This document shows, in pieces, positions 1 to 63,865 of a stretch of 63,865 nucleotides of DNA (its first letter is position 1; each line of letters starts with the position of its first letter). Origin of the DNA: Cryomorphaceae bacterium (GTDB taxonomy: Bacteria > Bacteroidota > Bacteroidia > Flavobacteriales > Flavobacteriaceae). The notes beneath the pieces were generated by a model that saw only the letters and a list, made by a program, of their open reading frames with translations, did no database searches and was not told where the DNA came from. The translations under genes were made by a program, and so were the position numbers. Location: NCBI GenBank assembly GCA_018646865.1, contig JABGTW010000075.1:1-63865 (forward strand). The letters run 5' to 3'.

Positions 1-31
1 AATGTATTAATTTTGTGTAATAAATATTGTT

Positions 32-262
32 ATGGTTAAAGATTTTTTTTATTCAGTAGCGTGGTTTTTTGAAGAAGTTCTTTTTATTCCTTTTGATCTT
101 CTTAGAACCGTTCAATTTGACAGCTGGTCTTTAGCTAACATAGTCAGCTGGTCTTTTATATTAATTGGTTTTGCTGGCGCTGCATATTGGATAAAAAAGC
201 TAAAAGAGTTTGATGATAAAGGCGAAGAGGATAAAGACAGCACCTCTCACTCTTTTTTATAA
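32..262 (+). CDS. Small membrane protein, DUF6341-like
   Basis: This 76-residue protein has two hydrophobic stretches (about residues 5-25 and 36-54) and a charged, acidic C-terminal tail with no signal-peptide cleavage site, so it is probably a small inner-membrane protein. Its sequence and its place beside purD resemble the DUF6341 family of flavobacteria, which has no known function. It converges on purD and the two coding regions overlap by six bases. The family name rests on memory of the motif and synteny only. Confidence 0.7.
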   Translation: MVKDFFYSVAWFFEEVLFIPFDLLRTVQFDSWSLANIVSWSFILIGFAGAAYWIKKLKEFDDKGEEDKDSTSHSFL

Positions 263-1528
263 ATCAAACCCAATATCTTTTCTGTAATTCATGTTGTCAA
301 ATCTTAGTTTTTTAATTTGATCATAAGACTGTTTCAATGCGTCTTGATATTTTTCAGCCATTGATGTAATAGCGAGCACTCTTCCGCCGTTGGTTACAAA
401 ATTTTTTCCTTCCTTTTTTGTTCCTGCATGAAAAACAACTGTGTCTTTGATGTCAAAGAGCCCGTTAATAATTTTCTCTTTTTCATACTCTTCTGGATAG
501 CCTCCCGAAACTAAAATCACTGTCGCTGCATGATCAGTGTTAATTTCTAAAGAAATCTCATCAAATTTTGAAGTTCCCATAGAATCCAAAAGGTCTATAA
601 TGTCATTTTTTATTCTAGGAAAAACAACTTCAGTCTCTGGGTCACCCATCCTAACATTATATTCAATCACATATGGTTCGTCTTTTACTTTAATTAAGCC
701 AATAAAAACAAATCCCATGTATTGCATTTTTTCATTTATTATTCCCTCAATTGTAGGCTTAATTATTTTATTTTCAATCTTTGATAAAAATTCATCATCC
801 AGAAAGGGGACAGGAGAAATTGCCCCCATTCCTCCAGTGTTTAAGCCTGTGTCTCCTTCTCCTATTTTTTTATAATCTTTAGCAAAAGGAAGTGTTTTGT
901 AGCTTTTTCCATCTGTTAAAACAAAGCATGATAGCTCAATTCCATCTAGAAACTCCTCGATGACAACTTTTGAAGATGATTTTCCAAACTTTTTGTCTAT
1001 TATCATGCTTCTTATTTCTTTCTTCGCTTCATTTAAATCGTTTATAATTAGAACCCCTTTTCCTGCTGCAAGTCCGTCTGCTTTTAAAACATAAGGGGGG
1101 TTCATGGTTTCCAAAAAAATATCTGCTTGATCAATATTTTCTTGGGTAAACGTTTTATGTCTTGCAGTTGGAATATTATATTTTTCCATGAAGTTTTTTG
1201 CAAAATCTTTGCTTCCTTCTAAAGAGCCCGCATGCTTACTAGGAGCAATAATTTTAACATTACTTAGATCTGGATTTGCCTTAAAATAATCATATATTCC
1301 TCTTACAATTGGGTCTTCAGGTCCAACAACGACGATTGAAATATCCTTTTCTTTTACAACATTCTTAATTAGGTCAAAATCATTTACATCTCCCTGAATG
1401 TTCTTTGCTAGCTGTGACGTTCCTCCATTTCCAGGAAGGGCGTAAAGCGCGGAATTCCTTTTGCTCATTGACATGCTCTTAATTATTGCGTGCTCTCTTC
1501 CTCCTGAGCCTAGAACTAAAATATTCAT
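257..1528 (-). CDS. purD: Phosphoribosylamine-glycine ligase
   Basis: PurD joins glycine to 5-phosphoribosylamine using ATP, the second step of purine synthesis, in the cytosol. The 423-residue length is normal. The N-terminal LGSGGREHA loop (residues 6-14), the ATP-grasp KADGLAAGKGV segment and the RMGDPETEV metal/ATP segment near residue 290 are all present. Its ATG overlaps the stop of the upstream pyruvyl transferase gene by four bases (ATGA), so it is the last gene of the envelope operon that starts at 5854. A housekeeping purine gene is thus translationally tied to cell-surface genes. Confidence 0.96.
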   Translation of the reverse strand: MNILVLGSGGREHAIIKSMSMSKRNSALYALPGNGGTSQLAKNIQGDVNDFDLIKNVVKEKDISIVVVGPEDPIVRGIYDYFKANPDLSNVKIIAPSKHAGSLEGSKDFAKNFMEKYNIPTARHKTFTQENIDQADIFLETMNPPYVLKADGLAAGKGVLIINDLNEAKKEIRSMIIDKKFGKSSSKVVIEEFLDGIELSCFVLTDGKSYKTLPFAKDYKKIGEGDTGLNTGGMGAISPVPFLDDEFLSKIENKIIKPTIEGIINEKMQYMGFVFIGLIKVKDEPYVIEYNVRMGDPETEVVFPRIKNDIIDLLDSMGTSKFDEISLEINTDHAATVILVSGGYPEEYEKEKIINGLFDIKDTVVFHAGTKKEGKNFVTNGGRVLAITSMAEKYQDALKQSYDQIKKLRFDNMNYRKDIGFDL

Positions 1529-2460
1529 TGATTTAAAAAGTTGTTTATTGTTTTTTTTATTTTTATGATGTGCTTTTTATGAGCCTCTCCTTCTGTTATG
1601 CTGTCTAAATTAATCATAAAAAAATCTTTAAGATTAGTGCAGGTGAAATAATTTCTTAGACCTGACAATCTGTGTTTATGGTTCTTGTGGTCAAGTCCTT
1701 CATCAATAAAAATGACCTTTAGCCCCATGGCAAGGGCGGGTAAAGCAGCGTGGATTCTTGATGTAATTAGAATTTCGCACTGTGCTATTTTTTCTAACAT
1801 CTCTTCTGCTAATTTTAAACCCTCATTATGAGATTTGATTGGCTCTTTAACAAGCTGGCTATGTCTGTATATTTTAATTTTTTTATTATTTAAATACCTG
1901 TTAAACTGAGACACTTTTAAAGCATATACTGTTTTTTTTATAGGGTACTTGAGGATTGACATAAACAGCTTAACAATTGATTTTTTATCTAGTGTTGGTT
2001 TTAACCTGTCAAAGGCTCCTATAACCATTATTCCCTCTGGCTGTATATTCTTCTTTAGATAGTTTTTTCTTTCTAGTGAAGTTGTAATACAGGATGAATA
2101 ATACGCGTTAATTCCTTTTTCTAAAAGAATATCTCTTGTGTAAAAATCTCTACACCCTATTGGTTCGTGTTCTTTAAAATACTCTAAAGATTTTTCTTTA
2201 AGAAGCTCTCCTTCGGCAGATGGGTTTATATGAAAGGATATAAATAGTGGTTTTATTTTGTTGCTTGGAGGCCAATTCTTTGGGTTTTCCATGAACCAGC
2301 CATTAATAATAGTTTTTATTTTACCCTCCTTGTGTTTGTCAAGGTTTTCTCTATCTAGAATTTTTATTTTTTTTGTATTGACTATATCTATAACTGCTTT
2401 GGTTTGAATATAATCTCCAATATTTTTAGATCCAATAAACCCTAGTATTGCGGCTTCCAT
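1525..2460 (-). CDS. Polysaccharide pyruvyl transferase family protein
   Basis: The protein matches the PS_pyruv_trans family, which transfers pyruvate ketals from phosphoenolpyruvate to sugars of exopolysaccharide, capsule or cell-wall glycans. The features seen are the N-terminal GFIGSKNIGDYIQ segment (residues 8-20), a CRDFYTRDIL segment near residue 98 and the C-terminal SRIHAALPALAMG signature near 233-245. There is no signal peptide, so it acts in the cytosol on an activated glycan. Its ATG overlaps the glycosyltransferase stop by one base, and its own stop overlaps purD. The sugar acceptor cannot be told from the sequence. Confidence 0.85.
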   Translation of the reverse strand: MEAAILGFIGSKNIGDYIQTKAVIDIVNTKKIKILDRENLDKHKEGKIKTIINGWFMENPKNWPPSNKIKPLFISFHINPSAEGELLKEKSLEYFKEHEPIGCRDFYTRDILLEKGINAYYSSCITTSLERKNYLKKNIQPEGIMVIGAFDRLKPTLDKKSIVKLFMSILKYPIKKTVYALKVSQFNRYLNNKKIKIYRHSQLVKEPIKSHNEGLKLAEEMLEKIAQCEILITSRIHAALPALAMGLKVIFIDEGLDHKNHKHRLSGLRNYFTCTNLKDFFMINLDSITEGEAHKKHIIKIKKTINNFLNQ

Positions 2461-3506
2461 TAAAAAATACTTTTCTTTATTTTTTCAACTCTTTTAGAAA
2501 AATCGTATTTTTTGATAATTCTATTTCTTGCTTTACTAAAATTATAAACCCCTAAATCAGAGTTTACAAATTCCACTATTTGCTCTAGGTCTTTTTCTGT
2601 ATCAAACAAAATTCCAGTGTTACCAATTGCGTCAGGAATTCCAAAAACTTTAGATCCGATGGGCACACACCCACACAGCATTGCTTCACAAAGCGAATTT
2701 GGCAACCCCTCTAGCCTAGAGCCTTGAAAGTAAAATTTAGTGTTCTGGTAAAGCTCTTTCATTTGACTCTTGGTTTGAACCCCTATTACTTTAATATTAG
2801 GTTGCAAGTTCAAAAATTCTGACACACTTATGTCTGATTCTCCAACAATTGTAAAGCTTATATTAGGCAGCAAAGAGGCTAATTTATTAAACAGATCGAG
2901 GCCCTTAATGTTTATTACTCTTTTGTCTGAGAAGAATGCTGCAGTTAAAACTCCTGTTTTTTGCACACTTTCATCATAATTCCAAAACCTAGCATCGTAG
3001 CCCGTATTAATTTCTTTAATACTAATGTTTTTTTTAGATGTAAAGCTTCTTACGCCCGAAATAATATTAAATTTTTGCTTTGCAAAATCACAGCCGCTTT
3101 CAAGGGATTTATGAACTACCCAAACTTCGTTAACCATTTTGTAGTTTAGTTTTGCAACAAACGATCTTAGACCTCTTTTAAAAAAAAGACCATGTCTGTT
3201 TTTTTTATCAACAATTGCATCGTAGCCCCCAACAATAATAACAGATTTTTTTAAAAAAACCTTTGAAACTAAAATTGGAATAAACGCGTGGTAATCATTA
3301 AACCATGAAATTAAAATCTTTGACCTAAAGAGATAAAAAATCGACTTATAAAACTCCTTTATTCTGTTGAACAAGAAGTCTAGTGGCTTTTTATCTGGTT
3401 TTGAGTGAATTTTAAAAACCTTAAGTCCTATTGCTTCTAGAATTGAAATATCTGACTTAACAAAGCTTCTTTCAACAGAATAAACAATGGTTGCCTTCTT
3501 TTTCAA
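2460..3506 (-). CDS. GT4-type glycosyltransferase
   Basis: A 348-residue retaining glycosyltransferase with the GT-B layout. The C-terminal half carries the family's E-x7-E region (SRLEGLPNSLCEAM, about 257-270) followed by GCVPIGS and a PDAIGNTGILF segment, as in GT4 enzymes that bind a nucleotide-sugar. The N-terminal half is less conserved. The start is a TTG at 3506 that overlaps the GH3 stop codon by three bases, consistent with translational coupling. Together with the pyruvyl transferase and the M23 peptidase it suggests a job in surface glycan synthesis. Donor and acceptor are unknown. Confidence 0.85.
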   Translation of the reverse strand: MKKKATIVYSVERSFVKSDISILEAIGLKVFKIHSKPDKKPLDFLFNRIKEFYKSIFYLFRSKILISWFNDYHAFIPILVSKVFLKKSVIIVGGYDAIVDKKNRHGLFFKRGLRSFVAKLNYKMVNEVWVVHKSLESGCDFAKQKFNIISGVRSFTSKKNISIKEINTGYDARFWNYDESVQKTGVLTAAFFSDKRVINIKGLDLFNKLASLLPNISFTIVGESDISVSEFLNLQPNIKVIGVQTKSQMKELYQNTKFYFQGSRLEGLPNSLCEAMLCGCVPIGSKVFGIPDAIGNTGILFDTEKDLEQIVEFVNSDLGVYNFSKARNRIIKKYDFSKRVEKIKKSIF

Positions 3507-4996
3507 GAGTTTAAATTATTAAGTTTCTCGGCTATTATTCTGTCATTAGAAAGTCTTGGCACTTTGTTTTGGCCGCCCAATCTTCCTACTGATTTCATGT
3601 ATTTATTGAACCCTCCCTTCTTAACATTAACAACGTCTAGTTGTTGTATTATGTTTCCAAGAACAAGATCTTTGTAGTAAATGTTTTGGCTTATCATTTC
3701 ATTCTCCAAGGTGTCGGTAAAACTATTAATGTCATTAGGCACTGTTTCAAATTCAACATACCACTCATGGCGAGGGAGTCCTTGGTCAGGATTAATGTTT
3801 GGGGCAACGGTAAACTCTCTTATTGTAACTCCGTGATTAATTGTCGCAGCCTTCATCGCCTTTTCTACTTCCTCTGATATTACATGTTCACCAAAAGCTG
3901 AAAGAAAGTGTTTAATTCTTCCTGTCACAATTATTCTATACGGTTCCTTTGAAGTAAACTTAACTGTGTCTCCTATGTTATATGCCCAAAGTCCAGCCGA
4001 TGTGGAAATGATTAATAAATAATTTACGTTTAGCTCAACATCTTTTAGGCTTATCCTCTCGTAATTGCCCTTTAAAAAATCTTTTGCTTTAATAAATTCA
4101 TAAAAAATGTCATTGTTTAATAGAAGCAAAAGGTCTGTTTGATCCCCCGAGAAATCATCTTGATATCCAAAAAACCCTTCTGATGCCGGGAAGAGTGCCA
4201 GGGTGTCTATTTTTTTTCCGAACAGCTTGTCAAAAGCTGATCGATAAGGCTCATAGCTTACCCCCCCATAAACATAGAGTGATAGTTGTGGGAAGACCTC
4301 GCTTATTGTTTTTTTTTCATTTTCAACAATTTTTTCAAAATACATCTGAACCCATGAGGGTATTCCTGCTATAATTGTCATTTTTTCTCCTACCGTTTCT
4401 TCAATTATTTTATCAACCTTTTCTTCCCAGTCATCAATACAGTTTGTCGGCCATGAGGGCTTTCTGTTTTTTAAGAAAAGTTTTGGCACATAATGAGCGC
4501 TTATTCCTGAAAGCCTTCCTAGATAAACACCGTTTTTCTTGTCAAGCTTAGGGCTGCCTTGTAAAAACATATGCTTCCCATTAATAGGTTTATAGTTTTT
4601 TGTTTTTAAAAAATAATTTAATAATGCATCTCTGGCAGAGTTAACATGTGTTCTTATTGATTCTCGAGTTATAGGAATATACTTTGCGCCAGAAGTTGTT
4701 CCGCTCGTTTTAGCAAAGTAAAGAGGTTGTCCTGGCCATAAAATATTTTTTTCTCCTGTAACGACCTTGTCTACATAAGGCTTTAAGCCTTCATAGTCTC
4801 TAACCGGAACTTTCTTTTTAAAATCTTCGTAAGACACAATTTCTGAAAACCCATGATCCTTTCCAAAGCTTGTGTTTGAAGCTGAGGATATTAATTTATT
4901 GAATGTTTTCTTTTGCCATTTAATGGGGCTGGAAATCCATTTTTTATTTCTTGTTCTAACCAGTTTAGCAAATAATATTGTGATTATTGTTTTCAT
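3503..4996 (-). CDS. GH3 auxin-responsive promoter family adenylating enzyme
   Basis: A 497-residue member of the GH3 branch of acyl-adenylate-forming enzymes. In plants these join amino acids to jasmonate or auxin; the bacterial substrate is not known. The nucleotide-binding loop reads AKTSGTTSGAKYIPIT (about 103-118), followed by LFPASEGFFG and the C-terminal VTGRIKHFLSAFGEH hinge, so both the large and the small domain appear intact. The ATG lies directly after the M23 stop (4997). In flavobacteria this gene commonly sits between tatA/M23 and pgk, as here, which points to an envelope or lipid role by inference only. Confidence 0.88.
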   Translation of the reverse strand: MKTIITILFAKLVRTRNKKWISSPIKWQKKTFNKLISSASNTSFGKDHGFSEIVSYEDFKKKVPVRDYEGLKPYVDKVVTGEKNILWPGQPLYFAKTSGTTSGAKYIPITRESIRTHVNSARDALLNYFLKTKNYKPINGKHMFLQGSPKLDKKNGVYLGRLSGISAHYVPKLFLKNRKPSWPTNCIDDWEEKVDKIIEETVGEKMTIIAGIPSWVQMYFEKIVENEKKTISEVFPQLSLYVYGGVSYEPYRSAFDKLFGKKIDTLALFPASEGFFGYQDDFSGDQTDLLLLLNNDIFYEFIKAKDFLKGNYERISLKDVELNVNYLLIISTSAGLWAYNIGDTVKFTSKEPYRIIVTGRIKHFLSAFGEHVISEEVEKAMKAATINHGVTIREFTVAPNINPDQGLPRHEWYVEFETVPNDINSFTDTLENEMISQNIYYKDLVLGNIIQQLDVVNVKKGGFNKYMKSVGRLGGQNKVPRLSNDRIIAEKLNNLNS

Positions 4997-5854
4997 TTAG
5001 AATTCAATATAACTCTCTGGGTCAACAGGTTCTCCTTGATACCATAATTCAAAATGAAGATGTGGTCCGGTAGTTAGCGACCCTGTGTTGCCCGTAAAAG
5101 CAATTATTTCACCCGTTTCTATCCTGTCTCCTTGTACTTTAATTATTGAGGAATTGTGCTTATAAATAGACGTTAAGCCGTTTAAATGTTCAATTATAAT
5201 TACAAACCCTGTTTCTGATGTCCATTCTGCAAAAACAACAATCCCTTCACTAATTGAATGCACAGGAGAATTCTCTGGCATAACAATGTCCACTCCATAA
5301 TGTTTGTTTTCGTTGTCGTATCTTGACGAAAGCCCTCCCTTTACCGGGGGAAACAAAACCGTTGTAAATCTTTGCCCCTCAAGCTCAAAGGCATTATACT
5401 TGTCTTCTTCATCCACCAGCACTCTTAAAAGAGAGTCTTCTGTGTTTGTCTTAACAAGCTGAAGCTCTATTTGGTTTGTTTCTAAAGTTGCGGTGTTTTT
5501 GTCTAGATCCTCAAAAGAAATGTTTCCTGAAAGCAGGTCTTGTAATGACTTTATATAATTACTTTGAGTTAAATAAAGGCTTTCTAAGGAGTCTAATTTC
5601 ATTGAGTTTTCAACTGCATTTTCTCGAAGCTCTATGCTTGTATAGCCTCTAAAATATTCTTTTAATGGCGTAATATATATTACCATGAAAGCTGAAGACA
5701 ATAGTAATAAAAACACAAACAGAGATGATGACGCAAGGCTTATAGCTGATGATGAAAAAAGCTTTTTCTTGGCAAGCGTTTTCTCGTTGACTAAAAGAAT
5801 GTGAAACCGCTCAGACAGTTTGTCAATTAATGTGTGTTTTTTCTTTTTTGGCAT
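4997..5854 (-). CDS. M23 family peptidoglycan endopeptidase, membrane anchored
   Basis: A 285-residue LytM/M23 protein. A basic cytoplasmic N-terminus is followed by one membrane segment (about 40-65), then a helical, probably coiled-coil stretch (about 75-150), and a C-terminal peptidase domain. The zinc motifs are intact: HYGVD (first His and Asp) and GPHLHFEL (HxH). It should cut peptide cross-links of periplasmic peptidoglycan or, if regulatory, control another lytic enzyme. It is the first gene of the minus-strand envelope operon leading to purD and is divergent from tatA. Confidence 0.9.
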   Translation of the reverse strand: MPKKKKHTLIDKLSERFHILLVNEKTLAKKKLFSSSAISLASSSLFVFLLLLSSAFMVIYITPLKEYFRGYTSIELRENAVENSMKLDSLESLYLTQSNYIKSLQDLLSGNISFEDLDKNTATLETNQIELQLVKTNTEDSLLRVLVDEEDKYNAFELEGQRFTTVLFPPVKGGLSSRYDNENKHYGVDIVMPENSPVHSISEGIVVFAEWTSETGFVIIIEHLNGLTSIYKHNSSIIKVQGDRIETGEIIAFTGNTGSLTTGPHLHFELWYQGEPVDPESYIEF

Positions 5855-5928
5855 TAATGCAAATATATGTATAGTTGGCCATAAGTTATTATCTGATTAA
5901 TAAATTCATATTACAAAAAATAATTCTG

Positions 5929-5936
5929 TAAATTTG
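5929..5936 (+). promoter_or_regulatory. Predicted -7 box for tatA
   Basis: TAAATTTG fits the Bacteroidota -7 consensus TAnnTTTG. It lies 32 bases before the tatA ATG, so the transcript would have a leader of about 25 bases. The -33 element is not clear. Confidence 0.5.
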
Positions 5937-5968
5937 TAAAAGGAACTTAGTTCCATAAATTTTCAAAT

Positions 5969-6124
5969 ATGATAGGTGGACCTCAAATTATTTTAATAGT
6001 TATAGTTGTTCTTTTACTGTTTGGTGGCAGAAAAATTCCTGAGCTTATGAGAGGGCTTGGTAGTGGTATTAAGGAATTTAAAAAAGCTACTAAAGAAGAC
6101 GAAGAAGAAGATTCTAAAGAATAG
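5969..6124 (+). CDS. tatA: Twin-arginine translocase subunit TatA/E
   Basis: A 51-residue protein with the TatA layout: a short N-terminal membrane helix ([12 protein letters not shown]), the hinge with FGGRKIPEL, an amphipathic helix ([15 protein letters not shown]) and an acidic tail. TatA forms the pore part of the twin-arginine pathway for export of folded proteins. The start is the ATG at 5969. The stop is five bases from the end of the converging DUF4837 gene. No tatC lies in this window. The sugar-isomerase-like lipoprotein at 49.4-50.4 kb has an RR-containing signal and could be a client. Confidence 0.92.
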
Positions 6125-6129
6125 TTCTT

Positions 6130-7107
6130 CTAATTAACAAACTTCATTGTTGTTATAATCGTGTTTAGTTCAAACATGTAATTCCTTTTGCTTTCAGATG
6201 GCGCAAATGAAAAGCCTTCTATTACAATGTTTCTTTTATTTAAAGTGTCTTTTATTATGTAGTTTACATATGGTCCTGCCATAAAATCATTTTGAACTTC
6301 CCATGTTCCTTTTGTTAATATAGCGTCAAGACGATTTACTTTTGTTTTATAATAATACGGAAGGTAAGCCCTTTCAGTAATCATGTAAGATCCTGGAACT
6401 CTTCCAGGAACAAAAATTTCTCCAATTGAATCTCTTATTTTTGGTATTCGTTCTTCTATTTTGCCAAGATCTATATCAATAGGGAGGGAGTATGCTATTA
6501 TGTTTAAATGTCCTTTAACAACTTGCTTTTCGATCCATATAAAATTGGTTGTGTCTTTTACTGTTTGGTATGCGTCTGGAAAAGTTAAAGCTATTCCGAG
6601 CCTTTCTTTTAGTTCGGTGTCTTTATTTGGGGATTTTGACATTCTTCTAATTTTCTCTAGCCTTTCATTTTCATCAATTGATCTCATTAAGAGATTCTTG
6701 TTTTCTTCAAAATAAAAACTCATTACCTCTTCATCCTCTCCTGTAATAAGGGCTGTTATTTGAGGCCTTGCCCAAAGATTTTTAATTATCCTAAACCCTT
6801 GCCCCGTTGTGTCTTTATTAAAAACTATTATATTCCGGCTGCTTCTTGCAAAGCCAGAAAAAATAGAGGGGTCTAAATGAAATAAATCATATTTAGGCTC
6901 GTCGAATGGCAATCCTTCATATGGTTCTGTTAAAGATTCTTTAATGTGTTTCCCTAAACTGCCTCCCCAAGCACTCTTCGCCATAACAACACTAACCGAG
7001 TTCATGTTTCCGTTTGACTCAGGAACAAATGCTTTTGAGCTATTTGATTGACATGAAACAAATAGAGTGGCTATTAATAGTGATTGAAGTGTGCTTTTAA
7101 TAATCAT
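6130..7107 (-). CDS. DUF4837 family lipoprotein
   Basis: A 325-residue secreted protein with a lipobox (ATLFVSC, Cys about residue 19), so it is probably an outer-membrane or periplasmic lipoprotein. The rest resembles the DUF4837 family, found almost only in Bacteroidota and of unknown function. Its start overlaps the end of pgk by 11 bases, so the two are probably co-transcribed, which is the usual flavobacterial arrangement. It converges with tatA. Nothing in the sequence indicates a catalytic site. Confidence 0.8.
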   Translation of the reverse strand: MIIKSTLQSLLIATLFVSCQSNSSKAFVPESNGNMNSVSVVMAKSAWGGSLGKHIKESLTEPYEGLPFDEPKYDLFHLDPSIFSGFARSSRNIIVFNKDTTGQGFRIIKNLWARPQITALITGEDEEVMSFYFEENKNLLMRSIDENERLEKIRRMSKSPNKDTELKERLGIALTFPDAYQTVKDTTNFIWIEKQVVKGHLNIIAYSLPIDIDLGKIEERIPKIRDSIGEIFVPGRVPGSYMITERAYLPYYYKTKVNRLDAILTKGTWEVQNDFMAGPYVNYIIKDTLNKRNIVIEGFSFAPSESKRNYMFELNTIITTMKFVN

Positions 7108-8290
7108 TTGACAAGGCTTTAACCCCAGGAAGAGCTTTCCCTTCTAGGCTTTCTAAAAGTGCTCCTCCTCCAGTGGAAATATAGGTAACCCAATCTTTAT
7201 TTCCAAGCTTTTTTAAAGCTGCTATTGAATCTCCTCCTCCAACAATAACGTTTACCCCATTTGACTTTGCTTCTCTGAGAGATTTGCAAATTGCTTCTGT
7301 TCCTAGTGAGAATTTTTCCTTTTCAAAAACTCCCATTGGTCCGTTCCAGAAAACTGTGTTGCATGAAAGAATTGCTTTATTAAACTTCTCAATAGATTCT
7401 TTTCCAATATCTAGGCCCATCCAACCATCTTCAATTTTAGCCGTTTTAAAAGTCTTTATCCTTTCGTTGTTGTCAAAGTCTGTAGAGGCAATCGTGTCTT
7501 CAGGTAATATAATTTCTTTGCCTGAATCCTCGGCAATGGTTAATATTTCTTTGGCGTTTTCAATTAACTCCTCCTCAAACAAAGAGTTGCCTGTTTTTCC
7601 TCCCTTTGCCCTTATAAAAGTATACGCCATTCCTCCTCCAATAATAATTTTATCTACTTTATGGATTAAATTATAGAGAATCTTAAGCTTGCTTGAAACT
7701 TTTGCTCCACCCAATATTGTAAGTACCGGTTTTTTACCTTGCTCAGCAATTTGATTAATAACCTCCAGCTCTTTTTGTAGTAGCTTGCCTGCAAATTTTT
7801 TTCCATTAAAAAACTTTGCAATTACTGCCGTAGATGCATGTTCTCTGTGGCATGTTCCAAAAGCATCGTTTATATAAACATCCCCTAGCTTGGAGAGGCT
7901 TTCTGCAAACTCTAAATCTCCTTTTGTTTCCTCTTCGTAGAACCTTAGGTTTTCCATTAGTATAATCTGTCCTGGCTCTAAAAGCGAAACCACCTTCTCT
8001 GCTTCCTTTCCAATACAGTTTTCATGGAACATAACAGGTCTTTTAAAAACTAAAGAAACCGTGTCAACAATCTGTTTTAGGGACAGCTTGTTGTCTTTGC
8101 CTTTGGGCCTCCCAAGATGAGAAAGTAAAACACATGAGCCTCCAAGCTTTATAACCTTATCAACTGTTTCTGTGCATGCTTCAATTCTTGTTGTATCAGC
8201 TACCTTGTTGTTTTCATCTAGCGGAACATTTAGGTCAACCCTAATAATCGCTTTCTTGTTAGTTAAATCTTGACTCTCTAAATAAAACAT
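7097..8290 (-). CDS. pgk: Phosphoglycerate kinase
   Basis: PGK interconverts 1,3-bisphosphoglycerate plus ADP with 3-phosphoglycerate plus ATP in glycolysis and gluconeogenesis. The 397-residue length is normal. Seen are the RVDLNVPLD N-terminal signature (about 17-25), the HLGRPKG basic patch, NDAFGTCHREHAST and the C-terminal GGGDSIAAL nucleotide loop. It is divergent from holB; the two promoters overlap in the 48-base gap. The DUF4837 lipoprotein gene follows with an 11-base overlap. Confidence 0.97.
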   Translation of the reverse strand: MFYLESQDLTNKKAIIRVDLNVPLDENNKVADTTRIEACTETVDKVIKLGGSCVLLSHLGRPKGKDNKLSLKQIVDTVSLVFKRPVMFHENCIGKEAEKVVSLLEPGQIILMENLRFYEEETKGDLEFAESLSKLGDVYINDAFGTCHREHASTAVIAKFFNGKKFAGKLLQKELEVINQIAEQGKKPVLTILGGAKVSSKLKILYNLIHKVDKIIIGGGMAYTFIRAKGGKTGNSLFEEELIENAKEILTIAEDSGKEIILPEDTIASTDFDNNERIKTFKTAKIEDGWMGLDIGKESIEKFNKAILSCNTVFWNGPMGVFEKEKFSLGTEAICKSLREAKSNGVNVIVGGGDSIAALKKLGNKDWVTYISTGGGALLESLEGKALPGVKALSNDY

Positions 8291-8304
8291 GTTGATATTA
8301 TTAT

Positions 8305-8335
8305 GTTGACAAAGATATAATATGCTATATATTTG
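8305..8335 (+). promoter_or_regulatory. Predicted holB promoter, leaderless type
   Basis: The sequence shows GTTG (8305-8308), a 19-base spacer and TATATTTG (8328-8335), close to the Bacteroidota TTTG-N19-TAnnTTTG promoter. The holB ATG at 8339 is only three bases after the -7 box, so the transcript should begin at or very near the start codon. Confidence 0.55.
8310..8317 (-). promoter_or_regulatory. Predicted -7 box for pgk
   Basis: Read on the minus strand this is TATCTTTG, a match to TAnnTTTG, 19 bases before the pgk ATG at 8290. It lies inside the spacer of the opposing holB promoter, so the two promoters physically overlap. Confidence 0.5.
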
Positions 8336-8338
8336 AGT

Positions 8339-9433
8339 ATGAATTTAGATAGAATTTTAGGCCAGCATGACTTAAAAGATAAGATCTATAGTTCTATTCA
8401 AAAAAACACCTATCCCCAATCAAAAATCATTATTGATAAAGATGGTTATGGTGGATTAAATATGGCAATTGAAATAGCAAGAGGTTTGCTTAAGAACGGT
8501 TCCTTTAAAGGGGATGTTTTAGACCATCCTGATCTATATTTTTCCTTTCCTTCCTTTGCCTCGTTAAAAGACAATGAAAATGTTTACAATGAGTGGTTAG
8601 GTTTTGTAAGACAGTACCCCTTTTCTGATTTTCAAAAGTGGTCAAGCTATTTGGGCAACACTACTTCACAGGGCTCTATAAAAGTTTCAGAGGTTGATAA
8701 AGTTCAGAAAAAAGCAGCTTTAAAGTCCTTTCTGGGGGGCAATAAAGTTTTTATTTTCTGGGGGGCTGAAACCATGATGGCTCAAACCTCTAATAAGCTT
8801 TTAAAAATTCTTGAAGAGCCGCCAATAAACACATACTTTATATTAATAACTAATAGCCTTCATGATGTGCTGCCAACCATTATTTCAAGATGTCAAATTT
8901 CTACATTGAGGCCTATCAATTATAACGATCATAAAAATTTTCTTGAAAGTTCTTTTAAAGGAATTGAGCATGATTTGATTGTTAATTCCTCTAGGGGCAG
9001 TATTGGTCGGTCTATGAACTACATATATGAAGATGTGGCTTCAATATCTCATGAACAAAACTTTATTGAATGTTTAAGGTTCGCTTTTTTAGCAAAAAAA
9101 AGTAAGAAAGCTGTTTTAGATTTAACAAAATGGGCAGATACGATTTCTTCTAATTCAAGAGAACAGCAAAAAGAGTTTTTAGGTTATTGTTCTTTTCTTG
9201 TAAGAGAGGCTATGCTTGTTAGCTATAAGTCGCAAAATCTTAATTCCTTTCTTTCAAATTCTAGTTTTAAGATAGAAAACCTCGCCCCCTTCATTCACAG
9301 TAAAAATTTAATTGAAATCGTAAGTTTAATCGAAGACTCTCATTACTCTGTTTCGAGAAACGTTAATTCTAAAATCGTCTTCACAAACTTTGCCATTAAT
9401 CTAACAAAGCTTATAAATGTTTCGGAAGATTAA
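8339..9433 (+). CDS. holB: DNA polymerase III delta-prime subunit
   Basis: Delta-prime is a subunit of the clamp loader that places the sliding clamp on DNA. The N-terminal AAA-like fold is recognisable: LGQHDLKDKI near residue 8, LLKILEEPP, and ITNSLHDVLPTIISRCQ containing the SRC motif. The Walker A region (DKDGYGGLNMAIE) has no P-loop lysine and no zinc-binding cysteine cluster is visible, which fits a non-hydrolysing subunit. I chose the ATG at 8339, because the TTG six bases upstream is part of the -7 box. It converges with the methyltransferase gene and overlaps it by four bases. Confidence 0.85.
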   Translation: MNLDRILGQHDLKDKIYSSIQKNTYPQSKIIIDKDGYGGLNMAIEIARGLLKNGSFKGDVLDHPDLYFSFPSFASLKDNENVYNEWLGFVRQYPFSDFQKWSSYLGNTTSQGSIKVSEVDKVQKKAALKSFLGGNKVFIFWGAETMMAQTSNKLLKILEEPPINTYFILITNSLHDVLPTIISRCQISTLRPINYNDHKNFLESSFKGIEHDLIVNSSRGSIGRSMNYIYEDVASISHEQNFIECLRFAFLAKKSKKAVLDLTKWADTISSNSREQQKEFLGYCSFLVREAMLVSYKSQNLNSFLSNSSFKIENLAPFIHSKNLIEIVSLIEDSHYSVSRNVNSKIVFTNFAINLTKLINVSED

Positions 9434-10245
9434 TTTCTTCTAAAGACATATACTGATGAGGAAAAATTTGATGTAAAAACTGCTAAACAATTTGATACTA
9501 GCCCAATAACAAGGCCTGATAATAGCGGTAAAGGATTTTTTTTATATTTTTCTGATAAATAGGAGACGTAAAAAGAATCTAAAATTAGAGGTCTCTTAAG
9601 AACAAGCGAAAGTTTGTGAGTAGACATAAAGCTTACTAAGGACTTATGGTTGAAATGATATAGGTGCCTTGGAACATCCCAGGCTGCCCATTTATTCTTG
9701 TAGTGTTTTGCGTCAAAACAATCCCTGTTTGGAACAGCTATGACTAAAAAACCTGTTTTATTTAGTTTCTCCAAAATGTGTGGAAAAGCCTTTTGCAGAT
9801 CTGGAATATGTTCAAGCACATGCCACATCATCATCATATCTGCTTGAAAATCAAGGCCTTGAGGCGGGCCTGTTATTTGTAGGCTATTTGATTTTAGAGG
9901 GTCGTATGTAAATACTTTTTTTCCTTTTTTCTTTAAATAGCCAGCAAACTTTCCATCGCCTGATCCGTAGTCAAGAATACAGTTAGACTCTTTAAGGGCT
10001 TTTCGTAAAAGCACTCGCTTATAAGTAAACATTGTTCTTTGTAAAAAAAGGTATAAAGTTCCAAATAATCCTTTTTTGTCAGAATGCGGAATATAGTTGT
10101 TTGATAAATAATATTTCAGATGATCGTGTGATTTGTCAACATCGGTCCATAATATTCCACTGTCATAGTCTTTATAAAGCGTAAAAAACTTGTTAGACAT
10201 TACATAGTCTTTAACCTTGTGCGATATGGTGTCTTTTTTAAACAT
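9430..10245 (-). CDS. Class I SAM-dependent methyltransferase
   Basis: A Methyltransf_11/23-like protein. The SAM-binding motif I is LDYGSGDGKFAGYL, the acidic loop after strand 2 is FTYDPL, and MMWHVLEHIPD marks the family's motif II region. A hydrophobic C-terminal segment could touch the membrane. The ATG at 10245 is preferred; longer reading from a TTG at 10263 would translate the parS-like site as FHVKQ. The gene follows mnmG with an 18-base gap filled almost exactly by that site. The substrate is unknown; the ybeY-mnmG neighbourhood is conserved in relatives. Confidence 0.8.
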   Translation of the reverse strand: MFKKDTISHKVKDYVMSNKFFTLYKDYDSGILWTDVDKSHDHLKYYLSNNYIPHSDKKGLFGTLYLFLQRTMFTYKRVLLRKALKESNCILDYGSGDGKFAGYLKKKGKKVFTYDPLKSNSLQITGPPQGLDFQADMMMMWHVLEHIPDLQKAFPHILEKLNKTGFLVIAVPNRDCFDAKHYKNKWAAWDVPRHLYHFNHKSLVSFMSTHKLSLVLKRPLILDSFYVSYLSEKYKKNPLPLLSGLVIGLVSNCLAVFTSNFSSSVYVFRRN

Positions 10246-10246
10246 T

Positions 10247-10262
10247 TGTTTCACGTGGAACA
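10247..10262. promoter_or_regulatory. parS-like ParB-binding site (15 of 16 bases)
   Basis: TGTTTCACGTGGAACA differs by one base from the 16-bp parS palindrome TGTTTCACGTGAAACA. It sits in the short gap between the mnmG stop and the methyltransferase ATG. The same one-base variant, read on the other strand, is a known natural parS in Bacillus. With the perfect copy at 12143 it brackets mnmG. Confidence 0.75.
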
Positions 10263-10263
10263 A

Positions 10264-12135
10264 TTATCTGCCCATTTTAATTAAAAGCACACTTATGTCG
10301 CTTGGGTTTATCCCGCTTATCCTGGATGCCTGAGAAAGGGTAGAGGGTCTGATTTTATTTAATTTTTCTTTTGCCTCATGTGAAAGCGATGCTAGTGGTT
10401 CGTAGTCAAAGTTGTCTGGAATCTTTATGTCCTCTAGTCGCTGTAGCTTGTCTGCGTTGTTTTTTTCTTTTTCAATATACCCCTTATACTTAATTTGAAT
10501 CTCGGTTTGCTCTAAAACATCAACGTCTAAAGCATTTTCGCTTATATAGTTTTTGACAGACTTTAATTTGTTTATATGCTCCTGTTTAATATTAGGTCTT
10601 GAATAGATTTTAGCAAGCTTGCCCTTTTGGGGAACAGGATCATATCCCACAGAGCCCAAAATCTCATTGACCTCGTTTAAATCGAAGCTTGTTTGTTCAA
10701 AAAAACTAACAAAATTTTTTACTTTATTTTGCTTATCCACAACCTTTGCAAGCCTTTCTTCTGAGGCAAGCCCAATGTTAAAAGACTTCTCTGTTAACCT
10801 TATGTCTGCATTGTCTTGCCTTAGAAGAGTTCGATACTCTGCTCTAGACGTAAACATTCTATAGGGTTCTTCTGTTCCTTTTGTTATAAGGTCGTCAATT
10901 AATACGCCTATATAGGCCTCGCTTCTTGTGAGAATAAGCGGTTCGCGTGAAAAAACCTTGGAGACGGCGTTGATTCCTGCCATTAAACCTTGAGCTGCAG
11001 CTTCTTCATAACCAGTAGTTCCGTTAATTTGTCCTGCAAAGAAAAGATTTTCAACAAGCTTCGTTTCTAAGGTTAGCTTAAGCTGTGTTGGAGGAAAATA
11101 ATCATATTCTATTGCGTATCCTGGTCTAAAAAACTTTACGTTTTCAAACCCTTTTATTTCTTTGATTGCAGAATGTTGAACGTCTTCTGGCATTGAGGTT
11201 GAAAATCCATTAACATATACCTCTACAGTGTTTAACCCCTCAGGCTCAACAAATATTTGATGCCTGTCCTTTTCAGAAAACCTATTGATCTTGTCTTCAA
11301 TAGACGGACAATATCTTGGACCCGTACTATTAATGCTTCCGTTGAACATTGGAGACCTGTCAAAAGAATTAGCCATGATCTCATGAACACGAGAGTTTGT
11401 ATAGGTGATATGACAGCTTGTTTGACTTTGAAGGGGCTTAATCTTTTCTAAATAACTGAATTTTCCTGGATTTAAATCTCCTGGCTGCTCCTCCATAACA
11501 GAGTAATCTAACGATCTTCCATCTACTCTTGGCGGAGTACCTGTTTTCATTCTTCCAGACGCAAACCCTAAAGCTTCAAGGTCTGCAGTAATGCCTGTAG
11601 ATGATTTTTCTCCAACCCTTCCTCCCCCAAAATTTTTATCTCCAACGTGAATAAGTCCATTTAGAAAGGTTCCGTTGGTTAGAATAACAGATTTAGAATA
11701 AATCTTATTTCCAAGGCCCGTAATAACGCCCTCTATAATGTTGTTTTCTACAATTAGGCCAACAACCATATCTTGGTAGAAGTCAAGGTTTGGTGTTTTC
11801 TCAAGCAGCTCACGCCATTTCAAGGCAAATTGAGCTCTGTCAGACTGGACCCTTGGGCTCCACATTGCTGGTCCTTTTGATTTATTAAGCATTTTGAACT
11901 GAATCGCTGTTAGGTCTGAGACAACACCGCTATAGCCGCCCAAAGCATCTATCTCTCTGATGATTTGACCCTTTGCGATTCCGCCCATAGCAGGATTACA
12001 AGACATTTGGCCAATTGTCTGAAGGTTCATTGTTACCAACAAGGTGTTCGCGCCAAGATTAGCAGAGGATGCTGCCGCTTCAGCGCCTGCATGGCCACCT
12101 CCAACAACTATAACATCGTATTTTGATTTAAACAT
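10264..12135 (-). CDS. mnmG: tRNA U34 carboxymethylaminomethyl modification enzyme MnmG
   Basis: MnmG (GidA) is the FAD-dependent half of the MnmEG complex that modifies uridine at the wobble position of tRNAs. The Rossmann FAD loop VVGGGHAGAEAA, CNPAMGGIAKGQ, TGTPPRVDGRS and the GYEEAAAQGLMAG segment are all intact. I placed the start at ATG 12135, giving 623 residues, the usual flavobacterial length; an upstream GTG at 12150 lies inside the perfect parS site. The start overlaps the ybeY stop by eight bases. mnmE is not in the window. Confidence 0.96.
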   Translation of the reverse strand: MFKSKYDVIVVGGGHAGAEAAASSANLGANTLLVTMNLQTIGQMSCNPAMGGIAKGQIIREIDALGGYSGVVSDLTAIQFKMLNKSKGPAMWSPRVQSDRAQFALKWRELLEKTPNLDFYQDMVVGLIVENNIIEGVITGLGNKIYSKSVILTNGTFLNGLIHVGDKNFGGGRVGEKSSTGITADLEALGFASGRMKTGTPPRVDGRSLDYSVMEEQPGDLNPGKFSYLEKIKPLQSQTSCHITYTNSRVHEIMANSFDRSPMFNGSINSTGPRYCPSIEDKINRFSEKDRHQIFVEPEGLNTVEVYVNGFSTSMPEDVQHSAIKEIKGFENVKFFRPGYAIEYDYFPPTQLKLTLETKLVENLFFAGQINGTTGYEEAAAQGLMAGINAVSKVFSREPLILTRSEAYIGVLIDDLITKGTEEPYRMFTSRAEYRTLLRQDNADIRLTEKSFNIGLASEERLAKVVDKQNKVKNFVSFFEQTSFDLNEVNEILGSVGYDPVPQKGKLAKIYSRPNIKQEHINKLKSVKNYISENALDVDVLEQTEIQIKYKGYIEKEKNNADKLQRLEDIKIPDNFDYEPLASLSHEAKEKLNKIRPSTLSQASRISGINPSDISVLLIKMGR

Positions 12136-12562
12136 CTTGTTTTGTTTCACGTGAAACAGAAAAAATAAAATCCTCCTCTTTACGCCTCATTATATCTTTT
12201 TCCTTAGAAGACTTGTCTTTATAGCCAAGACAATGAAACAAAGCGTGAGAAATAAGTCTAACTGCCTCTCTTTCAATTGTTTGTGAATAAGTGTCTGCGT
12301 TTATAACCATCATTTCTTTGGAAATAAACACCTCTGCAGTAATTGCTTTTTCCTCGGAATAATCAAAAGTTATTATGTCTGTGTCTGTCAGATGATTAAG
12401 GTGTTGCTTGTTTAAGGAATACATTTTTTCAGAATCAATAAAATTATATTCTAGGGCGCCTATAGTATATCCTTCGCAAGAAGCGTAATGAACAAGCACA
12501 GATGAAAGCGCACCTTCATTTAAAAGGTGTTTTGGGGCCCCAATAAATTTAATATTCTGCAT
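12128..12562 (-). CDS. ybeY: Endoribonuclease YbeY
   Basis: YbeY is a zinc endoribonuclease needed for 16S rRNA 3' end maturation and ribosome quality control. The 144-residue protein has the YSLNKQHLNHLTDTDIITFD core and the metal motif HALFHCLGYKD. In the standard H-x3-H-x5-H motif the third His is here Asp, a replacement I believe is usual in Bacteroidota. The ATG at 12562 follows a -7 box by seven bases, while the TTG at 12583 lies upstream of it. The final codons contain the perfect parS palindrome. Confidence 0.9.
   Translation of the reverse strand: MQNIKFIGAPKHLLNEGALSSVLVHYASCEGYTIGALEYNFIDSEKMYSLNKQHLNHLTDTDIITFDYSEEKAITAEVFISKEMMVINADTYSQTIEREAVRLISHALFHCLGYKDKSSKEKDIMRRKEEDFIFSVSRETKQDV
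12143..12158. promoter_or_regulatory. parS ParB-binding site, perfect palindrome
   Basis: TGTTTCACGTGAAACA is identical to the bacterial parS consensus. It lies within the last codons of ybeY, eight bases upstream of the mnmG ATG. ParB spreads from such sites and loads SMC/MukB-type condensin; parS sites usually lie in the origin-proximal part of the chromosome. No parA or parB gene is in the window. Confidence 0.85.
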
Positions 12563-12569
12563 ATTTTGA

Positions 12570-12577
12570 CAAATATA
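12570..12577 (-). promoter_or_regulatory. Predicted -7 box for ybeY-mnmG, leaderless type
   Basis: On the minus strand it reads TATATTTG, seven bases before the ybeY ATG at 12562. With transcription starting about seven bases after the box, the mRNA would begin at the start codon. Confidence 0.5.
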
Positions 12578-12620
12578 AATCAATTCTTTAGGATAATTTC
12601 AATAAGGAATAATATGGTGT

Positions 12621-12628
12621 TATATTTG
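12621..12628 (+). promoter_or_regulatory. Predicted -7 box for gltX, leaderless type
   Basis: TATATTTG ends four bases before the gltX ATG at 12633. The four bases are AAGG, too close to the ATG for a normal ribosome-binding site. Confidence 0.55.
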
Positions 12629-12632
12629 AAGG

Positions 12633-14081
12633 ATGAAAGAAAGAGCTAGATTTGCCCCAAGCCCAACAGGGCCACTTCATATTGGAGGTGTAAGAACAGC
12701 TCTTTTCAATTACTTAATAGCAAAAAAAAGTGGAGGCAGCTTTATCCTTAGGATAGAAGATACAGACTCCAAAAGAACTGTAGAAGGAGCTGAAAAACAC
12801 ATAATCGATTCGCTGGAGTGGCTAGGATTAAATTTTGACGAAGGGCCAGTAAAACAGAGTGAACGGAAGTCTCTTTACAAAAAAAGCGTTTCTTCTTTGA
12901 TTGAAAAAGGCCTAGCTTATTATGCTTTTGATACTGCAGACGAACTAGAAAAAGCAAGAAAAGCTTCCGGCGGAAACTTTAAGTACAACTTTACAACAAG
13001 GAAGAGCCTCGCAAACTCTTTCTCTTTGGGTGAAGAAGAAACCAAGCGAAGAGTTAAGGCAGGAAGGTTTGTTGTCAGAATGACTGTTCCTGAAAACAAA
13101 ACAATTAACGTTGTTGATCAGGTTAGAGGAGGTTTAAGCTTCAATTCTGAAGAACTAGAAGACAAAATAATATTAAAGTCTGACGGTATGCCAACATATC
13201 ACCTAGCAAATGTTGTAGATGACAACCATATGAACATAACCTCTGTTATTAGAGGAGAGGAGTGGCTTTCTTCGCTGCCCTCTCATGTTCTTTTGTATGA
13301 ACATTTTGGTTGGACTCCTCCAAAATTTTACCACTTGCCTTTAATTCTAAAAAGTTCTGGCGCCGGAAAGCTATCAAAAAGAGATGCTGAGGAACAGGGT
13401 CATCCCGTTTTTGCGGTAACCTGGGAAGGTTCAATGGGGTTTAAAGAAGCGGGGGTTTCTCCAGAAGGGCTTGTGAATTATTTAGCTCTTTTGGGCTGGA
13501 GCAACAGCTCAGATAGAGAAAAGTATTCCCTTGAAGAATTGGTTAAAGACTTTAATGATGGGGGCATTAATAAATCTGGAGCTCGTTTTGATTATAAAAA
13601 AGCTTTATGGATAAATCATCTTCACATGAAGGATTTTTCTGCCGAGAAGCTTCTTTCCTTATCAGACGAATCCTCTACTAGGTTAAAAGAAAAATATACT
13701 TTGGAGCAGTCAGAAGAAATTATTGATTTAATAAAAGAGAGGCTTAATACAGCTCTAGACATAAATAAAGAGTTAAAGGTTTTTCTTGGTCAACCAAAAG
13801 AGTATGACTTGGCTGTTATTAAAAAAATTACTAGAGAGGTTGTCTTTGATATTTTAAATTTTTGTAAATTAAGCAAGCCACTAATGTCAGACCCTAAAGC
13901 GCTTAAAGAAAAATTAATGGGTTTTGCATCAAAGAATGGTATTTCCTTTGGAAACATAATGAAGTCTTTGCGCTTGTGTCTGGTTGGAAGCTTAACTGGT
14001 CCTGATTTATTTAAAATAATTAAAATTATAGGTCCTGAAGAGACCTTAAATAGAATTGAAAGTTTAACTAATAAAATATAA
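12633..14081 (+). CDS. gltX: Glutamate-tRNA ligase
   Basis: A class I aminoacyl-tRNA synthetase that charges tRNA-Glu. The PTGPLHIGGVRTALFN segment carries the HIGH-type motif and GKLSKRD is the KMSKS equivalent; HLPLILKSSGAG precedes it as expected. At 482 residues it is slightly shorter than many homologues, through a compact C-terminal anticodon-binding part. A separate glnS is present nearby, so the organism need not make Gln-tRNA by amidation. The band-7 gene follows after two bases, in an apparent operon. Confidence 0.95.
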   Translation: MKERARFAPSPTGPLHIGGVRTALFNYLIAKKSGGSFILRIEDTDSKRTVEGAEKHIIDSLEWLGLNFDEGPVKQSERKSLYKKSVSSLIEKGLAYYAFDTADELEKARKASGGNFKYNFTTRKSLANSFSLGEEETKRRVKAGRFVVRMTVPENKTINVVDQVRGGLSFNSEELEDKIILKSDGMPTYHLANVVDDNHMNITSVIRGEEWLSSLPSHVLLYEHFGWTPPKFYHLPLILKSSGAGKLSKRDAEEQGHPVFAVTWEGSMGFKEAGVSPEGLVNYLALLGWSNSSDREKYSLEELVKDFNDGGINKSGARFDYKKALWINHLHMKDFSAEKLLSLSDESSTRLKEKYTLEQSEEIIDLIKERLNTALDINKELKVFLGQPKEYDLAVIKKITREVVFDILNFCKLSKPLMSDPKALKEKLMGFASKNGISFGNIMKSLRLCLVGSLTGPDLFKIIKIIGPEETLNRIESLTNKI

Positions 14082-14083
14082 AA

Positions 14084-15073
14084 ATGATTTTTTTAACACC
14101 CTTACTTATACTATTTCTTTTTTTCATCCTTACCTCTACGGTTTTTATTGTAAAACAACAATCTGCTGCAATAGTGGAAAGGTTTGGTAAATTTCAGTCT
14201 GTTAGAGGTCCTGGTCTTCAGATAAAAATTCCTCTTGTAGACAGAATAGCTGGGAGGTTAAGCTTAAAGGTTCTTCAGCTTGATGTTGTTGTAGAGACAA
14301 AAACCAGCGATGATGTTTTTGTAAAACTAAAAGTTTCTGTTCAATATAGGGTTGTTGACTCAAAGGTGTTTGACGCGTTTTATAAGCTTGATTTTCCTCA
14401 AGATCAAATTACCTCTTATGTGTTTGATTTAATTCGTTCTCAAGTTCCAAAAATGAAACTAGACGATGTTTTTTCAAAACAAGACGATATAGCTGTTGCT
14501 GTAAAGCAGTCATTAGGAGAGGCAATGGATGAGTATGGTTATTTCATTGTGAAAGCCTTAGTTACAGATATTGAGCCAGACGCTGAGGTTAAAATAGCTA
14601 TGAATAGAATCAACGCTGCTGATAGAGAAAAAACAGCTGCTCAATACGAGGGTGATGCTGCAAGAATTTTGATGGTTGAGAAAGCGAAAGCTGAAGCTGA
14701 AAGCAAAAGACTTCAGGGTCAAGGTATAGCAGATCAAAGAAGAGAGATTGCGAAAGGTATTGAGGATTCTGTTGGCACTCTAGGGTCTGTAGGTATAAAC
14801 TCGCAAGAAGCTTCTGCTTTAATTGTTGTTACACAACACTATGACACTCTTCAATCAATAGGGGGTGAAACAAATTCAAACCTTATCCTTCTTCCCAACT
14901 CTCCTCAGGCAGGGAGCACAATGCTAAATGATATGGTTGCGGCGTTTTCCGCTAGCAGCAAAATAGGTGAGGCAATGCAAAAAGAGAATCAAAAAATTTC
15001 TAGCAGCCCTCCTAAGCAAGTTGTTTCAAAAAAACCTCAAGCTCCTGAATTTGGAGAATTTGAAAATGAATAA
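14084..15073 (+). CDS. SPFH/band 7 (stomatin-like) membrane protein
   Basis: A 329-residue protein with one N-terminal membrane anchor (about 1-22), an SPFH domain starting at VKQQSAAIVERFGKF, and a long helical region rich in Ala, Glu and Lys (about 170-230) that should oligomerise, followed by a flexible polar tail. Such proteins form large membrane-associated rings and often work with NfeD-like partners or membrane proteases; no NfeD gene is adjacent here. It is co-transcribed with gltX (two-base gap). The codons are strongly T-ended, like other plus-strand genes left of 19.4 kb. Confidence 0.9.
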   Translation: MIFLTPLLILFLFFILTSTVFIVKQQSAAIVERFGKFQSVRGPGLQIKIPLVDRIAGRLSLKVLQLDVVVETKTSDDVFVKLKVSVQYRVVDSKVFDAFYKLDFPQDQITSYVFDLIRSQVPKMKLDDVFSKQDDIAVAVKQSLGEAMDEYGYFIVKALVTDIEPDAEVKIAMNRINAADREKTAAQYEGDAARILMVEKAKAEAESKRLQGQGIADQRREIAKGIEDSVGTLGSVGINSQEASALIVVTQHYDTLQSIGGETNSNLILLPNSPQAGSTMLNDMVAAFSASSKIGEAMQKENQKISSSPPKQVVSKKPQAPEFGEFENE

Positions 15074-15100
15074 AATAGTTGGTTTTATTTTTTCCAACTA
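15070..15100 (-). terminator. Hairpin terminator downstream of glnS
   Basis: TAGTTGG (15076-15082) pairs with CCAACTA (15094-15100). On the minus strand the hairpin is followed by a U-rich run, so it should end glnS transcription. It covers the junction between the converging band-7 and glnS genes, and the glnS stop codon lies in its loop. Confidence 0.6.
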
Positions 15101-16779
15101 TCTCTTAACCCTACAGTTTTATTAAACTCTAGGGTTTTTTTGTTTGCAGTTCTAACAAAATATCCAACCCTTTGAAATTGAAATTGCTGAGCCTCTATAG
15201 ATTCTGCTAGATATGGTTCCACAAAAGCTTCTTTTATCTCTAATGAGTTTTGATTAATCTCGTTTTTAAACCCCTTTTCCTTTCCTGGTTCTGAAACCTT
15301 AAATAGGCGATCATATATGTTTATTTTAGCTTTTACGGAATCTGTTGCTGAAACCCAATGAATTGTTCCTTTAACTTTTCTGTTACTTTCAGGGGTGTTT
15401 GACCCGCTTTTACTTTTGCTGTCATACTCACACAAAACCTCTTTAATGTTGCCTTTTTCATCCGCAACAAGGTCTACAGCTTTAATAATATACGCGTTTT
15501 TCAACCTAACCTCTTCTCCTATTGAAAGTCTGAAAAATCCTTCCTCAGGTTCTTCCTGAAAGTCTTCTCTTTCTATATAAATTTCTTTTGAAAAATTAAT
15601 TTCTCTTGTTCCAAGAGTTTTGTCTTGGGGGTTGATGTCAAAATTTATTTTTTCCCCTCCATCCTTTACGTAATTAATTATTTTTATTTTGATTGGATCT
15701 ATCACAGCCATTGCTCTTGGCGCAACCTGATTCAAATGAGCTCTTATGCAGAACTCTAAAAGTGATGCTTCTATAACATTTTCTCTTTTTGACACCCCTA
15801 CAGTTAAAGCAAAGTTTTTAAGAGCCTCTGGCGTATATCCTCTTTTCCTTAAGCCCGAAATAGTTGGCATTCTAGGGTCGTCCCACCCTTCCACAATATT
15901 CTCTTCAACTAGCTTTGCAAGTTTTCTTTTACTTGTGATTGTGTAAGAAAGGTTCAGTCTAGAAAACTCTCTTTGTTTAGGCCTTACGCCTTGAAGTGGG
16001 CTAATTGCGTCTAGAAACCAGTCGTAAAGCTCGCGATGTGGTTCAAATTCTAGAGTACAAAGGGAGTGTGAAACCTGCTCTATATAATCTGATTCTCCAT
16101 GGGTCCAGTCATACATTGGATACACTTTCCATTTTCCTCCGGTTCTATGGTGGTGTACATTCATAACCCTATACAAGACTGGGTCTCTCATCAACATGTT
16201 TGGAGAGCTCATGTTTATTTTAGCCCTTAAAACATGTTTTCCAGAATCATGATGACCCTCAAACATTTCCTTAAACAGTTTTAAGCTTTCCTCTTTATCT
16301 CTAGTCCTGAATCGGCTTGCTTGTCCTTCCTTTGTCGGTGTTCCTTTTTGAGCTGCTATTTCCTCTGAAGATTGCGAATCAATGTATGCAAGGTCTTTTT
16401 TAATTAAGCTCGTCGCCCAGTCATACAGCTGATCAAAATAATCTGATGCATAGCACTCTTTGTCCCACTCAAAACCGAGCCACTTTATGTCGTTTTTAAT
16501 AGCATCTACATATTCTTTTGCTTCTTTTTCTGGGTTTGTGTCATCAAAACGAAGGTTTACCGGGGAATTGTATTTTTCACCTAAATTAAAATTTAAACAT
16601 ATTGCTTTAAGGTGCCCTATGTGAAGGTGTCCATTTGGTTCTGGAGGAAACCTAAACCTTAGGTCTTTATTTTCAAATCCTCTCGCGATGTCGCCATCTA
16701 TAATTTGTTCAATAAAATTTGGACCTTTTTTCTTCACCTTGTCAAAGATATTGAAAAGCAAATTAGGAACTGTGTTCAC
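15085..16779 (-). CDS. glnS: Glutamine-tRNA ligase
   Basis: Charges tRNA-Gln directly. It has the NFIEQIIDGDI N-terminal helix, the RFPPEPNGHLHIGHLKA segment with the HIGH motif, and TSKRKLAKLVE as the KMSKS-like loop, then the anticodon-binding beta barrels up to VGLRDSWKK. The 564-residue length is normal. The GTG at 16779 is the only plausible start close to the conserved part. It is divergent from folB, 21 bases apart, and its -7 box lies inside folB. Confidence 0.95.
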   Translation of the reverse strand: MNTVPNLLFNIFDKVKKKGPNFIEQIIDGDIARGFENKDLRFRFPPEPNGHLHIGHLKAICLNFNLGEKYNSPVNLRFDDTNPEKEAKEYVDAIKNDIKWLGFEWDKECYASDYFDQLYDWATSLIKKDLAYIDSQSSEEIAAQKGTPTKEGQASRFRTRDKEESLKLFKEMFEGHHDSGKHVLRAKINMSSPNMLMRDPVLYRVMNVHHHRTGGKWKVYPMYDWTHGESDYIEQVSHSLCTLEFEPHRELYDWFLDAISPLQGVRPKQREFSRLNLSYTITSKRKLAKLVEENIVEGWDDPRMPTISGLRKRGYTPEALKNFALTVGVSKRENVIEASLLEFCIRAHLNQVAPRAMAVIDPIKIKIINYVKDGGEKINFDINPQDKTLGTREINFSKEIYIEREDFQEEPEEGFFRLSIGEEVRLKNAYIIKAVDLVADEKGNIKEVLCEYDSKSKSGSNTPESNRKVKGTIHWVSATDSVKAKINIYDRLFKVSEPGKEKGFKNEINQNSLEIKEAFVEPYLAESIEAQQFQFQRVGYFVRTANKKTLEFNKTVGLRDSWKK

Positions 16780-16784
16780 TTTTA

Positions 16785-16792
16785 TATCTTTG
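16785..16792 (+). promoter_or_regulatory. Predicted -7 box for folB, near leaderless
   Basis: TATCTTTG ends eight bases before the folB ATG at 16801. An out-of-frame ATG begins immediately after the box and would not give the protein. Confidence 0.5.
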
Positions 16793-16800
16793 ATGAAATT

Positions 16801-17151
16801 ATGTCAAAAATATCTGTAAATAATGCCTGGTTTTATTCTTTTCACGGATGTCTTCATGAAGAAAGTGTTATTGGGGCTGAGTATCTTGTTAGTGCATCTA
16901 TTGAGGTTGACACCTCTGTTGCTGAAAAAAACGACAAACTTGAAAACACTGTTGATTATGTTTCTATTTACAGTGTCTTAAAAAAAGAAATGGGTGAGCC
17001 TTCAAAACTTCTTGAAACTGTTCTTGAAAAAATAATAGTTGGAATTAAAAAGCTTAACGAGAACATTACCTCTGTTGATGTTAGCATCAAAAAACTTTCC
17101 CCTCCCATAAGCGGAAATGTTGATTCTGTTGAATTAAGAAAGAAAGTTTAA
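16801..17151 (+). CDS. folB: Dihydroneopterin aldolase
   Basis: FolB cleaves 7,8-dihydroneopterin to 6-hydroxymethyl-dihydropterin and glycolaldehyde in folate synthesis. The 116-residue protein starts MSKISVNNAWFYSFHGC, with the GCLHEESVIG segment carrying the substrate-binding Glu, and ends with a C-terminal KLSPPISG that fits the family. Longer readings upstream run through the promoter, so I take the ATG at 16801. tRNA-Cys follows from its own promoter. No other folate gene is near. Confidence 0.88.
   Translation: MSKISVNNAWFYSFHGCLHEESVIGAEYLVSASIEVDTSVAEKNDKLENTVDYVSIYSVLKKEMGEPSKLLETVLEKIIVGIKKLNENITSVDVSIKKLSPPISGNVDSVELRKKV
16805..16812 (-). promoter_or_regulatory. Predicted -7 box for glnS
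   Basis: On the minus strand it reads TATTTTTG, 25 bases before the glnS GTG at 16779. It lies within the first codons of folB, so the two divergent promoters overlap. Confidence 0.45.
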
Positions 17152-17160
17152 TCTTTTTTT

Positions 17161-17168
17161 TATTTTTG
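17161..17168 (+). promoter_or_regulatory. Predicted -7 box for tRNA-Cys
   Basis: TATTTTTG ends eight bases before the first base of the mature tRNA. This puts an upper bound of about eight bases on the distance from box to transcription start in this organism. Confidence 0.6.
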
Positions 17169-17176
17169 CAGTCAAT

Positions 17177-17247
17177 GGCATTGTGGCCGAGTGGCTAGGC
17201 GGAGCTCTGCAAAAGCTTTCACAGCGGTTCGAATCCGCTCGATGCCT
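17177..17247 (+). tRNA. tRNA-Cys (anticodon GCA)
   Basis: A full cloverleaf is visible: acceptor GGCATTG pairs with CGATGCC (one G-T pair), the D arm is GCC...GGC, the anticodon loop is CTGCAAA with anticodon GCA, and the T arm is AGCGG-TTCGAAT-CCGCT. The discriminator base is T, as expected for tRNA-Cys. CCA is not encoded. The last base overlaps the rnr stop codon on the other strand. Confidence 0.95.
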
Positions 17248-19397
17248 CAACTAAGGACTTGAAAATCAAGTCTTTTCTTTATCTTGTCAGCTTTTACTAA
17301 CATGACTCTTGTTTTGTCGCCAAGCTGATATTTTTTTCCTGTTTTTTCTCCAACGAACCTGTGGCTCTTTTGATCATGAACAAAATAGTCTCCTGGAAGA
17401 TCTTTAGCCTTAACCATTCCCTCACATTTGTTTTCTACCACCTCTACAAACACGCCTCTTGCTATAACCCCTGATATAACAGCTTCAAAAATCTGCCCTT
17501 CTTTATCGAGCATATATTTAATTTGCATTAGTTTGATTGAATCTCTTTCTGCTTTTGTAGCCAGAATCTCCATGTGTGTCGAGTGTTTACAGAGGGTTTC
17601 TAATTCTTCGGTTTTTATCTTTATTTTTTCAATTTCTGCCTGAATTAATCTGTGAACCAAAACATCTGGATATCTTCTAATTGGCGAGGTGAAGTGTGTG
17701 TAGTTTTCAAAAGAAAGTCCGTAATGACCAATATTTTTTGTTGTATATTCTGCCTTACTCATGCTTCTTATCATCAGCGTGTCTATTAGGTTTTGCTCAT
17801 TTTTCCCAAAACATTTTTTTAACAATTCGTTCAGTGATCCATTAAGCTCTGTGTTTGAAAGCTTAAGGTTGTACCCAAGTCTTTTTACAACCGTTTGGAG
17901 GTTTTCAAGTTTTTCATGGTCGGGTTGATCGTGAACCCTGTATACAAACCTTTCTTTGCTTTGTTTCATTTTTTCTGCTACTTTTTTGTTTGCCAAAAGC
18001 ATAAACTCCTCTATTAGCTTGTTTGCGCTTTTGCTTGTTTTAAAAAGTATCTTTTGTGGTTGGTTTTTTTCGTCTAACTGAAATTTTATTTCTGATTTGT
18101 CAAATATTAGAGCTCCGCTGTTTATTCTTTTCTTTCTAATTGTTTTTGCAATACCGTTAAGGGTCGTGATTGCTTCTACTATTTTTTGGGTTACCCTTTT
18201 TTCTTCTTTTAGAATTGTTTCTTCTTTTGGTATTGTTGTTGATTCGTTTTCTATAATATACTGTGCCTCTTCATAAGAAAGCCTACAATCTGACTCTGTA
18301 ACTGTTTTTCCGTACCACTCCTCTAAAACCTGTCCGTTGTTTTTCATTACAAAAACCGCTGAAAAGGTTAGTTTTTCTTCGTTTGGCCTAAGAGAACACA
18401 GGTTGTTTGAAAGCGTTTCTGGAAGCATCGGTATTACCCTGTCTACAAGATAAACTGAGGTGGCTCTGTTTTGTGCCTCTTCGTCTATTTTCGATCCTGG
18501 GGTAACATAATGTGATACATCCGCAATGTGAACCCCTACCTCATATTTGTTTTCCCCTATTACCTTAAATGATATTGCATCATCAAAATCTTTTGCGTCT
18601 ACTGGGTCGATGGTAAAGGTCATTGTTCCCCTCATGTCTCTTCTTTTCTTTACCTCTTCTTTTTTTATTATAGATTTTATTTTTGCCGCCTCCTCTTCCA
18701 CCTCACCCTCAAATTCTGTTGACAAACCATACTCGTATAAAATTGAATATGCGTCTAATGCGTCTTCTCCAAAACCAAAACTTTTTATTATTCTCCCTTG
18801 CGGAGAGTCTTTAGCTTTTTCCCAGCTTTTAATCTCTACAGCTACTTTTTCCCCCTCCTTGTAGTCTTTCATTTCTTCTTTTGTTATAAAGAAGTCTGTA
18901 TACATTCTTGCGTTTCTTGTGTTAACAAAAGCATATTCTTTACTTTTTTGAAAAACCCCAACAAACACTTCTTTTTTTCTTTCTACTATTTCTACTATTT
19001 TTCCTTCGTATTTGTTTTTTGTTTTTTTCTTTCCCATGATTATTCTAACCCTGTCTCCTTGTAGACCTCTGTTTAGGTTTCGTTGTTCAACCATAACGTC
19101 CCCGTCTAGATCATCACAAACAACGTAACCTCTGCCCGTGGTTGTTATCTCAAGCACTCCTTCTACTGTTTCGTTTTGAATTGCTGGGGCAACAAACCCA
19201 CCTTTACCGACGCTTATTATTTTCTCTTTCTTCAAAAGTGTGTTTAAAACCTTTATTATTTCTCCCCTTCCTCTCGTGTCGTTTACTCCAATAGAAAACG
19301 CTATTTGCTTGTAGTTAAATTCTTTGTTTGGGGAATTTATAATCAACGATGTTATCTTTCTCTCTAAACCCTTTACCTCCTTCTTTTTTTTAGACAT
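17247..19397 (-). CDS. rnr: Ribonuclease R (RNB family exoribonuclease)
   Basis: A processive 3'-5' exoribonuclease acting on structured RNA. The 716-residue protein shows an N-terminal winged-helix and cold-shock part, the RNB catalytic signature DPVDAKDFDDAISF with its four Asp residues (about 267-280), the HYGLSFENYTHFTSPIRRYPD segment in two parts, and a C-terminal S1 domain. The ATG at 19397 lies 19 bases after a -7 box. The coding strand is A-rich at third positions, unlike minus-strand genes on the other side of the 19.4-19.8 kb gap. Its TGA stop shares one base with tRNA-Cys. Confidence 0.96.
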   Translation of the reverse strand: MSKKKKEVKGLERKITSLIINSPNKEFNYKQIAFSIGVNDTRGRGEIIKVLNTLLKKEKIISVGKGGFVAPAIQNETVEGVLEITTTGRGYVVCDDLDGDVMVEQRNLNRGLQGDRVRIIMGKKKTKNKYEGKIVEIVERKKEVFVGVFQKSKEYAFVNTRNARMYTDFFITKEEMKDYKEGEKVAVEIKSWEKAKDSPQGRIIKSFGFGEDALDAYSILYEYGLSTEFEGEVEEEAAKIKSIIKKEEVKKRRDMRGTMTFTIDPVDAKDFDDAISFKVIGENKYEVGVHIADVSHYVTPGSKIDEEAQNRATSVYLVDRVIPMLPETLSNNLCSLRPNEEKLTFSAVFVMKNNGQVLEEWYGKTVTESDCRLSYEEAQYIIENESTTIPKEETILKEEKRVTQKIVEAITTLNGIAKTIRKKRINSGALIFDKSEIKFQLDEKNQPQKILFKTSKSANKLIEEFMLLANKKVAEKMKQSKERFVYRVHDQPDHEKLENLQTVVKRLGYNLKLSNTELNGSLNELLKKCFGKNEQNLIDTLMIRSMSKAEYTTKNIGHYGLSFENYTHFTSPIRRYPDVLVHRLIQAEIEKIKIKTEELETLCKHSTHMEILATKAERDSIKLMQIKYMLDKEGQIFEAVISGVIARGVFVEVVENKCEGMVKAKDLPGDYFVHDQKSHRFVGEKTGKKYQLGDKTRVMLVKADKIKKRLDFQVLS
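17256..17280 (+). terminator. Terminator of tRNA-Cys, inside rnr
   Basis: GACTTGA (17256-17262) pairs perfectly with TCAAGTC (17266-17272) around an AAA loop and is followed by TTTTCTTT. It starts nine bases after the tRNA. The hairpin is encoded in the antisense of the last rnr codons. Confidence 0.7.
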
Positions 19398-19817
19398 CTT
19401 TCTTATTTTTGAATTTCAAAGATACTGTTAATAAAACCCGGACAATTTTTATTATCAATAAACATTTAAACATATTTATAATAATTAATATTTAATATTA
19501 AACTTGTATTATATAGGCTGTTAATTTCTTAATAAAAAGAGTTTAAAAAAAAACAAGCAAACAAAAAAAGAACATAATTAACAAACAATAAACAATTTAA
19601 AAAACTGAACAGCAGAGAGAAACAAAAGAATTAAACAGTTGTTAATAAAAGAAAAAAAAGAAAAATGTTTACAAGTAAAATAAACAAAACAAAGAAAAAG
19701 GTGTTAGAAAAAGTGTTGATGTTGTTAAGAAAAAGAAAAACAAATAGTTATTAAGAATAACAAATCAAGTATTAACAACATATAAAAAATAATAAAGGAA
19801 TTACTAATTTGAGAGAT
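19398..19817. other. A-rich intergenic region with base-composition switch
   Basis: This is the only gap above 300 bases and it holds no credible ORF. From 19541 to 19800 I count by hand about 159 A, 49 T, 32 G and 20 C, a very strong purine and A bias on the plus strand; 19431-19530 is more balanced. Six copies of TGTTAA or its complement lie at about 19426, 19519, 19578 (reverse), 19640, 19723 and 19772 (reverse). Flanking genes change codon endings from T-ended (plus strand, left) to A/C-ended (plus strand, right). It is probably a replication origin or terminus. No consensus DnaA box (TTATCCACA) and no convincing dif site was found. Confidence 0.5.
19417..19424 (-). promoter_or_regulatory. 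Predicted -7 box for rnr
   Basis: On the minus strand it reads TATCTTTG, 19 bases before the rnr ATG at 19397; a TTG lies 18 bases further upstream as a possible -33 element. Confidence 0.5.
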
Positions 19818-20252
19818 ATGATAATAGCAATAGGAAATGACCACGCAGGCGTTGGGGTAAAAGAAAAAATACAACAACATTTAATAAGTAAAGGACACAG
19901 CGTTATTAACAAAGGGTATGACGGGAAGGAAAGCGTCGACTACCCTGATTTTATTCACCCAGTTTCAATAGAAGTTAAAGAAAAAAAAGCAGAAATAGGG
20001 GTGATTGTATGTGGAAGTGGAAACGGAGCAGCAATGACAGCAAATAAACACAAAGGAATAAGGGCGGCAATATGTTGGAGTGAAGAAATAGCCGCTTTAG
20101 CCAAGCAACACAACAAAGCAAACATTATAAGCATACCGTCAAGATTTTTAAAAGAGGAAGAAATATTAAGCATCATAGATGTTTTTATAAAAGAGGGTTT
20201 TGAAGGGGGAAGACACGAAAGAAGAATAAAAAAAATTGACCAGAATGATTGA
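19818..20252 (+). CDS. rpiB: Ribose-5-phosphate isomerase B
   Basis: RpiB interconverts ribose-5-phosphate and ribulose-5-phosphate in the pentose phosphate pathway. The 144-residue protein begins MIIAIGNDHAG, the family's N-terminal signature, and carries VIVCGSGNGAAMTANK with the catalytic Cys and the phosphate loop. I chose the ATG at 19818; the TTG nine bases upstream only adds MRD. The stop overlaps the GNAT start by eight bases. Codons end in A and C, a clear change from plus-strand genes just left of the gap. Confidence 0.94.
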   Translation: MIIAIGNDHAGVGVKEKIQQHLISKGHSVINKGYDGKESVDYPDFIHPVSIEVKEKKAEIGVIVCGSGNGAAMTANKHKGIRAAICWSEEIAALAKQHNKANIISIPSRFLKEEEILSIIDVFIKEGFEGGRHERRIKKIDQND

Positions 20253-20688
20253 GTGGAAAGAAAAAAAATTCTCTGAGCTTACCACAAAAGAGCTATACGA
20301 ATTATCAAGAATAAGATCAGAGATTTTCGTGGTAGAACAAAAAATTTTATACAACGACTTTGATAGAAAAGACTATAAAGCAATTCATTTAAGCGGGTTT
20401 TTAGAAGACAGGTTAACAGCATACGCAAGAATATTTAAAGAGGGAGACTATTACGAAGCCTATCCAGGGTTTGGGAGGGTAGCTATTTTAGAAAAAGAAA
20501 GAGGAAAGGGCTACGGAAAAGAGCTGGTTAAAAAATGTGTAGAGGTTTGTAGAAAAAATTTCAAAAACAAGGAAATAAAAATATCAGCACAATCATACCT
20601 AGAAAGGTTTTATGAAGAGCTGGGGTTTGAGTTTAGAGGGGAAAGGTATATGGAGGACGGAATTCCACATTGCGCAATGTACCTTTGA
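20245..20688 (+). CDS. GNAT acetyltransferase, ElaA-like
   Basis: A 147-residue GNAT fold protein resembling ElaA. The N-terminal RIRSEIFVVEQ segment is the typical ElaA opening; GRVAILEKERGKGYGKELV holds the R-x2-G-x-G/A acetyl-CoA loop (RGKGYG), and LERFYEELGFEFRG is the usual motif B. The start is the ATG at 20245, which overlaps rpiB and suggests coupling. The acceptor substrate of ElaA proteins is not established. It converges on rnpA with a 10-base gap. Confidence 0.85.
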   Translation: MIEWKEKKFSELTTKELYELSRIRSEIFVVEQKILYNDFDRKDYKAIHLSGFLEDRLTAYARIFKEGDYYEAYPGFGRVAILEKERGKGYGKELVKKCVEVCRKNFKNKEIKISAQSYLERFYEELGFEFRGERYMEDGIPHCAMYL

Positions 20689-20698
20689 TTTAAACAAA

Positions 20699-21010
20699 TT
20701 AGAAAAGAGAACAAACATCATTGTTAAGCTCATCGAAGTCTACAAAAGAAGAGTGGGAATAAATAAGCATATACCAACCAAACCCATTTTTTCTAAACAC
20801 CTCTTCGTTCTTTATTAAAATTTCACGAAGCTGTCTTTTTATTTTGTTTCTATCAACAGCCCTAGGAAAAGATTTTTTAGGAACAGAAACAACATAAAAA
20901 AGACCCTCCGATTCTTGCTCTAAAAAAATACAGCGCAGAAAGGAAGAGGAAAGCCTTTTCCCTTTTTCAAAAAGAAAATCAATTTTTTTATTTCCCTTTA
21001 AAGGTTTCAT
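20699..21010 (-). CDS. rnpA: Ribonuclease P protein component
   Basis: RnpA is the protein subunit that helps RNase P RNA cut the 5' leader of pre-tRNAs. The 103-residue protein opens with KKIDFLFEKGKRLSSSFL and has the central RNKIKRQLRE motif that contacts RNA. It is a little shorter than the common 115-125 residues. It is not next to rpmH, its partner in many phyla, but overlaps the end of the MBL-fold gene by four bases. Confidence 0.92.
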   Translation of the reverse strand: MKPLKGNKKIDFLFEKGKRLSSSFLRCIFLEQESEGLFYVVSVPKKSFPRAVDRNKIKRQLREILIKNEEVFRKNGFGWYMLIYSHSSFVDFDELNNDVCSLF

Positions 21011-21858
21011 TTAAAAAGTTCTTTTATGGTAGAAGACCTATCAAACCTAACACCTTTTTCTGTGTTTTTAACAAAAACAACCTCATTAACGGGGTCGTGT
21101 TGTAGAAAAAGCAACACATCCTCATCCACAACGCTTTTTAAAATTCTCTCCTTTTCCCGCATTGTAACAAGCGGCCTAACATCATAACCCATCAAATAAG
21201 GAACAGGAATGTGGCCGGCGGTTGGAACAAGGTCAGAAGCAAAAAGAATAGTTTTACCCTTATATTTAATTTTAGGCAAAGCCATTTTTTCTGTGTGACC
21301 ATTCACTAAAAGAAGATCTAACCCAAGCTCAGGACAAACCCCATCTTCATCGCTGTCATAAAGGTTTAGCTGGCCAGACTCCATAAGAGGAAAAAGATTT
21401 TCCTGTAAAAAAGAAGCCTTCTCCCTAGGGTTAGGGCTAACAGTCGCCCACTCCCAATGACTTTTAGAACAAAAAAAACGAGCATTATTAAAAACAGGTA
21501 TAATTTTATCACCCTCTCTCTTTGTGGCTCCACCACAATGATCAAAGTGAAGGTGGGTAAAAAGAACATCTGTTATATCGTTGGGGCTAAAACCAAGCGA
21601 GTCAAGAGAGTTAAGCAAAGTGGCGTCCCCAAATCGAGAGTAGTGGCTAAAAAATTTTTCACTCTGTTTGTCACCCAATCCAGCATCAACAAGAATAAGT
21701 TTTTTACCATCCTCAATAAGCAAACAACGTGCGCTCATATCAATTCTGTTTTTTGAATCAGCAGGATTTGTTTTTTCCCACAAGGGTTTTGGAACAACGC
21801 CAAACATAGCGCCCCCATCTAATTTAAATTTTCCGGTTTCTATAGAATGTAAAACCAT
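21007..21858 (-). CDS. Metallo-beta-lactamase-fold hydrolase
   Basis: A 283-residue MBL-fold protein. It has the metal motif THLHFDHCGG (HxHxDH), an upstream LVDAGLGD segment, the VNGHTEKM His and the LFASDLVP Asp, so both metal sites look complete. There is no signal peptide, so it is cytosolic. The layout is like lactonase/hydrolase members of the family, but the substrate cannot be assigned. It overlaps rnpA and lies directly downstream of lepA in the same orientation. Confidence 0.85.
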   Translation of the reverse strand: MVLHSIETGKFKLDGGAMFGVVPKPLWEKTNPADSKNRIDMSARCLLIEDGKKLILVDAGLGDKQSEKFFSHYSRFGDATLLNSLDSLGFSPNDITDVLFTHLHFDHCGGATKREGDKIIPVFNNARFFCSKSHWEWATVSPNPREKASFLQENLFPLMESGQLNLYDSDEDGVCPELGLDLLLVNGHTEKMALPKIKYKGKTILFASDLVPTAGHIPVPYLMGYDVRPLVTMREKERILKSVVDEDVLLFLQHDPVNEVVFVKNTEKGVRFDRSSTIKELFK

Positions 21859-23658
21859 TTAGTCGTTTATTTTTAGAACAGCCATAAATGCTTGTTGAGG
21901 TATTTCAACACTTCCAACCATTCTCATTTTTTTCTTTCCCTTTTTCTGCTTTTCTAGAAGCTTCCTTTTCCTAGTTACATCACCACCATAAAGCTTTGCC
22001 GTAACATCTTTCCTAAAAGCTTTAATTGTTTCACGAGAAATAATTTTTGCCCCAATTGCAGCCTGAACAGGAATGTCAAACTGTTGTCTTGGAATAAGCT
22101 CTTTAAGTTTTTCACAAAGCTTTCTACCCATTCTTTGTGCATTGTCTGCGTGTATTAAAGAAGAAAGAGCATCAACCGGTTTACCGTTGAGTAAAATATC
22201 AAGCCTTACAAGTTTTGAGGCAACAAAACCCGCTGGAGTATAATCTAAAGAGGCATACCCTTTCGAAACAGACTTTAAGCGATCATAAAAATCAAAAACT
22301 ATTTCTGCAAGAGGGAGCCTAAAATTTAACTCAACTCTTTCGGTTGTCAAGTATCTTTGGTTTTTAATTTCACCTCTTTTTTCAATACAAAGAGTCAGAA
22401 CGTTGCCCACAAACTCAGACTTTGTTATAATTGTAGCATCAATATAGGGCTCTTCCACCCTGTTTAAGCTTGAAGGGTCAGGCAAATCAGAAGGGTTGTT
22501 AACCAAGATTTTAGCAGAAGGGTCTTTATTTACATAAGCGTTATAAGAAACATTAGGCACGGTTGTTATAACAGACATATTAAACTCTCTTTGAAGACGC
22601 TCTTGTATTATTTCTAAATGAAGCATACCTAAGAAACCACACCGAAAACCAAAACCAAGAGCAGCAGAGCTCTCTGGAGAAAAAACCAAAGAAGCATCGT
22701 TTAATTGCAGCTTCTCCATACTTGAGCGAAGATCTTCATAGTCATCTGTGTCTACGGGGTAAATTCCAGCAAAAACCATTGGCTTCACCTCTTCAAACCC
22801 CTCAATAGCGGGCATGGACTCTTCATTAACAAGCGTAATAGTATCCCCAACCTTTACGTCTTTTGCGTCTTTTATCCCTGTAATTAAATAACCAACATCG
22901 CCGGTTTTAATTACTTTTTTAGGCACCTGACTAAGCTTTAAGGTTCCAACCTCTTCAACTCCATAATCCTTACCTGTAGAAACAAACCTAACTCTATCCC
23001 CTTTTGCAAGCCTACCATTCACAACCTTAAAATATGTCTCAATACCTCTGTAGGGATTAAAAACGGAATCAAAAATCAAAGCTTGTAAAGGTGAGTTGGG
23101 ATTTCCTTTGGGAGGAGGAACCCTATCAATAATTCCACGAAGAATGCCCTCAATGCCTTCTCCGGTTTTTGCTGACGCAAGAATAACATCTTCAGGCTTA
23201 CAGCCAATCAACGAAACAATTTCGTCAACAACAACGTCAGGATCAGCAGAAGGAAGATCTATCTTGTTTACAACAGGAATAATTTCTAAATCATTATCAA
23301 CCGCCAAGTATAGGTTTGAAATTGTCTGGGCTTGGATGCTTTGCGCAGCGTCCACCACCAATAAAGCGCCTTCACAGGCAGCAATTGCCCGAGAGACCTC
23401 ATAAGAAAAATCTACATGTCCGGGAGTATCAATTAGGTTTAAAATAAATTTTTCTCCATCGACTTCATAATCCATTTGAACAGCATGTGACTTAATTGTA
23501 ATACCTTTTTCTCTTTCAAGCTCCATGTCGTCAAGAAGTTGATCTTTTTTCTCACGATCAGTAACCGATCCAGTAAAATCAAGAAGACGGTCAGCAAGGG
23601 TGCTTTTACCGTGATCAATATGAGCGATAATACAGAAGTTACGTATGTTGTTTGACAA
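21859..23658 (-). CDS. lepA: Elongation factor 4 (LepA)
   Basis: A ribosome-associated translational GTPase. The G1 loop [15 protein letters not shown]3 DTPGHVDF and G4 NKIDLP are intact, followed by the EF-G-like domains and the LepA-specific C-terminus. I chose the TTG at 23658 (599 residues, normal length): the TTG at 23676 is itself the last three bases of the -7 box and could not be in the mRNA. The coding strand is T-ended, the opposite of minus-strand genes left of 19.4 kb. Confidence 0.96.
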
Positions 23659-23673
23659 GATAAATATTTTGGA

Positions 23674-23681
23674 CAAAGATA
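23674..23681 (-). promoter_or_regulatory. Predicted -7 box for lepA
   Basis: On the minus strand it reads TATCTTTG, with 15 bases to the TTG start at 23658. This box decides between the two TTG start candidates. Confidence 0.5.
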
Positions 23682-23732
23682 CTTACTTTGTATAATCTTC
23701 ATAGACAAGACATAAATAAATTCAGGAATTGT

Positions 23733-23740
23733 TATTTTTG
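23733..23740 (+). promoter_or_regulatory. Predicted -7 box for dusB, leaderless type
   Basis: TATTTTTG ends four bases before the dusB ATG at 23745. The in-frame codons upstream run through the box and are not expected to be translated. Confidence 0.55.
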
Positions 23741-23744
23741 CACC

Positions 23745-24737
23745 ATGGTTAAAATAGGAAACATAGAGCTTCCATCATTTCCCCTTCTTTTGGCTCCAAT
23801 GGAAGACGTGAGCGATCCGCCCTTCAGAGCACTCTGTAAAGAACAAGGCGCAGACGTTGTTTATACTGAGTTTATATCCAGTGAAGGGCTAATAAGAAAT
23901 GCTGCAAAAAGCACAAAAAAGCTTGACATCTATACAAAAGAAAGACCAGTTGGAATACAAATTTTTGGATCAAACCTAGACTCAATGCTTGGTGCCGTTG
24001 ATATTGTTGAACAAACAAACCCAGACATAATTGATATTAATTATGGCTGTCCTGTTAAGAAAGTTGTTTGTAAGGGAGCGGGGGCAGGGATATTAAAAGA
24101 CATTCCTTTAATGGTTGGCCTAACAAAAGAAATAGTAAAAAGAACAAATCTGCCCGTAACCGTTAAAACAAGATTGGGTTGGGACGAAAAAACAATTAAA
24201 ATTGCGGAGGTAGCAGAACGATTACAAGACGTGGGAATAAAGGCAATATCTATTCATGGCAGAACGAGAGCTCAGATGTATAAAGGAGAAGCAGATTGGA
24301 CTAAAATTTCTGAAATTAAAAATAATACAAGAATGCATATTCCTGTTTTCGGTAACGGGGATGTAAACAGCCCGGAAAAAGCAAAAGCAATGAGAGATGA
24401 TTATGGACTGGATGGGGCAATGATTGGAAGAGGATCAATAGGAAACCCCTGGTTTTTTAATAAAGTAAAACACTATTTAAATACAGGAAAAAAAATAGAA
24501 GAGCCAACAATTGCAGAAAGAGCAGAGATGGCGATAAGACATTTAAAAATGGCAATTGATTGGAAGGGAAATGTTTTAGGCGTGCTAGAAACGAGAAGAC
24601 ATTATGGAAATTACTTTAAAGGTATTGCGAATTTTAAAGAAACGAAAAGCAGAATCTTAAGGGAAAACGATCCAGTAATAATACTACAAGAGCTGGAGCT
24701 TGTTAAAAAAGTTTTTTTTGAAAAAGAGCTTGTTTAA
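23745..24737 (+). CDS. dusB: tRNA-dihydrouridine synthase
   Basis: An FMN-dependent enzyme that reduces uridine to dihydrouridine in the tRNA D loop. The 330-residue protein shows LLAPMEDVSDPPFR at the N-terminus, INYGCPVKKVVCKGAG with the catalytic Cys, ISIHGRTRAQMYKG, and GAMIGRGSIGNPWFF near the FMN phosphate. This pattern is that of the DusB group. The start is the ATG at 23745, right after its promoter. It ends in a four-base convergent overlap with the permease gene. Confidence 0.93.
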   Translation: MVKIGNIELPSFPLLLAPMEDVSDPPFRALCKEQGADVVYTEFISSEGLIRNAAKSTKKLDIYTKERPVGIQIFGSNLDSMLGAVDIVEQTNPDIIDINYGCPVKKVVCKGAGAGILKDIPLMVGLTKEIVKRTNLPVTVKTRLGWDEKTIKIAEVAERLQDVGIKAISIHGRTRAQMYKGEADWTKISEIKNNTRMHIPVFGNGDVNSPEKAKAMRDDYGLDGAMIGRGSIGNPWFFNKVKHYLNTGKKIEEPTIAERAEMAIRHLKMAIDWKGNVLGVLETRRHYGNYFKGIANFKETKSRILRENDPVIILQELELVKKVFFEKELV

Positions 24738-25930
24738 GAGATGCTTCTTACTCGAGTTGACCAAGCAGAGGTAACAACGCCAAGAAAAAAGATTGTTGAA
24801 AAGACAATAAAAACATTCACCAAGGTTAAAGAAATAGGGTAAGGTATTGAAGTGCCCGGAACCACAACAAGAGAGTAAGTATTTTGAAAAACAATAACAA
24901 CCCAAGCAATAACAATTCCTAGCAAAGCGCCAAAAACGGAGGTAAAAACACCAAGTGTAAAAAAGATTTTATTAAAGTCACCTTCTTGCCCACCCAACGA
25001 CCTTAGAACCCTTAAATCCTTTTTCTTCTCTACCATCATAATTGTTAGAGAGCCAACTAAATTAAACATCGAGATCAGCGCAACGAGTGAAAAAATTAAG
25101 TAAACAGCCAGATTTTCTGTATTCAACATTTTATATAGGGCAGGGTTTAAGTCTTGTTTGTCCAAAACCACAACAGTAGAGTTAAAAAAGCCCTCAACCT
25201 CTTTGCTTAATACTTCTTTGCCAACAAAGCCATTAGTCATAACCTCAACAGAGGTATAAGAGTTTTCACCAACACCAACTAAAGATCGAACTGTGTTTAT
25301 AGGGGCAAAAGCATATTTTTTTTCTATATCTACGCTGATTTGATATATACCTTCAATTTCAAGTTTTGTTGAGTTAAAAGGAGTAAAACTAAACAAAGAC
25401 CTTGTTTTTTTCTTTGCAGCAGTAGCTAATAAAGAAAACTCCTCACTCATTACAACCTCAAGAGAAGAAGCTAAATCAGCGCCTAAGTACAAAGAGTTGT
25501 CTTTTGATGGAGAAAAAACACCGATTAGCGAGAGAGAATCCAAAACAGAAGCGAGATGGTAGTCAACACCAACCCCTTTTAATATTGTAGCTCCAGAATT
25601 TAGCTCATTTGAAAGGACAACTTTCTCTTCTATTACAGGAGAAGCCTCTTTTACAAAGCCAAAGCCTTTAATTTTATCCAAATCTTCATCTTTTAACACA
25701 AAATAACTGCCGCTTTTGGGCATAATTTTTAGGTCAGGGTCAAAAGAGCTGGTATATGCTAGGCCGAAATCCATAAGCCCGGCAAAAGCACTAAGCACAA
25801 CAAGCAAAACACAAGAAGCAGCAACGATCATTAAAAAAGCAAAACCATTAATTCTGTTTACAATTGTCTTGGAATCTTTTGAAAAAAAATAACGGACAGC
25901 AAGCCTATATGTGTACGATTTAAAAATCAC
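24734..25930 (-). CDS. FtsX/LolE-like ABC transporter permease
   Basis: A 398-residue membrane protein with the MacB/FtsX layout: one N-terminal membrane helix (about 28-55), a large periplasmic domain (about 56-270) and three C-terminal helices. The cytoplasmic loop KKKDLRVLRSLGGQ after the second helix is the family's ATPase-coupling segment. LolC/E-type permeases of lipoprotein export look like this. No ATPase gene is adjacent, so the partner is elsewhere. Its ATG overlaps the rbfA stop by four bases, a common flavobacterial pairing. Confidence 0.85.
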   Translation of the reverse strand: MIFKSYTYRLAVRYFFSKDSKTIVNRINGFAFLMIVAASCVLLVVLSAFAGLMDFGLAYTSSFDPDLKIMPKSGSYFVLKDEDLDKIKGFGFVKEASPVIEEKVVLSNELNSGATILKGVGVDYHLASVLDSLSLIGVFSPSKDNSLYLGADLASSLEVVMSEEFSLLATAAKKKTRSLFSFTPFNSTKLEIEGIYQISVDIEKKYAFAPINTVRSLVGVGENSYTSVEVMTNGFVGKEVLSKEVEGFFNSTVVVLDKQDLNPALYKMLNTENLAVYLIFSLVALISMFNLVGSLTIMMVEKKKDLRVLRSLGGQEGDFNKIFFTLGVFTSVFGALLGIVIAWVVIVFQNTYSLVVVPGTSIPYPISLTLVNVFIVFSTIFFLGVVTSAWSTRVRSIS

Positions 25931-26289
25931 CCTCTAATTGGATTGTCAGGGTTTTGAATTGAGTCTTCAACGGAGTCTATATAATCCAGCGAGTCATCAA
26001 GAAAAAAAGCAAGCTCAGGAACTTTTCTAAGATGATTTTTAAGAACGCCAGAAAGATCATGCTTTATTCTAGGAGCATTACTTTGAATTAATGACAGGTT
26101 TTCGCTGGAAACTTTGCTGGGAAAGATGCTTAGATAAATTTTACATAAAGAAAGATCAGGAGAAACACGAGCCTGTGTTACAGAAATAACAAGATTCTTT
26201 GAACCGCCCCTTCTCAAGTCTGCGCTAATTAAATTTGCCACCTCCTTCTGTATAAGAGAAGAAATTTTTTTTTGTCTTTGCGTTTCCAT
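25927..26289 (-). CDS. rbfA: Ribosome-binding factor A
   Basis: RbfA binds the 30S subunit during late 16S rRNA maturation. The 120-residue protein has the family's KH-like layout: an N-terminal IQKEVANLISADLR helix, VTQARVSPDLSLCKIYLS strands, and RKVPELAFFLDDSLDYIDSV in two short parts near the C-terminus. It leads a two-gene unit with the LolE-like permease. Confidence 0.92.
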   Translation of the reverse strand: METQRQKKISSLIQKEVANLISADLRRGGSKNLVISVTQARVSPDLSLCKIYLSIFPSKVSSENLSLIQSNAPRIKHDLSGVLKNHLRKVPELAFFLDDSLDYIDSVEDSIQNPDNPIRG

Positions 26290-26356
26290 TTTTCAAAAGT
26301 ACTAGAAATAAAAAACAATATTTCAATTTAAGTTTTATAAAAACATTGTGAAATTG

Positions 26357-26364
26357 TATATTTG
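26357..26364 (+). promoter_or_regulatory. Predicted -7 box for the CAU tRNA
   Basis: TATATTTG ends ten bases before the first base of the tRNA, the same arrangement as at tRNA-Cys. Confidence 0.6.
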
Positions 26365-26374
26365 CCGCCAAACC

Positions 26375-26448
26375 GGTCCTATAGCTCAGTTGGTTAGAGT
26401 AGATGACTCATAATCATTTGGTCCCTGGTTCGAGTCCAGGTGGGACCA
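26375..26448 (+). tRNA. tRNA with CAU anticodon (tRNA-Met, elongator, or tRNA-Ile2)
   Basis: The cloverleaf is complete: acceptor GGTCCTA with TGGGACC, D arm GCTC...GAGT, anticodon stem GATGA/TCATT around CTCATAA, and T arm CCTGG-TTCGAGT-CCAGG. The CAU anticodon reads AUG, or AUA if C34 is lysidinylated by TilS. The initiator features (mismatched first pair, three G-C pairs in the anticodon stem) are absent. I lean to elongator Met but cannot exclude Ile2. Confidence 0.93.
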
Positions 26449-26453
26449 CCCTT

Positions 26454-26480
26454 AAAACCCCTTTTCTTGAGGGGTTTTTT
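26454..26480 (+). terminator. Intrinsic terminator after the CAU tRNA
   Basis: AAAACCCC (26454-26461) pairs with GGGGTTTT (26471-26478) around a nine-base loop and runs into six T residues. Confidence 0.85.
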
Positions 26481-26495
26481 GTTAATAATTTGTAA

Positions 26496-27173
26496 TTAAG
26501 ATAAATCAGGTAATTTTTCTATTTCCCATAAGCAAATAGACTTATCCGCATATATGCCATCCATCTCATTACACTTTTCATTAAAAGTGATTAGAGGTTT
26601 AGGAAAATTAAATGGTTCTTTTTCTAAATTAACAGGCCTCCAACCAGCTGAATATATATCTATGTTTTTTTCTAGATTAACAAAAGATGTACTCATTAGG
26701 TATTTTGATTTAGATTGTTTAATTCTAAATATTGATTTTTTAATGTCTTCATAAGAAAAATGAACAAGACAGTCTCTAACAAACATTAAATCACCTTTAG
26801 TTAATTCTGAACTCGTAATATCAGAGCAATAGAAGTTAATATTAGTTTTTTTAAAGTTTTTATTATTCTCTTCTATAGCTGAATTAACAATATCAAAGCC
26901 CTTATAATTTATGTTTTTCATATCAAGAGATGACATCCAATTAAAATCACCACATGGTATATCTATAATTGATTTGATATTATATTGCTTAATAATTTGA
27001 TTTATTGCCCTTAGGACCTCTTTAGTGTTTTTAATTTCAGACCCTATACCAGATCTGCTTTCATTACTTTCCCAGGAATTTTCATTGTAAATTTTTTCAA
27101 ATCTTTCTTGAATAGTAAGTTTTGAAAATTTTGATTTTGAGAAGTTATTATAATATGATATTTTTTTTTCCAA
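26496..27173 (-). CDS. Class I SAM-dependent methyltransferase
   Basis: A 225-residue protein with SAM motif I IIDIPCGDFNWM, motif post-I FDIVNSAI and DLMFVRDCLVHFSYED as the catalytic-side motif. The acceptor is unknown. It starts with a TTG at 27173, as no ATG precedes the conserved region. It sits immediately beside the tRNA terminator, is richer in AT (many Asn, Lys and Ile) than its neighbours and belongs to none of the conserved gene blocks here, so it may have been acquired. That transfer is inference. Confidence 0.72.
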   Translation of the reverse strand: MEKKISYYNNFSKSKFSKLTIQERFEKIYNENSWESNESRSGIGSEIKNTKEVLRAINQIIKQYNIKSIIDIPCGDFNWMSSLDMKNINYKGFDIVNSAIEENNKNFKKTNINFYCSDITSSELTKGDLMFVRDCLVHFSYEDIKKSIFRIKQSKSKYLMSTSFVNLEKNIDIYSAGWRPVNLEKEPFNFPKPLITFNEKCNEMDGIYADKSICLWEIEKLPDLS

Positions 27174-27189
27174 TTAATTCATTTGAATT

Positions 27190-28101
27190 TCACTCATATA
27201 ACCTAACCCAATCAGCTTCTCCAGCAATATATGCAAATGAAAAGGGGTTACCCTTGAGTAGTTCTTGATAATATTCTTTAGCCTTAAGGGTATCGTTTTT
27301 TTCATATATGTACCAGTTTGCCAAGCTATATAATGCAACTTCATCAATTACGAGTTCTGACTCCTCAAGGAGGCCTTTATAAAATAAACATGATTGATGA
27401 TAGCTCATGTTTTCTATTATATTCATCTCTTGATTGACCTGATCAACAACAGCTTTAGATTCTTCAATTTTATTTAGCCTTCTATAAATCATATACAACC
27501 AATGACCCCCGGAGACAATATTATCATCGTATTTATGAGTTACACTTCTATTTGTGAATGCTTTTAGTGCATTATTCATATCGTTTTTAAGATAATATGT
27601 GAGACCAAGATGATACCATATATTACCATGAAGTGTACTTAGAGGGATGTTTTTTGAATTTGGCAAACCATCAGGTTCTATTTGATCAATTGTCTGATCA
27701 ATTAAAATTACTGCCTTTTCAAAATCATTTATGGCTTTATCATATTGACGAGTAGAAATATATCTATGACCACGATGACGATAAAAACGCGCATCGTTAG
27801 GATATGTTTCAATTCCTAAAGTAAAAACTTTAATAGCTTCTTTAAAGTAACCTAAATAAGCTATTCTTCTGCCATACCAAATTAGAGCTTCAGGACTATC
27901 TTGATTATCAAAATAATTAAGTTGAGCTGATTTAAATTGATCAAATGATTTACTCCCTTTAAGCTCTGGGCTAGTTAGGGTGTCACCTAAAAGTGTTATT
28001 GTTTCTATTACTTGAGGAGGATTAATATGACTCTTTGAAGCTTGATAAGAATCACAAGAAAACAAAGCTAAAGAGAGAGATAATAGAGAAAAGTATTTCA
28101 T
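27190..28101 (-). CDS. TPR-containing lipoprotein
   Basis: A 303-residue protein with a signal peptide and lipobox (LALFSC, Cys16), followed by tetratricopeptide-type helices. The clearest repeats are AIKVFTLGIETYPNDARFYR and AINDFEKAVILIDQ, then a longer unit LGLTYYLKNDMNNALKAF. It is therefore likely a periplasmic or outer-membrane-anchored protein-interaction module. No enzymatic motif is visible. It is last in a same-strand row with a DUF2141 protein and an SGNH hydrolase, 11 bases after the former. Confidence 0.75.
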   Translation of the reverse strand: MKYFSLLSLSLALFSCDSYQASKSHINPPQVIETITLLGDTLTSPELKGSKSFDQFKSAQLNYFDNQDSPEALIWYGRRIAYLGYFKEAIKVFTLGIETYPNDARFYRHRGHRYISTRQYDKAINDFEKAVILIDQTIDQIEPDGLPNSKNIPLSTLHGNIWYHLGLTYYLKNDMNNALKAFTNRSVTHKYDDNIVSGGHWLYMIYRRLNKIEESKAVVDQVNQEMNIIENMSYHQSCLFYKGLLEESELVIDEVALYSLANWYIYEKNDTLKAKEYYQELLKGNPFSFAYIAGEADWVRLYE

Positions 28102-28112
28102 AGATTTTTTTG

Positions 28113-28547
28113 TTATTTCAATTTAATAATAATGTTTTTATCAGCGTTAACTTTGAAAGCGCTTTTTTTAAAAGAAGGAGGGCCAAATGCCATCGACGGG
28201 TTTTCTGAAAACCCAAAAGGCTCACTGGGGAAACCAAATAAACCAGAGGTTTCAAGAACACCATTATTATTTTCATCGTGATATACTGAAACCGCATAAA
28301 CACCTTCTTTTAGGCTTTCAAAACTTAAAGAAACAGTTTCACCTTCAATAGAAATTATTTTAGAGAACAAACAGCCGTCTAAGAAATCATCTTTTTGATC
28401 TGTTATACAAACACGCAAAACTCCGTCTGTGTTTGCAAATTTAGTCACGGTTATATTCAGGGTGTAGTTGGTTTTTTTAGGCTGTGAATAGCCGCTAAAC
28501 ATGACGAAAAATATAAGCGCTAGAAACAGAAACTTAAGGTTATTCAC
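28113..28547 (-). CDS. DUF2141 family secreted protein
   Basis: A 144-residue protein with an N-terminal signal peptide ending near SGYSQ. The mature part resembles DUF2141: LNITVTKFANTDGVLRVCIT, the calcium-site-like HDENNNGVLET loop and the GFPSEPFGFS segment. The function of the family is unknown; the acidic loop suggests metal binding. It starts at a GTG (28547), six bases after the SGNH hydrolase stop. Confidence 0.8.
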   Translation of the reverse strand: MNNLKFLFLALIFFVMFSGYSQPKKTNYTLNITVTKFANTDGVLRVCITDQKDDFLDGCLFSKIISIEGETVSLSFESLKEGVYAVSVYHDENNNGVLETSGLFGFPSEPFGFSENPSMAFGPPSFKKSAFKVNADKNIIIKLK

Positions 28548-28553
28548 GTCTCA

Positions 28554-29651
28554 TTAATTATTTATTAATCCAAGACTGCTGAGCCTGTCAATTAAAAAAT
28601 CAGCATATCGTATAAAGCCTAAATCTGTAAAATGAACCCCATCAACCGTCCCTTCATTATCACTGCCCGTAGCATTTTTACTATCGATATAAAAAATATT
28701 ACTGTATCCCTGAGTAATCATTTTTTCATATTCAGTCTTTAGATCTGAATTTATTTTATAGGCAGATTTTTCACTCTCTTTGTCTAGTGCTGAAGCTGTT
28801 GAACCCAACATGTCAACCAGAACAATAGGCGCATCAGCATTATTCTTTCTTATTGTGTCTATCAAGGGAATTGTTCTGTCTGTAACACTTTCAGGAGGAA
28901 GCATATTAGGCAGACACTCTATAACATACAATAGTGGGTCAGATTCAGATATAATTTGAGCTATTGGCGTTTCCATTCTACCATTTCCGCTAAAACCAAA
29001 GTTTACAACATCTCTGTCAAGTTTTCTAGATATAATATTGGTGTGTGCCATTCCAGGCCTAGAGGCACACCCCCCTTGAGTTATACTAGTCCCATAAAAT
29101 ATTATCTCCTTATTTTTGTTTTTTAAACCCTTTTCAATAATACTTCCGGAATCAATCCCTATTTCAATATTTACAACACCATCATAAAGGGGTAAAAATA
29201 TTTTAAACTCTCTCACTTCAGAAGCCATATTAGAAATTACGGTAGACTCATTTTGAAATCCTGTAGGTAAACCAGTACTAAGGTATTGCCAAACATCTTT
29301 ATTCTTAAAATATAAATCAACACCCTTAATCCCTGACTCTGCCATATGATTCATTGTAAAATTGTTTAAGACCTCCCATTTCACACTTATACTAGAAGAA
29401 TTAGTAAGAAACCTAATTGACATCCCCGCTGAATTTTTTGACAAGTCCCAAACAGGAGGCCTAACTATACTTTTGTATGAAAGAGGCAGCCTGTCATAGC
29501 TGTTTTCTTTAAGAGAGTCCGGAACAATCGTTCCCTCGAGAAGGAAAGAATCTTTTCCATAATAGACGATGTCAGCAGAATCAAAGGGATTCGTCTGACC
29601 CACAGAAAGTGCGGGAATTAGAAATAAAAAGAGAAACAGTTTTTCAATCAT
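28554..29651 (-). CDS. Secreted SGNH/GDSL-type hydrolase with GxDLY domain
   Basis: A 365-residue secreted esterase. The signal peptide ends near ALSVGQ. The N-terminal half contains GVDLYFK, the mark of the GxDLY domain; the C-terminal half shows the SGNH blocks: FYGTSITQGG (nucleophile Ser), FGFSGNG (Gly), IECLPNM (Asn) and DGVHFTDLG (Asp and His). All catalytic positions are present. Related two-domain proteins often deacetylate glycans or lipids, but the substrate here is unknown. It overlaps none of its neighbours but is spaced by two bases from the membrane protein upstream. Confidence 0.85.
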   Translation of the reverse strand: MIEKLFLFLFLIPALSVGQTNPFDSADIVYYGKDSFLLEGTIVPDSLKENSYDRLPLSYKSIVRPPVWDLSKNSAGMSIRFLTNSSSISVKWEVLNNFTMNHMAESGIKGVDLYFKNKDVWQYLSTGLPTGFQNESTVISNMASEVREFKIFLPLYDGVVNIEIGIDSGSIIEKGLKNKNKEIIFYGTSITQGGCASRPGMAHTNIISRKLDRDVVNFGFSGNGRMETPIAQIISESDPLLYVIECLPNMLPPESVTDRTIPLIDTIRKNNADAPIVLVDMLGSTASALDKESEKSAYKINSDLKTEYEKMITQGYSNIFYIDSKNATGSDNEGTVDGVHFTDLGFIRYADFLIDRLSSLGLINN

Positions 29652-29653
29652 GT

Positions 29654-30238
29654 TTAATCTTCATTTTTGAGTGCAAGGTAAAATCCTGAATATGCTACAG
29701 AATATCTAGGGATTAACCAGGCCCACCAAATAAATAAAGTAAAAACACCTATAAAAAGATACAAGAGAGCTTCTAGGTTAAGCATGAAGAGTTGCCACTT
29801 GTTGTTTTTCATCATCTGATTGCTCAGGTTAAACGCTTCAATTACTCCAATATCTGGGTCTTCTGCAAGGATATAAAAAACCTGCGAATACATTAATGCT
29901 ATAATTATACCAGGGACAATCAAAAAGGTTAAACCAATCAAAATAGCAAGCACGAAAAGAAGCATAAAAAGAATAGGTTTAAAACTATTGAACCGACTGA
30001 ATATTGTTGAAAAACCAACTTTGTTTCCTTTATAAATCTCAAGACAATATAAGGCTATTCCAACCTGAATATAAGCAGAGACACAAACAGACAATATATT
30101 TAAAAGGATATTTTCTGGAGAGATCGAAAGGAATATTTGAGGTAAAACAGAAGCTAAGAACAAACAGACAAACACCTGTAAATAAGAGTCTTTTAAAATG
30201 GGTTTTGTTTTTTCAACTAAATCTTTGTTAGAAATCAT
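29654..30238 (-). CDS. Multi-pass membrane protein of unknown function
   Basis: A 194-residue hydrophobic protein with about five or six membrane segments. LFVLAILIGLTFLIVPGIII contains the L-x-P-G-I pattern seen in DUF975-like and glycerophosphodiester-phosphodiesterase membrane-domain proteins, and MKNNKWQLFMLN resembles the next loop of those families. No catalytic motif can be seen. It starts at an ATG 15 bases after the M28 peptidase gene and probably shares its transcript. Confidence 0.6.
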   Translation of the reverse strand: MISNKDLVEKTKPILKDSYLQVFVCLFLASVLPQIFLSISPENILLNILSVCVSAYIQVGIALYCLEIYKGNKVGFSTIFSRFNSFKPILFMLLFVLAILIGLTFLIVPGIIIALMYSQVFYILAEDPDIGVIEAFNLSNQMMKNNKWQLFMLNLEALLYLFIGVFTLFIWWAWLIPRYSVAYSGFYLALKNED

Positions 30239-30253
30239 ATGTATAAATTTAAA

Positions 30254-31792
30254 TTAATCAATAGGAGCGCCTCTTCTAGGAGCTCTTTTTTTAGGCCAAG
30301 AGGCTTGTTTTCCTGTTCTTGGGCTTATAGGCATTATCCTTTTTTCTCTTGACGCCCTGCTTTCATCTTCGCTTGCCATATAGGTAAGGATTGCGGTTAA
30401 AATCACGTTGCTTCTAACGTCATCAAAAATTATTTTATCATAAGTGTCTATATTCGTGTGCCACGTATAGTCTCCGTATGACCAATCAAGAGAGGACAAG
30501 CTAAACGCGGGCACGCCTGCCGCAACAAAGGAAGCATAATCACTCCCGCCTCCACCTGGCATTCCCGGAAAATCAGTTTTAATATGTTTTTTTATTTTCC
30601 CTGGAACGGGAGAGAGCCATTTAGAAATATACTCATAAGAGTTCAAAAATCCCTGACCGCTAATATTAACAACCCTGCCTGTACCATTATCTTGATTAAA
30701 AAGAGCCTGAGCATTATCAACAATCTCAGGGAAATCTTCAACAAATGCTCTTGAGCCATTTAGGCCGCCTTCTTCAAACCCCCAGTGACCTACCAGAATT
30801 GTTCTCTTAGGGTTTGGATAAAGAGCCTTTAATATCCTCATGGTTTCCATCATTACAATTGTTCCAGTTCCATTATCTGTAGCTCCAGTTGCGCCATCCC
30901 AGGAATCAAAGTGAGCTGACAAAATCACATATTCATCAGGCTTTTCCACCCCTTTTATTTCAGCCAGCGTGTTAAATGTGGGAACAATGCCTAAATCCTC
31001 TGATGTTGAAACAACCCTAATTTTTGGGCCAACACCACTTTTAACCATTCTATACAACATAGAATAATCTTCCACCCTTAAGTCAATGTTAGGTATTTTT
31101 TTTGTGCCAGCGCTAAAAATTCTATTTGCACCAAATCCTCCTGCCCAATTACTAGATAAAATTCCTGCTGCACCAGCCTCTTCAAGTGTTTTTATTATGT
31201 TCCATCTATTAACGCCCATTTTTCTGAAATTGGCATTCCATTTTCTTGAAATCTCGCTTTTATCTTTTTTCATTTTTTCATAAGACTCAGGGGTCGCAAA
31301 TTTTTCCCAGTTATAATCAGGCCTTCCTGTTACCTGGTTCATGCTGCTTAAAACAAACTTCCCTTTAATTGTTGTTAGCCAAGCATTAAACTCTTCTTTA
31401 TTTTTTACTTCAGGAATCACAGCCAATCCAGCTGTCACCCCCCCTTGTGTAGTAGAGGGACTATAAGCCAACTGCGTTCCAGAAAGAGTTCTGATTCTTG
31501 GCGAAACCATATCTATATGGGTAATTCCTCTTTTCCATCCTTGCCACTCTCCAAACTCGTGTATTTTAGCCTTGATTCCCCAGCCGGAATATCGTTGCAT
31601 TGCCCAATCAGCAGCATTTTTCATTTGGGGAGTCCCAGTTAGCCTAGGGCCAACAACATCCAATAATTCATGAGCTAAAACTTCTAGCTGAGAATTATTT
31701 GTAGCTTCAGCAATAATGTTTTTAACTATGTCGTCTTGTGCTTGAACAGAAAAAGAAGCGAATAAGAGAAAGGAATAAAGTGCTTTTTTCAT
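30254..31792 (-). CDS. Secreted M28-family zinc peptidase
   Basis: A 512-residue aminopeptidase-like protein with a signal peptide (cut near VQAQ). A PA-type insert spans about residues 110-270 and the catalytic part contains LSAHFDSWDGATGATDNGTG (first zinc His and bridging Asp), GHWGFEEGGLNGSRAF (catalytic Glu and zinc Glu), and later Asp and His (YTWHTNIDTYDKI). All metal ligands seem present. The C-terminus ends in a basic, proline-rich tail. It would degrade peptides in the periplasm or outside. Confidence 0.9.
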   Translation of the reverse strand: MKKALYSFLLFASFSVQAQDDIVKNIIAEATNNSQLEVLAHELLDVVGPRLTGTPQMKNAADWAMQRYSGWGIKAKIHEFGEWQGWKRGITHIDMVSPRIRTLSGTQLAYSPSTTQGGVTAGLAVIPEVKNKEEFNAWLTTIKGKFVLSSMNQVTGRPDYNWEKFATPESYEKMKKDKSEISRKWNANFRKMGVNRWNIIKTLEEAGAAGILSSNWAGGFGANRIFSAGTKKIPNIDLRVEDYSMLYRMVKSGVGPKIRVVSTSEDLGIVPTFNTLAEIKGVEKPDEYVILSAHFDSWDGATGATDNGTGTIVMMETMRILKALYPNPKRTILVGHWGFEEGGLNGSRAFVEDFPEIVDNAQALFNQDNGTGRVVNISGQGFLNSYEYISKWLSPVPGKIKKHIKTDFPGMPGGGGSDYASFVAAGVPAFSLSSLDWSYGDYTWHTNIDTYDKIIFDDVRSNVILTAILTYMASEDESRASREKRIMPISPRTGKQASWPKKRAPRRGAPID

Positions 31793-31869
31793 TTATCAAA
31801 TTTTAAAGATAGCGAAAGATATAAAATTTATTAGAACGCAACTTCTTGACACGAATATTTAAACCGTCC

Positions 31870-32625
31870 TTAAAGGATATAACTATTAATAAAAGTAAGT
31901 GCTAAATAAAAAATAGAGGGACAGAGCAAGCAGCCCAGCCCAGTATAAAAAGTAGCTGTTAGAGCACCGTAGGGAACTAGCTTTTCGTCTGTTGCTGCTA
32001 ATCCGGCGACAACCCCAGACGTTGTTCCGATCAAACCTCCAAAAACAACAGCATCTCGAGGATTAATTAGTTTTATTTTTTTAGCTATAATGGGAGTCAT
32101 AATTGTTGTAAAAATTGTCTTTATAACACCCGTAGCTATACTAATTGCGATAACTTCTGAACTTGCGCCAAGAGCACTTCCTGTTACTGGGCCAACGATA
32201 TATGTGCATGCTCCAGCACCAATAGTGGTAATGCTTATAACATCTGAATAGCCCATTAGAAAAGCGATCAAAGCGCCGGTAAAAAAAGAAATCGTGATTC
32301 CTGCAAAAAGAGAAACGACGCCGGCAGTTCCCGCCTGTTTTATTTTAGAGATATCAGCGCTCATAGCCGTTGCTACTATACTAAAGTCTCGAAACATAGA
32401 GCCCCCCAAAACTGCAATTCCTGCAAAAAGAGGAATATCTGACAACCCTCCTTCGTTGCCTAAAAAAGCTAAACCTAATCCAATCAAGATAGCAATAGCT
32501 GCACCAGGAATTTTATGACGTAAAAGGTTTTTTGAGACCCAAAACGATAACAGCATAATTATTCCAACAAACAGAAAAGCAAATATCAGCCCATTCGTTT
32601 CAATAATTTTTTCAAGGATTTCCAC
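31870..32625 (-). CDS. madM: Malonate transporter subunit MadM
   Basis: A 251-residue protein with about eight membrane segments. It resembles MadM, the larger half of the MadLM sodium- or proton-coupled malonate importer: KNLLRHKIPGAAIAILIGLG, FRDFSIVATAM and GAGACTYIVGPVTGSALGAS are family-like segments. It follows madL by two bases and a malonyl-CoA synthetase gene upstream, which gives the same substrate independently. MadM proteins of malonate decarboxylase operons have the same size. Confidence 0.82.
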   Translation of the reverse strand: MEILEKIIETNGLIFAFLFVGIIMLLSFWVSKNLLRHKIPGAAIAILIGLGLAFLGNEGGLSDIPLFAGIAVLGGSMFRDFSIVATAMSADISKIKQAGTAGVVSLFAGITISFFTGALIAFLMGYSDVISITTIGAGACTYIVGPVTGSALGASSEVIAISIATGVIKTIFTTIMTPIIAKKIKLINPRDAVVFGGLIGTTSGVVAGLAATDEKLVPYGALTATFYTGLGCLLCPSIFYLALTFINSYIL

Positions 32626-32627
32626 AC

Positions 32628-33002
32628 TTATTTTTTTAATATTTTATCGCTACTGCCAATTTTAGAGATCACAGGAACGAGTATAAAACAAACTGCTGTA
32701 GCTATAATACCAGCAAACAAAGCGACTAAACCACCAGAAACAGCGGCTTTTACATTTAAGGTTGCAGCCATGGCTACAATTATAGGAATATAAATAGAGC
32801 TCCAAAACAAGACGCCTTTTTCAGTCTCGGGAATAAGCCAACCCCTTTTCTTAAGGTAAACACTGGAAACAATTAGCAGTATCATGGCAAACCCAACACC
32901 CCCAACATCAGTGTTAACATTGATTAATTTACCTAAAAGGTTGCCTAAAAACTTTCCAATTAAAAAGCAGGCTGCTAGTAAACTTACTCCATAAATTTTC
33001 AT
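32628..33002 (-). CDS. madL: Malonate transporter subunit MadL
   Basis: A 124-residue membrane protein with four helices. The N-terminal ACFLIGKFLGNLLGKLINV and NTDVGGVGFAMILL segments match MadL. MadL and MadM act together in the inner membrane to import malonate. It lies ten bases after the synthetase gene and two bases before madM. The start ATG at 33002 is the only one that includes the first helix. Confidence 0.83.
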   Translation of the reverse strand: MKIYGVSLLAACFLIGKFLGNLLGKLINVNTDVGGVGFAMILLIVSSVYLKKRGWLIPETEKGVLFWSSIYIPIIVAMAATLNVKAAVSGGLVALFAGIIATAVCFILVPVISKIGSSDKILKK

Positions 33003-33012
33003 AATTTTTTTC

Positions 33013-34491
33013 TTAAGTAAATAATTTTTTGATTTCTTTTTTTGTCACTTTACCCATAACGTTTTTAGGCAAGTCTTGAATAAAAACATATTTTCTAGGT
33101 GTTTTATAAGACGGCAACTTATCTTTAAGCCAGTCAATTATGTCAGAGGTTTTGAGTTTTTTGTCTTTTAAAACAACTCCAGCGCCAATTATTTCTCCCC
33201 ACTCTAAATCTGGAATGCCAACTACTCCACAATCACTAATTTGAGAGTGAGTTCGAAGTACTTCCTCAATCTCTAATGCAGATATTTTATATCCTCCGGA
33301 CTTGATAATATCAACAGAATTTCTGCCTAAAATTTTAAAGCTATCCTTGTTATAGACAGCAATATCACCAGACTTAAACCAACCAGTTGCTGTGAATGCC
33401 TCATCAGTAGCTTTTGACTTTCCCCAATATTCTTTAAAAACTCCAGGACCTTTAATTTGTATTTCACCAGAAGATCCATCAGGAAGACTTTGATTGGATT
33501 CGTCAGCAATTCTTATAGACACTCCATGTAAAGGTTGACCTATGTGTCCTGGCTTACGTATGCCATTATAGGGGTTGCTAATTGCCATTCCAATTTCAGT
33601 CATTCCATAGCGCTCCAACAGTGTGTGCCCACTTATTTCTTGCCATTCCTCTAACACACTAACAGGCAAAGCGGCAGACCCAGAAACCATTAGTCTAAAT
33701 TTTAAAAGCTTTTTTGAAATGTCTTCTTTGTCTTTTTCAGGAAGTTTATTAAAAAATGTAATTAGTTTATAGTATATAGTAGGGACTGCCATAAACACAT
33801 TTACATCTTCTTCACAAAATTTATCAAAGATCACTTTAGCATCAAATTTTGAAATAAATTCACAACAAGCCCCGCTCCAAAGCGCACAGCACAACATATT
33901 AACTATGCCATGAATATGATGAAGAGGCAAGACATTAAGGACATGGTCGTCTTTATTCCATTCCCAAGAATTTGTCAAGGCGGTAATTTGAGCTTCAATA
34001 TTTGCATGAGTAGTTACAACACCTTTTGGCAGCCCAGTAGTTCCACTTGTATAGAGAATAAGAGCTCTGCGTTTTGTGGAAACCTCAGGCAAAAGACAGC
34101 TAGCCTTAGGGACGCTGCTATACTCTATAAACCTCACGTTCATTTTTTTAAAAAGAGGGGAAAGGAGTTCTTCAAAAGATTTTGAATAGAGAACAGTAGA
34201 AGCCCGCGTGTCATCAAGAACATATTTGACAGAAGACAACGGATGTTTTTCACACAAAGGAACAGCTACACCCCCTGCTCTCCAAATACCCCATTGAACT
34301 GCAGCATACTCAAAGCTTGAGGGTACAAGAAAAGCAACTCTGTCTTCATTTAAATCTGTTTTATTGTCTAAAAGATTGCTTGAAATTTCATTTGACCTCT
34401 CCAAAAGCTGAAGGTAAGAGTGGTCTTTACCGTCGCTTTTTATTGCCGTTCTATTTGAAAACAGAGTTGCCCTTTCGATTAAATTAATCAT
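33013..34491 (-). CDS. matB: Malonyl-CoA synthetase-like AMP-forming ligase
   Basis: A 492-residue ANL-superfamily acid-CoA ligase. The nucleotide loop YTSGTTGLPKG (147-157) and the RYGMTEIGMAISNP segment (294-307) are seen; the latter is characteristic of MatB and its mitochondrial homologue ACSF3, which make malonyl-CoA from malonate, CoA and ATP. The C-terminal Lys of the hinge domain is present in KNVMGKVTKKEI. Cotranscription with madL and madM supports malonate as substrate. Methylmalonate is an alternative substrate in this family. Confidence 0.85.
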   Translation of the reverse strand: MINLIERATLFSNRTAIKSDGKDHSYLQLLERSNEISSNLLDNKTDLNEDRVAFLVPSSFEYAAVQWGIWRAGGVAVPLCEKHPLSSVKYVLDDTRASTVLYSKSFEELLSPLFKKMNVRFIEYSSVPKASCLLPEVSTKRRALILYTSGTTGLPKGVVTTHANIEAQITALTNSWEWNKDDHVLNVLPLHHIHGIVNMLCCALWSGACCEFISKFDAKVIFDKFCEEDVNVFMAVPTIYYKLITFFNKLPEKDKEDISKKLLKFRLMVSGSAALPVSVLEEWQEISGHTLLERYGMTEIGMAISNPYNGIRKPGHIGQPLHGVSIRIADESNQSLPDGSSGEIQIKGPGVFKEYWGKSKATDEAFTATGWFKSGDIAVYNKDSFKILGRNSVDIIKSGGYKISALEIEEVLRTHSQISDCGVVGIPDLEWGEIIGAGVVLKDKKLKTSDIIDWLKDKLPSYKTPRKYVFIQDLPKNVMGKVTKKEIKKLFT

Positions 34492-34567
34492 ACTATAATT
34501 AAAGTAGGAATAATTTAATAAAGGAAGGAAGAGTTATGCTAAAAATAGACTCGAGGAAAAGAAAAAA

Positions 34568-36355
34568 TTAGTAACCTCTTTTGTTTTCACCATACCCTAT
34601 CTTTCTCATACGCAATGATTTAGGGGTAATTTCTAGATATTCGTCTACTTGAATAAACTCCATGCTTTCTTCTAAAGAGAAATCAATCTTTGGTTCAATT
34701 TGAACTGCAGCATCTGTGCTTTGAGTTCTCATATTGGTTAGCTTCTTTCCTTTTATAACATTAATGCTAAGATCATCGTTTCTTGTATTTTCTCCAATAA
34801 CCTGGCCTTTATATATCTCAGCACCAGGAGAGATAAAAAACCTGCCTCTATCTTGAAGCTTGTTTATAGAGAAAGCAGTTGCAGTTCCTGCCTCCATAGA
34901 AATTAATGAGCCCTTCATTCTCTCAGGAATATCTCCTTTAAGAGGACCGTACTCTCTAAATCGATGGGTCATCACAGCGTTTCCGGCGGTAGCTGTTAAA
35001 ATATTATTTCGCAATCCAATCAATCCTCTTGAGGGAATGTCAAACTCGAGGTGTTGTAGAGCTCCTTTAGGCTCCATGACAAGCATATCACCTTTTCTTT
35101 GACTTACAAGCTCAATGGCTTTTCCAGAAAACTCATCTGGAACATCAATTACAAGCGACTCCATAGGCTCACACTTCACACCGTCAATTTCTTTATAAAT
35201 TACCTGTGGTTTCCCAACCTGAAGCTCAAACCCTTCTCGCCTCATTGTTTCAATTAGAACAGATAAATGAAGAATTCCTCTTCCAGATACGTTGAACTTA
35301 TCCTCGGTAGGGCCATCTTTAACTTTTAAAGCTAAATTTCTTTCTAGCTCAGCATACAACCTGTCTCTTATGTGTCTTGAAGTAACATATTTCCCCTCTT
35401 TTCCAAAAAAAGGCGAGTTGTTTATTGTGAACAACATACTCATTGTGGGCCTGTCTATTGCAATTCTTGGAAGCTCTTCGGGAGACTCAAGGTCTGCAAT
35501 GGTATCACCAATTTCAAAATTTTCTATACCAACAATAGAACAGATGTCTCCAGACCTTGCTTTTTTAACCTGAACCTTTCCCATGCCCTCAAAAACATGG
35601 AGTTCTTTTATTCTTGCTTTCTTTTTTATACCATCTGCTTTACAAAGAATATAATCTTTTCCCTCTACCAAGTCACCCCTAAAGATTCTTCCAATAGCAA
35701 TCTTACCTACAAACTTTGAATAATCTAAAGAAGTAATTTGCATTTGAGGATCACCCTCATTATAAGGAGCCTCAGGAATTACATCAATGACGGCATCTAA
35801 AAGAGGATGAATGTTGTCCGTTTTCTCTTTCCAGTCCAGACTCATCCACCCTTCTTTGGAGGACCCAAAGAGCGTTACAAAATCTAACTGGTCTTCACTT
35901 GCATCTAGGCTAAACATTAGATCAAAGATTGCTTCTTGAACAATCTCAGGTGTACAGTTTTCCTTATCAACCTTATTAACAACGACAATTGGCTTCAGCC
36001 CAAGCTCAATAGCTTTTCCTAATACAAATCGTGTTTGTGGCATCGCCCCTTCGAAGGCATCAACTAACAATAAAACTCCATCAGCCATCTTCAAAACTCT
36101 TTCTACTTCTCCACCAAAATCAGCATGTCCTGGTGTGTCAATAACATTAATCTTTACGTCTTTATATACAACAGAAACATTTTTTGAAAGGATAGTTATT
36201 CCTCTTTCACGTTCCAAATCATTGTTGTCAAGTAACAGTTCGGTTCTTTCTTTACGATCATCTAAAACCTTACAGTGATCAATAATCTTGTCAACTAAGG
36301 TTGTTTTACCATGATCAACGTGCGCAATAATTGCAATATTTCTAATGGAGCTCAT
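34568..36355 (-). CDS. typA: Ribosome-associated GTPase TypA/BipA
   Basis: A translational GTPase linked to ribosome assembly and stress adaptation. G1 AHVDHGKTTLVDKI, G3 DTPGHADF and G4 VNKVDKENC are present, and the rest follows the TypA pattern to the C-terminal LRMRKIGYGENKRGY. The 595-residue length is normal. It is transcribed alone, with 76 bases to matB and about 85 to the helicase gene. Confidence 0.95.
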   Translation of the reverse strand: MSSIRNIAIIAHVDHGKTTLVDKIIDHCKVLDDRKERTELLLDNNDLERERGITILSKNVSVVYKDVKINVIDTPGHADFGGEVERVLKMADGVLLLVDAFEGAMPQTRFVLGKAIELGLKPIVVVNKVDKENCTPEIVQEAIFDLMFSLDASEDQLDFVTLFGSSKEGWMSLDWKEKTDNIHPLLDAVIDVIPEAPYNEGDPQMQITSLDYSKFVGKIAIGRIFRGDLVEGKDYILCKADGIKKKARIKELHVFEGMGKVQVKKARSGDICSIVGIENFEIGDTIADLESPEELPRIAIDRPTMSMLFTINNSPFFGKEGKYVTSRHIRDRLYAELERNLALKVKDGPTEDKFNVSGRGILHLSVLIETMRREGFELQVGKPQVIYKEIDGVKCEPMESLVIDVPDEFSGKAIELVSQRKGDMLVMEPKGALQHLEFDIPSRGLIGLRNNILTATAGNAVMTHRFREYGPLKGDIPERMKGSLISMEAGTATAFSINKLQDRGRFFISPGAEIYKGQVIGENTRNDDLSINVIKGKKLTNMRTQSTDAAVQIEPKIDFSLEESMEFIQVDEYLEITPKSLRMRKIGYGENKRGY

Positions 36356-36440
36356 AGGGCTAATCTTAAAGCTGGCAAAAATACTCTAATTTATCTCTTC
36401 CAAAGAGTAAAAAGAGAATCTTATTCAAAATTGTTAAAGT

Positions 36441-37679
36441 TTATCTTTTAAAACGCCTCTTATTATTTCTAGATTTTCCAGAGCGTTTATTTGATTTCTT
36501 TTGACTGGAGTTTTTTTTCTTTTTAGCTGGCTCAGGGACTATTTTTGGGTCTAATTCAAACCCTTGTGGTATAGATGAAGGAATTTTAAGGTTAATTAAC
36601 TTTTCAATATCCTCTAAATAAGCATATTCATCAATAGAAACTAATGATATTGCCTCTCCGTTGCTTCCAGCTCGTCCAGTTCTTCCAATACGGTGGACAT
36701 AATCTTCGGGAATATTGGGTAATTCAAAATTAACTACATGTGGAAGAAGAGGAATATCTATTCCACGTGCAGCGATATCTGTGGCTACTAACACATTTAC
36801 AGACCCGTCTTTGAATCCCGCTAATGCAGCTGTCCTTGCAGTTTGACTCTTATTGCCATGAATAGCCTTTGCATTTATACTAAAGTTAATCATCTTTTTG
36901 CATAAATTGTTTGCACCGTGTTTGGTCCTGGTAAAAACCAAAACCTGTTCCCATTCTCCTGCAATAATTAATTTGATTAGTAGTTCTGATTTTCGTGCTC
37001 TATCAACTTTAAAAACACGTTGAATGATAGCCTCTACAGTTGCATTTCCAGGGCTTACATCTATCTGCACGGGGTGGTTAAGAATTCCCTGAGCTAAACT
37101 TTTAATTTCTCTAGAAAATGTTGCCGAAAACATCAGGTTTTGACGAACATTGGGGAGCAGACTAATGATATTTGAAATTTCACGATGAAATCCCATGTCT
37201 AACATTCTGTCCGCCTCATCAAGAACTAACACTTCAATTTTGTCAAAAAACAACACTTTTTGTCTGTATAAATCAAGCAATCTACCAGGAGTAGCAACCA
37301 ATATGTCAATCCCTTTATTGATTTTTTTAACCTGAGGCTTTTGGTTAACCCCTCCAAAAACAACTGTTGACTTTAAGTCTGAAAATAAACTATATTCTTG
37401 AACATTTTCGTATACCTGAGAGGCAAGCTCTCGTGTAGGAGTAAGAATCAATGCTCTAACAGACCTAGAGGGATGGTGTTTTTGTTTTGAAAGACGTTGT
37501 AATAAAGGCAAGGTAAAGCCTGCTGTTTTTCCAGTTCCAGTTTGAGCAGAAGCAAGAATGTCTTTCCCTTTTAAAATTTCTGGAATCGCTTTAGTTTGAA
37601 TGGGGGTAGGCTCAGAATAACCTTTTTCTTCAATAGCTTTTACAAAAATTGAGTTTAATCCTAAATCAGAGAATTTCAT
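36441..37679 (-). CDS. DEAD-box RNA helicase, RhlE-like
   Basis: A 412-residue ATP-dependent RNA helicase. The Q motif region ends in PTPIQTKAIP, then ASAQTGTGKTAGF (motif I), PTRELA, VLDEADRMLDMGFH (DEAD box), SATFS (motif III) and HRIGRTGRAG (motif VI). The C-terminal tail is very basic (KKKKNSSQKKSNKRSG), as in RhlE-type helicases active on ribosomal RNA or mRNA. The start is the ATG at 37679; reading from 37727 would add 16 residues with no homology to the family. Confidence 0.93.
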   Translation of the reverse strand: MKFSDLGLNSIFVKAIEEKGYSEPTPIQTKAIPEILKGKDILASAQTGTGKTAGFTLPLLQRLSKQKHHPSRSVRALILTPTRELASQVYENVQEYSLFSDLKSTVVFGGVNQKPQVKKINKGIDILVATPGRLLDLYRQKVLFFDKIEVLVLDEADRMLDMGFHREISNIISLLPNVRQNLMFSATFSREIKSLAQGILNHPVQIDVSPGNATVEAIIQRVFKVDRARKSELLIKLIIAGEWEQVLVFTRTKHGANNLCKKMINFSINAKAIHGNKSQTARTAALAGFKDGSVNVLVATDIAARGIDIPLLPHVVNFELPNIPEDYVHRIGRTGRAGSNGEAISLVSIDEYAYLEDIEKLINLKIPSSIPQGFELDPKIVPEPAKKKKNSSQKKSNKRSGKSRNNKRRFKR

Positions 37680-37872
37680 ACGGGGTATTAATGTTTTTTT
37701 GAGGCAAAAACTTTTCAAAGATAACAAATTGAAAGCTGCGTCTGCTAATTATTTTTCTGTCACGCAAACTTTATAAAAGTATAAGAAAAAAAGTATGTTT
37801 ATAAGCTAAAATTAATACATGTTAAGAAAGCCCTTGTGCGATAATTTAAAATATTTTAATTTAACATTCTAA

Positions 37873-40062
<2,190 letters not shown>

Positions 40063-40134
40063 ACTTTTGGTAAAAATCCTTGTCTAATAAAGTAGAAGCA
40101 TATTTTTCCATATGCTAATTGGATTTAGTTTAAC

Positions 40135-40170
40135 AGGCTTAGGTTTCTTTTGGAGGCTAAGCCTTTTTTT
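40135..40170 (+). terminator. Intrinsic terminator after katG
   Basis: AGGCTTAG (40135-40142) pairs with CTAAGCCT (40157-40164) and is followed by seven T residues. A second, shorter hairpin (AGCATA/TATGCT, 40097-40116) lies upstream. Confidence 0.75.
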
Positions 40171-40215
40171 CTGTTATATAATTTTTATATTTAAAGCTTA
40201 CAAAAAATAATAGTT

Positions 40216-42237
40216 ATGAAAAAATATACATTTAATCTTATCTTTTCAGCTCTTCTTCTAACAACAGCAACCATGTTCTCACAAGAGCTGGTAGTTAAGT
40301 CCAATCTGGAGGGCTTAACAATGAGCGTTGGAGAAACATTTAAGCCAACATCTTTTGCAGAAAATTTAAAAGGAGAAAAAATAATGTGTCAGGCAGTTAT
40401 ATACTATAACAAAAAAGGTGTTTTTAGCACGGCGAAGGCAGTTACCGTTAACAGAGGAGAGGGAACAATTAGGGCTAATGAGCCTGGAACTCATGAAATT
40501 GTAGCGCTATGTATAGGGCAACAAGGACAAAGGTTAAGTAGAACATTTCCTATTCAGGTTGATTTTCCAAAAGCCAAAGAAATAAAGATTACTCTGTCGG
40601 CATCGAAAGTATACGAGGGATCCTTTCTTCCGCTAGACTTTGAAGTTGTTGACGAAATGAATTTTACAAGAAAAAACGAATTTTTTCAGCTAAGCACAGA
40701 TTCAGACAACATTAAGATAGACGCCTTTAACAATGTTAAAGCGGTATCTCCAGGGAAAGCTATCCTTTCAGCTTCATTTGATGAGATATCAACCTCTTTA
40801 ACCATAGACATTTTAGACAATCCTGTTGAGAAATTAGAGCTTAGAGCTAGCTTGGATGTTGCGAGAACAGGAGACGTTGTTAGCTACGAGGCAATAGGCT
40901 ATGATAGTGCTGGTAAGCTAATTGAAGGACTGCCTTTCTCATATACTTTTTCTGGAAAAGCAGTTGATAAATCAAATAACGCCTCAGGCCTAATAATGAA
41001 CGACGGAAGATTTGTTGCAGAAGTTATAGGAGACTATATGGTGTCTGCAAGCATTGGAAGCAGTTCAGTTTCTAGGCCATTAAAAGTTGTTGGAAGAGGA
41101 ATTGAAAGAGAGGTTTTAAAAGTTGGAAAGGGTGTTGTAACGGACAAACATACATCTGATTTCTGGGTTTTTGAAGGTGTTGATGGAAGAGACTATGCTG
41201 TAACTGGAACATGGGGCGCTGACGGAACTTCTTTCTTTTGGGATGTTACAGATCCGACAAGCATCAAAAAAATTGACAGCGTTAAAGTTGACGCAAGAAC
41301 AGTTAACGACGTAAAGGTTTCTCAAGATGGAAGAATTTCAGTTATAAGCAGGGAGGGAGCATCAGACAGAAAAAACGGAATTATAATTTTAGATGTTTCA
41401 AATCCATATGACGTAAAGGTTCTTTCAGAATACACAAAAAATCTTACAGGGGGAGTACACAATGTGTTTATTGACAACGACCATGTATACGCCCTTAGTG
41501 GAAGTCAGAGGTATTACATAATAAACATTAAAGACCCAAAAAATCCAGTAGAGGTTGGAATGTTTGAAGTAGGAAAAGAAGGACAGTCTATTCACGATGT
41601 TTGGATTGAGGATGGAATTGCATATTCTTCTAATTGGAGAGATGGGGTTTATTTGGTTGATGTTGGAAACGGAATAGCTGGCGGTTCTCCATCTAATCCA
41701 GTAGCCTTTGCAAACTATGATTATGCTACAGGAGCACACCACGCAACATTTCCTTTTAAAAGCAAGTCTACAGGAAAATTTTATACAGTATTAGGAGATG
41801 AGATTTTTCCTGATGGCGTAGATGAGAACAACCCAAATATAACAGCTGGATTTCTACATTTTGTTGACTTTTCAGACCTAGACAACCCTATAGAGGTGGC
41901 AAAGTATGAGCTTCCGGGACAAGGGTCACACAACTATTGGATTGAAGACGACATTTTATATGTTGCAATGTATGGAGGGGGAGTAAGAATAGTAGATATA
42001 AGCGGTGAGCTTTTAGGCGATTTGTTCAGGCAAGGAAGAGAAATAGGATACATCATGACAGGAACATCAGACGCTTACATACCCAACGCTACCATGGCAT
42101 GGGGAGCACAGCTATATAAAGGATATGTTTTTTATTCTGACTGGAATAGCGGGTTAGGATCGTCAAAAGTATCTGAATTAAAACCAGATAATTCTAAAGC
42201 AAATCAGTACATAAACAAAACACCTATAATTGATTAA
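40216..42237 (+). CDS. Secreted LVIVD-repeat protein with Ig-like N-terminal region
   Basis: A 673-residue exported protein; the signal peptide ends near TMFSQ. The N-terminal 280 residues look like Ig-like (Big-2 type) beta domains, for example VSPGKAILSASFDEIS. The C-terminal 370 residues hold repeats of the LVIVD type, such as GVDGRDYAVTGTWG, HNVFIDNDHVYALSG, IHDVWIEDGIAYSSNW and HNYWIEDDILYVAMYGGG, which are expected to form a beta-propeller. Such proteins lie on the surface or in the periplasm with binding rather than enzymatic roles. Its stop is directly followed by the ATG of the second propeller gene. Confidence 0.8.
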   Translation: MKKYTFNLIFSALLLTTATMFSQELVVKSNLEGLTMSVGETFKPTSFAENLKGEKIMCQAVIYYNKKGVFSTAKAVTVNRGEGTIRANEPGTHEIVALCIGQQGQRLSRTFPIQVDFPKAKEIKITLSASKVYEGSFLPLDFEVVDEMNFTRKNEFFQLSTDSDNIKIDAFNNVKAVSPGKAILSASFDEISTSLTIDILDNPVEKLELRASLDVARTGDVVSYEAIGYDSAGKLIEGLPFSYTFSGKAVDKSNNASGLIMNDGRFVAEVIGDYMVSASIGSSSVSRPLKVVGRGIEREVLKVGKGVVTDKHTSDFWVFEGVDGRDYAVTGTWGADGTSFFWDVTDPTSIKKIDSVKVDARTVNDVKVSQDGRISVISREGASDRKNGIIILDVSNPYDVKVLSEYTKNLTGGVHNVFIDNDHVYALSGSQRYYIINIKDPKNPVEVGMFEVGKEGQSIHDVWIEDGIAYSSNWRDGVYLVDVGNGIAGGSPSNPVAFANYDYATGAHHATFPFKSKSTGKFYTVLGDEIFPDGVDENNPNITAGFLHFVDFSDLDNPIEVAKYELPGQGSHNYWIEDDILYVAMYGGGVRIVDISGELLGDLFRQGREIGYIMTGTSDAYIPNATMAWGAQLYKGYVFYSDWNSGLGSSKVSELKPDNSKANQYINKTPIID

Positions 42238-43287
42238 ATGAACAGGTCTCTCTTATTAATTTTATTTGCTGTTACTTTAAGCTATAGCCAGGAATACTAT
42301 TTTTATGTAGCTGCAGAATCAGACGATACGGTTTCATTAATAAACTTTGATGGAGAAACCACAACCGAGATAGAGAGAATACCTGTTGGTGTTATGAAAA
42401 CAGAAATTGAGGGTCCGCACGGACTAACAGTTGATCCCTCTGGAGATTATTGGTATCTTTCACTTGCACACGGCAACCCATACGGGTCGCTTGTAAAATA
42501 TTCAACTGACACAAATAGGCCAGTCGATAAAACCACATTAGGAATGTTTCCGGCTTCAATGCAAATATCTAGTTTGACAGGATTATTATATTGTGTAAAC
42601 TTTAATTTGCACGGCGAAATGAAGCCAAGCAGCGTTTCTGTTGTTGACCCTGAAACAATGACTGAAATTAAACAAATTCAAACTGGGGTAATGCCTCACG
42701 GCTCTAGAATGTCGCCAAATGGAAGATTTCAGTACTCTGTTGCTATGATGTCTGGAGAATTATTTGAGGTTGACGCTTTGACCTTAGAGGTTAACAGAAC
42801 CTTAAACCTTGATAAAACTCATAACATGAACCACAAAGGGATGTACCATTCACCTGTTAAGCCAACGTGGGTGACACCTCATCCTTTAAAACCAAAAGTT
42901 TATGTTGCAGGAAACGGTTCTAACGAGATTATTGAAATTGACACGGAAATATGGGAAATAACCAACAGAATTGATACGGGCAAAGGACCTTATAATATTG
43001 ACATTTCTTCAAATGGTAAATTTTTGGTTGCAACACTAAAGGGTGATGCAAAAACAATGGTTTGGGAGCTCGATAAAAAAAACCCTTCTGTTGTTTCAAA
43101 TAATTCTAGTGTTACTCACGGGGTTGTGATTTCACCGGATAGTAAATATGCATTTGTTACCGTCGAAGGTGTTGGAGGCGATCCGGGCCTAGTAGACGTA
43201 ATAGACTTAAAAAAGGCAAAAGTAGTTAGCTCTATAAGCATTGGAAAGCAAGCTGGCGGGATAGCTTTTTGGAAAATAGAAGAATAA
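42238..43287 (+). CDS. Secreted YncE/YVTN-type beta-propeller protein
   Basis: A 349-residue exported protein with a signal peptide ending near LSYSQ. Its repeats have the 40-residue YVTN pattern: GPHGLTVDPSGDYWYLS, SRMSPNGRFQYSVAM, PLKPKVYVAGNGSNEIIEID and GVVISPDSKYAFVTVEG. A seven-bladed propeller is likely. HNMNHKGMYHSP is a His- and Met-rich loop that could bind metal. It follows the LVIVD protein with no spacer, so the two should be made together and may act as a pair. The ligand is unknown. Confidence 0.82.
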   Translation: MNRSLLLILFAVTLSYSQEYYFYVAAESDDTVSLINFDGETTTEIERIPVGVMKTEIEGPHGLTVDPSGDYWYLSLAHGNPYGSLVKYSTDTNRPVDKTTLGMFPASMQISSLTGLLYCVNFNLHGEMKPSSVSVVDPETMTEIKQIQTGVMPHGSRMSPNGRFQYSVAMMSGELFEVDALTLEVNRTLNLDKTHNMNHKGMYHSPVKPTWVTPHPLKPKVYVAGNGSNEIIEIDTEIWEITNRIDTGKGPYNIDISSNGKFLVATLKGDAKTMVWELDKKNPSVVSNNSSVTHGVVISPDSKYAFVTVEGVGGDPGLVDVIDLKKAKVVSSISIGKQAGGIAFWKIEE

Positions 43288-43335
43288 TCTTTTGTGGAAG
43301 GTTTTGTTGAGGGTTGGTAAAATCAAATATAAGTC

Positions 43336-44550
43336 ATGATAAATTCAGAAAAAATTAGAGAATACTTTCCTTCGTTAAGCAGGATAGACAATAACAATAA
43401 CCAGATTATCTATTTAGATGGTCCGGGAGGTACACAGGTTCCTATTCAGGTAATTGAAGGAATATCACAATATTACATAAGGTCAAACGCAAACACACAT
43501 GGTGAGTTTGCAACCAGTAAAGAAACAGATTTTATGATGGACGGCTTAAGAGGTAGAGTTTCTGACATGCTAGGCTCAGAAGGACCAAACACAATATCGA
43601 TTGGGCAAAACATGACAACCCTTAATTATAGTTTGGCAAGGGCATTATCAAGAAAGTTTAAGGAAGGAGACGAAGTAATAATAACAGAGTTAGACCACGA
43701 AGCAAACAGAGGTCCCTGGAGGGTTTTAGAAGAGGTTGGGGTCAAACTGGTTGAGGTTAAGCTTTTAGAAAGCGGCATTCTTGATTATTCAGATTTCAAA
43801 AATAAAATAAACGATAAAACCGTTATGGTTTGCATGGGAATGTCTTCTAATGCTTTTGGAACACTTAATGATTTTATTGACATAGGCAGCCATCTAAAAG
43901 ACAAGGATTGTCTTTTTCTGCTAGACGCTGTCCATTATGCGCCTCACTTTTCAATAAATGTTCAAGAATTGAATTGTGATTTCATGTTGTGTTCTGCATA
44001 TAAGTTTTATGGACCACATGTTAGTTTCCTTTATTCAAGACCAGGCCTTTTGGACAGTCTAAGCCCAGACAGGCTTGTTGTTCAAGACCAGGAAGCTCCA
44101 TATATAATTGAGACAGGAACACTAAATCACGCTGCCTGTTCTGGAGTTGCCTCTGCTATAGATTTTATTTCGTCTATTGGAGAGGGGGATTCTTTAAGAG
44201 AAAAGCTTGAAAGCGCATATCAAAAAATTAGCAATCACGAATTTGAACTTGCAAAGCACCTATATGACTCGCTTCAAAATTTTCAAAAAATTACTGTGAT
44301 AGGCCCCGACTTTTCAAGTAAAAAAAGAACTCCAACTGTTTCTTTTGTCCACAATGATTTCTCTCCACAAGAGGTTTGTAAAAAATTAGCCAGTAAAAAC
44401 ATATGTGCTTGGGACGGCCATTTTTACGCACTTAAAGCAATACAGAAATTAGGACTAGAGAGTAAGGGAGGGGTTACAAGGCTAGGGGTCTCCGTGTATA
44501 ACACAAAACAGGAAATTGATAAGGTGATTGAGGTAATTTCTGAAATCTAA
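43336..44550 (+). CDS. Cysteine desulfurase-like class V aminotransferase
   Basis: A 404-residue PLP enzyme. It has YLDGPGGTQVPIQV near the N-terminus, ELDHEANRGPW, LLDAVHYAPH (the PLP-ring Asp) and CSAYKFYGPH with the PLP-binding Lys. This is the pattern of the cysteine-desulfurase-like subgroup (TIGR01976) rather than of IscS or SufS; the mobile catalytic Cys loop of those is not obvious. Its true reaction is unknown. No Fe-S assembly gene is adjacent. It overlaps the converging Stealth gene by four bases. Confidence 0.85.
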   Translation: MINSEKIREYFPSLSRIDNNNNQIIYLDGPGGTQVPIQVIEGISQYYIRSNANTHGEFATSKETDFMMDGLRGRVSDMLGSEGPNTISIGQNMTTLNYSLARALSRKFKEGDEVIITELDHEANRGPWRVLEEVGVKLVEVKLLESGILDYSDFKNKINDKTVMVCMGMSSNAFGTLNDFIDIGSHLKDKDCLFLLDAVHYAPHFSINVQELNCDFMLCSAYKFYGPHVSFLYSRPGLLDSLSPDRLVVQDQEAPYIIETGTLNHAACSGVASAIDFISSIGEGDSLREKLESAYQKISNHEFELAKHLYDSLQNFQKITVIGPDFSSKKRTPTVSFVHNDFSPQEVCKKLASKNICAWDGHFYALKAIQKLGLESKGGVTRLGVSVYNTKQEIDKVIEVISEI

Positions 44551-45530
44551 CTCTGTTTTTTCAAAAGATTTATGTTGATAAGTGTTTCTAAAACACCTAT
44601 TACTTTTTCAAGGGTGTTAACCTCAAGCAGGTCTAGGTTTTGAAGATTTAAAAATAAAATATTCTCAGACACAATCGCTTTTTTAACCCTTCTTAGCACC
44701 TTGTTTGGCTTGCTCTTTTTGGTGTAGTTAACCTCTTCTAGTTGAATTCGGCTAGTTGTTTCTGTGATGTTATTTTTTATTGAATAATGATTTATTAGGC
44801 TGTATGAAAGAAACTGTTTTGGTGTTCTAAAACGGTATTTTATTTGTTCGTTTAATAACCCGGGTAAATTAGCGTAATAATTAATTAAAACGGACTTGTT
44901 TAGCGCTCTTGGTGTGTGAAATGTTCTAAAATATTTTTTATCATATCCTTCTAGTTTAGCACTTAACGCTTGAGCTTTTTTGTATCCCCATTTTTTTTTG
45001 CTAGAAGGAAAAAAGATTCTTTTAACTTGTTTGTACCATACTCTGTCGGGCTGGCTAGCCCACCTTCCTCTAACTAAGGGTTTTTTATTAATAAAAAAGT
45101 CTTCTATTTTGGTTGGCTTTATCAAAAAAGTGTCATCATTGAAGTAAATAAAATGATCAGATAGGCCTTTTATATACTGAAGCATCGATTCAATTGTCGT
45201 CGCATTAAAGGTTGGCAACACTTCTAAGTGATCTCTAAAAACCTCTTTGTGATCTATCACTTTTAGTCGTTTTCTATAAGAGTCGTCCCAGTTTTCAGCC
45301 TCTTTGATTATGTTTGGGGTTTGTTGGTCTGTTAAGACATAAATATTTTTGACAAAAGGAGCAAATTTAAAGATTGACTTTATTACAAGATTTATTTCAT
45401 TAACCTGGTTAAACCTTGAGGTGTTAGTGGATTCAGTTTTGTTTTTGTTTGTTATATATGAGTTTCTCTTGCTAATGTGATCCGGGTCCTGCCCGTCTAC
45501 CCATGTAATTACAGCATCTATTCTTTCCAT
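44547..45530 (-). CDS. Stealth family sugar-phosphate transferase
   Basis: A 327-residue Stealth protein. Conserved region 1 is DAVITWVDGQDP, region 2 is HFIYFNDDTFLIKP, and the FHTPRALNK segment fits region 3. Stealth proteins transfer hexose-1-phosphates from nucleotide sugars to build phosphoglycan capsules or, in eukaryotes, the mannose-6-phosphate tag. No other capsule gene is adjacent; a glycosyltransferase/pyruvyl transferase pair lies 40 kb away. The upstream XRE regulator gene ends on the base before its ATG, so the regulator probably controls it. Confidence 0.88.
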   Translation of the reverse strand: MERIDAVITWVDGQDPDHISKRNSYITNKNKTESTNTSRFNQVNEINLVIKSIFKFAPFVKNIYVLTDQQTPNIIKEAENWDDSYRKRLKVIDHKEVFRDHLEVLPTFNATTIESMLQYIKGLSDHFIYFNDDTFLIKPTKIEDFFINKKPLVRGRWASQPDRVWYKQVKRIFFPSSKKKWGYKKAQALSAKLEGYDKKYFRTFHTPRALNKSVLINYYANLPGLLNEQIKYRFRTPKQFLSYSLINHYSIKNNITETTSRIQLEEVNYTKKSKPNKVLRRVKKAIVSENILFLNLQNLDLLEVNTLEKVIGVLETLININLLKKQS

Positions 45531-45725
45531 TTAAACGAAGTAAAAAAGTTTGTTAATAGGCGTGTTGAGAGAATCAGATATTTTTAGGGCGACATCTAAG
45601 CCAGGCACAAATTTGTTTTTTTCAACAGAAATTATGGTTTGCCTGCTCACCCCCGCTCTAGAAGCAAGCTCTTCTTGAGTCATCTTCAAGCCCTTTCTAT
45701 AATCTCTAACTCTATTTACTAGCAT
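45531..45725 (-). CDS. Small XRE-family transcriptional regulator
   Basis: A 64-residue helix-turn-helix protein of the compact Cro/C1 type: RDYRKGLKMTQEELASRAGVSRQTIISVEKNKF covers helices 1-4 (given here as the region 7-39), with TQEELASRAGVSRQTI as the HTH. It has no effector domain. Three near-identical imperfect palindromes lie immediately upstream, one over its own promoter, so autoregulation is likely. The stop lies directly before the Stealth start, so both should be on one transcript. Confidence 0.9.
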   Translation of the reverse strand: MLVNRVRDYRKGLKMTQEELASRAGVSRQTIISVEKNKFVPGLDVALKISDSLNTPINKLFYFV

Positions 45726-45726
45726 A

Positions 45727-45744
45727 TGTAAAACAAACTTTACA
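45727..45744. promoter_or_regulatory. Operator-like repeat 1 of 3 (XRE)
   Basis: TGTAAAACAAACTTTACA has inverted arms TGTAAA and TTTACA. It covers the predicted transcription start and the end of the -7 box of the XRE gene, a classic repressor position. Confidence 0.65.
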
Positions 45745-45750
45745 AATATA
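45743..45750 (-). promoter_or_regulatory. Predicted -7 box for the XRE-Stealth unit
   Basis: On the minus strand it reads TATATTTG, 17 bases before the XRE ATG at 45725. It lies between operator copies 1 and 2 and touches copy 1. Confidence 0.5.
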
Positions 45751-45759
45751 ACAATATTT

Positions 45760-45777
45760 TGTAAAACAAATTTTACT
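45760..45777. promoter_or_regulatory. Operator-like repeat 2 of 3 (XRE)
   Basis: TGTAAAACAAATTTTACT differs from copy 1 by two bases. It begins 33 bases after copy 1 (about three helical turns) and covers the expected -33 region of the XRE promoter. Confidence 0.6.
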
Positions 45778-45798
45778 TTATTTCTTCTTTTATATAAT

Positions 45799-45816
45799 TG
45801 TAAAACAAACTTTACT
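45799..45816. promoter_or_regulatory. Operator-like repeat 3 of 3 (XRE)
   Basis: TGTAAAACAAACTTTACT is identical to copy 1 except for the last base. It begins 39 bases after copy 2. It is nearest to the end of the HxlR gene, where a partial TTTACTTTACA remnant is also seen. Confidence 0.6.
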
Positions 45817-45831
45817 TTATAAATGTATACT

Positions 45832-46140
45832 TTACTTTACATTTGCCCATTCTTCAATACTTTTAAAGACTCCGCATAGGCTTTTTCCTTTTTCAGTCAA
45901 CGAATATTCAACTCTAGGAGGAATTTCATTGTACTGCATTCTTTCTACCAGACCGTCTTTTGCAAGCTCTTTTAGCTGATCAGCCAAAACTTTTCTTGAA
46001 ATATTGTCTATACTAGCCGCTAAAAACCCGAACCTTAAAGCTTCTTTGTTTCTTAATCGGCCAATTATTACTAGCTTCCATTTACCCCCTAACATTGAGG
46101 TAAAATCGGAAACAGGACAGGCTTTATCTGTTTTATCCAT
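45832..46140 (-). CDS. HxlR/DUF24-family redox-type regulator
   Basis: A 102-residue winged-helix protein: CPVSDFTSMLGGKWKLVIIG at the N-terminus, ISRKVLADQLKELAKDGLVE as recognition and wing helices, then VEYSLTEKGKSL. Cys8 at the start of the CP motif is the position used as a thiol switch by YodB, HypR and relatives that sense quinones, aldehydes or disulfide stress. It is divergent from the YceI/CDGSH/FMN-reductase genes, and is likely to repress or activate them. The role of Cys8 here is inferred from those relatives. Confidence 0.9.
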   Translation of the reverse strand: MDKTDKACPVSDFTSMLGGKWKLVIIGRLRNKEALRFGFLAASIDNISRKVLADQLKELAKDGLVERMQYNEIPPRVEYSLTEKGKSLCGVFKSIEEWANVK

Positions 46141-46183
46141 TTGTTACATCTTTATAACCACTTTCTAATAGTTACATTTAGGG

Positions 46184-46204
46184 TATAAGTTACTTTTAGT
46201 TATA
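46184..46204. promoter_or_regulatory. Candidate HxlR operator
   Basis: TATAAGTTACTTTTAGTTATA is an imperfect palindrome with arms TATAAGT and AGTTATA, written here as its two arms around a seven-base centre. AGTTAC also occurs at 46170. It lies in the 200-base gap between the divergent HxlR and YceI genes. Confidence 0.35.
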
Positions 46205-46341
46205 ATAATTGCTATTATTGCATTTCAAAAATATAAATAACTTTTAATAATTAAACAAAAAGATGTTAAATAATCATTAAAACGTACTCAATTATACACC
46301 CCTCGTGTTGATTTAGCTAGTTTTACAGAAATATTAAAAAG

Positions 46342-46953
46342 ATGAAAAAACTATTTGCCTTACTAACATTTGTCACACTGACTTCTTGCAATATGAACTC
46401 AAGCACTCAGGAAACAAGTTCTGATGAAACTTTCTCTGCTAAAGACTCCATGTATAATATCCTGGTAGATGAAAGTTTAATAACTTGGACAGGTAAAGAA
46501 TTATCTTCTAAGCTTCATTATGGTACAATTAATTTAATTTCAGGAAATTTTGAAATATCAGCAGGGTTGATTTCAAAGGGTGAGTTTGTTGTTGATATGA
46601 CGACAATTATAAATCAGGATCTTCCACAAGAAAGAAGAGCTAGACTTGAAAATCATTTAAAATCAGAAGACTTCTTCTTTGTTGAATCATATCCAGAAGC
46701 AAAAATATCTATTTCAGAATCTGAAATTATTGCAGAAGGAAAATGGTTAGTCCTAGGGGAGTTAACAATTAAAAGCTATACTCATCCTATACAATTCGAA
46801 ATGTCAAACTCACAAGAAGGTTGGAAAGCAAATCTAGTTTTTGATAGATCTAAATATGAAGTCAGGTTTAGATCGGGTACATTTTTTGAAAATTTAGGAG
46901 ATAAATTAATTTATGACGATATAGAACTTGCAATAAACCTAAAAACTTTGTAA
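46342..46953 (+). CDS. YceI-family lipoprotein
   Basis: A 203-residue exported protein with a lipobox (VTLTSC, Cys16) and a YceI beta-barrel: LITWTGKELSSKLHYGTINL at the start, a FVVDMTTI strand, LENHLKSEDFFFVESYPEA as the central hallmark and LTIKSYTHPIQF. YceI proteins bind isoprenoid or quinone-like lipids in a lipocalin-like pocket. It heads a three-gene row with the CDGSH protein and the FMN reductase, and faces the HxlR gene. Confidence 0.9.
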   Translation: MKKLFALLTFVTLTSCNMNSSTQETSSDETFSAKDSMYNILVDESLITWTGKELSSKLHYGTINLISGNFEISAGLISKGEFVVDMTTIINQDLPQERRARLENHLKSEDFFFVESYPEAKISISESEIIAEGKWLVLGELTIKSYTHPIQFEMSNSQEGWKANLVFDRSKYEVRFRSGTFFENLGDKLIYDDIELAINLKTL

Positions 46954-46954
46954 T

Positions 46955-47041
46955 ATGAATTCAGATAGACCAAAATGTGGATGTGGAAACACGCAAGATC
47001 CGAATGGATATTGTGATGGATCACACCAAAATAAACAATGA
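46955..47041 (+). CDS. Tiny CDGSH-type iron-sulfur protein
   Basis: A 28-residue ORF whose product is almost only a CDGSH motif: CGCGNTQDPNGYCDGSH. The three Cys and the His that bind a 2Fe-2S cluster in CDGSH (mitoNEET) proteins are present. The spacing between the Thr and the third Cys is one residue longer than the common C-x-C-x2-(S/T)-x3-P-x-C form. It starts one base after the YceI stop and its TGA overlaps the ATG of the FMN reductase, which strongly favours real translation. It lacks the usual flanking strands, so it may need to dimerise or bind a partner. Confidence 0.68.
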   Translation: MNSDRPKCGCGNTQDPNGYCDGSHQNKQ

Positions 47042-47598
47042 TTAAAATTATAGCTTTTGGGGCATCGTCCTCAAAAAACTCAATTAATAAAAAACTTGCC
47101 TCTTTTGTAGCTAATAAAATTGCTCCTGAAGAGGCAACTATTATTGATCTTAATGACTTTGAAATGCCTATTTATAGTGAAGACAGGCATTCAGATGAAG
47201 GAGTTCCTAAAAAAGCATTAGAGTTTAAAAAAATTATTAATGAGAGTAACGGATTGGTTATTTCACTTGCAGAACATAATGGCTCTTATACCTCAGCATT
47301 TAAAAATATTTATGACTGGATATCTGTTATTGAAAAAACAGTTTGGGGCAACAAGCCTATATTATTAATGTCTACAAGTGATGGAGCCCGAGGGGGGAAG
47401 AGCGTGTTAGAGACAGCTTTATCCCGTTTTTCAAGACAAAGTAATTTTGACATACCTCACTTTATACTACCAAACTTTAGTGAAAATTTTTCAGAAGAAT
47501 TCGGGATTACTAACCAAACACTACTGAATGAGCTAAAAAAACAAATAATAGAATTTAAAAAACAAGTAGACACACTACTTGACTCCGGATACAATTAA
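47038..47598 (+). CDS. NADPH-dependent FMN reductase/quinone reductase-like flavoprotein
   Basis: A 186-residue flavodoxin-fold oxidoreductase. The N-terminal IIAFGASSSKNSINKKLA is the FMN-phosphate loop, SLAEHNGSYTSAFKNIYDWIS carries the second FMN-binding segment, and LLMSTSDGARGGKSVLE follows. Family members (ChrR, AzoR-related YhdA types) reduce quinones, azo dyes or flavin using NADPH. Start overlaps the CDGSH stop by four bases. Beside a HxlR regulator with a conserved Cys, a role in quinone or electrophile detoxification is plausible. Confidence 0.88.
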   Translation: MIKIIAFGASSSKNSINKKLASFVANKIAPEEATIIDLNDFEMPIYSEDRHSDEGVPKKALEFKKIINESNGLVISLAEHNGSYTSAFKNIYDWISVIEKTVWGNKPILLMSTSDGARGGKSVLETALSRFSRQSNFDIPHFILPNFSENFSEEFGITNQTLLNELKKQIIEFKKQVDTLLDSGYN

Positions 47599-48183
47599 AG
47601 TACCATTCCAGTCTCCATCTTTTCCGTAAAACCATGATTCTGTGTTTTTAAAACCAGCAGCTTTAAAAAACGTAAGCCAATCTTTTTTTGCAAACATTTT
47701 CATGGTTGTTATACAGCAATCTTCTTGCCAGGTATGAGAGGGCTTGTTTTCTTTATAATAATCAATACCCATGATTAGCTTCCCCCCTTTAAGGATCCAA
47801 TTATCATGAATATGCTTGATTAGTTTGTCTGGACTTTCAAAATAGTAAAACACTTCCATGGAGTGAACTATATCAACTTTTTTATCTGGACTCCAATTCA
47901 TTAGGTCGCTACAGTAGTATTTGTTTTTATTGTCAAGGTTTTCTGCTTTTTCAATCATATTAGAGGACCCATCAACACCAATCGCTTTTTTACAGTTAGG
48001 ATTTGAGCCTATATTTCTTACAACCCAACCATTTCCACAACCAGCGTCTATAAAACTAAACTCAGACAATCCCTTAGTTGAATTTTCAAGCATATTCTTT
48101 ACAGATGAAGAATGGCCTTCCGCCATGCCCTCATCCTTTCCCTTTATCACCCAATCACTAAAAACCTTAATAGGTGTTCCCAT
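47575..48183 (-). CDS. Class I SAM-dependent methyltransferase
   Basis: A 202-residue Methyltransf_11/25-like protein with motif I FIDAGCGNGWVVRNI, acidic GVDGSS after strand 2, DIVHSMEVFYYFESPDK as motif II and GGKLIMGIDYY as motif III. It lacks any membrane segment. The acceptor is unknown. Its 3' end overlaps the FMN reductase by 24 bases in convergent orientation. It is co-oriented with the phosphatase gene upstream (seven bases apart). Confidence 0.82.
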   Translation of the reverse strand: MGTPIKVFSDWVIKGKDEGMAEGHSSSVKNMLENSTKGLSEFSFIDAGCGNGWVVRNIGSNPNCKKAIGVDGSSNMIEKAENLDNKNKYYCSDLMNWSPDKKVDIVHSMEVFYYFESPDKLIKHIHDNWILKGGKLIMGIDYYKENKPSHTWQEDCCITTMKMFAKKDWLTFFKAAGFKNTESWFYGKDGDWNGTLIVSGVK

Positions 48184-48190
48184 GCTCTAT

Positions 48191-48685
48191 TTAGTCTACT
48201 TTAATTAATTTGTGAGTCACTGTTGAGCCACAGACTGAAACAATATATAAATTAGAGTTATTCAGATCATCGATTTGAGGATAATAATCATTGTCTATCA
48301 ACTCATTTACAAAATCAGGAATTGTATCACTGTGACCAACCACAAGTGTAGTCTTCCCAATATTTGATTTTATAAAACCATCGTAATCAATATCAGAGGG
48401 AGAATAAAAAACAAGTTCAAGATTATTTTTTTTTGCTAATGGCTCAACTGTTTTTAATGTTCTTTTATAATTAGTTGAGTAAATTTTGGACACCTCTTTA
48501 TCTGAAAAATAATTTTTCCAGTTCTGAGCTCTTAAGAAACCTTTCTCGTTTAAATCAGGATTTGGTTCAGATTTATCAGCACGAACTTTTTCTGCATGTC
48601 GAATAAGATAAAAAGTTGAGCAGTTATCATGAGAAGCTTCACCCAAAAAAAAAGACAGGAACAATAATGTTTTTAAAAGAATCAC
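48191..48685 (-). CDS. Secreted histidine phosphatase family protein
   Basis: A 164-residue branch-1 histidine phosphatase. YLIRHAEK holds the phosphorylated His, YSTNYKRTLKT the second Arg, and LVVGHSDTIPD the second His. An N-terminal hydrophobic segment (LLKTLLFLSFFLGEA) looks like a signal peptide. I chose the GTG at 48685, which overlaps the stop of the membrane-protein gene (GTGA); a longer reading would run 29 residues into that gene. The substrate is unknown. Confidence 0.82.
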   Translation of the reverse strand: MILLKTLLFLSFFLGEASHDNCSTFYLIRHAEKVRADKSEPNPDLNEKGFLRAQNWKNYFSDKEVSKIYSTNYKRTLKTVEPLAKKNNLELVFYSPSDIDYDGFIKSNIGKTTLVVGHSDTIPDFVNELIDNDYYPQIDDLNNSNLYIVSVCGSTVTHKLIKVD

Positions 48686-49386
48686 AGTATTATCTTTCTT
48701 CTGCTTATTATGTATATAAGATATGTAATTATAATAACTAGCGGCTCCCATATTAAAAGATAGTATGGCCAATCGCCAATTACTAATGGATTACTAACCT
48801 CGGGAGCAGCATTTACATACATATAGTTAGAGCCTAGTAAAAAATTTATAGGCATGATTATAACCATAAGAATATTTAGATGTACCCAAATCTTAAACCA
48901 TGAAAACTTTGGCAGCTTCATGTCTAAATGAAGAAACATAAATATCGGCAAGGCAATTATAAAACTATGCGAGATAAAATAGTTAAGATAATATCTTAAA
49001 CTGCCATCAAAATGATTAAGTTGTGGAGTTAAAATGGCCATGGCCCCCCCTATGACCCCCGTGTAATATACAAATTGAAATAACTTTTCCTTTTTCTTCA
49101 CAAAAGGAAGAACACAACAAATAAGTGAAGAAATTCCACATAAGTGAAGAGGAATAGTATATTGAATATCCCAAGTACCACTCATAAAATAATCTAAATT
49201 TTCAGAAATAAAATCAAGAATCATTATTATTCCAATAATATATGTAACCTGTACTTTTTGTTTTCTGTTTAGAAATCTTCCAAGAATTAGCGGAACTGAA
49301 ATAAAAACTAGAGAAAACAAAGCCCAAGTCTTCCATTCATCAGACATAAATTCAATTATATATATAGGGATTGGATTCTCTTTCAT
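48682..49386 (-). CDS. YwaF/TIGR02206-type membrane protein
   Basis: A 234-residue protein with about seven membrane helices. IPLHLCGISSLICCVLP and a later NHFDGSLRYYLNYFISHSFI match the hallmarks of the YwaF/TMEM164 family (conserved His-Leu-Cys and a His in helix 5). TMEM164 in animals acts as an acyltransferase; the bacterial role is unknown. The start is the ATG at 49386 rather than the TTG two codons upstream. Its stop overlaps the phosphatase start. Confidence 0.78.
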   Translation of the reverse strand: MKENPIPIYIIEFMSDEWKTWALFSLVFISVPLILGRFLNRKQKVQVTYIIGIIMILDFISENLDYFMSGTWDIQYTIPLHLCGISSLICCVLPFVKKKEKLFQFVYYTGVIGGAMAILTPQLNHFDGSLRYYLNYFISHSFIIALPIFMFLHLDMKLPKFSWFKIWVHLNILMVIIMPINFLLGSNYMYVNAAPEVSNPLVIGDWPYYLLIWEPLVIIITYLIYIISRRKIIL

Positions 49387-49418
49387 AAACAATAGGTTTT
49401 CAAATGTATAAAAACTAT

Positions 49419-50393
49419 TTAACTAAGGTTGAAAAAGAAAGACTTTCTCAATAGGTCAAGACTTTTTGGAACAGCAGTATTCGCATCTTCATTACCTTCA
49501 AACTCAAGGGATATATATCCTCTATAATTGTTTTCCCTCATAAGCTCTCCAATTGATTCGTAATCAATATTAACCTGGTTAAAGGCAGGCCATTTCGCAC
49601 CTCCAAAATATGTTTTAGCCTGAATAAGGCACGTGTGTGGCGCTAGCTCGGCAAGTTGTTTTTTACGATTATCAAAAAAGTTCCCCGTATCTAAAGTTAC
49701 ACTTAGCCATGGAGAGTTTATAGCGTTAACAATTTTCATCACGCCTTTAGAAGTTAATCCAAGCCCCCAGTGGTTTTCTAAGCCGAGAACAACACCGCAT
49801 TTTTCAGCAGTAGGAATACATTGTTCTATAGAATCTATAACCCACTTGAACCCCTCTTCCTCAGTATACCCTTCAAGAACAGCCTCTACCCCTTTATTTT
49901 CCATTAGCACATCAAACTCTGAGTTATCCCCTACAGGTTTTGTTGTTCCCCATCTTCCAGTATTTATTCTAATAGTTGGAATTCCGAGTGAATATGCAAC
50001 TTCAATTTGATGTTTTGTTAACTCAACATTTTCTTTTCTTTTAGAAGCATCAGGACTAACAAAACTTTGATGTGTTGAAAGACCCATGATATCTAATCCT
50101 GAATCAAATGCTCTTTTTTTAATTTGTTGTAAATAATTATTCTCTTCTGATTCCATTTGGATTAGCAATAACTCTATTCCATCAAACCCAAATTCTGACG
50201 CTTTATCAATACAATATTCAATAGGAGTTTCTCTTCCATTGAATTGCCAAAAAGAATATGTAGAAACACCAATAGGGTTATGCTTTATGTTTTTAACAAC
50301 ACTTTTTTTAGTAGAATTTAAATTGGTGCAACCAATTAGTGGGGCACCAAGCGTAGCCGCTGTGATTGATTTTATAAGGGATCTTCTTTTCAT
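49419..50393 (-). CDS. Sugar phosphate isomerase/epimerase-like TIM-barrel lipoprotein
   Basis: A 324-residue exported AP-endonuclease-2 family TIM barrel. The N-terminus MKRRSLIKSITAATLGAPLIGC combines a twin-arginine-like RR with a lipobox, suggesting Tat export as a lipoprotein. Metal-site residues are seen in GFDGIELLL, LGLENHWGLGL, LTLDTGNFFDNR-like (SVTLDTGNFFD) and YISLEFEG. Such enzymes act on sugars or inositols. It is divergent from the tandem secreted triplet starting at 50456. Confidence 0.85.
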   Translation of the reverse strand: MKRRSLIKSITAATLGAPLIGCTNLNSTKKSVVKNIKHNPIGVSTYSFWQFNGRETPIEYCIDKASEFGFDGIELLLIQMESEENNYLQQIKKRAFDSGLDIMGLSTHQSFVSPDASKRKENVELTKHQIEVAYSLGIPTIRINTGRWGTTKPVGDNSEFDVLMENKGVEAVLEGYTEEEGFKWVIDSIEQCIPTAEKCGVVLGLENHWGLGLTSKGVMKIVNAINSPWLSVTLDTGNFFDNRKKQLAELAPHTCLIQAKTYFGGAKWPAFNQVNIDYESIGELMRENNYRGYISLEFEGNEDANTAVPKSLDLLRKSFFFNLS

Positions 50394-50455
50394 GTTAACG
50401 AATTTTATTTTTTTTATTGTAATTTAATAAATCAAACTTTAAATTAATCTAAACA

Positions 50456-51235
50456 ATGAAAAAAATAAAAATCATGGTTGCGTTAGCTTTGGCTTTTGCG
50501 TCAACCGGAATAACTGCTCAAGAGCAGCAGGTAGCAAATTTTACATTTCTTGATGTCCCAACTCAAGAGATAGGAAAGTTTATTAGGCTTCATAAACAAG
50601 TAACTGATATGACTATGGAATATAGAGAACATCAAAACCATTGGTTATTAACTCACTTTCAGGGATCAGGATCAAATGTAGTAATATGGTCTAATTACCC
50701 TTCAGTAGAAGAAGTATATAAAGATAACGCTCTAGCTGCAATTGGCAAGAAATGGGAGGCTCTTGAAGGTCAAGAAAAAGAAGAATTTGAAAAATTAGTT
50801 TCAGAATACATGGCATATTGGTCAGGACACACTGATGAAATTAGAGTGATAGACTGGGATAACAATGTTAAGCATTCAGAAAACATGGATTGGGATACTC
50901 GTTTTTATGCTTTGTTTGGAAACTATCAAACAACAGGTAATACAGAATTAGTAGGAGACGCTTTTAACAGCTGGCTTATTTTTCCTGGAATAGAAGATGG
51001 CTCAGTTCAATCAGGAGGATTTTCTTCTCACTTATCAGGGTCAGGGTCAGATCTTCAAGTATGGACAATTCATTCAACTCTTGAGGATTATGTAAATTCA
51101 ATTTCTCTTCAAGGTAATACTGAGGGAAGAAGTACTTTCTGGCAAAATGTGGCAGGAAATCATACTGACAACATGTATGTTCACAGAGGTCATGTAGTGA
51201 ACGGAAAATTTGATCTAGCAGGTCCAAACAATTAA
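50456..51235 (+). CDS. Secreted protein of unknown function, tandem family member 1
   Basis: A 259-residue exported protein; the signal peptide ends near GITAQ. I do not recognise a named family. Two internal halves seem to share a pattern: an aromatic-rich strand (NFTFLDVPTQEIGKFIRLHK), a G-S-G turn (QGSGSNVVIW) and later LSGSGSDLQVWTIHSTLED, each half ending in a GN/GHxD motif (SGHTDEIR, GNHTDNMY). This suggests a duplicated alpha/beta-barrel unit, like dimeric ferredoxin-fold monooxygenase-type domains. It is similar to the next gene, ending in the same GKFDLAGPNN. Confidence 0.8.
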   Translation: MKKIKIMVALALAFASTGITAQEQQVANFTFLDVPTQEIGKFIRLHKQVTDMTMEYREHQNHWLLTHFQGSGSNVVIWSNYPSVEEVYKDNALAAIGKKWEALEGQEKEEFEKLVSEYMAYWSGHTDEIRVIDWDNNVKHSENMDWDTRFYALFGNYQTTGNTELVGDAFNSWLIFPGIEDGSVQSGGFSSHLSGSGSDLQVWTIHSTLEDYVNSISLQGNTEGRSTFWQNVAGNHTDNMYVHRGHVVNGKFDLAGPNN

Positions 51236-51252
51236 TTAAAACAAAACAATAT
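51201..51252 (+). repeat. 52-bp direct repeat, copy 1
   Basis: Identical to 52040-52091. It spans the last nine or so codons of gene 1, its stop and the short spacer before gene 2. Exact identity in both coding and noncoding parts points to a recent duplication or gene conversion. Confidence 0.9.
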
Positions 51253-51255
51253 AAT

Positions 51256-52074
51256 ATGAAAACAATAAAATTATTTCTGGTATTGCTGTTTACTGCATCA
51301 ATATCAGCGCAAGGTGTTGTTGATATAACATACTTTGATATACCAGCTGACAAGGTTGGAGAGTTTATTAAAACACATAAACAGTTTATGGACATATCTT
51401 TAACTGATGATAGAAAAGTTGAAGGTCAATGGGTTTATCGCCATTGGTATGGATCAGGACATTCTGTAGTTGTAGAAACATATTTTGCCTCTGCAGCAGA
51501 TGCCGTTAATGATGATCCATGGGCAGGCTTTAGACAAGCATGGCAAGCTGCTTCTGAAGCAGAACAAAAAAGAGGGTGGAACAAAGAAACAGATACAGAA
51601 TACTCTACTGAAGAAATGGGCGCAATAGGTCAAAAATATGCTTCTTTTCTTGGCAATCATAGCGATGAAATCAGAAATGTAGATTTTGACAATAATTTTG
51701 TTTCAAAACCAGATGTTAACTGGGACACCAATTTTGTTTTAGTTGTTGGAAATTACAACTCTAAAAGTGCAGATTGGAGCAAATTAGGACAATCATATAT
51801 GGACTGGCAAACTAAGCCTGGAGTAGAAAAAGGACTCCAATTAGGAGGAGGATATACTTCTCACTTTTCAGGAAACGGATATGATGTTAGATTTTTTAGC
51901 GCATATGCTAATCTTGTAGATTTTGCAAAAGCTATAACTACTGATAGTGTTGCAACAGAGGGAGGCGGAGCAGCTTTTTGGCCAGAAGTAGCTGGAGAGC
52001 ATGAAGATCAAATCTATATTCATGTTGGGCATATTGAAGACGGAAAATTTGATCTAGCAGGTCCAAACAATTAA
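51256..52074 (+). CDS. Secreted protein of unknown function, tandem family member 2
   Basis: A 272-residue exported paralogue of the preceding protein; signal peptide ends near SISAQ. Shared features are VDITYFDIPADKVGEFIKTHK, YGSGHSVVVETYF, LGNHSDEIRNVD, HFSGNGYDVRFFSAYANLVD and AGEHEDQIYIHVGH, then GKFDLAGPNN. It carries an extra segment around ASEAEQKRGWNK. The paired H/D motifs (GNHSDE, GEHEDQ) could be ligand or metal sites; this is speculation. It follows gene 1 by 20 bases. Confidence 0.8.
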   Translation: MKTIKLFLVLLFTASISAQGVVDITYFDIPADKVGEFIKTHKQFMDISLTDDRKVEGQWVYRHWYGSGHSVVVETYFASAADAVNDDPWAGFRQAWQAASEAEQKRGWNKETDTEYSTEEMGAIGQKYASFLGNHSDEIRNVDFDNNFVSKPDVNWDTNFVLVVGNYNSKSADWSKLGQSYMDWQTKPGVEKGLQLGGGYTSHFSGNGYDVRFFSAYANLVDFAKAITTDSVATEGGGAAFWPEVAGEHEDQIYIHVGHIEDGKFDLAGPNN

Positions 52075-52091
52075 TTAAAACAAAACAATAT
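52040..52091 (+). repeat. 52-bp direct repeat, copy 2
   Basis: Second copy of the repeat at 51201-51252, at the end of gene 2 and the spacer before gene 3. It ends within the candidate start codon of gene 3. Confidence 0.9.
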
Positions 52092-52863
52092 GAAAATTTT
52101 AAAAACAATCAAAATGAGAAAATTATTTTTAATTATTGCCCTTGTTTCTCTAGCACCACTTTCAGCACAAGGTAATGGTGATTTCGTTTCTTTTCAATTT
52201 GTTAAGACTACACCAGGAGAACAGTACAATGTTATATTAAACGAAAAGTGGAAGGACCTTCATCAAATGCGAATAGATGAAGGAACAATAACTGGATGGG
52301 ACACCTGGTGGAGAGTTGGGGCTACCTCCGAATCTGATTGGAACCTGTTAATTGTAACAGTTGCCAATCATCCAGATAGCCTGAACGCTAATGTAGGAGT
52401 TCCAAAAATGAGACCTGACTACAGCGCAATGGATAGAGAAATCTTTTTAGAAAAAAACTCAAAAGCAAGAACTCTTGTTTGGCAAAACATATATGTCAAC
52501 AAGGGATTAAATTTTACAGGTAATAACGGAGAGACTCCGGCTGTTCCTCAAGTTGCTGTTATAAATGCCATGAAAACAGACTATTCTAATGATGCAAAAT
52601 ATGAGCAACTAGAAAATAGTCTAAATTCTGGAGGTTTGGGAGCTAGATTAGGATGGGGGCTTTTAAAAAGATTAGATAATTATGGCGATGCAATACACCA
52701 TAATTATATGACTGTAGATTTTTATGAAAAAATGTCTGACTTGATGCTCTCAAGAGTTCCGACTGAGAATGTTCCAAGACAATTACAAGAAGTTCTTAGG
52801 ATGAGAGAACATAAAAGCAGTATTACTCTTTGGTCAGGAATCTCTCTAAGACCAACGGAATAA
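52090..52863 (+). CDS. Secreted protein of unknown function, tandem family member 3 (divergent)
   Basis: A 257-residue exported protein with a signal peptide ending near PLSAQ. It is more distant from the first two, but keeps an opening strand (FVSFQFVKTTPGEQYNVIL), a Trp-rich central part (ITGWDTWWRVGATSESDWNLL) and the overall length. No known motif is visible. The start at 52090 uses the repeat boundary; the ATG at 52114 gives a more compact signal peptide and is equally possible. A terminator follows, so the three genes likely form one transcript. Confidence 0.75.
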   Translation: MKILKTIKMRKLFLIIALVSLAPLSAQGNGDFVSFQFVKTTPGEQYNVILNEKWKDLHQMRIDEGTITGWDTWWRVGATSESDWNLLIVTVANHPDSLNANVGVPKMRPDYSAMDREIFLEKNSKARTLVWQNIYVNKGLNFTGNNGETPAVPQVAVINAMKTDYSNDAKYEQLENSLNSGGLGARLGWGLLKRLDNYGDAIHHNYMTVDFYEKMSDLMLSRVPTENVPRQLQEVLRMREHKSSITLWSGISLRPTE

Positions 52864-52884
52864 TTTTCTAGATCAAATAAAAAG

Positions 52885-52913
52885 AAAACCCCTCCTTTTA
52901 GAGGGGTTTTTTT
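52885..52913 (+). terminator. Intrinsic terminator after the secreted triplet
   Basis: AAAACCCCTC (52885-52894) pairs with GAGGGGTTTT (52901-52910) around CTTTTA and continues into T residues. The last T is also the first base of the next gene's -7 box. Confidence 0.9.
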
Positions 52914-52920
52914 ATTTTTG
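52913..52920 (+). promoter_or_regulatory. Predicted -7 box of serine hydrolase gene, leaderless type
   Basis: TATTTTTG ends five bases before the ATG at 52926, immediately downstream of a strong terminator, so this must be an independent promoter if the gene is expressed. Confidence 0.55.
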
Positions 52921-52925
52921 ATATT

Positions 52926-54086
52926 ATGAGACAGTTATCGATATTTATTTTATTTCTTTTTTTATTACAAGGATGTTATTTAAGAGATAACCCTATAAAG
53001 ACATCTATGAAAAATGATGATTTTTTAACTGAAATCCTTAAAAATAAAAATGAATATGAAATCCAGATAGCCTATACAGAAGTTACAAGAGATAGAGATG
53101 GCGAGCCAGTATTTAGAGATTTTGAACTTCAAGTTGATGAAGAAAAATATTTTTATCCAGCAAGCACAATTAAGCTACCTATTATAGTTTTAACTCTTGA
53201 TAAAATAAACGAACTTAGGGCAACAGGAATTGATATTACAACTAAATCAAAAATCTTAATTTCATCAACTCATGACGGGAATAACCAAATTCAAAAAGAC
53301 AGTATAACTTCTTTTCAAAATTTGATTGCTGATGTTTTTCTAGTTAGCGACAACTCATCCTCAAACGTACTAATTGATTTTATAGGATATAATAATTTTA
53401 ATGTTAAAATGGCGGAAGCAGGATTTAAAAACACATATCTAAATCATAAATTCAATCCGGATCCTTATGTTAATATTAATTGGCAAATAAAGACAGTCAA
53501 AAATGAATTAATATCACCAAATGATAATCAAATTATAATTACTGCAGATCAAAATATTTTAGGATTAAAAAAAGGAAAAAAGAAATTTCAAGACGGTATA
53601 GCAATCACAGGATCCCTTGATTTTTCTCAAAAAAATCGATCTTCAATAAAAGACATGCACAATATATTAAAAAGAATAATTTTTCCTTTAAAGTTTGATA
53701 AAGACAAGACTTTTAATCTTAACGTTGAGGATTATGATTTTTTAAGATATTGGATGAGTAGATTTACTTATGAAGATATTGGAGATAAATTTAAAACCAA
53801 AAAAAAATATTTTGACTCTTATAATAAGTTTTTTATTCACGGAGAGGATACAATTGTAAACGATAGAAACATTAGAGTATACAATAAAATTGGGCAGGCT
53901 TATGGAACTTCAGTAGACAATGGATACATAAAAAATTATCAGGATGATGTTGAGTTTTTTCTAACAGCAACTATTTATACAAACAAGAATAAAACAATTA
54001 ATGACAATGTATATGAGTACAATCAAATTGCGATACCCTTTCTTTCAAAATTATCTCAATCAATATACTCGAGATTATCAGAATGA
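52926..54086 (+). CDS. Class A beta-lactamase-like serine hydrolase lipoprotein
   Basis: A 386-residue exported protein with a lipobox (FLLQGC, Cys17). The active-site motifs of class A serine hydrolases are visible: SxxK as STIK (Ser80-Lys83), SDN at 141-143 and a K-x-G triad as KIG within RVYNKIGQ. The usual Glu166-type omega-loop residue is not obvious, so real beta-lactam hydrolysis is doubtful; a peptidase or penicillin-binding role is possible. It is transcribed alone between a terminator and a convergent gene. Confidence 0.82.
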   Translation: MRQLSIFILFLFLLQGCYLRDNPIKTSMKNDDFLTEILKNKNEYEIQIAYTEVTRDRDGEPVFRDFELQVDEEKYFYPASTIKLPIIVLTLDKINELRATGIDITTKSKILISSTHDGNNQIQKDSITSFQNLIADVFLVSDNSSSNVLIDFIGYNNFNVKMAEAGFKNTYLNHKFNPDPYVNINWQIKTVKNELISPNDNQIIITADQNILGLKKGKKKFQDGIAITGSLDFSQKNRSSIKDMHNILKRIIFPLKFDKDKTFNLNVEDYDFLRYWMSRFTYEDIGDKFKTKKKYFDSYNKFFIHGEDTIVNDRNIRVYNKIGQAYGTSVDNGYIKNYQDDVEFFLTATIYTNKNKTINDNVYEYNQIAIPFLSKLSQSIYSRLSE

Positions 54087-54130
54087 CCTCATCAAAATAA
54101 TTAAAAAGGGCAGAAGAACTCATGTCGTAA

Positions 54131-54979
54131 TTAAAGTTTGGCAAGCGTATATTCTATTAAGTTTTCTACAGTTTTTTCTGGGCTCAAGCTATATTCTTCT
54201 AAATTTCTGTTGGCAAGTATTGCGTTTAAGGAGATTGCCTTATGCCCTAAAAGCTTAGACATTGCATAAATAATTGCAGTTTCCATTTCAAGGTTTGTAG
54301 CATAATAATTTTTGTACTTAATCTTCTTAATTTCACTTAGATTGTTCTTGTGAGAGGTGCTCAAACGTATGGACCTTCCCTGTGAACCATAGAACCCTCC
54401 ACATGTTATGGTGATCCCACTATTAACATCAGTTGAATTAAATTTATCATATAATTTACTTGAGCAATCATAGCAATATAATTGATCTTGAATTTGATGG
54501 TTTTCGCATATATGTTTTGTGAAGTCTTTGTTATCTATACTGGATAAATCATAATTTAACATAAAACCATCAATATCGATTGCCATTTTACTTAATAAGA
54601 AAGAATCAACAGGAACATCATCTTTAATTGCACCGGAAGTACCAATTCTTATTAAATTAAGAGACTTTCTTGAATTTAAAACTTCTCCTGTTTGTAAATC
54701 TATATTAACCAAAGCATCAAGCTCATTTAAAACAATATCTATATTAGATGAACCAATTCCAGTTGAAACAACAGTGATTCTTTTTGATTTATAAGAGCCT
54801 GTTACAGATTTAAATTCTCTATTCTGAGTTTTGAATTCAATCTTATCAAAATGTTTAGTGATTTTATCTACCCGAAATGGGTCGCCGACCAAAATGACTG
54901 TTGAAGATAAATTTTCAGATTTGAGTTTTAAATGATATACCGAACCGTCTTTGTTTAGTATTAATTCTGATCTATCCAT
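54131..54979 (-). CDS. Nucleoside phosphorylase (uridine phosphorylase-like)
   Basis: A 282-residue PNP_UDP family enzyme. The phosphate and ribose segments are recognisable: ILVGDPFRVDKI near the N-terminus, STGIGSSNIDIVLNEL, RIGTSGAI, and NLEMETAIIYAMSKLLGHKA with the ribose-binding Glu-Met-Glu. It splits a nucleoside with phosphate to a base and ribose-1-phosphate; uridine is the closest guess, but an insert with CYDCSSK is unusual. The ATG shares one base with the stop of the upstream oxygenase gene. Confidence 0.87.
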   Translation of the reverse strand: MDRSELILNKDGSVYHLKLKSENLSSTVILVGDPFRVDKITKHFDKIEFKTQNREFKSVTGSYKSKRITVVSTGIGSSNIDIVLNELDALVNIDLQTGEVLNSRKSLNLIRIGTSGAIKDDVPVDSFLLSKMAIDIDGFMLNYDLSSIDNKDFTKHICENHQIQDQLYCYDCSSKLYDKFNSTDVNSGITITCGGFYGSQGRSIRLSTSHKNNLSEIKKIKYKNYYATNLEMETAIIYAMSKLLGHKAISLNAILANRNLEEYSLSPEKTVENLIEYTLAKL

Positions 54980-55929
54980 TATTTCTTTAGTAGACCTAAT
55001 TCTACTAATCTTTCATTTAAGAACTCTCCAGCGTTAATATCATCAAATGATTTAGGAGATTCTTCACAAATACAAGATTCTAAAACATTTAACTTCATTT
55101 CACTTACTGGATGCATGAAAAACGGAATAGAATATCTAGACTTTTTTAGCAATTCCCTATCGGGATTTATAACTCTATGAACTGTGGATTTTAATAGATT
55201 ATTAGTATGTCTAGACAACATGTCTCCAATATTTATCATTAACTCATTTTTACTAGCCATTGCATCAATCCACTCGCCATTAGAGTGCTGAACTTGCAAT
55301 CCCTTACCATGAGCTCCCATAAGCAAAGTAATAAGATTTATATCTCCATGAGCAGAAGCACGAACAGCCTCTTTAGGATCATCTAAAATAGGAGGGTAGT
55401 GGATGGGTCTTAATATTGAGTTTCCATTTTTAATATATTTATCAAAGTAATTTTCCTCAATATTTAAATACAATGCTAAAGCTCTAAGAATATATTTTGC
55501 TGTATTTTCTAATGAGGAGTATGCTTCCTTGCCAACTTTATTAAAGTCAGGTAGTTCATCAACATGGATATTAGGAAAATAATTGTATTTATCCTTCTCT
55601 TCTTCTTCAACATGTTGACCAAAATGCCAGTATTCTTTTAGATCACCGTGTTTACTTCCTTTAGCGCTCTCCTTGCCAAAAGAAACATATCCTCTTTGAC
55701 CTGAATATTCTGGGAATTCATATTTAGTTTTAACTTCATCTGGGAGATCAAAAAATAATTTAATTTGCTTGTAAAGTCTTTCAACAAGCTCATCAGATAA
55801 AAGATGGCCTTTAACCGCACAAAAACCTATCTCTTGAAAAGCCTTACCTATTGATTGAACAAATTCTAGCTTACGATGAGGGTCTTCACTTAAAAAATCT
55901 CTAAGATCTAGCGATGGTATCTTCTTCAT
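54979..55929 (-). CDS. Isopenicillin N synthase-like 2-oxoglutarate/Fe(II) oxygenase
   Basis: A 316-residue non-haem iron dioxygenase of the DIOX_N/2OG-FeII family. The iron ligands are in ASAHGDINLITLL (His-x-Asp) and KSTVHRVINP (distal His), with the 2-oxoglutarate Arg in the segment R-Y-S-I-P. The N-terminal PSLDLRDFL and AFQEIGFCAVKGH are typical. The substrate is unknown; relatives act on amino acids, nucleosides or xenobiotics. Its stop overlaps the nucleoside phosphorylase start, so a nucleoside substrate is possible. Confidence 0.87.
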   Translation of the reverse strand: MKKIPSLDLRDFLSEDPHRKLEFVQSIGKAFQEIGFCAVKGHLLSDELVERLYKQIKLFFDLPDEVKTKYEFPEYSGQRGYVSFGKESAKGSKHGDLKEYWHFGQHVEEEEKDKYNYFPNIHVDELPDFNKVGKEAYSSLENTAKYILRALALYLNIEENYFDKYIKNGNSILRPIHYPPILDDPKEAVRASAHGDINLITLLMGAHGKGLQVQHSNGEWIDAMASKNELMINIGDMLSRHTNNLLKSTVHRVINPDRELLKKSRYSIPFFMHPVSEMKLNVLESCICEESPKSFDDINAGEFLNERLVELGLLKK

Positions 55930-55952
55930 AAAAATGTTTTATTAGTATTTGG

Positions 55953-55960
55953 CAAATATA
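55953..55960 (-). promoter_or_regulatory. Predicted -7 box of the oxygenase-phosphorylase pair
   Basis: On the minus strand it reads TATATTTG, 23 bases before the oxygenase ATG at 55929. Confidence 0.5.
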
Positions 55961-56033
55961 CAAAATGTTGATAAGGATAATGTTGAGGGATGGTTAGAGA
56001 TTATGAAGAATGACTTACACAAGGACTATACTT

Positions 56034-56624
56034 TTATAAGATTTTATTGTTTTTAATTAGTTTAGAAACATACTTTCCCAGGATATCAAACTCAAGATTC
56101 ACCTTGCTTCCAGTACTAATCTTTTTAAAATTTGTGTTTTCGTAAGTGTAAGGAATAATTGCTACGGAAAAAGAACTGGTAGATGAGTCAACAACTGTTA
56201 GACTAACACCGTTTATAGTTATTGACCCTTTTTCTACAGTTGTGTTTTTTTCAGAATGCTTAAAAACATATTTCCAACTACCGTCAGTTTCTAATGACTC
56301 TATACAAACAGCTACTTCGTCAATATGACCTTGAACTATATGGCCATCAAACCTTGAATTAACAGACATCGACCTTTCAAGATTAACAACATCCCCTGGG
56401 TTTAACTCTCCAAGATTTGTCTTATTGAGGCTTTCTGCTATCACAGTAACGGTATATATATCCTCATTAAGATTAACCACAGTAAGACAAACACCATTAT
56501 GACATAGGCTTTGATCAACTTTAAGTTCCCTTGTTATTGATGATTTTAGTGAAATATTAAGGTTGCCTTTGTGTTTTTCTATTTTCTCTATAGTTGCAAC
56601 ACATTCTATTATACCCGTGAACAT
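56034..56624 (-). CDS. ribE: Riboflavin synthase alpha subunit
   Basis: Converts two 6,7-dimethyl-8-ribityllumazine molecules to riboflavin. The protein starts MFTGIIE, the strict family signature, and shows two similar barrels: CHNGVCLTVV and later INGVSLTVVD, with HIVQGHID between them. The 196-residue length is normal. It is divergent from pdxA with a 45-base gap. No FMN riboswitch fits in the short leader, and other rib genes are elsewhere. Confidence 0.95.
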   Translation of the reverse strand: MFTGIIECVATIEKIEKHKGNLNISLKSSITRELKVDQSLCHNGVCLTVVNLNEDIYTVTVIAESLNKTNLGELNPGDVVNLERSMSVNSRFDGHIVQGHIDEVAVCIESLETDGSWKYVFKHSEKNTTVEKGSITINGVSLTVVDSSTSSFSVAIIPYTYENTNFKKISTGSKVNLEFDILGKYVSKLIKNNKIL

Positions 56625-56669
56625 TATTATCTTTATTTTTGCTTTGTAAAATTAGCAATTAATTAACTA

Positions 56670-57674
56670 GTGGTAAACTCAAAAAAAATAAATATTGGAA
56701 TTTCAATTGGAGATCCAAACGGTATTGGAATTGAAATAATTTTAAAAGCACTTTCCGAAAGTAATTTTCATGAGGAATGCAATTTTCTAATTTATTCTTC
56801 ACTTGATTTAATTGTTAAGCAAAAAGATTTATTAAAGATTAAAACCCTACCTCTAAAAAAAATACATTCTGTTGATGAAATAGAATCTGACCATATAAAC
56901 ATTAAAGAAGTTTTTTCTAACTCTAAGTTTGAATTTGGCAAGAAGGACAAAGAAGTTTCAGCAAGGGGTATAATCTCTTTTAAAGAAGCAGTAAATGATG
57001 CTGTTAAAAGAGAAATTGACGTTTTAATAAGCGCCCCTATTAATAAAGAATTAGCTTATTCTAACACATTTAAATTTTCAGGCCACACAGATTATCTAAA
57101 AAACACCCTCAAAAATGACCCTATGATGTTGATGGTTTCAGATAATCTAAAATTAGGCTTGTTGACAGAGCATATACCAATAAAAGATGTTGTTAAAGAA
57201 ATAACAACCAAAAAAGTAATTAAAAAAATAAAAACTTTAAGAGAAACTTTAATTAAGGATTTTGCAATAAGAGAGCCGAAGATTGCAATCCTTGCCATTA
57301 ACCCTCACGTTGGAGACAATGGAGTAATTGGGAATGAAGATCAAGAAAGATTACTGCCTGCAATTGCAGCAATTAATAACGGCAATAATTTAATTTACGG
57401 CCCGTTTTCAGCAGATACTTTTTTTTGCAATGAAAACTTTAAGAAATATGACGGCATTCTAGCAGCATATCACGATCAAGGATTAATTCCATTTAAAACA
57501 ATCAGTTTTGGCAACGGAGTTAATTATAGCGCAGGGTTAACAATTATTAGAACATCTCCAGATCACGGTACAGGGTTTGATATCGCGGGTAAAGGAATTG
57601 CTAGTCCAGCCTCATTCATACAAGCATTGAAAGTAGGGATAAATATATACAGGTCAAGAAATACGATTGTTTGA
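56670..57674 (+). CDS. pdxA: 4-hydroxythreonine-4-phosphate dehydrogenase
   Basis: PdxA oxidises 4-phosphohydroxy-L-threonine in the DXP-dependent vitamin B6 pathway. Seen are GISIGDPNGIGIEI, the metal-site FSGHTDYL, AAYHDQGLIPFK and RTSPDHGTGFDIAGKG. The 334-residue length is normal. It starts at a GTG (56670); no ATG lies before the conserved part. A TATTTTTG box ends about 29 bases upstream. It precedes the DUF177-rpmF operon, which has its own promoter. Confidence 0.94.
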   Translation: MVNSKKINIGISIGDPNGIGIEIILKALSESNFHEECNFLIYSSLDLIVKQKDLLKIKTLPLKKIHSVDEIESDHINIKEVFSNSKFEFGKKDKEVSARGIISFKEAVNDAVKREIDVLISAPINKELAYSNTFKFSGHTDYLKNTLKNDPMMLMVSDNLKLGLLTEHIPIKDVVKEITTKKVIKKIKTLRETLIKDFAIREPKIAILAINPHVGDNGVIGNEDQERLLPAIAAINNGNNLIYGPFSADTFFCNENFKKYDGILAAYHDQGLIPFKTISFGNGVNYSAGLTIIRTSPDHGTGFDIAGKGIASPASFIQALKVGINIYRSRNTIV

Positions 57675-57695
57675 CATTAAATAGATAAATTTTTA

Positions 57696-57703
57696 TAAAT
57701 TTG
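57696..57703 (+). promoter_or_regulatory. Predicted -7 box for the DUF177-rpmF-fabH operon
   Basis: TAAATTTG, with TTTG at 57670-57673 as a possible -33 element 22 bases upstream. It lies 18 bases before the DUF177 ATG at 57722. Confidence 0.55.
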
Positions 57704-57721
57704 CCGCTCAATAGTTGAGTG

Positions 57722-58240
57722 ATGAAATCGCTTTCGCCATATTTGATTAAATTTTCAGGCTTGAAAGAAGGAATACACTGCTTTAACTATGAGCTAGGAA
57801 ATAAGTTCTTTAAAAATTTTGACTATTATGATTTTCTTGATGCTAAATTGTTAGCAAATCTTGAACTTGAAAAGAAACCAACACTGCTAAATCTAAAATT
57901 TTCATTTAGTGGAGAAATAGAGGTTCAGTGTGATGTTTCTATGGAAAGCTTTAATATGGGTGTGAACACAAACTACAGTGTAGTTATAAAATTCAAGGAC
58001 AACATTACGTCATCAGACGATAAAGTTGTTTTTTTACCTTCAGGATCTCACAGCATAGATGTCTCTCGTATGATTTATGAAAGCATCATCTTAGCTGTTC
58101 CACAAAAAAAAGTTCATCCTGGGATAGAAAATGGATCATTAAAATCAGAAATAGCAGAAAAATTAAAAGAACTTAAACCTAAAAAAAATTTTAAAGAAAA
58201 AACTGACCCTAGGTGGGACAAATTAAAAGATTTATTATAA
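57722..58240 (+). CDS. DUF177/YceD family protein
   Basis: A 172-residue YceD-like protein, encoded directly before rpmF as in most bacteria. The central FSGEIEVQCDVSME segment resembles the family's C-x-R/D core, although its second Cys pair is not seen. YceD affects 23S rRNA metabolism or bL32 expression; the exact role is not settled. The ATG at 57722 is preferred over the adjacent GTG. The stop is immediately followed by the rpmF ATG. Confidence 0.85.
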   Translation: MKSLSPYLIKFSGLKEGIHCFNYELGNKFFKNFDYYDFLDAKLLANLELEKKPTLLNLKFSFSGEIEVQCDVSMESFNMGVNTNYSVVIKFKDNITSSDDKVVFLPSGSHSIDVSRMIYESIILAVPQKKVHPGIENGSLKSEIAEKLKELKPKKNFKEKTDPRWDKLKDLL

Positions 58241-58438
58241 ATGGCACATCCTAAACGTAAAATATCTAAAACAAGAAGAGATAAACGTAGAACTCATATT
58301 AAGGCTGAAAAGCAGCAAATATCAATATGTAAAACTACTGGCGAGTCACACCTATATCACAGAGCCCACTGGCACGAAGGAAAGCTTTATTATAGAGGAA
58401 AAGTTCTAGTTGATTCATTAGAATCAGAAAATAACTAG
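58241..58438 (+). CDS. rpmF: Ribosomal protein bL32
   Basis: A 65-residue 50S subunit protein. [17 protein letters not shown] is the bL32 N-terminus. The zinc-ribbon Cys pairs of some bL32 proteins are mostly missing: only one Cys is present (QISICKTTG), so this is the zinc-free form. It sits directly after DUF177 and 48 bases before fabH. Confidence 0.96.
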
Positions 58439-58486
58439 TATCTTAAATTATCAATTTAACTGTCTAAAGACATAATTGATGTTAGT

Positions 58487-59494
58487 ATGATATCTAACAA
58501 AACAAACAAAATAAAAGCGGCCATTACTGCTGTTGGAGGGTACATTCCAGAAGACTTTATTTCCAATAGAGATTTAGAAAAAATGGTTGACACTAATGAC
58601 GATTGGATAACCGCAAGAACGGGCATTAAAAAAAGAAGAATTCTTAAAGAAAAAGGGAAGGCAACTTCTTTTTTAGCAGCAAACGCCGCAAAAGATTTAC
58701 TCAATAAAAAGAAAACTGACCCTAAAACTATTGACTTAGTAATTGTTGCAACAATAACCCCAGATTATCATGGTGCATCTACTGCTCCAACTGTAGCCTC
58801 AGAAATAAACGCAACTAATGCATATGCTTTTGATGTAAACGCAGCTTGCTCAGGTTTTTTATATGGCATGTCAACAGCTACAAGCTATATTGAGTCGGGG
58901 AGATATAAAAAAATACTTCTAATAGGGGCAGACATGATGTCTTCTATTGTAGATTATACAGACAGATCAACCAGCATCCTTTTTGGTGATGGAGCTGGAG
59001 CAGTTTTAGTAGAGCCCAGCGCTAATAATTTTGGCTGGGAAGATGAATATTTAAGATCAGACGGGGTCGGAGCACAATGGTTAAAAGTAAAATCAGGAGG
59101 ATCGTTGTATCCAACATCAAAAGAATCACTGGATAATAGATGGCATTATATAACGCAAGACGGAAAAACAGTGTTTAAGTCAGCTGTTTCAGAAATGGCA
59201 AACGCCGCAGAGCAAATTATCAAGAGAAATAATCTAAATCCAGAAGAAATTAAATATTTATTGCCTCATCAAGCTAATAAAAGAATTATTGATGCTACCG
59301 CAGAAAAGATTAATTTAGATAAAAATAAAGTTTTAATGAACATAGAAGAATATGGAAATACTACTGCAGCAACCATACCGTTATTAATGTACGACTATGA
59401 AAAGGAGTTTAAGGAGGGGGATAAATTAATACTTGCAGCTTTTGGAGCTGGATTAACATGGGGTGCAGCATATTTAACATGGGCATACAATTAA
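58487..59494 (+). CDS. fabH: 3-oxoacyl-ACP synthase III
   Basis: Starts fatty acid synthesis by condensing acetyl-CoA with malonyl-ACP. The 335-residue thiolase-fold protein has the catalytic Cys in NAACSGFLYGM, His in LPHQANKRI and Asn in YGNTTAATIP, the full FabH triad. The N-terminal ITAVGGYIPED and ARTGIKKRR segments also fit. It is followed by accB (10 bases) and accC, so substrate supply and initiation are in one operon. Confidence 0.95.
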   Translation: MISNKTNKIKAAITAVGGYIPEDFISNRDLEKMVDTNDDWITARTGIKKRRILKEKGKATSFLAANAAKDLLNKKKTDPKTIDLVIVATITPDYHGASTAPTVASEINATNAYAFDVNAACSGFLYGMSTATSYIESGRYKKILLIGADMMSSIVDYTDRSTSILFGDGAGAVLVEPSANNFGWEDEYLRSDGVGAQWLKVKSGGSLYPTSKESLDNRWHYITQDGKTVFKSAVSEMANAAEQIIKRNNLNPEEIKYLLPHQANKRIIDATAEKINLDKNKVLMNIEEYGNTTAATIPLLMYDYEKEFKEGDKLILAAFGAGLTWGAAYLTWAYN

Positions 59495-59504
59495 ACTATA
59501 TAAC

Positions 59505-59990
59505 ATGGATATAAAAGAAATACAAAACTTAATAAAATTTGTCTATAAATCTGGTGTTGAGGAAGTAAAAATAGAAAGAGAAGGATTTAAAATTACAATT
59601 AAGACAAAGAAAGATATTACTAAGCAAGTTCTAGTTGAGGATATTTCCTCAACAAACACAATTACTTCTCAAGCTGTTTCACCTACCCATCAGGGGGCTG
59701 TTCAAGAAAATAGTTCTCATTCTCAGGCTACAAAAGTAGAGAATGAGAACCACATAGTAGTTAAGTCACCAATAATAGGAACTTTTTATAGAAAGCCATC
59801 ACCTGATAAGCCCTCATTTGTTGAGGTTGGAAAAAGTGTTGTTGAAGGAGATATTCTATGTGTAATTGAAGCCATGAAATTATTCAATGAAATAGAATCT
59901 GAGATATCAGGAAAAATTGTTAAAATACTTGCTGAAGATCAAAGTCCTATTGAGTTTGATCAACCACTTTTTATTATTGATCCATCTTAA
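59505..59990 (+). CDS. accB: Acetyl-CoA carboxylase biotin carboxyl carrier protein
   Basis: The 161-residue BCCP has an N-terminal helical part ([20 protein letters not shown]), a flexible Thr/Ser/Gln-rich linker (about 45-80) and a C-terminal biotinyl domain with the biotinylation site [10 protein letters not shown] and the thumb-containing [14 protein letters not shown]. Biotin on the Lys shuttles carboxyl groups from AccC. It lies two bases before accC. Confidence 0.96.
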
Positions 59991-59992
59991 AA

Positions 59993-61327
59993 ATGTTTAA
60001 TAAAATATTAATTGCTAATAGGGGAGAGATTGCTATGCGCATCATCAGGACTTGCAAGGAAATGGGCATTCAAACTGTCGCAGTATATTCAAAAGCAGAC
60101 GAGGATAGTCTTCATGTGAGGTTTGCAGATGAAGCTGTTTGTATCGGACCTTCAGCTAGCTCGGAGTCATATTTAAAGCCAGCTAATATAATTGCGGCAG
60201 CAGAGATTACAAATGCCGACGCTATTCATCCAGGATATGGGTTTTTATCTGAGAGCAGTAAATTTTCTAAAATATGTCACGATCATAAGATAAAGTTTAT
60301 TGGTGCATCACCTGAAATGATTGATAAAATGGGAGATAAAGCGTCTGCAAAAGAAACGATGAAAAAAGCAGGGGTTCCGACAATTCCTGGTTCTAAAGGG
60401 CTTATCCCAACCCTTGAAGACGCTCAAAACGTTGCACTTGAAATAGGATATCCTGTAATGCTTAAGGCCACGGCAGGTGGTGGAGGAAAGGGAATGAGAA
60501 TAGCCAAAAGCCCTAAAGATTTAGCTAGTGCATGGGAAATAGCTAGAAAAGAATCAAAACTTGCTTTTGATAATGACGACATGTATCTAGAAAAATTTAT
60601 TGAAGACCCAAGGCATATTGAAATTCAAATTATAGGTGATTCTTATGGAAAAGCTTGTCATCTTTCTGAAAGAGATTGTTCTATTCAAAGACGTCATCAG
60701 AAGCTAATTGAGGAAACACCTTCCCCTTTTATGACTAAGCCATTAAGAAAGGCAATGGGCGAGGCTGCTGTAAAAGCAGCAGAATCTATTAAATATGAAG
60801 GAGCGGGAACAATTGAGTTTTTAGTTGACAAACACAAGAATTTCTACTTTATGGAGATGAATACAAGAATTCAAGTTGAGCATCCAATTACTGAGCAAGT
60901 TATAGATTATGATTTAATACGAGAACAAATTTTAGTTGCTTCAGGTAAAACAATTTCCGGGAAGAATTATTTTCCTAAATTATGTTCTATAGAATGTAGA
61001 ATAAATGCTGAAGATCCAAATAATGACTTCATGCCAAACCCAGGCAAAATATTGACACTCCATTTTCCAGGCGGACATGGTGTTCGTATTGACACTCATG
61101 TTTATAGTGGATATTTAATACCACCACATTATGATTCTATGATTGCTAAATTAATTACTACTGCTCAAACCAGAGAAGAGGCAATAAATAAGATGAAAAG
61201 AGCTTTAGATGAGTTTGTAATTGAAGGGGTAAAAACAACAATTCCGTTTCATCAAAAATTATTAGAAAATCCAGACTTTTTGTCTGGCAATTACACTACA
61301 AAATTTATGGAATCATTTGAGATGTAG
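59993..61327 (+). CDS. accC: Acetyl-CoA carboxylase biotin carboxylase subunit
   Basis: ATP-dependent carboxylation of biotin on AccB. The 444-residue ATP-grasp protein begins [16 protein letters not shown], has the glycine-rich loop [31 protein letters not shown] and the [11 protein letters not shown] active-site segment. The length is normal. It ends three bases from the converging asd gene. The carboxyltransferase subunits accA and accD are not in the window. Confidence 0.97.
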
Positions 61328-61329
61328 AT

Positions 61330-62319
61330 TTAAATTATCTCCATTTCAATTAATTTTTCTGCTATTTGAATAGTATTTGTTGCCGCCCCTTTTCTAAGGT
61401 TATCCGCAACAATCCAAAGATTTAATCCACTCTTAATGCTAAAATCTCTCCTTATTCTACCAACAAACACCTCATCTTTATTTGCTGAATTAATAGGCAT
61501 AGGATATTTGTTTTTTTTAGGATCATCTTCAACAATTACTCCAGGAGCATTTTTTAAAATTTCAAAAACACCATCAACTTCAAATTCATTTTCAAACTCT
61601 ATATTTACTGATTCTCCATGACATATTTCAATCGGTACTCTTACAGCTGTAGAAGTTATTTGAATACTGTTGTCATTTAAAATTTTTCTAGTTTCATTAA
61701 TAAGCTTATTTTCTTCTTTAGTATACCCGCCTTCCTCAAAAACATCACAGTGAGGTAATAAATTTTGATCAATAGAATAAGGGTACACTTTTGAGCTATC
61801 CCGCCCACCTCTCTCATCGTTTAGTTGATCTATAGCATTTTTTCCTGTGCCAGAAACAGATTGATATGTTGAGATTACAAGTCTTTTAATTTTATATTTT
61901 TCGTGAAGAGGAGCTAATACAACAAGCATTTGCATTGTTGAACAATTTGGGTTTGCGATTATATAGTCATCTTTTGTTAAAACATTAGAATTTACTTCAC
62001 TTACAATTAGTTTTTTTGTTGAGTCCATTCTCCATGCAGAAGAATTATCAACAACTCTTGTCCCAATTTCAGCAAACTTGGGAGCCCATTCTAGAGAGGT
62101 TGACCCGCCTGCAGAAAACAACGCAATGTCTGGTTTCATATTGATAGCGTCATTAAGAGAAACAACATTATATTCTTGTCCATTAAATGAAATTTTATTT
62201 CCAACAGACTTTTGTGAAGCAACAGGGATAATCTTTTCTACAGGAAATTTTCTTTTTTCTAAAAGTTGAAGTAATACAGATCCGACAACTCCAGTTGCGC
62301 CAATAACAGCTACCTTCAT
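61330..62319 (-). CDS. asd: Aspartate-semialdehyde dehydrogenase
   Basis: Reduces aspartyl phosphate to aspartate semialdehyde with NADPH for lysine, threonine, methionine and diaminopimelate synthesis. Seen are VAVIGATGVVGSVL (NADP loop), the catalytic Cys in NPNCSTMQM, the His in RVPIEICHGESV and the FSAGGSTS phosphate segment. The 329-residue length is normal. It follows tdk after one base in one operon. Confidence 0.96.
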   Translation of the reverse strand: MKVAVIGATGVVGSVLLQLLEKRKFPVEKIIPVASQKSVGNKISFNGQEYNVVSLNDAINMKPDIALFSAGGSTSLEWAPKFAEIGTRVVDNSSAWRMDSTKKLIVSEVNSNVLTKDDYIIANPNCSTMQMLVVLAPLHEKYKIKRLVISTYQSVSGTGKNAIDQLNDERGGRDSSKVYPYSIDQNLLPHCDVFEEGGYTKEENKLINETRKILNDNSIQITSTAVRVPIEICHGESVNIEFENEFEVDGVFEILKNAPGVIVEDDPKKNKYPMPINSANKDEVFVGRIRRDFSIKSGLNLWIVADNLRKGAATNTIQIAEKLIEMEII

Positions 62320-62320
62320 A

Positions 62321-62902
62321 TTAGTTATTTTTTTTCATTTTTTTATAATACACAGCACGACTCAAGGGTTCATATTTATCCTTTTCACCAATTACAACGA
62401 TATCTTTTTTTTTGTTCTTTCTAAAACTATAATTAGCAATATTTCCAGATTTTTTACAAACAGCATGAACTTTTGTAACATATTCTGCTATAGCCATTAA
62501 ATTTGGCATAGGACCAAAAGGATTACCAAGATAGTCCATGTCTAAACCAGCAATAATCACCCTTATACCATTGTTTGCAAGATCATTACACACAGAGACT
62601 ATACCATCATCAAAAAACTGAGCTTCATCAATTGCCACAACATCACAGTTTTCAACCTTATCTAAAATATCTGACGAATATTTAACCTCAGTTGATTCAA
62701 GCTTGCTTTCATCATGGGACTCAATATAATTTTTGCTTCTGGAATCAATAGTAGGCTTAAAAACTTTATATTTTTGATTTGCTATTTTTGCTCTTTTTAT
62801 CCTTCTTATAAGCTCCTCAGTTTTACCAGAGAACATTGACCCGCAGATTACTTCAATCCAGCCGAATTGTTCGTTGTTATATGACGGGTTTTCTAAAAAC
62901 AT
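62321..62902 (-). CDS. tdk: Thymidine kinase
   Basis: A 193-residue type II (TK1-like) kinase phosphorylating thymidine. The P-loop is GSMFSGKTEELIRR, the Mg site IDEAQFF and the lasso begins near YSFRKN. The structural zinc Cys residues are largely lost (one Cys in VCKKSG and none at the C-terminus), as I recall for other flavobacterial enzymes. It leads a two-gene unit with asd. Confidence 0.93.
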   Translation of the reverse strand: MFLENPSYNNEQFGWIEVICGSMFSGKTEELIRRIKRAKIANQKYKVFKPTIDSRSKNYIESHDESKLESTEVKYSSDILDKVENCDVVAIDEAQFFDDGIVSVCNDLANNGIRVIIAGLDMDYLGNPFGPMPNLMAIAEYVTKVHAVCKKSGNIANYSFRKNKKKDIVVIGEKDKYEPLSRAVYYKKMKKNN

Positions 62903-62927
62903 TTTGTAATTTGATTTACAATTAAAG

Positions 62928-62935
62928 CAAATTTA
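62928..62935 (-). promoter_or_regulatory. Predicted -7 box for tdk-asd
   Basis: On the minus strand it reads TAAATTTG, 25 bases before the tdk ATG at 62902. Confidence 0.45.
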
Positions 62936-62968
62936 TCAAAAAGTAATTCATTATAATAATAAACTAGA

Positions 62969-63286
62969 GTGTTTAAAAAAATAGAAAATAAAATAAAAGC
63001 AATTGCACTTCAAATTCATAATTCAACCTCTAAAGAGAAGGATAAAATCTATGAGAAGTCAAAATATATATATGAGTTAGCGATAATTCATAAATTTCTT
63101 TCAAAGAGACAAAAAAACTCTGAATGGGACTTGCATTCAGAAAAACTTAAAGAAACGCTTAATAAATTAAATTTACATTCAGAAAAACCAAATGAATTAC
63201 CACATAACGAAAGCGAAATAACCCCATTAATTGACACAATTAAAGATTTAGTAACTGAAATACCAGAATCGGAAGATGATAAATGA
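62969..63286 (+). CDS. Hypothetical protein upstream of rsmI
   Basis: A 105-residue, highly charged, probably helical protein (KKIENKIKAIALQIH, KEKDKIYEKSKYIYELAII) with an acidic, polar C-terminal half containing two LHSEK repeats (WDLHSEKLKE and NLHSEKPNE). It starts with a GTG and has no signal peptide or membrane segment. It overlaps rsmI by 11 bases, which suggests co-translation. I do not recognise a family. Confidence 0.55.
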   Translation: MFKKIENKIKAIALQIHNSTSKEKDKIYEKSKYIYELAIIHKFLSKRQKNSEWDLHSEKLKETLNKLNLHSEKPNELPHNESEITPLIDTIKDLVTEIPESEDDK

Positions 63287-63865
63287 CCCTCAACTTTTTA
63301 TAGTGCCAACACCAATTGGTAATATGGAGGACATTACAATAAGAGCAATTGAAACTCTTAATAATTCAGACTTAATTTTAGCAGAGGATACAAGACATGC
63401 AAAAAAACTTCTTAGTGAATATAAAATTTCAACTAAAATACAAAGCTATCATTTGAATAATGAACACAAAAAAGTCAATGATTATGTTGAGTTAATGATT
63501 TCAGGAAAGAAAATTTCTTTAATTACAGACGCAGGAACTCCTTGTGTTTCAGATCCTGGATTTTTATTAGTCCGCGAGGCAATTAAAAAGGAAATAATAA
63601 TTACATGTTTGCCTGGGGCAACAGCTTTAATTCCTGCACTAGTTTTGAGCGGCCTGCCAAGCGAAAGTTTTATATTTGAGGGTTTTTTACCACGAAAAAA
63701 AGGCAGAAAAAAAAAGCTAATAGAGCTTTCCCAGAACACCAGGACCACAATTATATATGAATCTCCCTATAGGGTTGTTAAAACATTAACAGATTTTTTA
63801 GAATATTTTGGTGAGGAAAGACAAATTAGCTTGAGTCGAGAAATATCAAAAATATATGAGGAGAC
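63276..63865 (+). CDS. rsmI: 16S rRNA C1402 2'-O-methyltransferase RsmI (partial)
   Basis: The 3' end runs off the window; 196 residues are visible. RsmI methylates the 2'-O of C1402 in 16S rRNA, in the decoding centre. LFIVPTPIGNMEDIT, LILAEDTRHAKKLL, LITDAGTPCVSDPG and CLPGATALIPAL are the hallmark segments of this tetrapyrrole-methylase-fold family. The ATG at 63276 lies within the last codons of the preceding gene. Confidence 0.95.
   Translation, partial: MINDPQLFIVPTPIGNMEDITIRAIETLNNSDLILAEDTRHAKKLLSEYKISTKIQSYHLNNEHKKVNDYVELMISGKKISLITDAGTPCVSDPGFLLVREAIKKEIIITCLPGATALIPALVLSGLPSESFIFEGFLPRKKGRKKKLIELSQNTRTTIIYESPYRVVKTLTDFLEYFGEERQISLSREISKIYEE

Follow-up and report, generated by a model that had tools for sequence, protein, structure and literature searches.

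The intergenic gap at positions 19398-19808, which separates the divergent genes rnr and rpiB, very probably serves a small-genome flavobacterium, probably a marine one, as its origin of chromosome replication (oriC). The gap lies in a stretch of 63,865 nucleotides (hereafter the window), and the dnaA gene of the same genome is found on another contig, C42. The identification draws on an abrupt change of strand composition at the gap, on the sign of the comparable change in a relative of the same order, on the orientation of rRNA genes and on a nearby pair of parS-like sites. The asymmetry itself is concentrated around the gap, and the position upstream of rpiB is shared widely in the order.

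The strand-composition switch between rnr and rpiB

The features that define the switch are the following (skews refer to fourfold-degenerate sites of the plus strand):

257-19397, no strand: left arm of the skew halo around the gap, plus strand T-rich (AT skew -0.19)
17247-19397, minus strand: rnr (ribonuclease R), left neighbour of the gap (Pfam RNB, E 7.6e-111)
19398-19808, no strand: proposed oriC, intergenic between divergent rnr and rpiB, 411 bp, 81% A+T
19541-19808, plus strand: A-rich half of the gap (60% A, 20% T)
19809-39400, no strand: right arm of the halo, plus strand A-rich (AT skew +0.43 in the first 5 kb and about +0.1 at 15-30 kb)
19818-20252, plus strand: rpiB (ribose-5-phosphate isomerase B), right neighbour of the gap and landmark in the order (Pfam LacAB_rpiB, E 4.6e-52)

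The AT skew of the plus strand at fourfold-degenerate sites passes from -0.19 left of the gap to +0.30 right of it, as measured to 39.4 kb. On the left it was negative in 15 of 16 ORFs (A 721, T 1051), with values of -0.37 in plus-strand genes and -0.13 in minus-strand genes, whereas on the right, to 39.4 kb, none of 18 ORFs was negative (A 1134, T 614) and the same +0.30 was obtained on both gene strands. When the right side was followed to the end of the window, 6 of 43 ORFs were negative and the skew was +0.19; it is highest next to the gap and, rather than being constant, dies away within some 20-40 kb. The rnr|rpiB boundary was the best single change point of the window, with a log-likelihood gain of 86 against a maximum of 49 in 5,000 permutations of gene order, none of which matched the observed gain, and none of 2,000 permutations reached the observed value of a 20-kb flip statistic.

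These results bear out the original prediction, which had recognized from codon endings a strand-composition switch at this gap with a mirrored pattern in minus-strand genes; coding-strand fourfold counts were indeed A 120/T 70 in rnr and A 57/T 143 in lepA. The gap had likewise been described as passing from balanced to about 61% A, and it contains 41% A and 43% T at 19398-19540 and 61% A and 19% T at 19541-19800. The C-ended codons proposed for the genes on the right did not emerge as a clear feature, fourfold GC skew being mixed in the window. The gene names used (rnr, rpiB, GNAT, lepA, dusB, holB, folB and band-7) are backed by Pfam matches, as are rnpA and mnmG. rnpA (20699-21010) lies about 1 kb from the gap, on the other side from mnmG; both genes are often origin neighbours in other bacteria.

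The arrangement is conserved in the genus. A search of 24 same-genus relatives with rpiB gave 14 matches, 13 of which were examined (G017, on a short contig, was left out), making 14 loci together with the window. rnr and rpiB were divergent in all 13 relatives, and all 14 loci had a gap of 405-444 bp with the same neighbours, an A+T content of 78-83% and 115-137 A versus 35-47 T in the rpiB-side half. All 14 loci combined a negative AT skew on the side of rnr with a positive one on that of rpiB, while GC skew rose from left to right in only 9/14. Of 626 boundaries scored in four genus genomes, the gap gave the strongest flip of each genome (0.54-0.67); among the 408 boundaries more than 30 kb away the largest flip was 0.25, and the sampled parts of G018, G023, G024 and the window contained no other flip of comparable size. 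In G018 the rpiB gene is split into three matches (L016, L030 and L031, at about 457.2-457.6 kb of G018:C1), and several genes near it are split too, which looks like the effect of sequencing indels in that assembly.

Two explanations would detach the flip from replication. The assembly of the window consists of 83 contigs (1.30 Mb, 82% complete), and a join of two opposite-strand fragments at the gap might produce a false flip; the same gene order, gap and flip in 13 other genus assemblies make this hardly conceivable. Alternatively, the flip could be a property of the local genes, i.e. of their codon usage, expression or transcription strand, and not of their position, as the neighbours of the gap are conserved housekeeping genes and G+C at fourfold sites is also higher near it. 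However, genes of both strands show mirrored skew, and the coding fourfold AT skew of lepA is -0.43 in the window versus -0.12 to +0.21 in 11 relatives of other families, the gene lying about 0.15-0.92 Mb from the rpiB gap in G026, G027 and G037. Its bias differs between window and relatives, and the effect therefore follows position, which leaves an explanation by gene properties very unlikely.

Polarity of the switch and candidate origin elements

Where leading and lagging strands exchange, the same flip could mark either an origin or a terminus, depending on the composition of the leading strand. A G/T-rich leading strand is common in bacteria, and an excerpt of PMC5291525 places most Bacteroidetes genomes in the group with this composition; the gap would then be a terminus, in which the T-rich strand turns from leading to lagging where forks meet. 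We calibrated the sign on G026, a single contig of 3.07 Mb from the same order, by sampling 18 stretches. Fourfold GC skew was -0.09 to -0.38 in the nine stretches before about 1.45 Mb, 0.00 where the change occurs and +0.16 to +0.46 in the eight beyond it, and the opposite change falls between 3.0 Mb and 0. AT skew changed more weakly, from -0.13 to +0.01 on the left to +0.05 to +0.14 on the right. At the resolution of single genes, the turning point was placed near 1.457-1.459 Mb, either at the pgk|rpiB gap or immediately to its right; rpiB and two further genes (1.469-1.471 Mb) retain the GC sign of the left side. The comparable locus of G026 thus goes from C to G excess with A-rich outgoing strands. 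Since the outgoing strand is G- and A-rich there, the flip of the window, which is A-rich outward on both sides, is that of an origin, and the assumption of a G/T-rich leading strand, under which the original prediction had considered a terminus, fails.

The orientation of rRNA genes points the same way. Among 17 single-contig relatives with a 16S match and a long rpiB-upstream gap, all 48 copies found (drawn from the best 13-16 candidates per genome, so that some copies may be missing) read away from the gap, while random origins left at most 41 of the 48 outward in 20,000 trials. For this comparison contigs were assumed to be circular with the terminus opposite, copies split into pieces were joined and very small fragments discarded; G075 and G104 (no 16S match), G035 (rpiB without a long gap) and multi-contig genomes were left out. 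Similarly, S10 was directed outward in all four genomes in which it shares a contig with an origin-like rpiB gap (G026, G037, G018 and G028). Within the genus of the window, rRNA orientation comes from G018 only, in which both 16S and S10 read outward.

Two parS-like sites lie on the left of the gap:

10247-10262, no strand: parS-like site TGTTTCACGTGGAACA, exact match, about 9 kb from the gap
10264-12150, minus strand: mnmG (gidA), with a parS-like site on either side (Pfam GIDA, E 6.7e-161)
12143-12158, no strand: parS-like site TGTTTCACGTGAAACA, exact match, about 7 kb from the gap

Both sites, which had been invoked as an argument for an origin, match the parS consensus exactly; allowing up to two mismatches, the window contains three matches versus 0.24 expected. 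Of 12 genomes searched, 8 (among them that of the window) contain two such sites separated by about 1.9-2.0 kb, and the pair flanks mnmG in 7/7 genomes with mnmG located, G037 not being among them. A reversed control pattern gave three matches in G026 and none in the other 11 genomes.

Skew sign, rRNA orientation and parS contradict the terminus reading, against which the DnaA-box-like words described below also speak, and we give it next to no credence; the leading/lagging change foreseen at the gap is that of an origin. The samples of G026 do show the chromosome-wide skew extremum expected at such a site; in the genus of the window skew all but vanishes beyond about 80 kb, and the origin can hence not be confirmed there from a skew curve.

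The gap contains the following short words:

19426-19434, minus strand: DnaA-box-like word TTATTAACA, one mismatch from TTATNCACA, recurring in rpiB-upstream gaps of other families
19519-19524, minus strand: TTAACA core (TGTTAA on the plus strand), the top enriched 6-mer of 14 gaps
19578-19583, plus strand: TTAACA core, from the 6-mer enrichment
19640-19648, minus strand: DnaA-box-like word TTATTAACA, with a TTAACA/TGTTAA core hereabouts in most aligned genus gaps
19723-19728, minus strand: TTAACA core (TGTTAA on the plus strand), from the 6-mer enrichment
19770-19777, plus strand: TATTAACA core, within a conserved block of the genus alignment

In total, the gap of the window has two TTATTAACA words and six TTAACA cores. 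TTAACA was the most enriched 6-mer of the 14 genus gaps (68 versus 17.8 +/- 3.8 in shuffles) and was present in all of them, and exact TTATTAACA was found in 6/14 gaps, with seven occurrences versus 0.7 expected, although these gaps are related and their word counts are not independent. Exact TTATNCACA was absent from all 14 genus gaps, window included, and words up to one mismatch from it were not enriched in them (32 versus 30.6 in shuffles). The 19 gaps from other genera contained TTATNCACA 13 times (12 gaps) versus 0.86 in shuffles and TTATTAACA 22 times (15 gaps) versus 1.08, both words being about three times denser there than in other intergenic DNA within 10 kb; the commonest 8-mer of these gaps was TATTAACA (31 matches, 16/19 gaps). 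In G037, TTATTAACA sits in a tandem row between TTATCTACA and CTATTCACA, an arrangement suggesting that it may serve as a DnaA box.

Consensus DnaA boxes did not stand out in the window, in which TTATCCACA at up to one mismatch gave 17 matches versus 19.4 expected and none inside the gap. The C-terminal DnaA motif RRDHATVLHA, whose residues we take to be those that read the box, was found in G000, G018, G022 and G023. A change in the DnaA helix-turn-helix was considered as the reason for the TTATTAACA words but gained no support, the RDHAT motif of the genus being found also in G026 and G036; a pattern search for RDHAT-type motifs gave no match in G027, G028, G030, G034, G035 and G037.

We propose that DnaA, encoded elsewhere, would bind the degenerate TTATTAACA-type boxes of the gap and open its AT-rich DNA, from which two forks would leave in opposite directions, the strand switch then being the point where lagging turns into leading strand; the two parS sites around mnmG may mark the region for segregation by ParB/SMC. 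As in DnaA-dependent bacterial origins, the gap is AT-rich and intergenic, with a composition switch and DnaA-box-like words, parS and mnmG lie close by and rRNA genes are directed away; gidA is listed among the usual origin neighbours in an excerpt of PMC2768785. Unlike them, its landmark is rpiB and not dnaA, and the words of the genus are of the TTATTAACA type with no exact TTATNCACA. In G026 the dnaA gene (G026:C1:280474-281892) lies about 1.2 Mb from the inferred origin (1457 kb), and contigs of this order that start at dnaA hence need not begin at the origin.

The local skew halo

Data from the window, G018, G023 and G024 were pooled to follow the fourfold AT skew of the outgoing strand away from the gap. 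On the rnr side it was 0.26 in the first 5 kb, 0.09 at 5-10 kb and 0.16 at 10-15 kb; the corresponding values on the rpiB side were 0.46, 0.24 and 0.13. The skew was 0.00-0.07 at 20-60 kb, stayed within 0.02 of zero at 80-200 kb and became slightly negative beyond 200 kb. The fit gave an amplitude of 0.44 and a decay length of 11 kb (bootstrap 7-22 kb; single genomes 5-28 kb). Rather than a uniform skew along each arm, the genus therefore has a halo limited to about 10-20 kb on each side, and the samples of G018 showed no clear chromosome-wide fourfold skew. On the outgoing strand, fourfold sites have 25% T and 53% A at 0-5 kb versus 46% T and 43% A at 200-700 kb, the far bin being from G018 only, and G and C are each about doubled near the gap relative to that bin. 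Fourfold-site G+C declines with distance, being 22% in the first 5 kb and 11% in the 200-700 kb bin (again from G018 only). Lysine makes up 10.3% of outward-reading genes within 10 kb of the gap versus 7.9% beyond 60 kb.

Outside the genus the halo is variable. G027, from another family, has a similar one (0.20 and 0.33 in the first 5 kb, down to 0.02 at 100-200 kb), a weak one is present on one side in G037 and G030, and G034 and G028 have none, while G026 combines chromosome-wide skew with a slight rise on one side. Reshuffling inside the genus was ruled out as the cause of the fade, since G018 keeps much of the gene order of the window to about 27 kb on the rpiB side (katG onward, in the same relative orientation), and katG and the genes after it have skew near zero in both; older reshuffling may still lie behind it.

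As with the chromosome-wide GC and AT skew of bacteria, the sign changes at the origin, and the outgoing strand of G026 is G- and A-rich; unlike it, the skew of the genus is mainly AT and spans about 10-20 kb per side. In an excerpt of PMC3269016, bacterial skew is uniform along the strand and eukaryotic skew falls with distance from the origin. The skew of the genus resembles the N-shaped eukaryotic pattern outlined there in being highest at the origin and tending to zero with distance, and differs from it in being bacterial, in its fitted decay of about 11 kb and in showing no further origins in the sampled stretches. The excess of A over T on the leading strand is shared with Firmicutes, in which, according to PMC3174206, it results from gene orientation together with codon and amino-acid selection and follows the sense direction, whereas the asymmetry of the genus occurs at fourfold sites and in both gene orientations. 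A limited search of open-licence literature found no published description of an origin-local ('N-shaped') skew halo in bacteria, and the consulted portions of PMC3269012 and PMC4070872 do not bear on one.

Two mechanisms fit the halo, namely a process tied to initiation or early forks, and a randomised fork direction; either would leave the origin itself in place. Under the latter, dispersed or recombination-dependent initiation would randomise fork direction with distance, so that skew averages to zero beyond about 20 kb, in keeping with the resemblance of the decay to the N-shaped skew in the excerpt of PMC3269016 and with the lack of a clear chromosome-wide fourfold skew in the samples of G018. 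Such a mechanism needs initiation every few tens of kb, yet the samples of G018, G023, G024 and the window contained no second flip of comparable strength. Furthermore, outward-reading genes of G018 account for 0.63-0.93 of the fourfold sites on one side over 0-420 kb, and both 16S (about 510 kb) and S10 (about 405 kb) still read outward; on the other side the share was 0.40-0.48 up to 300 kb, i.e. without polarity, and 0.78 at 300-420 kb. We consider randomised forks improbable as the source of the halo.

An initiation or early-fork process is favoured because no other flip appears in the samples and the 16S and S10 genes of G018 are still outward. The process would be limited to initiation or to the first 10-20 kb of the forks, depleting T and leaving A on the outgoing strand. 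Tentatively, and with somewhat less than even confidence, we suggest that this phase has its own strand-asymmetric mutation (T lost, A kept), strong enough to shift the amino-acid use of nearby genes. The halo would then be the bacterial equivalent of the N-shaped eukaryotic skew, generated at a single origin instead of by dispersed firing. Possible sources of such mutation would be a start-up polymerase, or single strands that are long-lived before the full replisome works; in human, replication initiation is described as mutagenic in an excerpt of PMC9645720. Either mutation or selection may cause the halo. A mutational halo would allow initiation-associated mutation in a bacterium to be distinguished from the ordinary leading/lagging kind, a distinction that a uniform skew does not permit.

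The rpiB-upstream gap across the order

The position upstream of rpiB recurs well outside the genus. In the window's own family, a divergent rnr is located at most about 4 kb to the left of the rpiB gap in 7/7 genomes and adjoins it in five; in family f5, pgk adjoins the gap in 7/7, with mnmG about 4-5 kb away. Among the first nine loci of other families, six had a long rpiB-upstream gap and three (G032, G035 and G036) did not. A further set comprised 20 genomes, 18 of them single contigs; in 19/19 of the further genomes outside family f16 the gap measured 346-844 bp and contained at least two words up to one mismatch from TTATNCACA. As such one-mismatch words are common in AT-rich DNA, the enrichment against shuffles reported above matters more. 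Of 21 loci outside f16, 19, all but G047 and G056, combined a gap of 340 bp or more with a TTATN[A/C]ACA word. Among named rnr loci, rnr and rpiB were divergent around a gap in 15/33, including two Flavobacterium records (L238 and L239) whose gaps contain box-like words, while in named Bacteroidales rnr loci rpiB is not at that place. Local skew was weak across 19 loci of other genera; GC skew was higher right than left of the gap in 17, and the right-minus-left difference in AT skew was positive in only seven.

The rpiB gap is short (27-183 bp) and has no origin signs in G032, G035, G036, G047 and G056, and the position is therefore common and not universal. Loci L064, L172 and L185 of family f9, as well as L066 and L071, have a short rpiB-upstream gap without boxes, and the origin may lie elsewhere in these genomes.

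Family f16 is a case apart. dnaA was not found in any of the seven f16 genomes tested for it, and in all seven measured for the gap (G051, G072 and G077 belong to both sets) the rpiB-upstream gap was 43-122 bp with no TTATN[A/C]ACA word. For Blattabacterium, the absence of dnaA and of DnaA boxes is reported in an excerpt of PMC2768785; G051 (0.63 Mb), presumably a genome of this kind, has pgk and rpiB adjacent. The f16 genomes, which are small (0.3-0.6 Mb; L223, L169 and L190 are examples of their loci), look as if the origin region had decayed with the initiator.

In a limited search of open-licence literature, we found no publication naming rpiB as an origin neighbour in this group. The origin position thus appears to be undescribed although widely shared in the order, while the object itself, a bacterial origin, is of an ordinary kind. 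The genomes in which the gap has collapsed and dnaA was not found provide a natural comparison. For much of the order, in which dnaA can be distant from the origin and skew weak, the rpiB-upstream gap constitutes an origin landmark, which would aid growth-rate estimates based on coverage as well as the location of the origin in fragmented genomes.
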